From: a virus
DNA: 39,693 nt
Virus record (IMG/VR): IMGVR_UViG_3300006176_000006
Coordinates: 1 to 39,693 of that record
Direction: 5' to 3' (one strand)
The notes under the pieces were generated by a model, which saw only the letters and a list, made by a program, of their open reading frames with translations, was not told where the DNA came from and did not search any database. The position numbers were made by a program, and so were the translations under genes. Positions 1 through 39,693 of this stretch are shown piece by piece; within the stretch, counting starts at the first letter, position 1; the number at the start of each line of letters is the position of its first letter.

Positions 1-1503
1 GACGTCCTGCCAGACGACATCCCCTCTCAGACCGAACGCGACTGGGTGTATAACGGTAAGGACTGCTGCGTCACATCGGAGGTCTATAATGTCCTCACTC
101 AGCAACTCGACAACCACACCGCCGCGACCTACAACTTTGAGAAATCCCTCCAAGGCCCCATCCTCGAAATGCGCATCCGTGGAGTTCTTATCGACCGCGC
201 TCGCCGCGACGAGGTCATAGATGAATACTTTGAAAAACTCGACATCCTTGAGGAAAACCTCAACAAAATCGTCGGCGAAGGTCTCGACCTTTGGGAATTC
301 AAATGGTCTTCTCCAAAAGACCTGCAACTTGTGTTTTATGATATTCTTGGCATTCCTGCTATTAAACGTGGTGGCCGCCCAACTGTCGACCGCGCTGCCC
401 TCGAGAAGCTCTATAACTACTACCCCGCCCGGCCCATCTTGGCGCATATGCTCGCGATGCGGGATTTACAAAAAAAGATACAGATGCTACGAACCAGTAT
501 TGATCGAGATGGGCGAATTCGAACCTCATATAACATTGCAGGAACTACAACGGGGCGTTTGTCGAGTAGCTTCTCAGAATTTGGTACTGGAACAAATTTA
601 CAAAATATCGAGGAAATCCTACGCAGCGTCTTCATCGCCGATCCTGGGATGAAGATAGGCGTCGCAGATGCAGAACAAGGAGAAAGCCGTGTCGTCGGAG
701 GAATTGAATGGAACCTATTCAAGGATAGTAAGTACCTCGACGCGTGTGAGAGTGGAGACCTCCACACCAACGTCGCTAAGCTTTGTTGGCCCGGACTTCC
801 CTGGCGTGGTGACCCTGCATTGGACAGAGCGCTCGCCGAACAACCCTATTATCGTCACTACGATCGACGCTTCATGTGCAAGAAAATTGGGCACGGAACT
901 AATTACCTTGGCAAACCAGACACACTTGCCGCTCAAGCTAAAGTTGACGTTGGAGTTATCGAAGACTTTCAACCGATCTATTTTAAAGCCTTTCCTAGCC
1001 ATCATAGGTGGCACGACTGGACAAGAGAGCAAATAAGACGTTTTGGTTATTTGATCTCGATCACTAACCGCAAGCGCTATTTCTTCGGTCGAAGAAGCGA
1101 TGAGAAGGTCCAGCGTGAGGCTGTTGCTTATCAAGGCCAAGCTCTTGGTGACATCCTCAACGCCGGTATGCTCAATGTCTGGCGAGCCAACGACTGCCAA
1201 GTCCTAATGCAAATCCACGACGCTATCATGTTCCAATATCCCGAGGATCGAGAAGATGAAATAGTGCCTAAGGTTCTTAAACAACTCGAACACCCTATTG
1301 AATTAGAACACGGTCGCCGACTCATAATCCCTTACAGCTGCAAGACAGGCTGGAATTGGGGTGCATATTCCGAGGCAAATCCAGATGGACTTAAGGGATA
1401 CAAAGGTGGCGACCAAAGGAAAAGGACAGCGCAGGTTAAAATCCTGGATCGAGTCGTTCGTGGAGTACAGCGGAAGGTTTCTCGAAACCTCGGAGGTCTT
1501 TAG
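1..1503 (+). CDS. Family A DNA polymerase, 5'-truncated by window edge
   Basis: Replicative phage DNA polymerase of the Pol I/T7 gp5 family. The frame is open to base 1, so the N-terminal exonuclease domain lies outside; a GTG at 46 is only an internal codon. The YNGKDCCVTSEV segment at the left edge fits the last (Exo III) exonuclease motif. Further on are TTGRLSSS and NLQNI (palm/fingers), motif A as DAEQGESRVVG (Asp codon at 667), motif B with Arg at 868, Lys at 880/883 and Tyr at 904, and motif C as QIHDA (Asp codon at 1219). Both catalytic aspartates are present, but the usual HDE is HDA. The basic C-terminal tail overlaps the next gene by about 100 bases. Identity is secure from the ordered motifs; only the missing start is uncertain. 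Confidence 0.95.
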   Translation, partial: DVLPDDIPSQTERDWVYNGKDCCVTSEVYNVLTQQLDNHTAATYNFEKSLQGPILEMRIRGVLIDRARRDEVIDEYFEKLDILEENLNKIVGEGLDLWEFKWSSPKDLQLVFYDILGIPAIKRGGRPTVDRAALEKLYNYYPARPILAHMLAMRDLQKKIQMLRTSIDRDGRIRTSYNIAGTTTGRLSSSFSEFGTGTNLQNIEEILRSVFIADPGMKIGVADAEQGESRVVGGIEWNLFKDSKYLDACESGDLHTNVAKLCWPGLPWRGDPALDRALAEQPYYRHYDRRFMCKKIGHGTNYLGKPDTLAAQAKVDVGVIEDFQPIYFKAFPSHHRWHDWTREQIRRFGYLISITNRKRYFFGRRSDEKVQREAVAYQGQALGDILNAGMLNVWRANDCQVLMQIHDAIMFQYPEDREDEIVPKVLKQLEHPIELEHGRRLIIPYSCKTGWNWGAYSEANPDGLKGYKGGDQRKRTAQVKILDRVVRGVQRKVSRNLGGL

Positions 1504-2572
1504 GAGATGGACGGCTATTTCAGCTATTGCAGCGGCACTGGAACGAAGAGTTTGGTTGGATACTGGTTCACGGCTATTTCCAAATCTATACGTTATGATC
1601 ATTGGTCCGTCAGGAATAGGCAAGACCCGCGTTATAGATGTGATGCTCGACATTGTACGGACAATCCCGGAGTTCTACATATCACCAACTTCTATGAAGA
1701 CCGCGTCATTAGTCGACTGCTTGTACGAGTCAAAACGCAAACTACCGTTCGTGGGCCAGGAAAATGAATTCGTCGAATACAATTCCATGTACGTGGCTGT
1801 TGATGAGCTTAGCGCCTTTATGCACCAGTATGATTATGAGCTTGTGGCTGCTCTTACCAAGTTCTATGACTGTAATTGGTACAAACAGGTACGTCGGACA
1901 TCTCATCTTAGCATCACTATCGACCGTCCTCAGCTTAACCTTATCTGTGGGTCTACTCCAACAAACCTCATGGAACTCATGCCTGCTTTTGCTTGGACAC
2001 AGGGGCTTACCGGGAGAACTATCTTCGTCTATGATACCCGGAAAGAGCATAAGGACATTCTCAAGCTCAACAACTACTCCGCTCCCATCGACCTTGCCCA
2101 TGACATTTTGGTCATCTCAAAATTATTTGGAGCAATTGACTGGAATACAGAATACGCGCACGAGATGTCTGTCTGGCGTTTGGGTAACAAAGAGCCAGAA
2201 CCCAAACATCCTAATCTGGTCGACTACAACTCTCGACGCGAGACCCATATTCTCAAACTGTCTATGATCAGCGCAGTCGACCGAGGGTCAATGACGCTCT
2301 CGCGCCAGGACTTCTCCCGCGCCATGTCCTGGCTCATAGAAATCGAACTCACCATGCCCGCCATGTTCGAGGCCGGGATGGTGACCGCTGATGGCAAGGC
2401 GCTAGACAACGTGGTCGCTTGGATGGCAGACAAAGGTGGCGTTAGCCACACGCAATTAATTCGTCAGGTGTCAAAGATGGTCCCGACCTATGCCGTGGCA
2501 GGGACCATTGAGATATTGAAAATGTCGGGGCGGATGGGGACGAAGGATGGGAAGTGGGTCGCGAATGAATGA
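1406..2572 (+). CDS. P-loop ATPase, DUF3987-like replication protein
   Basis: Probable helicase/primase-type ATPase acting with the polymerase just upstream. A Walker A motif GPSGIGKT lies near residues 67-74 and a Walker B-like YVAVDEL about 70 residues later. The opening region (ETSEVFRRWTAISAIAAALERR) has the look of DUF3987-type phage and plasmid ATPases. I chose the GTG at 1406 because AAGGGA stands 7 bases before it; ATGs at 1361 and 1385 in the same frame are alternatives without such a site. The gene starts inside the end of the polymerase gene in another frame, so the two are probably translationally coupled. The C-terminal ~90 residues resemble a small helical, possibly winged-helix, module. 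The family assignment comes from recalled similarity and was not searched; the exact reaction is unknown. Confidence 0.75.
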   Translation: MATKGKGQRRLKSWIESFVEYSGRFLETSEVFRRWTAISAIAAALERRVWLDTGSRLFPNLYVMIIGPSGIGKTRVIDVMLDIVRTIPEFYISPTSMKTASLVDCLYESKRKLPFVGQENEFVEYNSMYVAVDELSAFMHQYDYELVAALTKFYDCNWYKQVRRTSHLSITIDRPQLNLICGSTPTNLMELMPAFAWTQGLTGRTIFVYDTRKEHKDILKLNNYSAPIDLAHDILVISKLFGAIDWNTEYAHEMSVWRLGNKEPEPKHPNLVDYNSRRETHILKLSMISAVDRGSMTLSRQDFSRAMSWLIEIELTMPAMFEAGMVTADGKALDNVVAWMADKGGVSHTQLIRQVSKMVPTYAVAGTIEILKMSGRMGTKDGKWVANE

Positions 2573-2726
2573 TACTTTTCATCGAGTTATCACTGGGGCT
2601 ATTACTACTCGCAAAGAGCTGATCATAGCAGCTTACGTAGTCATTTTCTGGATTTTGATTGACGTGATCCAATTCGTTGGTTGGATTATGGACAAGTGGC
2701 CCGCGCCGAATGATATTCCATTATAG
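2565..2726 (+). CDS. Small single-span membrane protein (53 aa)
   Basis: Unrecognised small protein. Its ATG lies 8 bases inside the end of the ATPase gene. One hydrophobic segment (about residues 19-41, ELIIAAYVVIFWILIDVIQF) is preceded by a basic residue pair and followed by a short polar tail ending in NDIPL. It could be a membrane anchor for the replication complex or an inhibitor of host functions; nothing in the sequence decides. The next gene follows after 9 bases with its own GGAGA site. Confidence 0.6.
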   Translation: MNDTFHRVITGAITTRKELIIAAYVVIFWILIDVIQFVGWIMDKWPAPNDIPL

Positions 2727-2735
2727 GAGAGTTCA

Positions 2736-3002
2736 ATGTCACATGTAATAACACAACTTGATCCACCAATCCGAGTCATTACCCCACTCGGCGACGCGGT
2801 GGCTTACTTTGTCTGGACCGAGGACCGCGCCGTCTACTATGGTGTATTTCAAGACGAAACTGGCGAGCAGTGGTGGTTTGAGAACTATTATATTAGAATT
2901 GACCCCTCAATCACCGATACACCACACAAGACTTCACCGATAGTGATACCGCCAGACATGGAAGCGTCACTTGCAAAACACCGTAAGCGATATAAGAGTT
3001 AG
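2736..3002 (+). CDS. Hypothetical protein (88 aa), last gene of rightward unit
   Basis: Unrecognised soluble protein preceded by a good ribosome binding site (AGGAGA, 5 bases before ATG). It is rich in aromatic residues in the middle (WTEDRAVYYGVF, then QWWFENYYIRI), which suggests a compact beta fold, and ends in a basic tail (KHRKRYKS). It has no signal peptide, membrane span or cysteine pattern. Its stop codon overlaps by four bases the stop of the convergent gene on the other strand, so it marks the end of the rightward replication operon. Function cannot be inferred. Confidence 0.7.
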   Translation: MSHVITQLDPPIRVITPLGDAVAYFVWTEDRAVYYGVFQDETGEQWWFENYYIRIDPSITDTPHKTSPIVIPPDMEASLAKHRKRYKS

Positions 3003-3157
3003 CGCAGCAAATGCCCCACCTCGCCAAACAACAACGACGCTAAATAGCACGCAAACGCCAGCCAGCCAAAGTGCCATCGGCCATAGACCGGCCCAGGCAC
3101 AAAGCTAGCGATGCAGGCGAACACGAACGCGAAAACCAACAGGATCGTTCCAAGCAT
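2999..3157 (-). CDS. Small two-span membrane protein (52 aa), last gene of late operon
   Basis: Unrecognised. It starts MLGTILLVFAF and contains two hydrophobic segments (about residues 3-20 and 29-45) around a short Pro/Gly/Arg turn. Its ATG shares one base with the TGA of the gene before it (TGATG), so translation is coupled. It is the most distal gene of the leftward late transcript, and its TAA overlaps the stop of the rightward gene ending at 3002. Small size and two spans would also fit an antiholin or accessory lysis protein, but there is no direct evidence. Confidence 0.6.
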   Translation of the reverse strand: MLGTILLVFAFVFACIASFVPGPVYGRWHFGWLAFACYLASLLFGEVGHLLR

Positions 3158-3321
3158 CACAATCTCCCTGATAAGACCAAGATCACCAAGATCAGCACGA
3201 TTAGCCCAAGTCCTCCTCCACCATAGTACCCGGTACCATAGAATGGCCCACCCCCAAAGCCGCTAAAACCACCGAGTAAGAGGATGACAAGGATAATTAG
3301 TAGGATTGTACCTAGGCTCAT
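3157..3321 (-). CDS. DUF3309-like small hydrophobic protein (54 aa)
   Basis: Resembles the DUF3309 family of tiny bacterial membrane proteins: an N-terminal hydrophobic stretch starting MSLGTILLIILVILLL, a glycine/tyrosine-rich centre with FGGGPFYGTGYYGGGG, and a second hydrophobic stretch before a basic C-terminus. Such proteins are common on Hyphomicrobiales chromosomes and their function is not known. It overlaps the upstream gene by ATGA and the downstream gene by one base. A phage copy at the end of the late operon could act on the inner membrane during lysis; that is inference only. The family call is from recalled pattern. Confidence 0.65.
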   Translation of the reverse strand: MSLGTILLIILVILLLGGFSGFGGGPFYGTGYYGGGGLGLIVLILVILVLSGRL

Positions 3322-3596
3322 TTGTTGTTCTCCGTTGATTTCGCCCCCGCCTCAAACAATGCCTTATCACTAGCAGCCTGCGCCATTCCTTCGGTCATCC
3401 CTGCCGCGTGCGCTGCTTCGCCAGTTGCTTTGACCAACTGGTCCTTCATTGAATTCGTGGCTATCTCAACCTTAGCCATATTAGCTTGCGTATTCAACGC
3501 CGCCTGATGCGTTCGATACGCCAAGAATGCTGTTACTAGATTGAAGAACGCGATCACTCCCAAAATCACACCGTTGATATCAATGCTTGCGATCAT
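3318..3596 (-). CDS. Membrane-anchored helical protein (92 aa)
   Basis: Unrecognised. One N-terminal membrane span (about residues 8-27, ILGVIAFFNLVTAFLAY) is followed by an alanine-rich, probably coiled-coil region with regularly spaced hydrophobic residues and a charged tail. I chose the ATG at 3596 because GAGG stands 6 bases upstream. The first in-frame ATG (3623) lies in the loop of a terminator-like hairpin and is unlikely. A single N-terminal anchor with a helical periplasmic domain is the shape of an inner-membrane spanin (Rz). It could be a spanin or a type III-like holin; neither is proven. Confidence 0.6.
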   Translation of the reverse strand: MIASIDINGVILGVIAFFNLVTAFLAYRTHQAALNTQANMAKVEIATNSMKDQLVKATGEAAHAAGMTEGMAQAASDKALFEAGAKSTENNK

Positions 3597-3607
3597 TTCC
3601 ATCCTCG

Positions 3608-3633
3608 AAAAAGGCGGGCGCATTTGCGCGCCC
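3608..3633 (-). terminator. Intrinsic terminator-like hairpin
   Basis: Read leftward, GGGCGC, a 6-base loop and GCGCCC are followed by GCC and five T. The stem is short (6 bp) but GC-only. It lies between the outer-membrane protein gene and the last three small membrane-protein genes, so it may reduce their expression. Confidence 0.5.
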
Positions 3634-3645
3634 TAGTTGGGAGGT

Positions 3646-3735
3646 TCAGCTTGTTCTACGCCCAAGCTCGATGATCCCATAGCAGCCGAGCCATGGGCCA
3701 AGGAGCAGGGCGCAGATCACAAGAGCTTCGATCAT
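3646..3735 (-). CDS. Possible membrane peptide (29 aa)
   Basis: Very short frame starting one base after the stop of the outer-membrane protein gene (TAGCATG). It is mostly hydrophobic (MIEALVICALLLGPWLGCY...) with a basic C-terminus, as in many phage membrane peptides. Length and lack of a clear ribosome binding site make it uncertain; translational coupling is the main argument. Function unknown. Confidence 0.35.
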   Translation of the reverse strand: MIEALVICALLLGPWLGCYGIIELGRRTS

Positions 3736-3736
3736 G

Positions 3737-4417
3737 CTAGAACGAAAACGGCTTCGACAGCGTCACGCCAACAACCTGCAAGTTCTTGTTGCTCACAAGG
3801 CCGACGTTGTTCTGGTTGTTGCCGAAGATGTACTTGATGTCCAAGAGGATCGGGCTAGGCGCGGGGATCAGGTACCGCGCGCCTGCGCCAGTAGTCCAAA
3901 AGCTCTTGGTTCCCAGGGAAGAATTCCCAAAGGGCTGGGCCGGACCAGTGCCGACGTAAAGCGAGATCAAGTCCGACGCCAGTGCGTTGTTGATCTGGAT
4001 TGGCTGTGCGCCACTGCCGAAGAGCGTCCCCAGGCTCCCGCCAGCTTCCATCCAGAACACGTCAACACCACCTTGCATAGTGGTGCTGACGCCATTGACG
4101 CTGGCAGGAGAGCCAAAGGCCCACCCAGCCATGTTCTCTGCGCCAAGGAACATGTTGTTGTACCACATCTGGCCACCGATGTCAGCCATCACCAATCCGC
4201 CATTGGCGAAGATGGAGTTGGAGATACCTTGGCCGATGATGTCGATGTTGGACCCAGCGCCAAACACGCCCGCGCCGATGAACCAGACGTTGCATTGCGT
4301 CAGGCTACAAGCGACAGGCGGAGGTGCCTTAAGTAGAGGCCTCGGTGGTAGATCAGCGCCGAAGCTAACGCTAGCCGATAGCCCCGCCGCCAGCATTCCC
4401 AGTAGAAGTCGTTTCAT
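3737..4417 (-). CDS. Secreted outer-membrane barrel-like protein (226 aa)
   Basis: Has a clear Sec signal peptide (MKRLLLGMLAAGLSASVSFGA) with cleavage predicted after GA, then a DLPPRP...KAPPP linker typical of outer-membrane proteins in Bradyrhizobium and relatives. The rest is rich in Gly, Asn, Ser and aromatic residues with alternating patterns, and the last residues are SKPFSF. A terminal Phe is the usual signal for the BAM assembly machinery. The predicted product is therefore an 8- to 10-strand outer-membrane barrel. It lies just downstream of endolysin and holin, where spanins are often found. It could block superinfection, alter the host surface, or help disrupt the outer membrane at lysis. 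A GGGGA site precedes the ATG, and the start overlaps the previous gene by 47 bases. Confidence 0.75.
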   Translation of the reverse strand: MKRLLLGMLAAGLSASVSFGADLPPRPLLKAPPPVACSLTQCNVWFIGAGVFGAGSNIDIIGQGISNSIFANGGLVMADIGGQMWYNNMFLGAENMAGWAFGSPASVNGVSTTMQGGVDVFWMEAGGSLGTLFGSGAQPIQINNALASDLISLYVGTGPAQPFGNSSLGTKSFWTTGAGARYLIPAPSPILLDIKYIFGNNQNNVGLVSNKNLQVVGVTLSKPFSF

Positions 4418-4622
4418 TGATAGTCCCCGTTGCTGTTAAGATTTTCACTACCTCCTCCACCGTAGTGATGGCGTCTTTGACCCCAACGTCCTTTTCGATA
4501 TCCTCGATGAGTGATATCGCTTGAGGAACGCGTGGGTCATTCATGTATTTCTTGATGATCGCGACTGCGGCTTCGATGTGAGGAAGCTCGGGTTCGAGCT
4601 TGAGAAGATTGAAGAAGTTCAT
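4371..4622 (-). CDS. Hypothetical lysis-region protein (83 aa)
   Basis: Unrecognised, mostly helical and acidic protein (LEPELPHIEAAVAIIKKYMNDP...SLIEDIEKDVG...AITTVEEVVKIL) with a Gly/Thr-rich tail. It has no signal peptide or membrane span. It overlaps the holin gene by ATGA and its last 47 bases overlap the start of the outer-membrane protein gene in another frame. Similar short helical proteins lie next to phage holins in alphaproteobacterial prophages. A role in lysis timing is possible from position alone. Confidence 0.65.
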   Translation of the reverse strand: MNFFNLLKLEPELPHIEAAVAIIKKYMNDPRVPQAISLIEDIEKDVGVKDAITTVEEVVKILTATGTINETTSTGNAGGGAIG

Positions 4623-5005
4623 GGCTTGCTCACTACCTTGTCAGAGGGCGTTGCGTCAGCAACAGCTTGGGTAGCAGTAACCTGCTGTACGCCAGGCGTA
4701 GCTGCGATGGTATTAGCAACCGCGACTGCCGCAGCTGGCGTGGATGGCTGAACAACAAGTGCGCCAGAGGCTGCAACCGATGCCTTCTGGGACGGAAGGC
4801 TGGCTTTGTACTTACCCCACAACGCCATGCCTATACCAATCAATGGCCCCGCTCCGAGCATGAACTCCTTCGCGCCGTTAATCATGTGGTCAAGGTCAGT
4901 TTGAAGATCAACGGCAGATAATGAGTTCACTCCCATGACTGTTGCAGCACCGCCAATAAAGATCGCACCGCTACGTAGAGTTGAAAACAATTCGTCTTGT
5001 GTCAC
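4619..5005 (-). CDS. Putative holin (128 aa)
   Basis: Two predicted membrane segments (about residues 12-31, GAIFIGGAATVMGV..., and 46-63, EFMLGAGPLIGIGMALWGKY) are followed by a long Ala/Thr/Val-rich hydrophilic tail. This matches class II holins, including the Pam3-gp28 type seen in alphaproteobacterial phages. A holin would pierce the inner membrane to release the endolysin encoded directly upstream, with which it overlaps by four bases. The endolysin has no signal or SAR sequence, so a holin is needed. The tail of about 60 residues (VQPSTPAAAV..., KVVSKP) is longer than in most holins. Confidence 0.7.
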   Translation of the reverse strand: MTQDELFSTLRSGAIFIGGAATVMGVNSLSAVDLQTDLDHMINGAKEFMLGAGPLIGIGMALWGKYKASLPSQKASVAASGALVVQPSTPAAAVAVANTIAATPGVQQVTATQAVADATPSDKVVSKP

Positions 5006-5502
5006 GTCGTTGCTCCCATTGGTTTGTTAAACATATCCGCCTCCCCTTTGCGTCTCCGCAAGAGCCCTTGGAGGACCCGCCCACCAGCGTGGTCCCATTG
5101 AAGTAAATCACTTTCGACTTGATTGAACAAATGGTTGTTGATCGACCGTAGGACATTGCTCCGATCCAGCGCGCCGGTGTTGAAGTCAAAGCTCACTAGC
5201 GCATCGAACTGGTTCTGATTGATCGGCACGTTGACGTGGTGGTTAACGTCAGCCTCAACTGCCGCAAGGTCCGAGGACAGGATCGCGTCAGCCTGCTCCT
5301 GCGTAATCACCATCCCAATCCGCACAACTGGCAAGCCGGCAGCAGTGGTATGGCCATAGCCGATCGTAAGCACCCCACGCGGATGGTCTCCAAGTCTTAA
5401 TATGTGATCATTCGCATCATCATACGCGCCAAGGATCAGCCCCTCGAAGCTCTCGATAAACTTTCTCCCGTTCGCAGATGTCTTCATCGGTGGTGTTATC
5501 AT
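5002..5502 (-). CDS. Endolysin, GH24 lysozyme (T4/P22 type)
   Basis: Hydrolyses the N-acetylmuramic acid-N-acetylglucosamine bond of peptidoglycan at the end of infection. The glycoside hydrolase 24 signature is clear: ESFEG with catalytic Glu20, Asp29 in GAYDDAND, and TIGYGHT with Thr46. About 11 extra residues (HILRLGDHPRG region) separate Asp and Thr compared with P22-type enzymes. Downstream, QFDALVSFDFNTGAL matches the conserved lysozyme helix. At 166 residues it is the usual length. There is no N-terminal signal or anchor, so release depends on the adjacent holin. It overlaps the ejection protein gene by ATGA, and an AGGAG lies just before the start. Confidence 0.93.
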   Translation of the reverse strand: MITPPMKTSANGRKFIESFEGLILGAYDDANDHILRLGDHPRGVLTIGYGHTTAAGLPVVRIGMVITQEQADAILSSDLAAVEADVNHHVNVPINQNQFDALVSFDFNTGALDRSNVLRSINNHLFNQVESDLLQWDHAGGRVLQGLLRRRKGEADMFNKPMGATT

Positions 5503-8500
5503 CGCCTCTGCTCCTTCATTGTTCCTTTATACATTCCTCTTGCCCAGTCACTCAGCCCCTGTGGATGCTCATCACCATGCATGACGTTGATCATGAACCT
5601 CCCAGCACGGCCGATAGGCTCCATTGTCAGACCGCTGAGCATTCCAATGGCGCGGTTGGCGGTTTGAAATGCCTGCCCAGGAGACTGTGTCCAGGACTTT
5701 GTACGCAAGGGCTCTGCTACGTCTCGCATGGCCGTGCCGAACAATCCCAAAGAGGGATCACGGTTCCTATTCAGACCATTGACCACGTCGCGCACGCCTG
5801 GGATCATAGACGGATAGGCTTGCGTTAGGACCTTGGCCCAATGGAGAGCTTTGTTCTCGCCCTGCGCTTCTGGTAGTGGGTCCACCATCTGCTCGATTAG
5901 CGATGGGATCACGCCAAACACAATCAACCCACCAATAATCCTTGGAACATTCTGCACGCCAGCCTTGAATTCTTTCGAGTCAAACCCAACCATTTCAGGA
6001 ACCTCGCGGCCCTGGACAGCGAGCTTAGATTGCCAACCGATTTCATAAGTCCGATTGAGTGCGTTGTTAAAGAAGTTGTAGAACGGCGAAACCAACTTCC
6101 ACAACCCGCCCGCACGCATAAGGCTCGGACGGTTGGACAGGATTGACGAGCCATGCGTCCTGCGAACAGCTGTGTTCGCGCCATAGAGCAAATCACCATG
6201 CGTCATATCAGGATGTTCTTCGCCAAGTCGACGGTACTCAGCATGGAACATCGCCACAGCGGAGATCAAATCCGTGATGCCAACTGGGTAATGGCCATAC
6301 CAGCTAGCAAGGTCACGGACGTTGGCGATCTTACCTGTCCAACCCAGCTTCTTGAACATCTCCTGGTTCTGGCCAATCAACGTATCCTCAACATGGCGCA
6401 TCCGGTTCGCGACTTCTTCTGAGTTCTCCATAACCCAGTTCCAGGCTTCGCGCGAGCCAGGGAGTTCGTAGATCATCTTGGCCATTGACTTGGCGAAGTT
6501 GACCGGGCCGACCTCAGCGATCGAGAACGCAGCAGCAGTCGGTGCGTGCTTGGCGACAGTGCCGAGGTTGAGACCAATCAGCGCGGTGTTGAGGTTTTGA
6601 ACAAGACCAGTGACGGCTTTATCCAACGCAGCCATGTTCTGCGGGACCCAAGACCTATTCCCGGCCACGTCCTTCATCCACCCATCCAGCGCGGACATGT
6701 ACTCAGCGCCATAGTAGCGCTTGAACGCGGCTTGGAATTGCTTATTGTAGACGATCTTGCTAACCTCAGTCACAGACGGACGCATAGCCGCGTCGTTCAA
6801 AATCTGCTTGAGCTTAAATGGCACACTATCAAAAGTCAGGTCGATTGGATAGACCGCGCCAGTTCGGGTCTTAGTATACCCAGCCGCTGGCGATGGTCGA
6901 TAATACCCGCTCTCGCCCATCATCTCGTCAACGCTGAGATTGACTTTATGGCGAAGCGGATCGGGGATCAATGGATGGTACCACTCGTCACTCTCGCCCC
7001 AAGGCGTCTGCATCTTCCCAAGGTCGATCCGCGCTGGGGCCACGCCGTTGATGGAAGTGTAGGCGTGCTCGGAATGTTTGAATGCGTCATTGAAAACACT
7101 GCCGAGCTTCTGCGCCCGCGTTAGATCCTCTGGTCCAATCCCAACTTGACGCAGCCAGTTCCAAATCTTCTGCTCACCGATTTGGAGATTGTTATCGATG
7201 TTCCAGCCCCTGATCAACTTGGCGCGTTGGGCCGCATTACCCATGTTCTGCAAGACCGCGTATGCGTTGGCCTTGGTCATTTGAATTGGCGAGCCGTCAC
7301 TCTCTTTGAAGAGCGGATTGCTGATCTTCTTTCGTAGGTCAGTGAACCCAGACCCGACCTCTTTCCATCTAGCAGCAAAATCTCGCTCAAGCGTCCGGAG
7401 CGTGTACTGACCCTCAGTGATTGGTCGGATGATCAGTTGATTGAACGGGCCGAATGTGTCACCCAGGTCCAACCGGCGCATCCACGACTCAGGATTGAGC
7501 AGCCAAGTCCCAGTCAATCTCCCCGCTGATTTCGCCTGTTGCACTTGGTCCGTGATCGGCTTGTTATCCACCGCCGCCTTGAGCCTCTCCACCAGCCCGT
7601 TGACGACGTTCTCGAGGTCTTCTTTGTTACCCTTGACGGTGTATTTCTTCTCGTTGCGTGAGAAATGATCAATCGACTTAAGCGAGTCAAACACCTGACG
7701 GAATTCATCAGGCAGCATTTTCTCAACTTCGTTCCGGTAGTTGTTAGTGAACAAAAAATCCGAGATCGCAACCCTCTGCGCCACTGGCATAGCATTGACG
7801 TCGGTGTTGTAAAGATCGTGTTGCCCATTGACGCCCTCCGCATACTCGCGCATGGTTTTGTAAGGCGAGGTCAATGTCTTCGACCGGTCGAGGTCTTGGA
7901 GGCTGCGCTTCCCTAAACCAATCTGCTCTAAAATCTGATGTATCCAAACTGCGTCAGCTTGCTCGATCCCAGGTGGTTCGCGCCTCTGCCATTTTGGCAC
8001 GCGCTTATCGAACTGATCCTTGACCTTCTCAAGCTTTCGCGCCTCCGATCCGTAGAACATCGCTAGGTATTGTTGCTGCTTCGCCTTGAACGCCTCCGAC
8101 GCGTTCCCTTCTAATAGTGCATCCTCAGCAGCTTGACCAGCGCGTCCGGCAGCAGCAATGTACTTATCAGAAGAATGACTACCAATAGGAACAGAATTAA
8201 ACTTGTCTCTAGCAAGTTTCTGTAAGGTCCCCTTGTCGATGGTAAGCTCTTGCCCACCGTGTTCAGCGAGTGCCAGGACTTCCTCGGAGAGCCGGTCCAG
8301 AGTTGTAGGAGAAAAGACTTGATCCTTCGCCATTTCGAGGACATTGGTCTCAAGGTCTCCATATCGCTGGCGCATGACGCGCTCGGTCTCAGATTTGAGG
8401 CGCTGATTGAAGGACGCAGAGGGAGTTAGTCCTTCCAGGTCCTGCTGTGCCTTTCCGCGCGCGAGCGAGGCAACAAGCTCATCACCTGATTGGAACCCAA

Positions 8501-11468
8501 AGACTGGCGCAAGGTCATCAGGATTGGCACCGCCTTCGCCAACGAACTCCTCTGGCAAGCCCTTCTTCTGCTCAGCCGTCAGGGCCTTGGCGTCGAGCTT
8601 GACCTTCCGGATCTTATTCCCTTCTGGCATGATCCCTTCTCGAAAGAACCGCTCAGCTGCGACATCCGGGCGCTGGTGGAGTTCTGACCGAACCTCGTCC
8701 TTGACCTTGTCGTAGTTCTCCTTCCACTCAGTCGTCTGCTGTTCGCGCTCGCCCTTCTCAGCGATCTTCTTCGATAGCTCGATCTTTTCCTGGTTCTCTT
8801 TCTCAATCAGCTTGTTGTAGTTCTCCATTCGCTTGGCGTTCATGCCAATCGTGCCAGGAGTTTTGAACAAGGGTCGGTCTTCGACGCGAGTAGTACCGGA
8901 TTGAGGAAGCTCTGGCTCGACTTCTTTGGCGCGGGCCTCCATTTGGCGCGGCCCTTGCTCGCCCATCTTCTCTAAGATTTTATTGGCCTTTTCAAGGGCC
9001 TCGCCAATTCGGAAGAAGGCATCGAGGACGGTGTCGGATGGCGCGTGGCCAACGATAGAGGTCAGGAGGTTTTTGACAATTGAGCGGACGGCTTCCCAAA
9101 CAGACTTAACATCTGTGCCTAACCCAAGCTTCTTAGCAAGGTCCTTGGGAACTGGTACCTTTGCAATAACATTTTGAAAGTCTGGGTTCGACATCGCCTC
9201 CGCAACAAATTCATGTGGATTTGTGAAAGCATAATCGTGCTTATCGCGTGCGTCAGGATTTACACGAACTAGAAATGCATGGGTCTCATCTTTTAATTGT
9301 TGGATACCTGACTTAATACTTGGAAATGTTTCGATTGCATCCAGCGAAAACGCATGGCCCATTTCATGATGGATGATCTGCTGCGCCAACGCGTCCGGCA
9401 TTCGGCCATTTAGTACGTCACTTCGGAAGACAACATTCCCTTCGCTGTAGAACGCTGGTGTATTTGGCTTGTCTGGAAATAACGAGGCCATTTGATTACG
9501 TTCGATTACATGAACGTTAACATCCTTAGACCAATTCATCATACGATCGCCAAAGAACTGAGCTAAGGCTTTAGGTATACCAGTAAGATGTGCTGTATCA
9601 GTCTGTTCAAGAAGCTTTGATGCAGGAAATGTTGCACCAGACTCAATTCTAACTCCTTTAATATAGGCGCTTCCAAAAACCTTAAGCTCGCCCGGTTCGG
9701 CGTCGTCAGGGATGAAGGAGCGCGTGCCAGTACCAGGGATGTAGGACTTGGAGGCGATGGGTTCGATCTTGGCGGCGCGAGCGACGGTGTCAACAGCAGG
9801 ATTAACTTGCTTTCTTACTTCATAAACATATCCAGGCTTGGTATTAGTCTTACCTTTTGGCGTTGTTGTTGTATTAGGAGACTCCTTAACATCATAGCCG
9901 CGGTTCTTTAAACTCTCGTACACTCGTTGTGCATCGGGCGTTACTGCAATATCAGATCGAAATGGCAGACCCTTCTGATCTGCGTAATCAATAGCCTTTT
10001 CATATAATGAAGTGCCTATCCCCTGCCCTCGACGCTCCTTACCTACTGTCGCAATGCCAGCGTAGACAGCGTCCTTATCTGTCTTTATTGACAATAGGTC
10101 GCCAGTGTCTTTACCAGATTTAACGAGTGCATTACCACCTTCACGCTCTTCGATAGTAGGCTCAGGTATCGGTTCAATCTCTTTTGATAACTTCGCCTCC
10201 TCAACCGTCATTCCTCCGCGTCGCAACCGTACGAAGTCCCTTAGCTCATCCCTCACCTCAGGCTTTAACTTGGCCCAATCCACCGCCGAGATATCAATAT
10301 CCCCACCGAAGTCCTTGGCATGATCATACTGCTCCGCGCCTTTCCACACGTTCCCGAGCTTGTTATCCCCAGGCTCTGGCTTTCCTTCTTCCCCATAGAG
10401 CTTCTTCACGCCCTCAAATGACACCGACATATCTGGCGGATGGCGAAGATTAAAGAACTCGTTGGCAAAGAACTCGGGGTTGCGAGCATAGGTCGAGGAT
10501 GCACCGATTTCCTTATCAACATCAGCAAGCCATTTAGCATCTTGCTTGGCAAGCTCAGCGAAGTATCCGTCGATGTGCTTATCAACACCAACCGGTGGCA
10601 TCCGACCAGCTTCGACATAGGGCGCGGCCACGTTGAGCGAATGCGCTACTTCTTCGCCAGCCTTGTCCAACGCGCCAATGTTCTTCTCATCGTACGGTCC
10701 AATGAACCTCTCATGCAACCCGCGCATGATTGCGCTAATGGCCTGCCCAGCTGGCACTCCCTCTAACGGCGGGATCGATGCCCAAAACCCTGGGTCTTGC
10801 AACGCCTCTGAGACATCCTTTGCTGTCTTGGGTGCGTCATGGAAGCCAAGCTCTTTGCCGATCTCGCCAGTTACTCCCGCGACCCCAGCGATGGCTGTGC
10901 TTGCACCGCGCATACCAAATCGGACAAGGCCCTCAGCTAGGTCCTCGACAGGGTTGTATATCCCGGCTTGCAAGGACCAGCCGAGACGACCGGCGAAGGA
11001 CTCGGTTGGCGGGAGTGGCGGGGGCGGAGAGATTTTGAGAATGCCTTCACCGCCTGCCCATTCTTCTTGAGCAGAGCGCAAGCCAGCCGCGAGGGGTTGT
11101 TGAACACCGCGCCAAGGGTTGATCAAGCTACTGATCTTACTCAGTTGCCCCCAGTCATCGTTCGATATCTGCGGCGCAAGCGGATGCGCACGAGCGTACT
11201 CGGCCAGGAAGTCATCGTTCATCACCAGCTTCGACGCGATCGAGGTTTTGACCTTATGATCAAACGCCTCAGTATCGGTATGGATCAGCGCAGGATTGAC
11301 GTTCGTGGACTTCGATAAATCATACGCGCGAGACGCCTCATCTGCATCACCGTCAAGCCCATTCATCGCCAGCATCGCAGCCTTCTGGCGCTGTGCCGCG
11401 ATGAAGTCAACCGGGTTGGTTGGACTCGGCTGTGGCTCGCCTGGGTTATTTTGTGGTACTGGTGTCAT
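5499..11468 (-). CDS. Giant multidomain ejection protein (1989 aa) with acetyltransferase and metalloprotease domains
   Basis: Occupies the place of T7 gp16, the largest internal core protein, and is probably packed in the head and injected with the DNA. Unlike gp16 it carries recognisable enzyme domains. A GNAT acetyltransferase segment lies near residues 430-540, with the acetyl-CoA loop RRGQGIGTSLYEKA at about 476. A zincin follows, with HHEMGH (His701, Glu702, His705) and the helix HEFVAEAMSNPDF (Glu753/Glu757), likely third ligand. Residues 820-1200 are highly charged and helical. The C-terminal ~500 residues (PVNFAKSMAKMIYEL..., SPFYNFFNNALNRTYEIGWQSK) match the large polyvalent-protein-associated domains of other phages. 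Substrates are unknown, and no lysozyme or transglycosylase domain was seen. Start ATG overlaps the preceding gene by four bases. Confidence 0.85.
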   Translation of the reverse strand: MTPVPQNNPGEPQPSPTNPVDFIAAQRQKAAMLAMNGLDGDADEASRAYDLSKSTNVNPALIHTDTEAFDHKVKTSIASKLVMNDDFLAEYARAHPLAPQISNDDWGQLSKISSLINPWRGVQQPLAAGLRSAQEEWAGGEGILKISPPPPLPPTESFAGRLGWSLQAGIYNPVEDLAEGLVRFGMRGASTAIAGVAGVTGEIGKELGFHDAPKTAKDVSEALQDPGFWASIPPLEGVPAGQAISAIMRGLHERFIGPYDEKNIGALDKAGEEVAHSLNVAAPYVEAGRMPPVGVDKHIDGYFAELAKQDAKWLADVDKEIGASSTYARNPEFFANEFFNLRHPPDMSVSFEGVKKLYGEEGKPEPGDNKLGNVWKGAEQYDHAKDFGGDIDISAVDWAKLKPEVRDELRDFVRLRRGGMTVEEAKLSKEIEPIPEPTIEEREGGNALVKSGKDTGDLLSIKTDKDAVYAGIATVGKERRGQGIGTSLYEKAIDYADQKGLPFRSDIAVTPDAQRVYESLKNRGYDVKESPNTTTTPKGKTNTKPGYVYEVRKQVNPAVDTVARAAKIEPIASKSYIPGTGTRSFIPDDAEPGELKVFGSAYIKGVRIESGATFPASKLLEQTDTAHLTGIPKALAQFFGDRMMNWSKDVNVHVIERNQMASLFPDKPNTPAFYSEGNVVFRSDVLNGRMPDALAQQIIHHEMGHAFSLDAIETFPSIKSGIQQLKDETHAFLVRVNPDARDKHDYAFTNPHEFVAEAMSNPDFQNVIAKVPVPKDLAKKLGLGTDVKSVWEAVRSIVKNLLTSIVGHAPSDTVLDAFFRIGEALEKANKILEKMGEQGPRQMEARAKEVEPELPQSGTTRVEDRPLFKTPGTIGMNAKRMENYNKLIEKENQEKIELSKKIAEKGEREQQTTEWKENYDKVKDEVRSELHQRPDVAAERFFREGIMPEGNKIRKVKLDAKALTAEQKKGLPEEFVGEGGANPDDLAPVFGFQSGDELVASLARGKAQQDLEGLTPSASFNQRLKSETERVMRQRYGDLETNVLEMAKDQVFSPTTLDRLSEEVLALAEHGGQELTIDKGTLQKLARDKFNSVPIGSHSSDKYIAAAGRAGQAAEDALLEGNASEAFKAKQQQYLAMFYGSEARKLEKVKDQFDKRVPKWQRREPPGIEQADAVWIHQILEQIGLGKRSLQDLDRSKTLTSPYKTMREYAEGVNGQHDLYNTDVNAMPVAQRVAISDFLFTNNYRNEVEKMLPDEFRQVFDSLKSIDHFSRNEKKYTVKGNKEDLENVVNGLVERLKAAVDNKPITDQVQQAKSAGRLTGTWLLNPESWMRRLDLGDTFGPFNQLIIRPITEGQYTLRTLERDFAARWKEVGSGFTDLRKKISNPLFKESDGSPIQMTKANAYAVLQNMGNAAQRAKLIRGWNIDNNLQIGEQKIWNWLRQVGIGPEDLTRAQKLGSVFNDAFKHSEHAYTSINGVAPARIDLGKMQTPWGESDEWYHPLIPDPLRHKVNLSVDEMMGESGYYRPSPAAGYTKTRTGAVYPIDLTFDSVPFKLKQILNDAAMRPSVTEVSKIVYNKQFQAAFKRYYGAEYMSALDGWMKDVAGNRSWVPQNMAALDKAVTGLVQNLNTALIGLNLGTVAKHAPTAAAFSIAEVGPVNFAKSMAKMIYELPGSREAWNWVMENSEEVANRMRHVEDTLIGQNQEMFKKLGWTGKIANVRDLASWYGHYPVGITDLISAVAMFHAEYRRLGEEHPDMTHGDLLYGANTAVRRTHGSSILSNRPSLMRAGGLWKLVSPFYNFFNNALNRTYEIGWQSKLAVQGREVPEMVGFDSKEFKAGVQNVPRIIGGLIVFGVIPSLIEQMVDPLPEAQGENKALHWAKVLTQAYPSMIPGVRDVVNGLNRNRDPSLGLFGTAMRDVAEPLRTKSWTQSPGQAFQTANRAIGMLSGLTMEPIGRAGRFMINVMHGDEHPQGLSDWARGMYKGTMKEQRR

Positions 11469-11749
11469 AAAGTAAGGACCGTTATTGATCCATCAGGATT
11501 TATTGTAATCGGCGGATCATCTGAATGATCCTTTAGAAGTTCCTCTAACTCGGAGATTGTCGGGTGCGGTTTAGGTCTAGCATCGCGCTTACGGATACAT
11601 TCGATAGCAGCTACAGCAGCCGAGCGAACGCGTTGATCTTGGTCGCCTTTTAAATCACTCCACGACATTGGACGACTTTCTTCTGGAACGTTCTCGTGGA
11701 GTGCTTGTAAGATTGCCCAAGCAACCGCTTCAACTTCTTCGTCTATCAT
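11465..11749 (-). CDS. Hypothetical protein between ejection-protein genes (94 aa)
   Basis: Unrecognised acidic protein. The ATG at 11749 (MIDEEVEAVAWAIL) is preceded by AAGGGA 7 bases upstream; an earlier GTG at 11797 lies inside the neighbouring gene and is less likely. It has an N-terminal helix, a middle with RVRSAAVAAIECIRKR and a short beta-rich tail ending in GSITVLTL. Its stop overlaps the start of the 1989-residue ejection protein (ATGA). It could be a chaperone or minor partner of the ejection proteins, by position only. Confidence 0.65.
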   Translation of the reverse strand: MIDEEVEAVAWAILQALHENVPEESRPMSWSDLKGDQDQRVRSAAVAAIECIRKRDARPKPHPTISELEELLKDHSDDPPITINPDGSITVLTL

Positions 11750-11759
11750 TGTCGATCCC

Positions 11760-13529
11760 TTACTTTGTGGTACTGGTTCCGCCACCTGATGCCCCAAAGA
11801 GTTTGATGTATTCCTCGCGGAGGTAGTAACGGTAGAGTTCAGTGTCGGATGGAACTGGCTTGCCTTCCTTCATTGCCTTGTTGGTGACCGTGTCTCGGAA
11901 CTCTGGTGGTATTTGATCCATTGTTGGCTTGACGTATTGCTTGAACCCGTAGTCTTGAGTATCGTGCCAGTACCAATGATGGTTCATAGTCTGGGTCTGC
12001 AATTGCTTGAAGATCGGGCCGATAACATCCTCGTACTTGGCTGGCTTACCTGTGTTCAACTGCCACTCAGACAGCGCTTCCTGCAACGACCCAACGAAGT
12101 GATTGTAATTGCTCTGCGGATCAGACTTCTGCTTTGGGTCCACGTTCATTGCGTCAAGCTGTGTTGGGAACGCAGCGTGGAGGATTGACATAGCGTTGCT
12201 GACGCGTGGGTCGTCCTTGGGATTTTTGGCGAGCTCGACTTGTTTATTCTGCAAAGCAGCGCGATCCTCTGGTTTTAGCTGCCAAGTCCCAAAGTCCTGT
12301 TCAAGAAACTTCTGTACATCGCTATTCATCAAGCCTTTGGCGTTTACGTTGTTGACCCTCCACGCTTCTGAGAATTGCTTGGATTGGATATTAAAGATGC
12401 GCTGCGCGAGCGTGGATTTGTCATAGTCTGACATCTTTCCAACGATCTTATCAACGCCTGGGAGCGCGAGGAGAGATTGTGTATCAGTGACCTCAGGATG
12501 CTGAGCAATGACATCATTGATAGAGTTCCGCGTCTCAGTTGTATCATTGGTCCGCGCGAACCTATCCATGTAGAGACGATGATCAAGCGCATTCGCAGCC
12601 TCGGTCTGCAATAGCTTGTTGTTTGGATAAAGCTCAGCAGCTTTGGCGCGTACCTCCTCTTGCATTGCCTTAGTGGTTGCGTCGTAGGTGCCGTCAGCTG
12701 GATTGAGATGTGTGCCAACAACACCATTGACGATGTTCGCTGACGCAACCGCGTTGCCTCTGGTCTGAACCAGGCTCTCTAGCGCATCGTACTGATCACC
12801 AAGAACGTCTTTGTTCTGATCCAACATCTGCGTGGCGCGTGCGGGATCAGTATGTGCCACACCTTTTATCTGGCTGGCGACGTGTGCTGCTTGGGCTTTG
12901 CGAACTGCATCTTGTACAATTGGGCTGTTTTCATCGACGCCGTATTTGACCATCGCCGCGTCAGCGACTGTACGAGAGATCAGTCCACGACTTTTCTGGA
13001 ACGTGATGTCGTCTGGATGATCCTCCGCGTCATGAATAGCAAGGTCGGCCTGAGATGACAAGGTCTGAACAGTGTAGTCCTTGTACTGCTGCCCTGCTCT
13101 CGCTGATGACGCGAACACATTCCGCTGATAGAACGGCAGGCTATCTTGATCGAACAGCTTCTGCGCTATCGGTGTCTTAAGCTGATTTCGATACTCCAAC
13201 CTCGTCTGGTTCAGCTGATCAAGATGCGGCTCTAACGCATCGCGCGAGTCCTTGCCTGTACGTGCGTCAAAGGTCGCCTGCATGGGCGCGATCTTGTTGA
13301 CGAAATCCGTCTGCGCCTGTCTCGCGTCATTCTCATTCTGCAATTCCTGCAACGCCATTGCGCGCTGGAACAACTCATTACCATCCTTCTCAACCGACCC
13401 TCCGAGATTTTGCAGGGCCGCACCAATGCTCTCACCAAAGGCCGCGCCAGGGGTGTTGATCCGCAACGGCGGCGTAGGCCGCATGTACGGCTGGGCAGTT
13501 GGGAATGGGACGTAGGGTGCTTGGGCCAT
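11760..13529 (-). CDS. Internal virion/ejection protein, T7 gp15-like (589 aa)
   Basis: By order (adaptor, nozzle, gp13-, gp14-, gp15-, gp16-like) this is the middle ejection protein, expected to help form the channel through the periplasm. The sequence is almost wholly helical, rich in Gln, Ala, Asp and Lys, with no signal peptide. The N-terminus is proline-rich (APYVPFPTAQPYMRPTPP). A repeat-like helical region around residues 190-270 (DPARATQMLDQNKDVLGDQYDALESLV) resembles internal virion proteins of podoviruses. No enzymatic motif is visible. The assignment rests on position, size and composition; direct similarity to T7 gp15 is not obvious. Confidence 0.7.
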   Translation of the reverse strand: MAQAPYVPFPTAQPYMRPTPPLRINTPGAAFGESIGAALQNLGGSVEKDGNELFQRAMALQELQNENDARQAQTDFVNKIAPMQATFDARTGKDSRDALEPHLDQLNQTRLEYRNQLKTPIAQKLFDQDSLPFYQRNVFASSARAGQQYKDYTVQTLSSQADLAIHDAEDHPDDITFQKSRGLISRTVADAAMVKYGVDENSPIVQDAVRKAQAAHVASQIKGVAHTDPARATQMLDQNKDVLGDQYDALESLVQTRGNAVASANIVNGVVGTHLNPADGTYDATTKAMQEEVRAKAAELYPNNKLLQTEAANALDHRLYMDRFARTNDTTETRNSINDVIAQHPEVTDTQSLLALPGVDKIVGKMSDYDKSTLAQRIFNIQSKQFSEAWRVNNVNAKGLMNSDVQKFLEQDFGTWQLKPEDRAALQNKQVELAKNPKDDPRVSNAMSILHAAFPTQLDAMNVDPKQKSDPQSNYNHFVGSLQEALSEWQLNTGKPAKYEDVIGPIFKQLQTQTMNHHWYWHDTQDYGFKQYVKPTMDQIPPEFRDTVTNKAMKEGKPVPSDTELYRYYLREEYIKLFGASGGGTSTTK

Positions 13530-13532
13530 TGG

Positions 13533-14117
13533 TTATTCCCAGGCCGCGCCAGTATTAGACAATGACTGACTGCCTCCGCGACCAGTACCAAACATCGGCC
13601 CTAGCTGCAACCACTTGCTTGCGACGTTGCCTGCGCCACCAACGAAGCTACTGAGTTCGGCGATATCGCCAGCGGCCTTAGCGTTCTTGCTCGCAGCGTC
13701 ATAGATGTTCGCTTGCGCTCCTTGCTCGAAGCCCTCGATCGTTGCACCATAAGCTCGCTTGGCTGCATTAGCACGGATGATGGTTTGGTTCTCGCCACCG
13801 ATCTCGGTAATGGACTTACCGACTTGAACAGGCGAGCCAGTGGTAACGTCGATATTGCCTGCGGCTGCGGCCACAGTCGATTTGGATCGCTCGTCCTCAG
13901 CACGAAGTCCAGCCTGCTGTGCCTCGACCTCGCCAGACTGCGTCTCCCAAGTAGCGTTCTGCGCTGCTATGGTCTGATTGGCTCTTGCTACCCCAGCTTG
14001 GTACGCGTACATACTCGACTGTGCACCAGCCTGCTGGCTTGCGCCGAAGCCCTGGATCACAGACCCAGCTGCGCCTATAGCCATTGACCCAGCAGCGAGG
14101 GTAATTGGATCGGCCAT
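13533..14117 (-). CDS. Internal virion protein, T7 gp14-like (194 aa)
   Basis: Small alanine/glycine-rich ejection protein. The N-terminus (MADPITLAAGSMAIGAAGSVIQGFGAS) is a hydrophobic Gly/Ala segment that could enter a membrane, followed by a long helix with many Gln, Ala and Asn, as in T7 gp14 and P22 gp7. A central stretch (NIDVTTGSPVQV) is widespread in this family. In T7 gp14 forms the outer-membrane pore of the ejection channel. The ATG at 14117 has AGGAG 7 bases upstream; a TTG one codon earlier is not preferred. It overlaps the preceding stop as TGATG. Confidence 0.75.
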   Translation of the reverse strand: MADPITLAAGSMAIGAAGSVIQGFGASQQAGAQSSMYAYQAGVARANQTIAAQNATWETQSGEVEAQQAGLRAEDERSKSTVAAAAGNIDVTTGSPVQVGKSITEIGGENQTIIRANAAKRAYGATIEGFEQGAQANIYDAASKNAKAAGDIAELSSFVGGAGNVASKWLQLGPMFGTGRGGSQSLSNTGAAWE

Positions 14118-14545
14118 CAACGTCTCCTAATCGTAAATGGCCGGAAGCCATTCTCTGGCTCGCCAATCTTTGCGCCAAGCCAGCGTATCCAGCGGATGGC
14201 TTGGGTATTAGTAGTCTCGACATGACCGACGATCCGTGGATAGACCTTCAGCATCTCTTCAACGTAGCGCTGGGAGTAGCGGATGAAGAGGAATTTATGC
14301 TCTTCAACAAGATCGGTCGTGAGTAGCCAAAGATAGGCATTCTCAGAAAGGAAGGTCGGAGGAGCTAGGCCCCAAAGACAAGCAATCTCACCATCAACCA
14401 TTCCGGCCCAAACTTTATCGCTCGCTAGCCACCAGTTGTTGAGAATGGCGACCGCGTTGGCGTTGTCGTAGACTGGACTGCGCTTGATAACTGCAAGGAT
14501 GTCAACGGAATTCTCATGCGCGACCTTGATCTGGACTTGCGTCAT
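14117..14545 (-). CDS. Internal virion protein A-like, GNAT-fold DUF2833 (142 aa)
   Basis: Corresponds by position to T7 gp13, needed for correct assembly of the internal core. The sequence looks like a degenerate GNAT fold of the DUF2833 family: MVDGEIACLWGLAPPTFLSENAYLWLLTT, then EHKFLFIRYSQRYVEEML and a WIRWLGAKIGEPE segment. The acetyl-CoA loop Q/R-x-x-G-x-G/A is not clearly present, so catalysis is doubtful. It overlaps the nozzle gene by four bases. The basic C-terminus (RPFTIRRR) is notable. Confidence 0.75.
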   Translation of the reverse strand: MTQVQIKVAHENSVDILAVIKRSPVYDNANAVAILNNWWLASDKVWAGMVDGEIACLWGLAPPTFLSENAYLWLLTTDLVEEHKFLFIRYSQRYVEEMLKVYPRIVGHVETTNTQAIRWIRWLGAKIGEPENGFRPFTIRRR

Positions 14546-17500
14546 TTAGTATCTCCTACCACCATCTCAGGCATCAGCCCAAGGATCGTTGCAGGAAGGG
14601 GATTTGGCTGGACGATGTAGTAATTGCCAAAGGTATCGGTCTGTGGGTCGAGATTGACACGACCGTCGCCGGTGTAGAGATTAGTGACTGGCTTGTTTTC
14701 TTGGACGTTCAATTGTCCAAGCTGGAAGTCCTTCATCTGCGTGACTGTAGCAAGAGACTTTCCTGCTGCGAGCCCGAGGGTGTCTTTGGTACGAACGGTA
14801 AGGCCAATGATTGACTTGCGCTTGCCTTGAATAGTTGGCTCGCCTAAATCAAGCCGAAGGGTTTGTAGCTGCGGCGAATATGCAAGCCCGAGGGTGATCT
14901 TCGTCGCAGGATTTGGCAGCGTGATCGAGCCGGAGGCTGAGACAGTCAACAGGTTTGGTGCTTGCCCAACCACAACTCCGTCAGCCAAGCCAACAACGTT
15001 CTGACCGATCAGATGACCAAGACCGGTGACGATCGTGATAGGCGTCCATGCTGACCAATTCAGGGTCTGTGGAATAGGGATCGCGGGCGTGACGTATGGG
15101 ATCGTCTGCGTGATCGCTTGCGTGAAATTGCAAGTGACTTGTGAGCCAGAGCCAACAGCCGTGATTGTACCAATGCCGTTCCCTAGTCGGATCACTTGAC
15201 CGATATTACCTGCCGCCCAACCAAGACTAGCAGAGAAGTTGACCACGATCCCTGGACCGAAGACACCAGATGCAGTTGCGGTCACGCCATTCGCGGCCGC
15301 GCTGGTAGGATTGAGACTGGCCAGCCCAGCAAAGAACGGCGCGGTCTGTAACCCAGCATCGACACACCAAGCATCTTCCATACCATAAGGGAAGATGCGC
15401 TCAGCCATGCGCTCGATGTATTGAACCCAGTTACCATTGACGAGACGTTGGATGACGCAGTAGATTGCATCGACGGCGCCAAAGCTGACTTGCTCTGTGA
15501 CTGTGCAGATGGACTTGAACAAGCCCTGCGTGTCTGAGTGTGCCCAGCCAGTCATTTCTTGTTCTTTTTGGAACGTAAGAGATAATAGCGCGCCATCGTT
15601 CCGCACAGCCCAGACGATCTTGAATGGCTCCTCGGCCCAGGCCCATTCGCTAATGAGGAAGCCGTAGAAGAGATGCGAGGACATCACCGTAATGTCAGTG
15701 CCGGTGTAGATTTGGGCGTAGAAGTTGAAGCTCAAGTCTCGGATGATCGAGCCTTTGGATTGCACATAAAGCACGTCGAAGTTTGAAATAATCGGCGGTA
15801 CGTCGTTCGCGCCATTGAATGACTGAGCGTTGGCGGTGATATTAGACGGTGTCACAGGCGCGCCGATCGAGCCGCCATTCACTAGCCACGAGGCACGATT
15901 AGTGAACATAATCAAACCAGCAGGCACTGGCGCAAGGGACTTGATCTGGTTCAACACACCAGATGTGATTGAGGCCGAGATTGCATCACTAGCCTGAATT
16001 GGATCAGAGATATTGAAATTATACGGCGACCCAGTCACGGACATATTAAAGGACTGCAACGCCTTTGGCTGTGACGCGAGCACAAGCCTCTGTTGGAAGA
16101 ACCCTGGTACGGAGGGATTGCCAGCTGAGCCAGAGCCAACGGTTGCGGTAGCAGTAGCTGCGCCAGCTGAGAAGGTGACGTTGGGCGTGGAGGTATAGCC
16201 GCTACCGCCAGTAACAAGAATGACCGCGCCGACGACCCAGTTGGCGTTGAGGATGAACCCGGTGCCTATGCCTGTCGTGTTGACTTGCGCGATAGTTGCT
16301 GGCGCAGTGCCAGAAGTCAGCGATCCTGGATTAGTTACTGAATAAGTTGCAACGCCACCGCCAAAGATGGTAGAGTTGACGCGCACGGTGACGTTACCTT
16401 GAAGTGTGATAATGTCTCCGGTTTGGTAATTACCACCAGCGGTGTTGAGAGTTGTGACTGGCGAGATCAGCGAGGCGTATGCCAACGCTTGCACACCACC
16501 AGCAGAAGGCGGATCAATGGTGACGAGTGGAACAGTCGAGCCAGTGTAGTTGCCTACTGCGCCGAGGATTAGGCTCGTTACTGATGCACCAAGGAATGGA
16601 TTTTGGACAATCGGAGGGGTTTGTGAGAAATCAGGCGCGATGCCTGGGAATGCGTCATTGAAAGACAGCGCGGTGGTGTTGCCGATGAAGCCGAACTGAG
16701 CGCCAGAAGGAATAGCAGTGGTGATAACACTAAGCGCCTTATAGACATTATAACTGACCGCGCCAGCAACCGCGTTCCAAGTGAGAGTGTTGGTGATGCC
16801 TTGTGTGCCGATGAATGAGATATTCGACAACGTCCCAGGAACACTTGGCGCGCTCTCTTGGTTGTTAACATCAAGCGCTGTGACAAGATAGGCATAGTTC
16901 CAACCACCGCCAGCACCAGAGGTTGTAGATGGTACGATACCTCCTGGCGCGGTGATAGTTGGGCCAAAGGTGATCGTTGACAAGGTCCAGTTGTTGGCGG
17001 TGACGAGAGTCAGGACCTGAGGATTGTAGTTCGGATGACAGAGGATCAGGGTTTGGACGTTCTGCGCAAATTTTAATAGCGCAAGGTCGCTGGCGACGTA
17101 AGGAGTGGTGAGAGTGTAGACGCGCTGTGCCTGACCTCCGGAGACGTACGCGCCAAAGCCAGTGGTGTTGATCGCGTTGCCATTGAGGTCGGTGAGCGTG
17201 TACGTGTTCGCGCCAGTACGAACAACGATGTAGTAGTTGCCGTTTAGCTGCGTCATACCTACGACGCCGGTGATGAAAATCCAATCGCCAGTGACGTAAC
17301 CGTGGGCTGCGCTTGTGATAACTCCTGGATTTGCTTGCGACGCACCAGTGATTGTAGTGGCTGCTTCTAGAACGTACGCGCCATTGGAGATAAATCGTAG
17401 ATAGTTCTGGCCGAATTCGAGAACGTAGCTGGTGGTGAAGGAAGCTTGGAATGGGATTAATCGGACTGCGAAAGAGGAGTTGCGAGCTTGGAGAATATAC

Positions 17501-17658
17501 CGAAACCCAGCGCGCGTGCTAGCACCACCACGGTAGTCAACATAGAAGTTCCGGAGAAGCTGCGCAGCAGAGTGGTACTTCGCGATATCAACGCGCGCGA
17601 ATAGGTCCGGTGACCACTCACCGCCAGAGAAAGCAGTTTGGATGGCAGGTTGTGCCAC
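14542..17658 (-). CDS. Tail nozzle protein, gp12-like (1038 aa)
   Basis: Large tail tube protein forming the distal nozzle. The N-terminus AFSGGEWSPDLFARVDIAKY and GGASTRAGFRYI is the typical start of podovirus tail tubular protein B relatives. Inserted beta-rich modules follow: an E1-FCCH-like segment around residues 105-180 (GYVTGDWIFITGV...NTYTLTDLNG), a fibronectin-like one (SYNVYKALS) near 300, and a Gly-rich repeat module around 370-510 (GGSGYTSTPNVTF). The conserved core returns near 640 (SIIRDLSFNFYAQIYTGTDI, then WAWAEEPFKIVWAVRNDG). At 1038 residues it is larger than T7 gp12 (about 794) because of these modules. The start lies 5 bases after the adaptor stop. Confidence 0.85.
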   Translation of the reverse strand: MAQPAIQTAFSGGEWSPDLFARVDIAKYHSAAQLLRNFYVDYRGGASTRAGFRYILQARNSSFAVRLIPFQASFTTSYVLEFGQNYLRFISNGAYVLEAATTITGASQANPGVITSAAHGYVTGDWIFITGVVGMTQLNGNYYIVVRTGANTYTLTDLNGNAINTTGFGAYVSGGQAQRVYTLTTPYVASDLALLKFAQNVQTLILCHPNYNPQVLTLVTANNWTLSTITFGPTITAPGGIVPSTTSGAGGGWNYAYLVTALDVNNQESAPSVPGTLSNISFIGTQGITNTLTWNAVAGAVSYNVYKALSVITTAIPSGAQFGFIGNTTALSFNDAFPGIAPDFSQTPPIVQNPFLGASVTSLILGAVGNYTGSTVPLVTIDPPSAGGVQALAYASLISPVTTLNTAGGNYQTGDIITLQGNVTVRVNSTIFGGGVATYSVTNPGSLTSGTAPATIAQVNTTGIGTGFILNANWVVGAVILVTGGSGYTSTPNVTFSAGAATATATVGSGSAGNPSVPGFFQQRLVLASQPKALQSFNMSVTGSPYNFNISDPIQASDAISASITSGVLNQIKSLAPVPAGLIMFTNRASWLVNGGSIGAPVTPSNITANAQSFNGANDVPPIISNFDVLYVQSKGSIIRDLSFNFYAQIYTGTDITVMSSHLFYGFLISEWAWAEEPFKIVWAVRNDGALLSLTFQKEQEMTGWAHSDTQGLFKSICTVTEQVSFGAVDAIYCVIQRLVNGNWVQYIERMAERIFPYGMEDAWCVDAGLQTAPFFAGLASLNPTSAAANGVTATASGVFGPGIVVNFSASLGWAAGNIGQVIRLGNGIGTITAVGSGSQVTCNFTQAITQTIPYVTPAIPIPQTLNWSAWTPITIVTGLGHLIGQNVVGLADGVVVGQAPNLLTVSASGSITLPNPATKITLGLAYSPQLQTLRLDLGEPTIQGKRKSIIGLTVRTKDTLGLAAGKSLATVTQMKDFQLGQLNVQENKPVTNLYTGDGRVNLDPQTDTFGNYYIVQPNPLPATILGLMPEMVVGDTK

Positions 17659-17663
17659 TTAGA

Positions 17664-18821
17664 TTAGTACCCCCACAAAGGTCCCCAGTCGAGATTTGGC
17701 GAGAACTCGAAATTCGGCCCAGAGACAATGCCACGTTGGCGAATGAAATCAGGTGTCACATCGTTGACAGTCAGCCCTTCGTTACCATCTGCCTTCCGCG
17801 CCTCCATGATTAGATCATTAGAAATCTTGACCCCTACTTGGATCATGGACTTGTCGCCTTGCAGCGCTGGCACAAGTCGCGCGCCCAAAATCCCGGCCCA
17901 TGCGTCGATGAACATTTGGTCCATGACGTTTGGATCGGTGATCTGGGTATTATAACAGAGGATCGCTGGGCCGGTTTGGGTCAGGATGACGCGTTGTGGA
18001 GCTTGCGATCCAAAGGTTAGATTGAAGGTCGCGCCGGAACCATTGCCGGATGAGAATTGCTGGGAGACCGGATTAGACTGAATTGAGAAGTAGCTACCTC
18101 CGATTGGGGTCGCTTCGCCTTGAACTTGATTGATAACAGCTACAGACGTAACCGAACCACCTGAAGCGCCAGTCACAAGAAGCTGTACAGGCGCGCCAGC
18201 TTCCATTGTAAACTGAGCAAAGGCAGTTGGCTGGCCGGTCGGCGCAGTGTTTTGCTGAAAGGTGTAGGATGGCTGAACAAGAGTAATGATTTCACCAAGG
18301 ACGTACCCAGCACCGCCAGAGATAGTGATGGCGGCGGCAGTGACGCCAAAGAAGTTATCTGTCGTAACCTCGAACTTAACCGGCGGCCCAGTCCAGGAGT
18401 TATAACCCGAACTAGTCACAACACCAGGAGGATAGATTGGGATTGAGCCAAAGCCCTGTGTGATCGTCTGCGGGATCACCTTACGAACGCGCAAGCAGTC
18501 AACAGGGTATTGATATTCATAGGCCCACCCAGGTGGTGGGATACCGGGTTGCCAGAACGGCGCGGCGGCGTTGGGATTTTCTGGCTGTCCTGGCGCAGCA
18601 GTGATGTAGACAAGTGGCGCGTACTTGGTGGCGCAATTCCACGGCGCCATTCGATTGAGATTATCACGGAGACGGAACATGATCAGGTTGGCGTTGATTG
18701 CCTCGTTGGACGAGAGCGCGTTGTTGCCAGCTGCCGCGTTGGCGAGTTCCGTCGCCGTGACTGTTGTACGGGTACCGATAATCTGCAACGCCTGATTGAC
18801 GATATCCGTGTTGGTAGTCAT
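17664..18821 (-). CDS. Tail adaptor protein, gp11-like (385 aa)
   Basis: Joins portal and nozzle in the short tail. The N-terminus (TDIVNQALQIIGT, later FRLRDNLNRMAPWNCATKYA) and YEYQYPVDCLRVRKVIP are typical of tail tubular protein A (T7 gp11). The C-terminus DQMFIDAWAGILGARLVPAL also fits. T7 gp11 has about 196 residues. Here an extra beta-rich insertion, about residues 145-275, carries GGAGYVLGEIITL and GSGATFNLTFG and resembles the module inserted in the nozzle protein. The start is TAATG, coupled to the small gene upstream. Confidence 0.85.
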   Translation of the reverse strand: MTTNTDIVNQALQIIGTRTTVTATELANAAAGNNALSSNEAINANLIMFRLRDNLNRMAPWNCATKYAPLVYITAAPGQPENPNAAAPFWQPGIPPPGWAYEYQYPVDCLRVRKVIPQTITQGFGSIPIYPPGVVTSSGYNSWTGPPVKFEVTTDNFFGVTAAAITISGGAGYVLGEIITLVQPSYTFQQNTAPTGQPTAFAQFTMEAGAPVQLLVTGASGGSVTSVAVINQVQGEATPIGGSYFSIQSNPVSQQFSSGNGSGATFNLTFGSQAPQRVILTQTGPAILCYNTQITDPNVMDQMFIDAWAGILGARLVPALQGDKSMIQVGVKISNDLIMEARKADGNEGLTVNDVTPDFIRQRGIVSGPNFEFSPNLDWGPLWGY

Positions 18822-19018
18822 TAATGCCTACCTTGAGTACCTTTATTGTCGTGGTTAGTGTGATCAGCCAACCCAGGCCCTTCATGCATGAACGTCGTAG
18901 GACCTTTGGGCGGGTCATAAGGAAGTTCTTTGCACTCTTTCACACCACCAGACTTGGCACGAGGCTGCTGGTGAGTGTTGGAGTCAGGGCCGAAGCCTGA
19001 CAGTATATCTCGGGCCAT
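18821..19018 (-). CDS. Hypothetical hydrophilic protein (65 aa)
   Basis: Unrecognised polar protein rich in His, Gly, Pro and Lys (DSNTHQQPRAKSGGVKECKELPYDPPKG, ending DHTNHDNKGTQGRH), probably disordered. A strong AGGAG site precedes its ATG, and its TAA overlaps the adaptor start. It lacks membrane or signal segments. It belongs to a run of four small polar proteins just upstream of the tail genes. Confidence 0.65.
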   Translation of the reverse strand: MARDILSGFGPDSNTHQQPRAKSGGVKECKELPYDPPKGPTTFMHEGPGLADHTNHDNKGTQGRH

Positions 19019-19197
19019 TACCTGTCTCCTGTGTCAGGGTCCTTCACGCGCGGATCAACTGGGTCTCTGCCAACACCTTCTAATTCAGCCAGTGCCATGT
19101 CTTCGAGATGCTTGAGCTTGGGCCACTGCCGCGCTAGATTGGCGGTATTGAGCAAGGAATGGACCTTGTCCCAATCTACGTTCTTTGGTTCAGTCAT
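19018..19197 (-). CDS. Hypothetical protein (59 aa)
   Basis: Unrecognised. The ATG at 19197 (MTEPKNVDWDKVHSLL) has AAGGA 7 bases upstream; a GTG at 19260 in the same frame lies within the preceding gene and is less likely. The middle is helical (LARQWPKLKHLEDMALAEL) and the tail is rich in Asp, Pro and Arg. It overlaps the preceding gene by 8 bases, and its end touches the start of the next. Confidence 0.6.
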   Translation of the reverse strand: MTEPKNVDWDKVHSLLNTANLARQWPKLKHLEDMALAELEGVGRDPVDPRVKDPDTGDR

Positions 19198-19399
19198 CGT
19201 GCCGTCCTTGGCTCCCGCAGGGGTGAGATTGATGGCCGGACATCGGGGCTTTATATCCACGGCCCTTGTTGAAGTTCTCGATCGCTCGCTTGTCGACAGT
19301 CTCGCCTATTTGGCTCACGCCAGCAGGAGAGATTGCGTGAGGGATGGGCTCGTGCTTTTGCCCGCCTGGTCCGCTGGTCATTGCTCGTCCGTCTTTCAT
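19190..19399 (-). CDS. Hypothetical protein (69 aa)
   Basis: Unrecognised polar protein with many Gly, His, Pro and Lys. A possible short helix (ISPAGVSQIGETVDKRAIENFNKGRG) is flanked by disordered ends. The ATG overlaps the preceding stop (ATGA), which argues for real translation rather than chance. No domain or membrane segment is visible. Its neighbours suggest a minor virion or assembly role, without proof. Confidence 0.6.
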   Translation of the reverse strand: MKDGRAMTSGPGGQKHEPIPHAISPAGVSQIGETVDKRAIENFNKGRGYKAPMSGHQSHPCGSQGRHDD

Positions 19400-19782
19400 T
19401 TTGGTTTCTCCAATTGTCTAGTGTGGTCGTAACGGTTTGATGGATCGCTTGCCATTTTGCGCCGGATGATGTTGAACGATCCGCCTTCGGCATTGAGCTC
19501 AGCAAGGATTTGCCGGTAGCGATCGTCCATCCGGCGAACCTCGCTCATGATGTATTCTGGAACTGGCTGGCCGTGCTCCTCGTACATGTATTTGATGTCG
19601 TGGACATCGTGGAATGCGTTGACGAACCGACGGTACCGCTCTGGGATGTCTGTCTCTGCATCGCGAACGTAGTTGATGACCGTGGACATGCCTTTGCGGA
19701 TATGGCCGAGTTCTTGTGCAATGCGAAGCAAGAGCGCTTTCTCGGACAGGTCGTTGAGATTGACTTCGGGAAGATCGGGCAT
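19396..19782 (-). CDS. Hypothetical helical protein (128 aa)
   Basis: Unrecognised. The sequence is strongly helical and charged with heptad-like spacing: LSEKALLLRIAQELGHIRKGMSTVINYV in the first half and EYIMSEVRRMDDRYRQILAELNAE in the second. It is probably a dimerising coiled-coil protein. An AGGAG stands 6 bases before the ATG, and the stop overlaps the next gene by four bases. It sits between an exported protein gene and the tail genes; a tail assembly chaperone is one possibility. Confidence 0.7.
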   Translation of the reverse strand: MPDLPEVNLNDLSEKALLLRIAQELGHIRKGMSTVINYVRDAETDIPERYRRFVNAFHDVHDIKYMYEEHGQPVPEYIMSEVRRMDDRYRQILAELNAEGGSFNIIRRKMASDPSNRYDHTRQLEKPK

Positions 19783-19790
19783 TAAAGCTC

Positions 19791-21338
19791 CTAATTGAAA
19801 TGAACCATGGCTTTACCAATTGGGTTCAGCGCGGTACAGGTTCCAGTAAGGTCCCAGGCGGTATAGTCGCCAGCAGCGATGGCGGTGGAGGAGAGGCTAG
19901 TGAAGGAGACGACTGTATGCGCTGCGGTGATAGTGACCGCGCCGATGGTAGTTGGTGCGTTGCAGGTGGTGGATGTACCGCACTCGTACATTGTGATGAC
20001 TGGGTTGACCGAGCAGGTGAAGATGTTGGAGGAGAAGGCGAGGTTGTCTACCGTAGCCGCATTTGGCCAAAGAGTAAATCCGCCTTTGCCAGTGGTGATG
20101 GAACCAATCGTACCTTGAGTATAGATATCAATGGTCTTGTTAGCTGTTGGTATCTGAGAAAATGTTGGTACGCCGCTGGAATTCTCAGTAAGGTAGCAGG
20201 TGCCGCTGTTGCAGCCTGCTACGGATTGCCACCAGCCTGAACCGTTGTTATAGACGATATCACCGGCACGGGTGGGAGTGGGCATCGCGCTATTAAGGAA
20301 TTTGCCATCGGTCTGAAGATCACCGGCATTATCTTGAAAGCCGAGAGATAACTGACAGGCAACACTACCTGGAATGACGGAGTTGCAAGATGCCGCAGCA
20401 GCTGTGATCATATAACCAAGGCCGGTTAAGATCGCGCGTGTTCCTGTAGCTGTACCAGAAGTTGTCCAGGCAGAGAGATTAATATTTAAATCGCCGGCTG
20501 CTGTAATAAACGCGCCGTTGAATGCGGGAGTGCCAGTTAAAGTTGTTAGTGCACCTCCATTGAAAGTAGTTCCACTTGCAAAGTCCCAATGCTTAGTACA
20601 GTTTGCAGTTATATTTTCACCGCCGCCAGTAAGATTACCAACAGCATTCCCACCCAATGAAAGATGCTCAGCAGAAGCCCCACAACTACCCCACGTTATA
20701 GTATCCATATCAAGGATTATCTGCTGCAATCCTTGAAGACCAATAGAGCCATTACCAAGATTAACTTGTTGACATTTTACAACAACTTCTCCAACATCAT
20801 CAGCTAAGACACCTACATCGTTATCTGGCACAGATAGAATAACGGCCGTTGTAGCACTACAGTCACCAAGTAAAGTTGTTAATGCGGAAGCGCTGCCACC
20901 ACTATTTCCCTTAACAGTGCACAAAGCAAGATCGGCATTAACACTGTTATACGTTCCATGAGCTTCGTTAATATTGAAACCGCCACTTAAATAGGTTGCA
21001 ACTTGCGTCCTAAAAGAACAAGCAGTTTTTAGTTGGCAAGCATTTGGTGCTGTAAGACAGTCACCAGTACCAGTTGCAGTTGGTGCAGCATAGAGATTGA
21101 CACCACCAGCAAGTGGAAGATAGACACCATTGCCAAGAGTAGCAGCAGAAGTCCAGACTGGGATATAGTTAATAGTACCCGATCCAGTAATCGCCCCTGC
21201 CGCACTATAAAATCCAGGCACACTTGGCGCGCCAGTCAGGTTCCCGCAGAGAGAATTGGCTGGCGCAACGCCAGAGCATTGTGCAAATGCAGCTGATGGA
21301 ACCAGTAATAGCGCAAGCGCAAGAAGCCATTTCTTCAT
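19791..21338 (-). CDS. Sec-exported Cys-rich protein, fibre-like (515 aa)
   Basis: Carries a textbook signal peptide (MKKWLLALALLLVPSAAFA, cleavage before Q). The mature start QCSGVAPANSLCGNLTG...PGFYS resembles the start of tail-fibre-like proteins in alphaproteobacterial phages and prophages. The rest is Gly/Thr/Ala/Asn-rich beta sequence with about 20 cysteines, many in close pairs (NSGTCYL, YECGTSTTC), which fits an oxidising compartment. The ATG at 21338 overlaps the preceding stop (ATGA); a GTG 15 bases upstream is not needed. It could be a fibre that visits the periplasm, or a secreted protein acting on the host surface. I cannot tell whether it is a virion protein. Confidence 0.7.
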   Translation of the reverse strand: MKKWLLALALLLVPSAAFAQCSGVAPANSLCGNLTGAPSVPGFYSAAGAITGSGTINYIPVWTSAATLGNGVYLPLAGGVNLYAAPTATGTGDCLTAPNACQLKTACSFRTQVATYLSGGFNINEAHGTYNSVNADLALCTVKGNSGGSASALTTLLGDCSATTAVILSVPDNDVGVLADDVGEVVVKCQQVNLGNGSIGLQGLQQIILDMDTITWGSCGASAEHLSLGGNAVGNLTGGGENITANCTKHWDFASGTTFNGGALTTLTGTPAFNGAFITAAGDLNINLSAWTTSGTATGTRAILTGLGYMITAAAASCNSVIPGSVACQLSLGFQDNAGDLQTDGKFLNSAMPTPTRAGDIVYNNGSGWWQSVAGCNSGTCYLTENSSGVPTFSQIPTANKTIDIYTQGTIGSITTGKGGFTLWPNAATVDNLAFSSNIFTCSVNPVITMYECGTSTTCNAPTTIGAVTITAAHTVVSFTSLSSTAIAAGDYTAWDLTGTCTALNPIGKAMVHFN

Positions 21339-21781
21339 TGTGCATTGACCCAAGTGAGCGAGGCAGGGACAGGTTCCAGAACGAACCCACCGAAGTTGGA
21401 GGTGATTTGAATTTGAGTAAGGCTCATCACTGTCTCAACAACAGAAGCAGGTTTGATAGTGATTGCGTGTGCGGCAGCATTGCCTCCAACATCAACAATG
21501 GTGATATTGATCCGCTGATGTCGCCCTGGTTGAGTGACTGGGTTGGATGGCTGTGATACAGACGGAAGGATCAGAACGACCGCGCCAACACAGTTAACTT
21601 GGACGAAATTAGTGGACCAGTCAAGGGTGTAGGTACCAGCGGCGGTGATAGTGTTCGTATTACTCCCCTGTGCAAGGAAGTTCTTGTACGGAATGTTCTG
21701 CCAGCCAACAGACGGGCCCATATAGACCCGCTCCCATTGACGGTTGGTCCCTCCTTGGTCGGTATCCGTCTGCGAAGGCAT
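21335..21781 (-). CDS. Hypothetical beta-rich structural protein (148 aa)
   Basis: Unrecognised cytoplasmic protein with no signal peptide. It starts polar (PSQTDTDQGGTNRQWERVYMGPSVGW), then is mostly beta strands (TITAAGTYTLDWSTNFVQVNCVGAVVLILPSV, INITIVDVGG). This pattern is common in phage baseplate, fibre-anchor and decoration proteins. The ATG at 21781 has GGAGG 5 bases upstream; the GTG directly before it is less likely. It overlaps its neighbours by four bases or fewer. It may be the virion-side partner of the exported fibre-like protein. Confidence 0.6.
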   Translation of the reverse strand: MPSQTDTDQGGTNRQWERVYMGPSVGWQNIPYKNFLAQGSNTNTITAAGTYTLDWSTNFVQVNCVGAVVLILPSVSQPSNPVTQPGRHQRINITIVDVGGNAAAHAITIKPASVVETVMSLTQIQITSNFGGFVLEPVPASLTWVNAQ

Positions 21782-22446
21782 CACGGCCTCCGGAGATTAC
21801 CAGGGATTTTGATCGGGGTCTTAGCGCCAAGCTTGGCCAGTTCAGCAGCCTTGGCTTGATTAGCAAGGTCTTCGGCGGTGGGATTGGGAGGGAGGGGCTC
21901 GTCATCGACAACGGCCTTAGCTTCGCCAGCCATGCGTGCTTCGAGCGCGAGGTTCTTCTCGGCAAGTTCTGCGACGAGTTTCTCCATCTTCGCCAGACGT
22001 TCGTTGTCGATGCCATTGGTTGAGACAGGATTGGCAGAAGGCATCGGCGCGCGAGACTGCACAGAAGATAGTTGCCTTTCGAGAGTATCGAGGAGGGACT
22101 GAGTGAAGTTGCCAGGAAGTGACTCGATCGGATGTATCCACTTCGATGAAAGCTCTTCCACTTTGGCGCGGGCCTCGTCGTCGAGCGGCGTCATGTCAGG
22201 AGTGGGCTCGCCTTCGAAGATGATGTCGAGAGGATATTTCTCATCATACTTTGACGAGACGATGATCTCGCCTGGGTAGTTGCAGCAGGTCGCATCTCGA
22301 GGATCGAGGATCATTGGGACTTTGAACCTGCGTCGAACCATGCGGTTGTTGACGAGGGATTGCTCAGTGTATTCCCACTCGGTCAATGAGCCATCCCATT
22401 GAAGGGCATTGATGTAGTGACCGGTGTTGAGACGATAACGGGCCAT
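21781..22446 (-). CDS. Hypothetical protein with coiled coil (221 aa)
   Basis: Unrecognised. The N-terminal 90 residues look folded (MARYRLNTGHYINALQWDGS, then RRRFKVPMILDPRDATCCNYPGEIIV). A central coiled coil (about residues 145-175, NERLAKMEKLVAELAEKNLALEARM) and a Pro/Ala/Lys tail follow. A coiled coil after a small head suggests a trimeric or dimeric connector such as a fibre anchor. It has no signal peptide, unlike the genes on either side. AAGGAA precedes the ATG. Confidence 0.65.
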   Translation of the reverse strand: MARYRLNTGHYINALQWDGSLTEWEYTEQSLVNNRMVRRRFKVPMILDPRDATCCNYPGEIIVSSKYDEKYPLDIIFEGEPTPDMTPLDDEARAKVEELSSKWIHPIESLPGNFTQSLLDTLERQLSSVQSRAPMPSANPVSTNGIDNERLAKMEKLVAELAEKNLALEARMAGEAKAVVDDEPLPPNPTAEDLANQAKAAELAKLGAKTPIKIPGNLRRP

Positions 22447-22458
22447 TAGTGGTTCCTT

Positions 22459-23397
22459 TCAGAAGTTCCAACCGTTTGTTGCGCTGCGCATATTGGCGAG
22501 CATGGCTTGATAGGATGAGTTGAGATCGGCGGGCCAGATGCCGGCTTCACAGACAAAACCTGCTATAAGAGCCTGCGCGCCGGAACTCCGACCCATGAGA
22601 TATTCCGGCCCGGTCAATGCTGTCGTGCCATTCGTCGATGTAGATGTATTTGCGCTAGAGTCTATTGCCAACAACGGTGCCGTACCGCTGGCCACATTGA
22701 GCAAAGCATGAAAAGCACTATCGGCCGCCGTCAGTGAAACAGCAGTTCCATTGTTGACCCCGAGCGTATTTGCCGAGGCCGTAAAATTTATGGGGTTGGT
22801 GTTAGTATCATTCGTTAGAACTTTTTGAACCGTTGTAAAGCTGCCGGTGCGTTCGGTTACTGCGGTTAGAGTGAAGGGAGCCGCTTGCGCAACATTTCCT
22901 GCAGTTGCCAATCGTACAGCCGCATTTCCCGTCCCCGCCGCACACGGCAACCCATTCTGCGCATTGAACGTCAGCCCCGGCATGTTGGCGAGCGTCGCCT
23001 GGACCACGTCGTTGCCATTTCCAGTCTGATCGTTCATTTTGGAAACGCTGCACGCTATAAGACAAGCTGTAGAATTGCAAGCAGTCGTATTGACATAACC
23101 AGTGGAAAGGAGCGGCAGCACGCAGCTCACCGAGCCGGTGGCCGTATCAACAACCGTGCAAGCCGCACCACCGCCAGAGGCGTAAGCTGCGTTGTAGGAT
23201 CGGCCGCAAGAGTAGAAGGCGATGGCACCTGACGTGATATCCCCAGGACCTTGATAGCCAGCGACTGGTGCGGCATCCAGTGCTGAGCGATTTATAAAAA
23301 CTCCTGGCGGGAAACCGGGCAGCACGGCTTGTGCACAGGCCCCTTGCTGCCATAGGCAGACAATAGCCAGTAGCCAAAGACCAAAGGCGCGGCGCAT
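22459..23397 (-). CDS. Sec-exported protein with GH54/arabinofuranosidase-B-like domain (312 aa)
   Basis: Signal peptide MRRAFGLWLLAIVCLWQQGACA, cleavage likely before QAV. The mature part resembles the catalytic domain of fungal alpha-L-arabinofuranosidase B (concanavalin-like fold): a GDITSGAIAFYSCGRSYNAAYASG opening, paired cysteines (AACTVVDTATGSVSCV, TACNSTACLIAC), and the loop KMNDQTGNGNDVVQA. Length fits one such domain. I cannot identify catalytic acids with confidence, so it may bind glycan rather than cut it. It could recognise or trim host surface polysaccharide, matching the O-antigen gene two genes downstream. Its start overlaps the preceding stop (TAATG). Confidence 0.65.
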   Translation of the reverse strand: MRRAFGLWLLAIVCLWQQGACAQAVLPGFPPGVFINRSALDAAPVAGYQGPGDITSGAIAFYSCGRSYNAAYASGGGAACTVVDTATGSVSCVLPLLSTGYVNTTACNSTACLIACSVSKMNDQTGNGNDVVQATLANMPGLTFNAQNGLPCAAGTGNAAVRLATAGNVAQAAPFTLTAVTERTGSFTTVQKVLTNDTNTNPINFTASANTLGVNNGTAVSLTAADSAFHALLNVASGTAPLLAIDSSANTSTSTNGTTALTGPEYLMGRSSGAQALIAGFVCEAGIWPADLNSSYQAMLANMRSATNGWNF

Positions 23398-24059
23398 TAG
23401 CTAAATTTCCCGTAGCAAGCGACTGACACGTTTGCGCCTGTCGTTACCTTCCATGCTCCAGCAGTACTGACCGCGCCAACTGGAATGGCGATTGGTACAA
23501 GGTTCGACACGCTACTAGCACCGCCAGGGAATGCAATGACGTTGGTACCAGCAGCGTTCGTATTATCAAATACCGTCACGACACCAGGAGAGGTCGAGGT
23601 TGGATAGATCACGCAATGGGAAAGATAGTCACCGATAGCACCGGTCGAGGATTGTAAAACAGTACCTGTTTGAGACGCCGCGACAGTCAGATAGAAACTA
23701 CCACCATTTACAACACCAACACCTCCCTTTACAAGAGCGGCACCGGCATTAGTGGCTTGATCAACTGCTATGCCAACACGTTGAGTGCCTGTGCCGATTG
23801 CGCCTGTACCAGTCGAGACTGTAACACCGTTGACTTTGGCGATGTTGACGTCTTGTGTTCCACTTGGGACAGTGGCAAGGAGCAGCCGCCCGCTGTTATC
23901 ACATTGAACAAAGCCAACGTTGGTGTTGGCTAGAGTCGGCGGGACGCTGTTATAGACACAAAGGCCAGCAATAGCCCCTGCTGGCGGCGGCCATGTTGAT
24001 ACCTGTGCAATTGCTGGCGGCGCCCACAGCGTCAGGGCTAAGGCGATCCATTTCAGCAT
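23397..24059 (-). CDS. Sec-exported beta-rich protein (220 aa)
   Basis: Unrecognised exported protein. Signal peptide MLKWIALALTLWAPPAIA, cleavage before QVS. The mature sequence is rich in Gly, Val, Thr and Ala with alternating strands (GTQDVNIAKVNGVTVSTGTGAIGTG..QRVGIA), a motif often met in phage fibre or decoration proteins, and four cysteines. The ATG at 24059 has GGGAAAG upstream; an ATG 15 bases earlier is in frame but falls inside the preceding gene. The signal peptide is confident; the role is not known. Confidence 0.65.
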   Translation of the reverse strand: MLKWIALALTLWAPPAIAQVSTWPPPAGAIAGLCVYNSVPPTLANTNVGFVQCDNSGRLLLATVPSGTQDVNIAKVNGVTVSTGTGAIGTGTQRVGIAVDQATNAGAALVKGGVGVVNGGSFYLTVAASQTGTVLQSSTGAIGDYLSHCVIYPTSTSPGVVTVFDNTNAAGTNVIAFPGGASSVSNLVPIAIPVGAVSTAGAWKVTTGANVSVACYGKFS

Positions 24060-24060
24060 C

Positions 24061-24297
24061 TTAATCTTTCCCATGATTGATATCCCAACTAAACGGCCAC
24101 AACCGCATCGCGGTCTCGCGGTCGATCCAGCCTCGATACAGGCCGATGTCTACGAAGGTCGCTAAGGAGCCTAGCAAAACTCCAATCACGAGACAGGTGA
24201 CCCGCAACCAGAAGCCCAGCGAATGCCAAGGGCGGGCAGTGGAGGGGGAAGGAGAATAAGCAGCAGATGAGGAAGGCGACGTAGCAGGGCCAAGCAT
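24061..24297 (-). CDS. Small membrane protein overlapping the O-antigen gene (78 aa)
   Basis: Unrecognised. One membrane span (about residues 27-48, LRVTCLVIGVLLGSLATFVDI) lies between a Pro/Ser-rich start and an Arg/Trp-rich end (GWIDRETAMRLWPFSWDINHGKD). More than 200 bases overlap the 3' end of the O-antigen polymerase-like gene in another frame. The ATG at 24297 has only a weak upstream site (AGAAG); an in-frame start at 24408 would give 115 residues. The stop is one base before the next gene's ATG, which favours it being translated. It could be a regulator or partner of the O-antigen protein. Confidence 0.5.
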   Translation of the reverse strand: MLGPATSPSSSAAYSPSPSTARPWHSLGFWLRVTCLVIGVLLGSLATFVDIGLYRGWIDRETAMRLWPFSWDINHGKD

Positions 24298-25159
24298 TGC
24301 TTCTAACCATCGTCGTTGGAAGGAGTAATAGAAATGTAGCGAAGACTGATCCCACTCCATATTGATAGGCAAGGTCGAGGAATTCATTGTGTGCGTAAGC
24401 TGGGGCATAGTATTGGCCTTTGAAGTGGATCAGGACCGCTTCGATCGCGCCAGGGCCATGGCCCCAGAAGTCGAGGAAGTGATAGAGGACTCGCCAGACG
24501 ATCCAGCGAAAGTCATCAGCGGAGTCGTGCTGAACGAGGGCGGCCCATGTTAAGGGACAAGCCGCGGAATAGAGGGTTGATTGCGAGGGCCTGCACCATC
24601 CAAGGACGAGTCCAACGAATAAAGCAAGCCAAGCAGCGCGAGACTGGCTGAGAATAAGACCAGGAAGAAGTAGGACAGTGAGGAGCCAAAGGCGGTGCGG
24701 AAGGAGTAGGAGGATCGTGAGGGCACAGCCTTCTCCGAGGATGATGGGGTTGAATACAAGACCAGATGGGCGGCAAGGAACAAATTCAAGAACCCAATCA
24801 AGACCTAAAAGTTGGGCAATACACAAAAGGCTGCTAATGCCGAAACCAAGACCAAGGCCAATAGCAACAAGCCTAAGATTGTCAAGCTGAGTGCCAGCAT
24901 AGAACACTCCTGCGAGGATGGCAAGTTGCCAAAGCGCGCTTAGTCCTGTGACTGGATTATCGACCCAAGACAGCGACCAACAGGCGTAGAGCAGGAAGGT
25001 CATTCCTAAGAGGATAAAAACGGGAGAGGACTGCTTCGCCCCCTCCCGCCAAGTTACACACGGCAAAGCACAAGAAAGAACTGACCAGCCAGTCGCAATC
25101 GCAGCCCCAGTGATACCTGGGATGTATGCGATTGGGATGAGGAAGGCCAGGAGAAGCAT
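24089..25159 (-). CDS. O-antigen polymerase/ligase-like membrane protein (356 aa)
   Basis: Integral membrane protein with about ten hydrophobic segments and the pattern of the Wzy/WaaL (O-antigen ligase, Wzy_C) family. It has LILSQSRAAWLAL at residues 168-180, a central periplasmic loop with RWIVWRVLYHFLDFWGHGPGAIE, and the family motif YAHNEFLDLAYQYG at about 255-268. Late spans end with LFSFPLHCPPLAFAGLLVAGH. Such enzymes join or transfer O-polysaccharide in the periplasm, so a phage copy could change the host's surface sugar and receptors. At 356 residues it is slightly short. The last 30 residues (RRHRPVSRLDRPRDRD) look non-native because another gene overlaps there. It starts TAATG after a 56-residue gene. 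Confidence 0.8.
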   Translation of the reverse strand: MLLLAFLIPIAYIPGITGAAIATGWSVLSCALPCVTWREGAKQSSPVFILLGMTFLLYACWSLSWVDNPVTGLSALWQLAILAGVFYAGTQLDNLRLVAIGLGLGFGISSLLCIAQLLGLDWVLEFVPCRPSGLVFNPIILGEGCALTILLLLPHRLWLLTVLLLPGLILSQSRAAWLALFVGLVLGWCRPSQSTLYSAACPLTWAALVQHDSADDFRWIVWRVLYHFLDFWGHGPGAIEAVLIHFKGQYYAPAYAHNEFLDLAYQYGVGSVFATFLLLLPTTMVRSNAWPCYVAFLICCLFSFPLHCPPLAFAGLLVAGHLSRDWSFARLLSDLRRHRPVSRLDRPRDRDAVVAV

Positions 25160-25329
25160 TAGTCAGGCTTTCTCATATTGAATAACGTAGCCAAAGCATT
25201 TGCGGCGTTGCAAGCTGCTTGAGAATACTTCATTGCCTGATCATGATCGTTTGCCATTGAAGCCTTTTCAATCAATGCCATCACGTGATCTTGATCAGAC
25301 CTTTGTTCTTTTGGCTTATCTTCTATCAT
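25159..25329 (-). CDS. Small helical protein (56 aa)
   Basis: Unrecognised cytoplasmic protein, first gene after a terminator. It is fully helical: EQRSDQDHVMALIEKASMANDHDQAMKYSQAACNAANALATL. Similar short proteins with an AMKYSQAACNAANAL-like segment occur in many alphaproteobacterial phages. GGAG lies 10 bases before its ATG, and its TAA overlaps the O-antigen gene start, so it controls or accompanies its translation. Confidence 0.65.
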   Translation of the reverse strand: MIEDKPKEQRSDQDHVMALIEKASMANDHDQAMKYSQAACNAANALATLFNMRKPD

Positions 25330-25344
25330 CGGGTTCTAGCTCCG

Positions 25345-25378
25345 AAAAAGGTTGAGGCTTATAGGCCGGTGCCTCAAC
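25345..25378 (-). terminator. Intrinsic terminator inside the late region
   Basis: Read leftward: GTTGAGGC, a 12-base loop, GCCTCAAC, then CTTTTT. The 8-bp stem is perfect. It follows the exported-protein gene ending at 25391 and precedes the 56-residue gene and the O-antigen gene, so these may be expressed less, or from a separate start, than the head genes. Confidence 0.75.
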
Positions 25379-25390
25379 GATGACCGGGTA

Positions 25391-26206
25391 TTAGCGTGCT
25401 CGACGACAGGTGACTGAGCCATAGGCCCAGAGTTGGGAAGTGGCGAAGGTGGCGCCATCGACCAAGAAGATCGAGGTAGTGGAGGCGATGGAGAACCGCG
25501 CTGGGCCGAGCTTGAGATCGACGCCATTGGTAGAGATCGCTGACGCCGGGACCACTGTCGTGGTAGCGTCAGTGCCTTGAGTACCAAGGACACCGTCGGT
25601 GGTCACGAGAGACGCAGAGAGCCGCGTTGCGGTGGTAGTAGCCGAGAGTTGATGCGCGGCTGTACCACGACAGTCCCAATCGCCAGCGGTCAGAGAGACA
25701 GAGCCGAGAGTGATCGAGGAGTTGGTCGTGATTTGCTTGGCGTTGGTGAGAGTGACGTTGATGGTTTGAACTTCACCAACGTTACCAGCTGTGGCATTGT
25801 CGTTGGTCGTGGTACCTTGCTGCTGCCCAGCCGAGATGACATTGTAGGTCCAGTTCGTCCCGGTGATTGGCCAGAAGGCGATACGGCCAAAGGTACCACA
25901 GAAGGTGATCGACGCGGACGAGCCATTGATCGTATCGCCTGATTGAGGGGCGTAGACGATGCAGGAGTTCGCGCCACCGACATTGCCTTGGGCGTCGATA
26001 GTGTCCAAAGTGCCGTTGATATTGTACGCACCTGCATAAGGGAGCGTCCAGGTTCGATTGGTAGTGAGGGCAACTGTCGGGATCAGATACTTGTCGGTGG
26101 AGAGGATTGTGTAGTTGGCATTACCGACAAGGGTCTGTGGTGAGACAGCGGCGATGGCAGAACCAGCAAGAGTGACAAAGCCAAGAGCAAGAAGGAGTTT
26201 TCTCAT
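25391..26206 (-). CDS. Sec-exported beta-rich protein (271 aa)
   Basis: Unrecognised exported protein. Signal peptide MRKLLLALGFVTLAGSAIA, cleavage before AVS. The mature part is Thr/Asn/Gly/Ser-rich with many strands (NYTILSTDKYLIPTVALTTNRTWTLPYAG), typical of phage fibre or cell-surface proteins. It includes a low-complexity TTTNDNATAGN stretch and a basic end (VTCRRAR). The leader is nearly the same as that of the next gene upstream (both read M-K/R-K-LLLALGF), suggesting leader duplication. It overlaps that gene by ATGA and is followed by a strong terminator. Confidence 0.65.
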   Translation of the reverse strand: MRKLLLALGFVTLAGSAIAAVSPQTLVGNANYTILSTDKYLIPTVALTTNRTWTLPYAGAYNINGTLDTIDAQGNVGGANSCIVYAPQSGDTINGSSASITFCGTFGRIAFWPITGTNWTYNVISAGQQQGTTTNDNATAGNVGEVQTINVTLTNAKQITTNSSITLGSVSLTAGDWDCRGTAAHQLSATTTATRLSASLVTTDGVLGTQGTDATTTVVPASAISTNGVDLKLGPARFSIASTTSIFLVDGATFATSQLWAYGSVTCRRAR

Positions 26207-26856
26207 TGGCTAGCCTCCGTCCAAACCCAGGTCACATTGACCAAGCCAGACGATGGCGAGGTCGAGTTGAGATTGACGCAGAGGGCCTCAGTTGCCTTAC
26301 GCAGGGTCGGTTTCTCGATTGTGATGCCAGCGTCGAACTCAAACAAGGACTCAGTTAAGGCGACACCATTCGTGCCATCGGTCTTTGACAGGATCAAGTT
26401 CTCAACAGCAAGGATACCCGGCGAGGAGTCGACGATGGTAGGATTGGCAGTCCAGGCATTGAGCGTTGCTTTAGCCGCTGAGTTTGCAGAGTCTAGAGGA
26501 TAGGCAACTGGCAAGGCTGTGCTGGTAGCTGGTGTTCCGCCGGTGTCCAAGGACGCACGCTTCATTAGCACGACCGGGACGATGATTTGTGTTCCAGCTG
26601 TGCCGCTGACGCGTAGGCGTTGAAGACGGATGACGGTATTGGTCGCGCCTTGGATGCAGGTGATGTCGGTGGCTGAAGCAGCCGGAGCGATGCCAATACC
26701 GGAGGCGGCATAGGAGTTGACGAGGGCCTCTTGAGGACAGGCGAGGCCAACTTGTGGGACAGTGTTGACACCGCCGACTCCAACGCAGGGGACTTGGGCG
26801 ACAGTGGGCACAGCCCATAGAGCCAAGAACCCAAGGGCGAGAAGGAGCTTCTTCAT
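26203..26856 (-). CDS. Sec-exported protein (217 aa)
   Basis: Unrecognised exported protein. Signal peptide MKKLLLALGFLALWAVPTVA, cleavage before QVP. The mature part begins with CVGVGG and LACPQEAL, then strands such as TNTVIRLQRLRVSGTAGTQIIVPVVLMKRAS. It ends in LCVNLNSTSPSSGLVNVTWVWTEAS. Cysteines (four) and the beta composition fit a periplasmic or surface location. A similar layout (receptor-like beta sandwich) is seen in phage head decoration or surface proteins, but no family is assigned. It overlaps the preceding gene by ATGA. Confidence 0.65.
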   Translation of the reverse strand: MKKLLLALGFLALWAVPTVAQVPCVGVGGVNTVPQVGLACPQEALVNSYAASGIGIAPAASATDITCIQGATNTVIRLQRLRVSGTAGTQIIVPVVLMKRASLDTGGTPATSTALPVAYPLDSANSAAKATLNAWTANPTIVDSSPGILAVENLILSKTDGTNGVALTESLFEFDAGITIEKPTLRKATEALCVNLNSTSPSSGLVNVTWVWTEASQ

Positions 26857-27281
26857 TCTGTGGCTCCTTTCCTTACAGGAGGCGCAATGGGCGCAAGTCC
26901 AGTAGTTGGCGCTGGTTCGGCCTTGCCCACGAACGCATCCCGCTCGGTCTTCTGATCGAGCAGGAGTTTATCTCGATCAGCTGGTTTTGACTGCGACAAG
27001 TCATTGCGCTGCTTGGTGAGCAACGCTTGGTACTCGTCATAGCGTTTGAAGTCCGGCGCGGCAGAGCCTTTGGCTCGCCAGTAAGAGCTACCAACAGGGG
27101 CGTTGAGATCACCGAAGTCGGAGACGTTGGCAAAGCGAACCGGGCCACCAACAGGGAAGATGACGACGTTGATTGTGTGTTCGTCAACGATGCCGGTACA
27201 GAACGCAAGCTCGTCAATCGAGCGACTGGTCAGATCGCTGCTTTCGTGAGTGAAGAAGACGACCTGTTCACCAAGTTCCAT
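26853..27281 (-). CDS. Hypothetical protein (142 aa)
   Basis: Unrecognised soluble protein. The ATG at 27281 (MELGEQVVFFTHESSD) has AAGGAGG 6 bases upstream. The frame continues upstream of it only as an antisense-like shadow of the capsid cement gene. It has a beta-rich first half (EHTINVVIFPVGGPVRFANVSDFGD) and a charged, helical second half (FKRYDEYQALLTKQRNDLSQ), then a Pro-rich tail. It sits directly after the cement gene and could be a head completion or decoration protein. Confidence 0.65.
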   Translation of the reverse strand: MELGEQVVFFTHESSDLTSRSIDELAFCTGIVDEHTINVVIFPVGGPVRFANVSDFGDLNAPVGSSYWRAKGSAAPDFKRYDEYQALLTKQRNDLSQSKPADRDKLLLDQKTERDAFVGKAEPAPTTGLAPIAPPVRKGATE

Positions 27282-27292
27282 GGTCATCCTCC

Positions 27293-27826
27293 TTAGTTGG
27301 AGACCGTGATGCCAGCGGGGTAGCCGCCCATCACAGCGTTGTTGGTGGCGTTGTACATCTGGTCCATACGATCGAGCACGATGTAGGATTGGATCACGCC
27401 AGCAGTGCCAGTGGCCGCGCCGATGACGTACTGCATACGCAGGAAGCGCGGCACGCCAACGCCAGCAGGCGGGCGAGGCATGTCCATGTCGTAGATACGT
27501 GCGCCTTGGACGAGAGTAGCGAGCGCGTAGGCTGGCGAGGTCCACCAAGTTGTGTAGGAGCCCGGTGCGCCTGAGCCGTTGTCGGGTGCGCCTTGGAGTG
27601 CAGCTTGGAGAGTCATCGCCCCGCCGGACGTGGCAGTGGTGGTGACTTGAACCAAGAGCTTCAGCGCAGGGTCATCACCAATACCGATATCACGGGCGCC
27701 CTGCAAATTTGCGAGGACAGGAATGCCAGCCATATGGAGGTCGATAATGTTGGTGGAGTTGTAGGTGGCAGCGACCTGTGCCAAGGAGAAGGCGCTGTCG
27801 AATTGAAGGAATGCGTCAAGGATCAT
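27293..27826 (-). CDS. Capsid cement protein, Bbp16-like (177 aa)
   Basis: Resembles the Bbp16 family of capsid cement proteins of Bordetella phage BPP-1 relatives. The start MILDAFLQFDSAFSLAQ and the STNIIDLHMAG..RDIGIGDDPALKLLVQV stretch are characteristic. The body is beta-rich, ending in SYIVLDRMDQMYNATNNAV. In that family the protein clamps capsomers from outside and stabilises the expanded shell. AGGAG precedes the ATG, and it follows the major capsid gene after 15 bases, as in BPP-1-like phages. The identification is from recalled family pattern. Confidence 0.75.
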   Translation of the reverse strand: MILDAFLQFDSAFSLAQVAATYNSTNIIDLHMAGIPVLANLQGARDIGIGDDPALKLLVQVTTTATSGGAMTLQAALQGAPDNGSGAPGSYTTWWTSPAYALATLVQGARIYDMDMPRPPAGVGVPRFLRMQYVIGAATGTAGVIQSYIVLDRMDQMYNATNNAVMGGYPAGITVSN

Positions 27827-27841
27827 TGTGTTCTCCTTTCT

Positions 27842-28882
27842 TCAGATCGTGGCTTCGTTGTTCAGTATCGCATCGCAAGTACGTATCGGGATACCTCTGA
27901 ACGTCGTGATCGGCTTACCATCGAACTCCTCAATTCTGAGTAGTACGTTGGTCTTATTCATAGCTTGAAGGTCGAGGTAAGTACGGATCACACGATTACA
28001 GTAGATGACCGTACGGCCCATCGAGGCCCGGACTTGGTCTGTGTCCGAGGTCTGGATCGTGGTCGCGGTAGTCGGCGCAGTGGGCAGGCGGTAGAGCGCG
28101 CGAACCAAGAGATTGATCAGGTTCGCGGCGCTAACACCAGTCAGCTGCGTCACGTCAACATTGGCGATGCGCGCGACATAGCGCCAATCTCGGAGGACCA
28201 AGCCGATTTCCCATTTGAAGTGATCGCGGTAGGCTTGGTAGGTGTTGTTGCTCGCGTCAGTGACCGGCCACTCGCCCATATCCCGGTGTTGCAAACCGGT
28301 GATTTTGCCTTTGGGGAAGGTGGCATGGAGAGTGTCATCGCCCCAAACGCCGACCCAGATTGAGGTATTGGTCGAGGCTGCACCACCTCCGCTCAAAACA
28401 TTGGCAGCGGTCTGGGAGTTGGCGGTGTTAGAGGTCGAGTAGCGAGGCGCCAGCCCAGTAAACCGCTCTGGGTTGATGAACTGGTTGCCGTAGATCAGGG
28501 TTGACGCGACCTGCTGGGACATGCCCTCCAAAAACGCTTTGACTTCCGAGAGTCGGAATTCAGCAGTATTGCCGTTGAGATCGGCGATGTCTTTGTCGAT
28601 CACCGCGTAGGTTTCCAGGTTGCCGACGGTGTCAACGATCTGGGCAGTGGTCGATTTCGCATTCGGCACGCCTTGGTTCAAGAAGCGCCAAGTTGCCTGC
28701 GGGAGGCCGGTGCGAACGGTGGTCTTATGACCGGTCGGGAGATTGCCCTCGATGACGAGCATGTCTTCGAGGATTTCGTTGGTTTGGGACAAGAGTTCGA
28801 TGATACGAGCGACCTTGTAGCCGTCGTCCATGCGCTTGGCCCAATCAGCATAGGTGATTGCTGAGGTGCCGAGGGTTGCCAT
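27842..28882 (-). CDS. Major capsid protein (346 aa)
   Basis: HK97-fold-type major head protein of the BPP-1/Bbp17 group. Recognisable pieces are the N-terminal helix DWAKRMDDGYKVARIIELLSQTNEILEDML, GNLPTGHKTTVRTGLPQATWRFLNQGVP, the spine-helix region SEVKAFLEGMSQQVASTLIYGNQFINPERFTGLAPRY, and the C-terminal VLLRIEEFDGKPITTFRGIPIRTCDAIL. Length and gene order (portal, scaffold, capsid, cement) agree. Expression is expected to be high; the start follows the scaffold stop by only 3 bases. Confidence 0.9.
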   Translation of the reverse strand: MATLGTSAITYADWAKRMDDGYKVARIIELLSQTNEILEDMLVIEGNLPTGHKTTVRTGLPQATWRFLNQGVPNAKSTTAQIVDTVGNLETYAVIDKDIADLNGNTAEFRLSEVKAFLEGMSQQVASTLIYGNQFINPERFTGLAPRYSTSNTANSQTAANVLSGGGAASTNTSIWVGVWGDDTLHATFPKGKITGLQHRDMGEWPVTDASNNTYQAYRDHFKWEIGLVLRDWRYVARIANVDVTQLTGVSAANLINLLVRALYRLPTAPTTATTIQTSDTDQVRASMGRTVIYCNRVIRTYLDLQAMNKTNVLLRIEEFDGKPITTFRGIPIRTCDAILNNEATI

Positions 28883-28885
28883 TTA

Positions 28886-29662
28886 TCAGGCCCTTTGGTT
28901 GGTTGGGAGATTGGGATACATGGCTTGCGCAGCAGAGGGCTTTGCATCGCCACGAGAGGGATCAGTGGCGCCATGTGGCGACGGCCCCCTGCCAGAGACA
29001 GGAGAGCCTTCATTCAATCGCTGCGCAAAGGCATAGAAAGCGCGGACAAAGGCAGGGTGGTCACCGATGCCAGTAATGTCCAATGCCTGTCGGAAGTCAG
29101 CGACCATCTTTGGGTCACCGAGCGAGTTGATCGCGCGGCCAATCTCAGTTTTGACAGCGGCCTGTTTAGGGCCAATGACAGGGTCTGAGGCAATTTCATC
29201 CCGCCACCCTTTTCGGGTTTCGAGATAGGCGTTGTACGGAGCATTGGCGATTTCGGCCTGCTGCTTCGTGTAGTAATCAATGGCTTGTTGGGCTTGGTCC
29301 TGGGTTAGGTTCCAAGATTTGAACATGCCAGTGACGTCGGTCTTCTGGGCATCAGAGAGAGTGATACCTTCAGGTAGTTTGAAGTCTGCGTATTTCTCAG
29401 GAGCGCCCTTTGGCGGCTCAATTGGTTTGCCATCTTTATCGAGCTTGGGCGCCTCAGGCTCAGTCTTGGCCTTGTCGCCTTCGGTCAGAAAGGACTTACC
29501 ATCCTCAGTCTTCGGCGGCTCCTGGTTCGTATTCGGAGTGGACTTGTCCGTCTGGCTGCTCGGCGTAGTCAACGTAGTTGGCGTTGACTGATCCTTTATC
29601 TCGCCCGTTGGAGTCCTCATCGGATCGCTGGAGCCTGGAGTCGGTGATGGTGTCTCGCTCAT
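28886..29662 (-). CDS. Capsid scaffolding protein (258 aa)
   Basis: Typical scaffold by position directly before the capsid gene and by composition. About 100 disordered Pro/Thr/Ser/Lys residues are followed by a helical region (QKTDVTGMFKSWNLTQDQAQQAIDYYTKQQAEIANAPYNAY) and a basic/Gly-rich tail. Residues ~120-230 carry the conserved helical part (FRQALDITGIGDHPAFVRAFYAFAQRL). It is expected to guide procapsid assembly and then leave. GAGGGAGAG precedes the ATG. Its first 157 bases overlap the Bbp19-like gene in another frame. Confidence 0.8.
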   Translation of the reverse strand: MSETPSPTPGSSDPMRTPTGEIKDQSTPTTLTTPSSQTDKSTPNTNQEPPKTEDGKSFLTEGDKAKTEPEAPKLDKDGKPIEPPKGAPEKYADFKLPEGITLSDAQKTDVTGMFKSWNLTQDQAQQAIDYYTKQQAEIANAPYNAYLETRKGWRDEIASDPVIGPKQAAVKTEIGRAINSLGDPKMVADFRQALDITGIGDHPAFVRAFYAFAQRLNEGSPVSGRGPSPHGATDPSRGDAKPSAAQAMYPNLPTNQRA

Positions 29663-29945
29663 TTCTCTCCCTCATCATTGCGACGTAGTGTTCGGGGCAG
29701 TACTTCATGATGTCGCTGAGGATCATGAGACCGAGGTTGCGATTGCCTTCGTTGAATGCGCCGCGGTAGGGGTTGTCGGCGAAGGTGGTAGTGAAGATGT
29801 GGGCGGACTCAAGAAGAGAGCAGAAGTAGGCGCGGCCGGATCGAACGCCCATGGAATGGAGAAGGAAGTCACGACGTTCGCGCTCCCACTGGATGGCTTG
29901 GCGCTTGAGGATGTCGACGTGCTTGGGATTGGTTGCGTCCATCAT
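29505..29945 (-). CDS. Bbp19-like phage protein (146 aa)
   Basis: Resembles the Bbp19 family found between portal and scaffold genes of BPP-1-like podoviruses. The conserved core is RDFLLHSMGVRSGRAYFCSLLESAHIF, FADNPYRGAFNEGNRNLGLMIL, and MKYCPEHYVAMMRE. Function is not known; position suggests head assembly. I start at 29945, whose ATG overlaps the preceding stop; the next codon is also ATG with GAGG 5 bases upstream. The acidic, disordered C-terminus overlaps the scaffold N-terminus for about 157 bases. Confidence 0.75.
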   Translation of the reverse strand: MMDATNPKHVDILKRQAIQWERERRDFLLHSMGVRSGRAYFCSLLESAHIFTTTFADNPYRGAFNEGNRNLGLMILSDIMKYCPEHYVAMMRERNERDTITDSRLQRSDEDSNGRDKGSVNANYVDYAEQPDGQVHSEYEPGAAED

Positions 29946-30088
29946 CGCCTCAGTGGTTGTGCAAAATACCACTTCGCAAAAGCGAGTGGATCAGTAAAGC
30001 CAGCAGCCCGCATGCGCCGACGAAAGCGCCAAGCACCGTAATGCTTATGCAACCAAAAGATACCGGGGAGCATTATGAGCTTACTCAT
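29942..30088 (-). CDS. Small basic protein after portal (48 aa)
   Basis: Unrecognised, strongly basic and aromatic (IFWLHKHYGAWRFRRRMRAAGFTDPLAFAKWYFAQPLRR). The ATG overlaps the portal stop (ATGA) and its own TGA overlaps the next start, so it is an integral part of the head operon. It is short for a folded domain; an amphipathic helix binding DNA, portal or membrane is possible. Confidence 0.65.
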   Translation of the reverse strand: MSKLIMLPGIFWLHKHYGAWRFRRRMRAAGFTDPLAFAKWYFAQPLRR

Positions 30089-31890
30089 GCCGCCTGTCCT
30101 TGTCCCATGATCTTTTGAAGCGCATTCTGTCCGCCACCCACATCAGTCTGCGAGAGCGTCTGTGCGCCTTGCGCGAGCTTTTGTGCTGCGCTAGCATGCT
30201 GCTCGGCCATGGCCTGTTGCTGTTGTTGAGCACGCTCCTGACGGATTTGGGCGATCTTGTCTTCGGAGTTGATCAAGCGCGGGTCATTACCAAGCTTAGA
30301 CGAGAGAGCCTCGATTGCGAAGTCTGTGTCAACAACATCCATCACTTCTGGCTTGACGCCCGCGAGATTGCCAAGTAGCTGCAAGACGCGTTCAATTCCC
30401 GCGCCGTCGGCTGCGTCTTGGGCTTGCTCAAGCATGGAGACGAATTCAATATTGATAGGCGCGCCAGAGATTTCTTGCGGAGGAGGCGATAGAATTTGCG
30501 AGCGTGCGGAGATGCCAAAGGTTCGTTCGACAATTTGACGAAGTCCTTCAAAGTTGATGCGGTCGAGGACTGGCCCGAGCATGACCATTGCTTCGGCGCG
30601 CGTTGCATCGATCTCGGTTGCGGTCACGTTAGACGATGTTCCCTGGCGCAGGTTGTTCATCGTCTGGAAGAGGTTGTTGTAGAACGTCTCGCCGATCATC
30701 TTCTGGATGCGCTCGATGTCCGCGGTCATATCCGCGAGTTGCGGATTGACCATGTAGACAGGCGCGAACCCAGTACGGTTTTGGTTTAGCATCCCGGAGA
30801 CGTAAGTGATGCCGCCAGGCAACAACGAAGCTGGTTGGTTCTTAAGTTGGACATCCGCCACCATTGGCGGATTGACCATTTTGTCGATGCCTTGGGCCTT
30901 TCTCTTCGTCTCTAGTTGGAGTTGCTTAATGTCCGGGAGAGCGTCCATACCAGGCGATCGGCCGTAGGCGTCATTCGATACCACGTCCCATCGGACAACA
31001 ATAGCAGGTGACTCGTGAAATCCTCGCTTGCGTAACAAGCCAGGACTGAAGGACGATCCACCTTGAGGGCTAGCTGAGCCGCCCCATTCCCAGTAAACTT
31101 CACGGAATTTAAATCTCTCGGGAATACCAAATCTTCGACCATCAGTGTTTGGTTCAATGGCATGGGCTACAACAAGCTCCCTGGTTAGACTCGACCCCCC
31201 TTGGTTCCACAACCGTGCGATCGACGGCGAGACATTCTCAAGTCCAAACTCCTCCACGACCGCGCTAACGGTCATTGTGAATTCGCGATAGAGAACATCT
31301 GGGAAGTAGGACTTGTTGACGTCGACGTAGTATTCGCCAAGACAGGGATTGACGCAGTTGATGACGTTATCGAAGTCCTCGTAGATCAGCATGCAGGCTG
31401 TGCCGAAGACGACGAGGTCGAAGTAGAGAATAGCGAGGGCGGTGTAGAAATTACTCTCTTGGAATATCAAGTCCAAGAGCTTCTCGACCTGGGACAGCCA
31501 CATGGATGTGGGAGTGGTTTGAGTCGAGTCCTGGCCGCGAATTTTGAGCTTGAACCAACGCTTGGTTGGGTCGGTACAGCCGGTCATGATGCCAGCGGCG
31601 AGGTTTCGCGCAGCAAGCGTGCCAGTGTTGTCGAGGATGTGTTGATTGATCGGCGACCCGCGCTGTTGCTGGTTGGGCGTGATCAGCCATTTGTAACGGC
31701 GCGGGAGTTGGTAGTCAGCGAGTTCGCGCCAATGGGTCCACCATGACCAGCGATTGGTGCGGAGACCAATCAACCTACCTTCACTATAAGAGCGCAGCGC
31801 ACGGTCTTCTTGGGAGATGAAATTGACAACACTACGCTGTTTCGGAGATACACTCTCCGCGCTACCTACGCCTGGGCCAGCTTGTTCCAT
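30085..31890 (-). CDS. Portal (head-to-tail connector) protein (601 aa)
   Basis: Forms the dodecameric ring through which DNA is packaged and ejected. The sequence matches the podovirus head-to-tail connecting protein family: WTHWRELADYQLPRRYKWL, ARNLAAGIMTGCTDPTKRWFKL, DLVVFGTACMLIYED, and GRSPGMDALPDIKQLQLETKRKAQGIDKMVNPP, followed by TATEIDATRAEAMVMLGPVLDRI. The Gln/Ala-rich C-terminus (QERAQQQQQAMAEQHASAAQKLAQ) would form the barrel. Length is typical. The start is TAATG coupled to the preceding small gene. Confidence 0.93.
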   Translation of the reverse strand: MEQAGPGVGSAESVSPKQRSVVNFISQEDRALRSYSEGRLIGLRTNRWSWWTHWRELADYQLPRRYKWLITPNQQQRGSPINQHILDNTGTLAARNLAAGIMTGCTDPTKRWFKLKIRGQDSTQTTPTSMWLSQVEKLLDLIFQESNFYTALAILYFDLVVFGTACMLIYEDFDNVINCVNPCLGEYYVDVNKSYFPDVLYREFTMTVSAVVEEFGLENVSPSIARLWNQGGSSLTRELVVAHAIEPNTDGRRFGIPERFKFREVYWEWGGSASPQGGSSFSPGLLRKRGFHESPAIVVRWDVVSNDAYGRSPGMDALPDIKQLQLETKRKAQGIDKMVNPPMVADVQLKNQPASLLPGGITYVSGMLNQNRTGFAPVYMVNPQLADMTADIERIQKMIGETFYNNLFQTMNNLRQGTSSNVTATEIDATRAEAMVMLGPVLDRINFEGLRQIVERTFGISARSQILSPPPQEISGAPINIEFVSMLEQAQDAADGAGIERVLQLLGNLAGVKPEVMDVVDTDFAIEALSSKLGNDPRLINSEDKIAQIRQERAQQQQQAMAEQHASAAQKLAQGAQTLSQTDVGGGQNALQKIMGQGQAA

Positions 31891-32105
31891 TAGCGTTGCG
31901 TTGGAAGGGTTGGGTTCTTTTTCAAAGTAGAATTGGTCTTAATGGTGCGCTGGGTGACTGGCGCAGTCTTAGCGAAGCGGCCCTGCTTGTGCATCTCAGC
32001 CATGGCCATCATGAGGTTGGCCTTCGATGGAGCCTGTTGCGTGGCTGGCGCTGAAGCTAGCGCATTCTGGGTGTTCTGTGGAGGAAGGTTTGGGACGTAG
32101 GCCAT
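31890..32105 (-). CDS. Hypothetical protein (71 aa)
   Basis: Unrecognised, polar, Ala/Gln/Thr/Pro-rich protein (AYVPNLPPQNTQNALASAP) with a short helix (KANLMMAMAEMHKQGRF) and a Lys/Thr tail. Its ATG at 32105 shares a base with the preceding stop (TGATG); a GTG one codon earlier is possible. It lies between terminase and portal and could be a minor head protein. Confidence 0.6.
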   Translation of the reverse strand: MAYVPNLPPQNTQNALASAPATQQAPSKANLMMAMAEMHKQGRFAKTAPVTQRTIKTNSTLKKNPTLPTQR

Positions 32106-32299
32106 CACTCACCCGTCAACTTTTTCTGGCCAGTATTGGTTGGGTTAGTGCCCATCGCGTCAGAGAGGAAGGTCGCGGCGGGGGCTTTAGGGGTGGGTTT
32201 GGTGCCTGGGGCTGCGCCAGCGAACATGGTTGGTGGAGGAGTTGGCGCAGTTGGCAGAGGGGCCAGAGCGGCGGGCGCGGATGGTGCAGCGAAGGACAT
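32105..32299 (-). CDS. Hypothetical Ala/Pro-rich protein (64 aa)
   Basis: Unrecognised low-complexity protein, mostly Ala, Pro, Thr and Gly (AAPSAPAALAPLPTAPTPPP), probably disordered. The ATG at 32299 overlaps the preceding TAA (TAATG), so I prefer it to the ATG six codons earlier. No motif is visible. Continuous overlap with both neighbours is the main evidence that it is translated. Confidence 0.55.
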   Translation of the reverse strand: MSFAAPSAPAALAPLPTAPTPPPTMFAGAAPGTKPTPKAPAATFLSDAMGTNPTNTGQKKLTGE

Positions 32300-32478
32300 T
32301 AGGCGGCCCTTTGCCAATGTCGAGGAAAGTGATTGATATCATCACAGATAATTCGCCCAGCAATATCTGCTGGCGCGTTTACCTTAGCTACGATCGCAGT
32401 CGGCAGTACCTGAGTGACCTCAATGATAGTCTCAGGAACATAAGTGCTATTGAATTTATCACCAACCTTGACTTTCAT
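32299..32478 (-). CDS. Small beta-rich protein after TerL (59 aa)
   Basis: Unrecognised. Short strands are suggested by MKVKVGDKF, ETIIEVTQVLPTAIVAKV and AGRIICDDINHF, perhaps a small barrel of SH3 or KOW type. Its ATG at 32478 shares one base with the terminase stop (TGATG). The role is unknown; it may be a terminase- or DNA-associated protein from position alone. Confidence 0.6.
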   Translation of the reverse strand: MKVKVGDKFNSTYVPETIIEVTQVLPTAIVAKVNAPADIAGRIICDDINHFPRHWQRAA

Positions 32479-34022
32479 CACGCGGCCTCGCTAGCGTAGG
32501 GATTGTAGTCATTAACCTGCTGCTGACCAGTCAATCTCGCCTCGTCGAAGGGGTTGTAATCGGACTGGACCAAGGGCTTGCGAAGATGCACCCCGCCCGC
32601 GCTTTCGTTAGGTTGGAGCGCATGGGCAAAGGTGGTGACTAGAGCGTCGATATCGTCAAGCTCTAAGTCTGGATCGAGCTTGAGCATGTCCTCTTTAGAG
32701 ATTAGCTGGATTTCATCGCGCTTGTTAATAACGTATTTGATGGAGGAGAATTGCTTCTTCAACTCTGGATCGGCTGGGATCGCTGCGGTCTTGAGCCATG
32801 CGCGGCACGCTCCATACATGCCCGATCGCTTATTAGCATACTTTTCACCTTGGCTACCCCACACAATGTGCGGAGTATCGTCCTTGCTTCCGAACTGGAC
32901 TTCGTAGCAATGCAAGCTCTTGGCACGGACGTTGTCCACAACGCCGCCACCAACACCACCACCATCAATGAAGATACCGTCTGCGTGCAGAATAAAGTTC
33001 TGCTCAAAAATCTTGTCAGCTAACTGAACAGTAGAAAGTCCTTGGAACCTAATCCTTTCCATTGTTCTAGCATCGCGGCCCTTACGTGGAAAGATAACCG
33101 AGGCGTTCTTGCCATAGCGCGCGACGTCGACGCCCAGAGCCAATGGGTCAGCGAGACCGACTGCAACCTCTCGGACTTGTGCCGCGTCAACGTCATCGGC
33201 GTTGAAGAACTCCATCTCGCCGATGCGCGGGAACATGCCGTAAACGCGGATGCGGACGAAGTCGGAGTCATCGCCATAGGCGCGTATCCATTTATCGATT
33301 TGGGGTTTATTGGTGAAGGAGATTATACGGGAGTCAACCTGACGTGTATGCCACGTGGAGGCAAAGGCTCCTCCTTCGAAGCAATCTCTAAACCTGCCGG
33401 TAGACCTTGTTGGATTTCCAAATACACACCAAATAATCTGAGTGTCCGCATCGGTAAGGGCACCCTCAGTCGTCTCCCAAATAACATCAGGTATAGCTGA
33501 GGCCTCGTCAAAGACAACAAGAATGCGCCGTCCTTGGTTGTGCAAGCCAGCGAAAGCTTCTGTGTTTCGTTCAGACCAAGGCACCATGTCAAGTCGCCAA
33601 GTACGTTCATGTTCTTCATCCACAGAGAATAGCGCGGTCGCTGTAAGCTTGAACATATCCTTGACCAAGCACATATGAAACCACTTCCCAAGCTCGGCCC
33701 AGGTTTTGGTCTTCAACTGCGTTTCAGTATTGGCGGTCACGACCCCGCGCGTGTCGGGCAACGTCGCCATGGCCCAGATAATGATCCAGGAGACGAGGGC
33801 GGACTTACCAACGCCGTGACCGGAGGCCGTGGCCTCTTGGATTGCTTGGTTAGGTGTGAGGAGCCCATCGCGAATGCGCTCAAGCAGTTCTCGTTGCCAA
33901 GCCTCAGGGCCGCTGAATTTGGCAATGCGCGTACCGGGTTCACCCCATGGAAACGCGCCAAGGACGAAGGCCAGTGGATCAGCACTGACGTCCGCCAGCC
34001 AATCGAGAAGGTCGGGACTCAA
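32478..34022 (-). CDS. Terminase large subunit (514 aa)
   Basis: DNA-packaging motor with ATPase and nuclease domains. Walker A is SGHGVGKS (residues 67-74) and Walker B with catalytic Glu is ILVVFDEAS (Asp172, Glu173). The coupling motif is near FGNPTRSTGRF (about 201-211). The RNase H-like nuclease shows GVDVARYG (Asp299), IFIDGGGVGGGV (Asp353) and DLELDDIDAL (Asp457/Asp459). The start is TTG at 34022: AGGGAG stands 8 bases upstream, and TTG overlaps the previous stop (TTGA). Length is typical. Confidence 0.95.
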   Translation of the reverse strand: MSPDLLDWLADVSADPLAFVLGAFPWGEPGTRIAKFSGPEAWQRELLERIRDGLLTPNQAIQEATASGHGVGKSALVSWIIIWAMATLPDTRGVVTANTETQLKTKTWAELGKWFHMCLVKDMFKLTATALFSVDEEHERTWRLDMVPWSERNTEAFAGLHNQGRRILVVFDEASAIPDVIWETTEGALTDADTQIIWCVFGNPTRSTGRFRDCFEGGAFASTWHTRQVDSRIISFTNKPQIDKWIRAYGDDSDFVRIRVYGMFPRIGEMEFFNADDVDAAQVREVAVGLADPLALGVDVARYGKNASVIFPRKGRDARTMERIRFQGLSTVQLADKIFEQNFILHADGIFIDGGGVGGGVVDNVRAKSLHCYEVQFGSKDDTPHIVWGSQGEKYANKRSGMYGACRAWLKTAAIPADPELKKQFSSIKYVINKRDEIQLISKEDMLKLDPDLELDDIDALVTTFAHALQPNESAGGVHLRKPLVQSDYNPFDEARLTGQQQVNDYNPYASEAA

Positions 34023-34195
34023 GCGATGGGCTCCCTAAGAGAAATCATTCTACGCCATTTGAGAGCGCCCCCATACTCACTACCAAAGAGCCACTCACAA
34101 TCGCCGCAACAAGTACAAAAGCGCTTTGCTGTATTACGTTCGTGTTTCCAAACATGAAAGCCGCGCCACCAACATAGTAGATGCTTCCACATCAT
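34019..34195 (-). CDS. Small Cys-rich protein between terminase genes (58 aa)
   Basis: Unrecognised small basic protein with a cysteine cluster FCTCCGDCEW plus His/Cys in HLLCWWRGFHVWKH, which could bind zinc. Its ATG overlaps the TerS stop (ATGA) and its stop overlaps the TerL start (TTGA), so its translation is locked between the two terminase subunits. It may be a terminase cofactor, or a relative of small prophage zinc-finger proteins. No family can be named safely. Confidence 0.65.
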   Translation of the reverse strand: MMWKHLLCWWRGFHVWKHERNTAKRFCTCCGDCEWLFGSEYGGALKWRRMISLREPIA

Positions 34196-34779
34196 GCAAC
34201 TTTCGGACGACGCAAGACTGACGCGAAAGAGGGTCGAGGCGCAGGTCGGGACACAACGGCTCGAGGCTGGGGGGCTTCTTCCCGTGATACAACCTGCGCC
34301 TCTAGGATTTCCATTGACCGATGTTCGATCTCTCGTGGCTTCTTCCCACTGCGTTCGATCGCGCGATCGAGCCTTGCGGCGATGTTAAGATCGACGGAGC
34401 CGGAGTGTTTGTGATCGACAGTCTTGGTTGAACCGCCGATGGCGATCAATTCACGGATAGCGATGCGTGGAACCTCAGCTTCGTCGTCAGCTTCGAGGCG
34501 GTCGCGGATTTGGCGATTGGCGACGAGAGTGTTGTGCGCCTTAAGATGCTCGACCTCTTCAATTAGTGGAACGAACTTCTCCTGCTCGCGCTTGGCGTAG
34601 TAGGTGATGAGTTCTTGGAAGGTGGGGTCGGCCTGGAGGATTGTCAGGCGCCGGCGAGTGAAGCCAGTGCGGCGCTCGATCTCAAATGGCTCAAGGCCAG
34701 CAGCAAGCATCATCGCTACCGCGTGGTGCGAGACGCGATAGCGTTGGAAGACTGGGGAGATGTCGAAGGGTTCGGTCAT
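34192..34779 (-). CDS. Terminase small subunit (195 aa)
   Basis: DNA-recognition subunit of the packaging motor. The N-terminus has a helix-turn-helix (VSHHAVAMMLAAGLEPFEIERRTGFTRRRLTILQADPTFQELITYYAKRE) typical of TerS. A coiled region with EVEHLKAHNTLVANRQIRDRLEADDE (oligomerisation) and a basic Pro/Arg tail (RPAPRPSFASVLRRPKVA) for TerL or DNA contact follow. It is placed just upstream of TerL and coupled through the 58-residue gene. The start overlaps the previous stop. Confidence 0.85.
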   Translation of the reverse strand: MTEPFDISPVFQRYRVSHHAVAMMLAAGLEPFEIERRTGFTRRRLTILQADPTFQELITYYAKREQEKFVPLIEEVEHLKAHNTLVANRQIRDRLEADDEAEVPRIAIRELIAIGGSTKTVDHKHSGSVDLNIAARLDRAIERSGKKPREIEHRSMEILEAQVVSREEAPQPRAVVSRPAPRPSFASVLRRPKVA

Positions 34780-34952
34780 GCGTTTTGTGCAGTTAGCTCT
34801 GCCTCAGTAAATACGTGAGTTAGTGAACACTGACCGCCGCGCAACTTACATTCAAGCTGCTGTTGCTTACTCGGTGCTGGGCCTACGCCAGGATCACAAG
34901 CACAGACCGGCACACGCTCGAATGGAAGATTGCATTTGATTTCGTCGGTCAT
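34776..34952 (-). CDS. Small Cys-containing protein (58 aa)
   Basis: Unrecognised. The ATG at 34952 overlaps the GIY-YIG stop (ATGA). The frame extends upstream only as a shadow of that gene. It has CNLPFERVPVCACDPG and a second pair in LECKLRGGQC, compatible with a small zinc-binding or disulfide fold. It ends in EAELTAQNA, coupled to TerS. Confidence 0.6.
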   Translation of the reverse strand: MTDEIKCNLPFERVPVCACDPGVGPAPSKQQQLECKLRGGQCSLTHVFTEAELTAQNA

Positions 34953-35464
34953 GCTACTAGGTTCGGTCTGCGGAACTTGGGCTTGAACTGATTGAATGGC
35001 GACGCGAAGGCGGCCTCGGTCTTGAGATAGGCTTGGATTTTGGTCGGCTTGGCCCACTTAGGTGGGTTCTTGGCTGGCGTGAACGGCCTGCGAAGCACTG
35101 GCTCGCGATACTTCTCACCATCAAATCCCAGCTTGCCTAGGTCAATCTTGATCGGTCGACGATCGCGGAGTTGGATGTTAAGCTCGGGCTTGTGCTTGGC
35201 GATCAACTCCAACTCAAGACGATCGAGTTCCTCGCGCTTACAGAACTTGACGAGGGCCTTATCGAAGGCAATCGCGCGGTACTCGTTTGGGCTACCACTC
35301 ACCGGAACGCGCTTGCCCTTGAGATGGTTCTCGTAGTTCGTCCGATGCCGCGCCAGCCGGCTGAACAAGTTAATGCTCTGGCCCACATACACAACGCGGC
35401 CGCGCCAGACGAGCATATACACCCCGCTAGGGTGCAATGGCAATTCGACAAAATCTTCCATCAT
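34949..35464 (-). CDS. GIY-YIG nuclease (171 aa)
   Basis: Endonuclease of the GIY-YIG superfamily. Motifs in order are GVYML (14-18), VVYVGQS (24-30), catalytic Arg36 with LARH, and the metal-binding Glu in LELELIAKHKPELN (Glu84/Glu86, Asn96). The C-terminal ~60 residues are basic and Pro/Lys-rich (RRPFTPAKNPPKWAKPTKIQAYL), probably DNA-binding. It is the first gene of the leftward late operon, directly before TerS, a place where other phages carry HNH nucleases needed for packaging. A promoter leaves almost no 5' leader. It could also act in host DNA breakdown or as a free-standing homing nuclease. Confidence 0.88.
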   Translation of the reverse strand: MMEDFVELPLHPSGVYMLVWRGRVVYVGQSINLFSRLARHRTNYENHLKGKRVPVSGSPNEYRAIAFDKALVKFCKREELDRLELELIAKHKPELNIQLRDRRPIKIDLGKLGFDGEKYREPVLRRPFTPAKNPPKWAKPTKIQAYLKTEAAFASPFNQFKPKFRRPNLVA

Positions 35465-35472
35465 GGGTTCCC

Positions 35473-35501
35473 ATTCTACTCCTTTTCCTTGCGAATGTCA
35501 A
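35473..35501 (-). promoter_or_regulatory. Leftward sigma70-type promoter for the late region
   Basis: On the minus strand, TTGACA (35501-35496) is followed after 17 bases by TAGAAT (35478-35473), matching 11 of 12 consensus positions. Transcription would start at about 35466-35464, at the ATG of the GIY-YIG gene, giving a leaderless message. Confidence 0.8.
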
Positions 35502-35541
35502 CCCATTTTTCTCTCATTATCCCTCATCACCTTGTTGCACT

Positions 35542-35551
35542 AAGCATGCTT
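35542..35551. promoter_or_regulatory. Palindromic operator candidate 1 (AAGCATGCTT)
   Basis: Perfect 10-bp dyad between the two divergent promoters. The same dyad recurs at 35575-35584, centre to centre 33 bp (about three helical turns), as expected for cooperative binding of one dimeric regulator. Confidence 0.55.
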
Positions 35552-35567
35552 TTCTCATTAACCTGCA

Positions 35568-35596
35568 TTGCCAAAAGCATGCTTTGATAAAATAAT
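35568..35596 (+). promoter_or_regulatory. Rightward sigma70-type promoter
   Basis: TTGCCA (35568-35573), 17-base spacer, AATAAT (35591-35596): 10 of 12 consensus matches. The spacer contains palindrome 2, so a bound regulator would block it. It points to the small rightward genes beginning at 35884. Confidence 0.65.
35574..35585. promoter_or_regulatory. Palindromic operator candidate 2 (AAAGCATGCTTT)
   Basis: Perfect 12-bp dyad inside the spacer of the rightward promoter; it contains the same 10-bp core as the copy at 35542-35551. Confidence 0.55.
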
Positions 35597-35616
35597 TATG
35601 GGTCCTCTATGTATCG

Positions 35617-35808
35617 TCAAGGTTTCGATTTTCCCCACAAAATTTGCGCAGCCATATTGCCGCGCGAGGACCAATCGAATTTTGTCCCCCACCCCTTGAT
35701 CGCGGTCTTGGCACGCTGCAATGCACAATGCCAGTTCCCGCAGCGCAGCATCACGCGGTTGTGATCGGAAGTAAAATTGTCGTGATCGAGCGAACATAAT
35801 TTAGCCAT
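35617..35808 (-). CDS. Possible small protein (63 aa)
   Basis: Doubtful gene in the control region. The frame reads MAKLCSLDHDNFTSDHNRVMLRCGNWHCAL..., with Cys/His residues that might bind metal and reasonable codon use. It has no ribosome binding site, and the rightward promoter fires into it from the other strand. A 51-residue frame on the plus strand (35609-35764) occupies the same stretch. I list it because one of the two could encode the missing regulator, but neither shows a helix-turn-helix. The rest of 35597-35883 shows nothing else. Confidence 0.3.
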   Translation of the reverse strand: MAKLCSLDHDNFTSDHNRVMLRCGNWHCALQRAKTAIKGWGTKFDWSSRGNMAAQILWGKSKP

Positions 35809-35883
35809 ATTTCAATGGGCACAATGATCGGCGCTGGCATGGTGCTGGCGAGTGCTACGGCACAACAAGCGGAGACTACGGTC

Positions 35884-36195
35884 ATGGCGAGCAACAAAGA
35901 AGATTGGCGGAATGTCGATGTCGCGGCGGAATTGTCGCCAGTTAATCAAGCGGCATACGCTGAGATGAAAGAGGCATATCGAGTGTATGCCGAGCGCAAG
36001 CGAGCATTCGAGAACGGAATGCAAGCGAGTGTGGAATTGCCGGAGACAATGGAATTGAAATTCGGCTATATGTTCGGCAAGCTGAGCGTGGCGATTGGCC
36101 CGAAGCGTGAGGCCAAGGCCAAGGCAACGGGAGATAGTGGCAAGAGCCTAAGCGATTGGCTGCGGGACAAGGCGGCGAGCGGGCACAACAGCTAA
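35884..36195 (+). CDS. Hypothetical early protein (103 aa)
   Basis: First clear gene of the rightward unit. The ATG at 35884 has a GGAG about 9 bases upstream; a longer frame from 35815 adds a low-complexity stretch and is less likely. The protein is charged and helical (SPVNQAAYAEMKEAYRVYAERKRAFENGM), then LKFGYMFGKLSVAIGPKREAKAKA, and ends with SLSDWLRDKAASG. It has no membrane span or recognised domain. A host-takeover or regulatory role would fit its position. Confidence 0.65.
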   Translation: MASNKEDWRNVDVAAELSPVNQAAYAEMKEAYRVYAERKRAFENGMQASVELPETMELKFGYMFGKLSVAIGPKREAKAKATGDSGKSLSDWLRDKAASGHNS

Positions 36196-36207
36196 CACAG
36201 TCCGAAA

Positions 36208-36227
36208 CAACAGCGCGAATGCTGTTG
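36208..36227. other. Perfect hairpin without T-tract
   Basis: CAACAGC, loop GCGAAT, GCTGTTG just after the stop of the 103-residue gene. There is no run of T, so it is more likely an RNA stabiliser or attenuator than a terminator. Confidence 0.4.
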
Positions 36228-36262
36228 TCTGGTGATTAGGTCGCCACTGAGGAGGACAAGTT

Positions 36263-36394
36263 ATGGAATTGCAAACGCTGTTACGCTTGCTGCGCCTTAT
36301 TCGCGACGAGGCCAATAAGCTAAAGGACGGTAACAAGGTAGTCTATTCACTCAACGAGTTGATAGACCAGTTAGAGGACGAGGGCGTGTCATGA
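36263..36394 (+). CDS. Small acidic helical protein (43 aa)
   Basis: Unrecognised. It is preceded by a strong ribosome binding site (GAGGAGGA, 6 bases before ATG), so translation is likely despite the size. The sequence is a single amphipathic helix pair (LQTLLRLLRLIRDEANKL, then SLNELIDQLEDEG). Its stop overlaps the next start (ATGA). Confidence 0.65.
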   Translation: MELQTLLRLLRLIRDEANKLKDGNKVVYSLNELIDQLEDEGVS

Positions 36395-36465
36395 TCGACA
36401 AGCTGTTATTCTCGTTCTGTGTTCTGGCCAGTGTGGTGTTGCTGGCGATGGTGTTTGTGAGATAG
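36391..36465 (+). CDS. Membrane peptide (24 aa)
   Basis: Tiny frame coupled by ATGA to the gene before it. It is almost wholly hydrophobic after MIDK (LLFSFCVLASVVLLAMVFV) and ends in Arg, giving one membrane span. It may partner the 43-residue protein as a toxin or host-membrane effector. Only the strong coupling supports it. Confidence 0.5.
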   Translation: MIDKLLFSFCVLASVVLLAMVFVR

Positions 36466-36500
36466 ACCGCAATCGGCCAGAGATCGCCACTGGCGTGTTA

Positions 36501-36532
36501 AAAAATCCCGGCACTCACACTGCCGGGATTTT
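36501..36532. terminator. Strong bidirectional terminator
   Basis: A 12-bp perfect stem, AAAATCCCGGCA / TGCCGGGATTTT, with a 7-base loop. It has T or A runs on both strands, so it should stop transcription either way; it follows the 24-residue gene. Confidence 0.85.
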
Positions 36533-36870
36533 GATTTGGCGAACTGGCGACGATTTGTGGTCGATTGAGCGGCATCGTGTGAGCGGTCGCCACAAAATCG
36601 CGGGGTAGGGGCCGGGCACTCGCCTCGCGGAGCATGACGCAAGCAACTGTGAGCCAAGCCAGAGGATTGAGCGCGTTCAAGTGATTAGCAAGACGTGCTT
36701 GCACACGCCGCTGCGCGGCGCAAATAACACCGGAGACCTGCCTGGATTGAATAGGAATTTAATCCCATCACGGAAAAGTGATCAAAAATCTTATTTTCGA
36801 CACAATTTGGTCACAAAAGGGCCGCATTTACAGAATACACTGACAACCATCAGCAATAGGAGGCTATGAA
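36533..36870. other. Long intergenic stretch with inverted repeats
   Basis: No convincing gene in 338 bases. It holds two structures: CGATTTGTGG (36551-36560) pairs with CCACAAAATCG (36590-36600) around a 29-base loop with one bulge. GTGATCAAA (36778-36786) pairs with TTTGGTCAC (36806-36814) with one mismatch around 19 bases. It could be an untranslated leader, a small RNA or an operator. It ends at the AGGAGG of the 66-residue gene. Confidence 0.4.
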
Positions 36871-37071
36871 ATGGCAGATAATCGCGAACCAATCTATGCC
36901 AAGGATGAACGCTATCGGGTTGTGAGTGTGCATAACGGACTGTGGCAAGCGCAGTCTCAAGTCATTGAACACGGCACAAGAGAGCGTGACAACTGGCAGA
37001 ATATCAAACGGCCTGCGGATTTGAATACCTGCAAGAACACGATTATTGCGCAAGGCACTAAGTTTCTGTAA
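36871..37071 (+). CDS. Hypothetical protein (66 aa)
   Basis: Unrecognised soluble protein with a clear AGGAGG site 8 bases before ATG. The sequence suggests a small beta fold (KDERYRVVSVHNGLWQAQSQVIE) followed by polar helical residues. It has its own downstream terminator, so it is probably a one-gene transcription unit. Function unknown. Confidence 0.7.
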   Translation: MADNREPIYAKDERYRVVSVHNGLWQAQSQVIEHGTRERDNWQNIKRPADLNTCKNTIIAQGTKFL

Positions 37072-37077
37072 TTGATT

Positions 37078-37103
37078 GAGAGGCTTCAATGCCTCTCGTT
37101 TGT
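37078..37103 (+). terminator. Intrinsic terminator after the 66-residue gene
   Basis: GAGAGGC, loop TTCAAT, GCCTCTC, then GTTTGT. A 7-bp GC-rich stem with a short, imperfect T-tract immediately after the gene. Confidence 0.6.
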
Positions 37104-37110
37104 CCATTTA
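37099..37110 (+). repeat. Direct repeat copy 1 (TTTGTCCATTTA)
   Basis: An identical 12-mer recurs at 37212-37223. The two copies bracket a 27-residue frame. They may be remains of a short duplication or paired binding sites. Confidence 0.5.
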
Positions 37111-37127
37111 ATTGAGGAGCAAAGGCT

Positions 37128-37211
37128 ATGCCATACTTTGTTTGGAATTACGGTTACGGGGATATGTTATACCATCACGAGCGAACCTGCATTGATTTGT
37201 ATGAGATTTAA
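37128..37211 (+). CDS. Possible small peptide (27 aa)
   Basis: Short frame with a good ribosome binding site (GAGGAGC 11 bases, AAAGG 4 bases before ATG). It is aromatic and contains His-His and one Cys (MPYFVWNYGYGDMLYHHERTC...). It lies between two copies of a 12-base direct repeat. Real translation is plausible but unproven. Confidence 0.45.
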   Translation: MPYFVWNYGYGDMLYHHERTCIDLYEI

Positions 37212-37223
37212 TTTGTCCATTTA
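37212..37223 (+). repeat. Direct repeat copy 2 (TTTGTCCATTTA)
   Basis: Identical to 37099-37110, 113 bases downstream, directly after the 27-residue frame. Confidence 0.5.
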
Positions 37224-37272
37224 GGACTGGGCCATAGCTACGGGCCTTGAGACGTAGCCAAGGACGACTAGA

Positions 37273-37890
37273 ATGGCAGAAATGCAAATCCCGGTGGTCA
37301 AGGCCAAGGCGGATATCGCCGTGGACCTTGATAAGCTACCGGATGAAATGGTCCAGGAGATTTGGTTTCTTGGGCTGAAGGCCATGCTCAACCGGGGCAT
37401 GACGGAGGTGACTGGCACTGACACGCCGCAGAAACGAAAGGATGCAATGGACGCGGCTGCTGCAAACCTGGAACGGCTGTATGAAGGCAAAATGCGCCGG
37501 ACCAGTGGGCAGAAGAGTGCGAAAGGCCAAGGCGAGGTGATGACCGAGGCAAGGCGCCTTGCGAAGATCGAAGTCAAGGCCGCGCTGAAGGATGCAGGGC
37601 ATAAGGTATCTTACATTCCTGCATCTGAAATTACGCGCTTAGCGAATGAATACCTTGCCACTGACGATGGCAAGGAAGTGATTGCCCTCGCGAAGGACGC
37701 TGTTGAGAAGCGCAATGCTAAGAAAGGCGAGCGCAAGATCAAGGTGGATAGCGTGAAGGAAGACCCCAAGCTGGTTGCGAAGGGCGAAGCGCAGAAGGCG
37801 GAGCGGAAGAAGGCGACTGCGAACAAGAAAGGACAGACGCCTCCACCTGCCAAGCAAGCCAATCAGCAGGGAACTGCTGCGAGACACTAA
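37273..37890 (+). CDS. Hypothetical basic protein with repeated early-gene domain (205 aa)
   Basis: Unrecognised. The N-terminal half (DLDKLPDEMVQEIWFLGLKAMLNRGMTEV) is followed by DAMDAAAANLERLYEGKMRR. A middle segment (AALKDAGHKVSYIPASEITRLANEYLATDDGKEVIALAKDAVEKR, about residues 103-147) is clearly related to the 75-residue protein at 38969. The C-terminus is a disordered Lys/Ala/Gln tail (KAERKKATANKKGQTPPP) suited to nucleic-acid binding. AAGGA lies 8 bases upstream of the ATG. It could be a DNA-binding or host-takeover protein. Confidence 0.75.
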   Translation: MAEMQIPVVKAKADIAVDLDKLPDEMVQEIWFLGLKAMLNRGMTEVTGTDTPQKRKDAMDAAAANLERLYEGKMRRTSGQKSAKGQGEVMTEARRLAKIEVKAALKDAGHKVSYIPASEITRLANEYLATDDGKEVIALAKDAVEKRNAKKGERKIKVDSVKEDPKLVAKGEAQKAERKKATANKKGQTPPPAKQANQQGTAARH

Positions 37891-37921
37891 GCCAGCCTAG
37901 AGTGCTGGAACCCAGGTAGCA

Positions 37922-37996
37922 ATGGTCAATCTGTTCCAAGCTAGCAAATCACGTTTGGCAAAACCAGACGAACACGCTATCGCAAGGCTGATATAA
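37922..37996 (+). CDS. Possible short peptide (24 aa)
   Basis: Short frame (MVNLFQASKSRLAKPDEHAIARLI) with an AGG 6 bases before ATG, in the gap between two larger genes. It is basic and probably helical. Without conservation data it may equally be noise. Confidence 0.25.
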   Translation: MVNLFQASKSRLAKPDEHAIARLI

Positions 37997-38025
37997 CCAG
38001 GATACCTAGGTATTTCTATCAAGGC

Positions 38026-38049
38026 GGGGAGGGGAATAGGCCCCTCCCC
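38026..38049 (+). other. Strong GC hairpin before coiled-coil gene
   Basis: GGGGAGGGG, loop AATAGG, CCCCTCCCC: a perfect 9-bp stem ending 21 bases before the next ATG and without a T-tract. It could be an attenuator or an RNase III processing site in the rightward transcript. Confidence 0.5.
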
Positions 38050-38070
38050 TAACAATCACGGAGTTATGCT

Positions 38071-38709
38071 ATGACGGAGTTGGATATGAGCAGGGTGAAT
38101 GATTGGCTTGAGCAAGTCAGGAATACATTCATCAATGCGTCGGAGTTGGCTGGCAAGGTTGCTGGATTGCAACAGCAGGTCAATGAGATGTTATCAAGTC
38201 TGGAAGGCTTGCGTAGTCTCAATCGGACATTGGAAGAGAACCTGTCGTGGAGCAGGTCAGAGAGAGACAGGCTTGAGAATGAGCTACGCGATCAACGCAA
38301 TCAAGTCTCAGGATTAACAGAAGCGAAGGCACTTGCTGATAAATCTGAGGTTCATTGGAGACAATTGGCCGATGAACGCGCTTCGATCATCACTACCCTA
38401 CGCTTTGATATCGACGCGACCGCGTTTAAGAACCTGGAATTGGAGGAAGAGAATGAGAAACTGAAGGCCATTGTCGATGGAATGCAGAAGCTTCTCAATC
38501 CTCTGCTTGGTGCCACAGGCACTGGACAAGCACAGGTCGTCGATGCACCTAAGACTGAGCCAGTTCCAGAGCCCAAGGTAGTGCCCTATGTGCATCCCGT
38601 GACTGGTACGTTGCAAGGCAGGGACACTGAGACGCAACAGTTCAAGCCTGCGCCGCAAGACAGTCCAATGCAATCGTTTGGGCCTGACGATGGTTGGGAC
38701 AAGTTTTAA
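38071..38709 (+). CDS. Coiled-coil protein with acidic tail (212 aa)
   Basis: Unrecognised. Residues ~20-145 are a long coiled coil (ASELAGKVAGLQQQVNEMLSSLEGLRSLNRTLEENL, then NLELEEENEKLKAIVDGMQKLL). A Pro/Thr-rich linker follows, then an acidic aromatic tip (GPDDGWDKF). Such a tip is typical of phage single-strand DNA-binding proteins and host-interaction proteins, but there is no OB fold here. A GGAG about 9 bases precedes the ATG. A hairpin precedes it and a strong terminator follows. Confidence 0.7.
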   Translation: MTELDMSRVNDWLEQVRNTFINASELAGKVAGLQQQVNEMLSSLEGLRSLNRTLEENLSWSRSERDRLENELRDQRNQVSGLTEAKALADKSEVHWRQLADERASIITTLRFDIDATAFKNLELEEENEKLKAIVDGMQKLLNPLLGATGTGQAQVVDAPKTEPVPEPKVVPYVHPVTGTLQGRDTETQQFKPAPQDSPMQSFGPDDGWDKF

Positions 38710-38732
38710 GTTCAGGTAGCCGCATATGAGAA

Positions 38733-38762
38733 GGCGAGGGATCAGGTTCCCTCGCCTTTTTT
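38733..38762 (+). terminator. Strong intrinsic terminator
   Basis: GGCGAGGGA, loop TCAGGT, TCCCTCGCC, then six T. The 9-bp stem closes the coiled-coil gene. Confidence 0.9.
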
Positions 38763-38786
38763 GTGATGTCGGAAAAGGAGGATGCA

Positions 38787-38969
38787 ATGTCATATATCTC
38801 AGTTGTTACTGTGAACAAGGACGATGGTACAGAGGTTGAATACAAACCAAACCCCTTAGCACTCACAACGCAAGTGATTAATGGTGCTAAGGCGCTACAT
38901 CCTAATTGGACCTCTCTAGTTATTGTAGTTCTGCGTGATGATAGAGAGGAAGAAAAGGTAAAAATCTAA
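38787..38969 (+). CDS. Hypothetical protein (60 aa)
   Basis: Unrecognised. The ATG at 38787 has AGGAGG 6 bases upstream; the frame's earlier ATGs (38763 on) overlap the terminator T-tract and are unlikely. It has a short N-terminal strand (YISVVTVNKDDG), a helix, then LVIVVLRDDREEEKVKI. It is coupled to the next gene by TAATG. Confidence 0.65.
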   Translation: MSYISVVTVNKDDGTEVEYKPNPLALTTQVINGAKALHPNWTSLVIVVLRDDREEEKVKI

Positions 38970-39196
38970 TGCGCTACCGAATAGCCAAAGGCGCAGTGAG
39001 GCAGGAGATGAGGAAGCTGGCGCGGCAGAAGATCAAGGAGGAAATGCACAAAGCAGGGTTGCTAGTGAACCATGTCAGCAGAAGGGAGGTCGATAGACTT
39101 GTGGCGATGTTTCTAAAGACGCCAGCGGGGCAAGCGATCGCGGAACACGCGAAACGGAATGTGATTAAGCAAGCGGAGGAAGGCTATGGAAGTTAA
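38969..39196 (+). CDS. Basic helical protein, paralogue of a domain in the 205-aa protein (75 aa)
   Basis: Unrecognised, strongly basic and helical (RIAKGAVRQEMRKLARQKIKEEMHKAGLL). The stretch VNHVSRREVDRLVAMFLKTPAGQAIAEHAKRNV aligns with the middle of the protein at 37273 (VSYIPASEITRLANEYLATDDGKEVIALAKDAV), so both carry one domain family. The architecture suggests nucleic-acid binding. It is coupled to both neighbours: TAATG upstream, 11-base overlap downstream. Confidence 0.7.
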   Translation: MRYRIAKGAVRQEMRKLARQKIKEEMHKAGLLVNHVSRREVDRLVAMFLKTPAGQAIAEHAKRNVIKQAEEGYGS

Positions 39197-39527
39197 ATGC
39201 TTGGAAGTCAGAGACGCAGGCACGTTCATTCCTGTGATTTGCATTCGGCCAGTACCAGACAATGAAGGCCAACGTTATTTGCTACGTCGGGATGGCTATC
39301 GTGGCGATATGAACGAGCATTGCATCATTGTTATCAAGGCTCAGTGTAGAGGCGTTAGCTATGATCCATACAACTGGCCCAATGATACTCGCACAATGCC
39401 CAACGCTCATGGTTACATCGAAGGACATTGGGAGGAATTGAAGGATGGAGATGTAATTGACGTTGAATACATCACTGGCGAGACCAATAAGCCAAAAGTC
39501 AGCGAACGTATAACAGCATTCATCTGA
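39186..39527 (+). CDS. Hypothetical protein (113 aa)
   Basis: Unrecognised but looks like a folded single domain: MEVKCLEVRDAGTFIPVICIRPV, then YLLRRDGYRGDMNEHCIIVIKAQ, and VSYDPYNWPNDTRTMPNAHGYIEGHWEELKDGDVIDVEYITGE. Proteins with this GYIEGHWEELKDGDVIDVEYI-like end are common in alphaproteobacterial phages and prophages; function is not known. GAGGAAGG precedes the ATG by 4 bases. It is the last gene before the right edge and is closed by a terminator. Confidence 0.7.
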   Translation: MEVKCLEVRDAGTFIPVICIRPVPDNEGQRYLLRRDGYRGDMNEHCIIVIKAQCRGVSYDPYNWPNDTRTMPNAHGYIEGHWEELKDGDVIDVEYITGETNKPKVSERITAFI

Positions 39528-39537
39528 GACTATCTCA

Positions 39538-39563
39538 GGCGGGCACGATGGCCCGCCTTTTTT
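39538..39563 (+). terminator. Strong intrinsic terminator
   Basis: GGCGGGC, loop ACGATG, GCCCGCC, then six T, directly after the 113-residue gene. Confidence 0.9.
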
Positions 39564-39693
39564 ATTTCCCTTCGTCATTCCTCTCCCTCGCTCCCAGTCC
39601 ACCTGCGTCTCCTCCGGCTCATTCACCCTCTTACGTCCCTCATTAGGCTCATTCTCTCATTTTGCTCTTGGGCTCAGGAGTGGCTTAAAAAAA
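39564..39693. other. Pyrimidine-rich non-coding end of the window
   Basis: No gene, ribosome site or terminator seen. The stretch is rich in CTC/TTC steps and contains repeated CTCATT words, ending in seven A. It does not continue into the polymerase exonuclease sequence expected before base 1. Confidence 0.5.

Follow-up and report, generated by a model that had tools for sequence, protein, structure and literature searches.

We describe here a block of genes lying between the head and tail genes of a viral genome stretch of 39,693 nucleotides (IMG/VR record IMGVR_UViG_3300006176_000006, positions 1 to 39,693; hereafter the window), five of which encode proteins with signal peptides (SP proteins). 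On balance, the sequence favours reading this block as a receptor-binding and decoration module that has been recoded for export in a podovirus-like phage, with fibres that would join virions at lysis. The combination of export signals and paired cysteines on fibres and coat-like proteins suggests a previously undescribed route, in which the fibres are finished outside the cell and mounted at burst.

The late region is of the GP7 type (epsilon15/BPP-1-like podovirus), with capsid, Bbp16-like, BPP-1-type portal, terminase and tail genes in matching order; Bordetella phage BPP-1 and Escherichia phage phiV10 carry these same genes, and those for internal virion proteins, in that order. Neither has an SP block between bbp16 and bbp14, where the window has one. 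The original prediction had placed the block between head and tail genes, and it does lie there, with the Bbp16-like and capsid genes on one side and two tail genes on the other: the GP7-type capsid gene forms its upstream border and the tail gene at 17664-18821 its downstream border, a further tail gene following at 14542-17658. The features are as follows.

27842 to 28882, minus strand: major capsid protein, GP7 type (epsilon15 gp7 / BPP-1 Bbp17); PF20911, E 1.1e-132; 49% identity to BPP-1 Bbp17
27293 to 27826, minus strand: Bbp16-like protein, downstream of the capsid gene; PF21190, E 8e-13
26203 to 26856, minus strand: SP protein 1 (217 aa) with a jelly-roll domain; 4 Cys after the signal (26797-26856)
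25391 to 26206, minus strand: SP protein 2, 271 aa, 4 Cys; signal encoded by 26150-26206
24089 to 25159, minus strand: membrane protein of the Wzy_C (O-antigen ligase/polymerase) superfamily, from profile matches of family members
23397 to 24059, minus strand: SP protein 3 (220 aa) with 4 Cys after the signal (24006-24059)
22459 to 23397, minus strand: SP protein 4, 312 aa, 8 Cys, similar to an arabinofuranosidase-B-type/virion structural family; signal encoded by 23332-23397; phrog_10356, E 1.5e-5
21781 to 22446, minus strand: MARYRL-type protein without signal peptide; similar protein in related prophages
21335 to 21781, minus strand: signal-less fibre anchor, 148 aa; stands alone here, but is the N-terminal domain of full-length tail fibres in relatives
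19791 to 21338, minus strand: SP protein 5, tail-fibre or spike candidate of 515 aa, with 18 Cys after the signal (21282-21338)
21240 to 21281, minus strand: conserved mature N-terminus of SP protein 5, QCSGVAPANSLCGN, proposed docking motif; family pattern QCNGxFPxNTxCGN
17664 to 18821, minus strand: tail protein, tail tube A-like, in the BPP-1 Bbp14 position; phrog_394, E 4.5e-26

In related prophages the MARYRL-type counterpart lies between Bbp16 and the tail tube gene, which is the position of bbp15 in BPP-1, and this position points to a bbp15 equivalent.

The five genes had been predicted to encode classical signal peptides, and this holds for all of them: each is on the minus strand, has n-h-c architecture and is positive under our own hydropathy/AxA rule, a heuristic used rather than SignalP. 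By this heuristic each shows the marks of a Sec and signal peptidase I substrate, namely a positive n-region, a hydrophobic core and an AxA-type site. The leaders, with the predicted cleavage site marked by a slash, are MKKWLLALALLLVPSAAFA/Q (start 21338), MRRAFGLWLLAIVCLWQQGACA/Q (start 23397), MLKWIALALTLWAPPAIA/Q (start 24059, or 24074 if a possible upstream start is used), MRKLLLALGFVTLAGSAIA/A (start 26206) and MKKLLLALGFLALWAVPTVA/Q (start 26856). All five genes either have a Shine-Dalgarno-like sequence upstream or overlap the preceding gene; these ribosome-binding sites or 4-nt overlaps, together with recurrence in independent contigs, rule out a sequencing or gene-start artefact. The heuristic finds two other signal candidates in the whole window, at 3737-4417 in the lysis region and at 37221-37577, a low-scoring ORF. 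When protein clusters of at least 100 aa were compared over 82 loci, signals were borne by 102 of 258 in the block, 10 of 183 upstream and 1 of 34 in the tail region (Fisher p 7e-18 and 4e-6 for the block against upstream and tail, respectively). Moreover, M1, A(-1) and Q(+1) are the only near-invariant positions across 75 largely dissimilar SP proteins, which argues that the signals are real and selected. Chance hydrophobic N-termini are ruled out on three grounds: the counts inside and outside the block, the relatives that lack it, and cysteine parity.

Cysteine content tells the same proteins apart. The mature part has an even number of cysteines in 162 of 167 complete SP proteins, which span 39 superfamilies; clusters at 60% identity that contain cysteine divide into 92 even and 8 odd (p 3e-19), and single-member superfamilies into 20 and 2 (p 1e-4). 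Signal-less proteins gave even-to-odd counts of 82:114, 61:75 and 6:15, and non-exported neighbours have no even-cysteine bias, so that the signals look functional. One apparent exception, an SP-less cysteine-rich protein (L052:6428), proved to have a signal when read from an upstream start, and three probably false signal calls (L062, L081:9223 and L007:8998) were excluded from the family scan. In the SP protein 1 family, the mature cysteines are even in every SP member scored, the pair at alignment columns 142/297 shifts jointly to 144/295 in three loci, and an N-terminal pair is gained or lost as a unit; none of these cysteines is present in five aligned signal-less homologues. Paired cysteines in the mature part are what an oxidising compartment would call for. 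Export of the SP proteins is thus well supported from sequence, and we infer leader cleavage and disulphide bonding. It might be objected that virions are normally cytoplasmic and leader cleavage a prediction, so that the hydrophobic N-termini could belong to virion proteins whose synthesis and assembly are both cytoplasmic, hydrophobic plugs being one example. We hold this to be very improbable, given AxA/Q sites, leaders that diverge while their physics stays constant, a cysteine parity confined to SP proteins and signal-less homologues without those cysteines.

The block recurs in related phages, SP genes standing at the same place in 48 of 53 related metagenomic loci; in the other five no strict SP ORF was found. 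Other phages with the same capsid almost never have such genes. Relatives of the fibre, the Wzy-like protein and SP protein 1 were found with alignment queries where single-protein queries had not succeeded: single-protein scans of viral contigs with these three gave almost no matches. A tblastn search with four of the window's SP proteins against named phages yielded nothing useful beyond one weak match of one protein to S-CBS4, and SP protein 1 and the anchor had marginal partial matches at most in 385 genomes from the class of a Telmatospirillum MAG.

A link to virion structure comes from SP protein 5 and its anchor. The two genes overlap by 4 nt, and a stand-alone anchor followed by an overlapping SP fibre is seen in 16 of 18 cases; elsewhere the anchor is fused to a long SP-less protein (L040, L058, L061 and L071, three with PHROG tail-fibre matches), or the place of the SP fibre is taken by an SP-less spike with homology to both BPP-1 Bbp9 and the phiV10 tail fibre (L038). 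SP protein 5 occupies the fibre slot, beside a domain that begins the fibres of related phages. Among 14 fibres, Q1, C2, G4, C12, G13 and P22 are invariant and the bodies are otherwise dissimilar, a conserved N-terminus with a strongly variable body being the pattern of receptor-binding proteins, and one shared by Shigella phage Sf6 gp14 and the phiV10-like tail fibre with their conserved N-terminal attachment part. These known tailspikes have no signal peptide, whereas in the proteins described here the attachment motif stands behind a Sec signal and mature cysteines usually come in even numbers. SP protein 5 has no PHROG or Pfam match of its own and its AlphaFold model (pLDDT 42) is too poor for judging whether it has the trimeric, beta-rich (for example beta-helical) fold expected of a fibre or tailspike; an SP-bearing protein at another locus (L082) matches phrog_38233 tail fiber (E 1.5e-15). 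We regard SP protein 5 as a candidate distal tail fibre or spike with a receptor-binding role. In BPP-1 (bbp9/mtd) and phiV10 (p25), SP-less fibre genes follow the ejection proteins, unlike in the window, where a 1989-aa protein is followed directly by the endolysin. No BPP-1/phiV10-type tailspike was present in the window or in 16 related records; these mostly measure 40-52 kb and, as IMG/VR records, may be incomplete. This absence leaves room for another type of receptor-binding protein.

A second fibre family is found in prophages of acetic acid bacteria, in which one tailspike family is SP-less in 3 genomes and SP-bearing in 8 copies. Its N-terminal motif is PxWxQNYxPTxxEW, and the signal, where present, ends just before it; one SP-bearing copy resembles Sf6 and phiV10-like tailspikes (E 3e-4 to 5e-4). 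Gain or loss of a signal has apparently happened repeatedly, affecting two or more unrelated families of fibres. The exported-tailspike trait appears to be present in prophages of Saccharibacter floricola DSM 15669 and Bombella pluederhausensis TMW 2.2543, which makes it testable in cultured bacteria; the tailspikes of Bombella mellum and Acetobacter musti prophages are SP-less.

Two ideas had been put forward for the block, periplasmic maturation of fibres and a programme acting on the host envelope. The first has come out better supported, at least for the large protein, by its place in the fibre slot, the SP-less fibres or tailspikes found there in relatives, the lack of a BPP-1/phiV10-type tailspike elsewhere and the prophage tailspikes with and without signal. 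Building on the signal peptides, gene order, homology and cysteine pairing, we infer the following course. Late in infection the anchor would be made in the cytoplasm and built into virions, while the fibre, translated from the overlapping start codon, would be sent through Sec. Signal peptidase I would cut it, exposing the conserved N-terminus QCNGxFPxNTxCGN, and the cut fibre would fold with disulphide bonds in the periplasm. At lysis it would meet fibreless virions and dock on the anchor through the exposed N-terminus; separately, the Wzy-like polymerase would change the host O-antigen. That the exported fibre enters the virion we consider somewhat likely.

Tailed-phage assembly is generally placed in the cytoplasm; an exported fibre leaves that compartment, which counts against a virion role. 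The SP proteins could instead be exported effectors, periplasmic or secreted enzymes and decoys. Together with the Wzy-like polymerase they would alter the surface of the host, exclude superinfecting phages or keep progeny off debris, and the fibre would be a tail fibre turned into a soluble decoy. This fits the export signals and paired cysteines, as do the Wzy_C gene inside the block, the GDSL-lipase, pectate-lyase, BNR or arabinofuranosidase domains in some relatives' SP proteins, and the precedent of seroconversion by D3 and epsilon15 (PMC12373910) and of a phiV10 O-acetyltransferase beside the tail fibre. Yet such carbohydrate enzymes are just as typical of virion tailspikes; no receptor-binding protein could then be identified in the window and many near relatives; the anchor to which the SP fibre is coupled is, in relatives, fused to SP-less tail fibres; and the acetic acid bacterial tailspikes keep their N-terminal motif with or without a signal. 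We therefore think the effector reading unlikely.

The small SP proteins are probably, for the most part, further fibre or decoration modules. SP protein 2 is distantly homologous to the signal-less anchor domain, and the predicted resemblance to arabinofuranosidase-B is borne out through an SP protein 4 homologue (L003:15907-17601; PF09206, E 1.2e-9). The jelly-roll model of SP protein 1 has weak capsid and short-fibre matches at best in the PDB. Three loci with SP-less fused fibres (L058, L061 and L071) nevertheless encode, behind the Bbp16-like gene, a single small SP protein with four Cys, which makes the small SP proteins independent of SP fibres; they could act on the envelope or have other non-virion roles. 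These loci speak for a division of labour: the large fibre alone would enter the virion, and the host envelope would be the target of the small SP proteins and of the Wzy-like protein. We rate this as distinctly improbable, because in other phages (L159, L165, L168 and L171) signal-less SP protein 1 homologues are found within what appear to be structural clusters, and the proteins nearest to SP protein 1 in fold are likewise small and from phages.

The idea of an envelope programme is plausible for the Wzy-like gene, with D3 and epsilon15 as precedent, and possible for the small SP proteins; none of the results here points to release of progeny from receptors or to a block of re-adsorption. 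An O-antigen ligase-like gene was expected among the SP genes, and Wzy_C is detected in 5 of 7 family members (best E 5e-10), although the window's copy alone (E 0.0028) falls under the Pfam cut-off. A crude hydropathy scan gives 5-7 segments, against about 10-12 transmembrane helices expected of Wzy_C, and the profile found no PDB relative. By analogy with these seroconverting phages, the polymerase probably alters host O-antigen. The seroconversion genes of D3, epsilon15 and phiV10 (beta-polymerase, O-acetylase, inhibitor), likened here by description, likewise place a phage polymerase-like membrane protein near fibre genes, but the window's gene is embedded in the structural operon, with SP genes around it. 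Seroconversion by D3 requires three proteins (PMC12373910); no acetylase or inhibitor gene accompanying the Wzy-like gene was identified here.

We found no description of Sec-exported tail fibres in the open-access literature searched. Filamentous phage pIII and pVIII are virion proteins with cleaved Sec signals, and those virions assemble in the inner membrane, whereas the window belongs to a tailed phage with heads packaged in the cytoplasm. Rz/Rz1 spanins also use host export signals. So do Lom (PMC12309495) and SAR endolysins (PMC10820202); unlike the SP proteins, all of these are single genes for lysis or lysogenic conversion, and none is a fibre.

The textbook view is that tailed-phage virions are completed in the reducing cytoplasm. 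We see an even chance that tailed phages include a post-lytic or periplasmic mode of assembly, with fibres and decorations exported by Sec, cut by signal peptidase, disulphide-bonded and mounted at lysis. If periplasmic maturation of fibres does occur in some phages, receptor-binding proteins could be stabilised by disulphides, co-infecting phages could swap fibres at lysis, and phage infectivity would need the host's Sec, signal peptidase and Dsb machinery. Annotation pipelines, for their part, may be labelling exported fibres as secreted bacterial proteins.

The late region of this 39.7-kb IMG/VR virus record is of the epsilon15/BPP-1 type, with genes for terminase, portal, protease, a GP7 capsid protein, a Bbp16-like protein, and tail and internal virion proteins; the capsid protein is at most 55% identical to those of the nearest named phages. 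The original prediction had placed five genes for Sec-exported proteins and an O-antigen polymerase-like gene between head and tail genes. All five starts proved exact, and each gene encodes a classical Sec signal peptide. The interval they occupy, bounded by the Bbp16-like gene and by the tail gene 17664-18821, is called the block here; it also includes a gene for a Wzy_C-superfamily membrane protein. The genes discussed here are as follows.

26203-26856, minus strand: signal-peptide protein 1, jelly-roll
25391-26206, minus strand: signal-peptide protein 2
24089-25159, minus strand: Wzy-like gene
21335-21781, minus strand: signal-less candidate anchor, 148 aa
19791-21338, minus strand: signal-peptide protein 5, tail-fibre candidate
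14542-17658, minus strand: large tail protein matching Pfam E1_FCCH (residues 114-180, E 1.3e-9), a name unexpected for a phage tail protein
5499-11468, minus strand: 1989-aa protein combining an LPD22 domain with a GNAT acetyltransferase-like segment
3737-4417, minus strand: sixth signal-peptide protein, 226 aa, ADLPPRPLLKAPPPV..., C-terminal end KPFSF, adjoining the lysis genes

The last of these presumably resembles a small alphaproteobacterial outer-membrane beta-barrel protein; such a protein would suit a Lom-like role and give a clue to the host.

Signal peptides in the block are a general trait that extends beyond the window. Among the best 80 of 551 capsid relatives from viral contigs, plus the genome-derived contig L082, signals (called from charge, hydrophobic core and AxA site by a rule used in the same way on controls) were found in 102 of 258 block protein clusters of 100 aa or more, against 10/183 upstream (Fisher p = 7e-18) and 1/34 in the tail region (p = 4e-6). 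In a stricter scan, which looked up to 4.5 kb from the capsid gene, 48 of 53 loci had at least one signal-peptide gene; among 22 loci of other phages that share this capsid type one did, and there it is a tailspike (see the acetic acid bacterial prophages below). The leaders persist while the gene content of the block differs strongly between loci, and in an alignment of 75 otherwise dissimilar signal-peptide proteins only the start Met, Ala -1 and Gln +1 are nearly invariant.

Were the mature proteins to fold in an oxidising compartment, paired cysteines would be expected. The mature cysteine count is even in 162 of 167 complete signal-peptide proteins, which span 39 superfamilies (34 with every member even; 20/22 even among single-member superfamilies with cysteines); signal-less proteins of the same loci gave even:odd ratios of 82:114, 61:75 and 6:15. 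In the 26203-26856 family, cysteine counts are even in all scored homologues that carry a signal, and short signal-less homologues (L158, L165, L168, L171, L172) have no cysteines in the domain. One cysteine pair (columns 142/297) has moved jointly to 144/295 in L160, L170 and L053, and a second, near-N-terminal pair is gained or lost jointly; a disulphide linking neighbouring strands would look like this. Two long signal-less fusions in this family, L159 and L173, carry two cysteines apiece, and signal-peptide protein 2 is a distant relative of the same genome's signal-less anchor, which has one. The block signals are thus very probably used for export, and in export itself our confidence is high. 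The main rival to a virion role, that the exported proteins are secreted decoys, seems to us unlikely.

Judged from its neighbours and relatives, the large signal-peptide protein occupies the tail-fibre slot. The domain of the anchor gene that precedes it forms the N-terminus of long signal-less proteins in L040, L058, L061 and L071, three of which match PHROG tail-fibre families (best E 9e-22). Where this domain stands alone, the next gene is signal-bearing and cysteine-rich in 16 of 18 cases, its start codon overlapping the anchor's end; the exceptions are L038, in which a signal-less spike follows that is homologous to Bbp9 of BPP-1 and to the tail fibre of phiV10 (E about 1e-12), and L127, with a weak anchor match and a short follower. 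The comparison therefore yields three slot states: a fused signal-less fibre, an anchor plus signal-less spike, and an anchor plus signal-bearing fibre. A Bbp9-type spike profile matched L038, L048, L061, L068 and L071, and had no match in the window or 16 related records (most 40-52 kb). In BPP-1 the fibre genes come after the long ejection protein, whereas in the window the endolysin comes directly there. Across fourteen signal-bearing fibres the pattern QCNGxFPxNTxCGN plus Pro22 at the mature N-terminus is invariant and little else is shared, a conserved-N/variable-C layout that is the tail-fibre plan. In some signal-peptide proteins of relatives the fibre repeat DSTNxxASTxFV directly follows the cleavage site, in several with a built-in cysteine pair. 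The predicted structure of the window's fibre was too poor for use; its third-position GC (0.40, versus 0.71 for the capsid gene) suggests recent acquisition. Separately, a small four-cysteine signal-peptide protein directly follows the Bbp16-like gene at L058:1958-2386, L061:2329-2763 and L071:11919-12353, despite the signal-less fused fibres of these loci.

GP7-type prophages of acetic acid bacteria provide what is, by sequence, an independent case of signal-bearing tailspikes in cultured bacteria. They carry a separate family of tailspikes, marked by the N-terminal motif PxWxQNYxPTxxEW. Members from Bombella mellum, Acetobacter musti and Saccharibacter sp. EH611 are signal-less; those from Saccharibacter floricola DSM 15669 and Bombella pluederhausensis TMW 2.2543, together with six more copies in other genomes of the bacterial family, have a Sec signal that stops a few residues ahead of the motif. 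Since the motif is retained with or without a signal, its role is independent of export, and is presumably attachment. Prophages L211 and L213, whose head and tail operons look complete, have the signal-bearing tailspike between the two tail genes, and in L213 it is present as a tandem pair (reverse complement 9716-13240). One such tailspike is similar to that of Sf6 (E 4e-4), to a phiV10-like tail fibre (E 3e-4) and to a protein from a Klebsiella phage (E 3e-7). A search of these genomes, run without a positive control, found no Bbp9-type spike.

The small jelly-roll proteins probably belong to the virion too, a weaker case than the fibre, as signal-less homologues sit in apparent structural clusters and their folds are matched best by those of small phage proteins. 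Signal-bearing proteins of 428-1038 aa with the jelly-roll domain of 26203-26856 also occur at L162:5379-8495, L163:7227-8513 and L164:6990-8609; the other window proteins tested gave no match on these contigs, and the trait may therefore be more widespread. The Wzy-like gene fits a change of O-antigen, as in phages known to seroconvert their host (PMC12373910). No account of Sec-exported tail fibres turned up in the open-access literature searched. Leaders, gene order, homology and cysteine pairing, all seen in the sequence, lead us to favour, with some reserve, a route in which the anchor would be mounted on virions in the cytoplasm and the fibre would pass through Sec, have its docking N-terminus uncovered by signal peptidase, form disulphides and dock at lysis.
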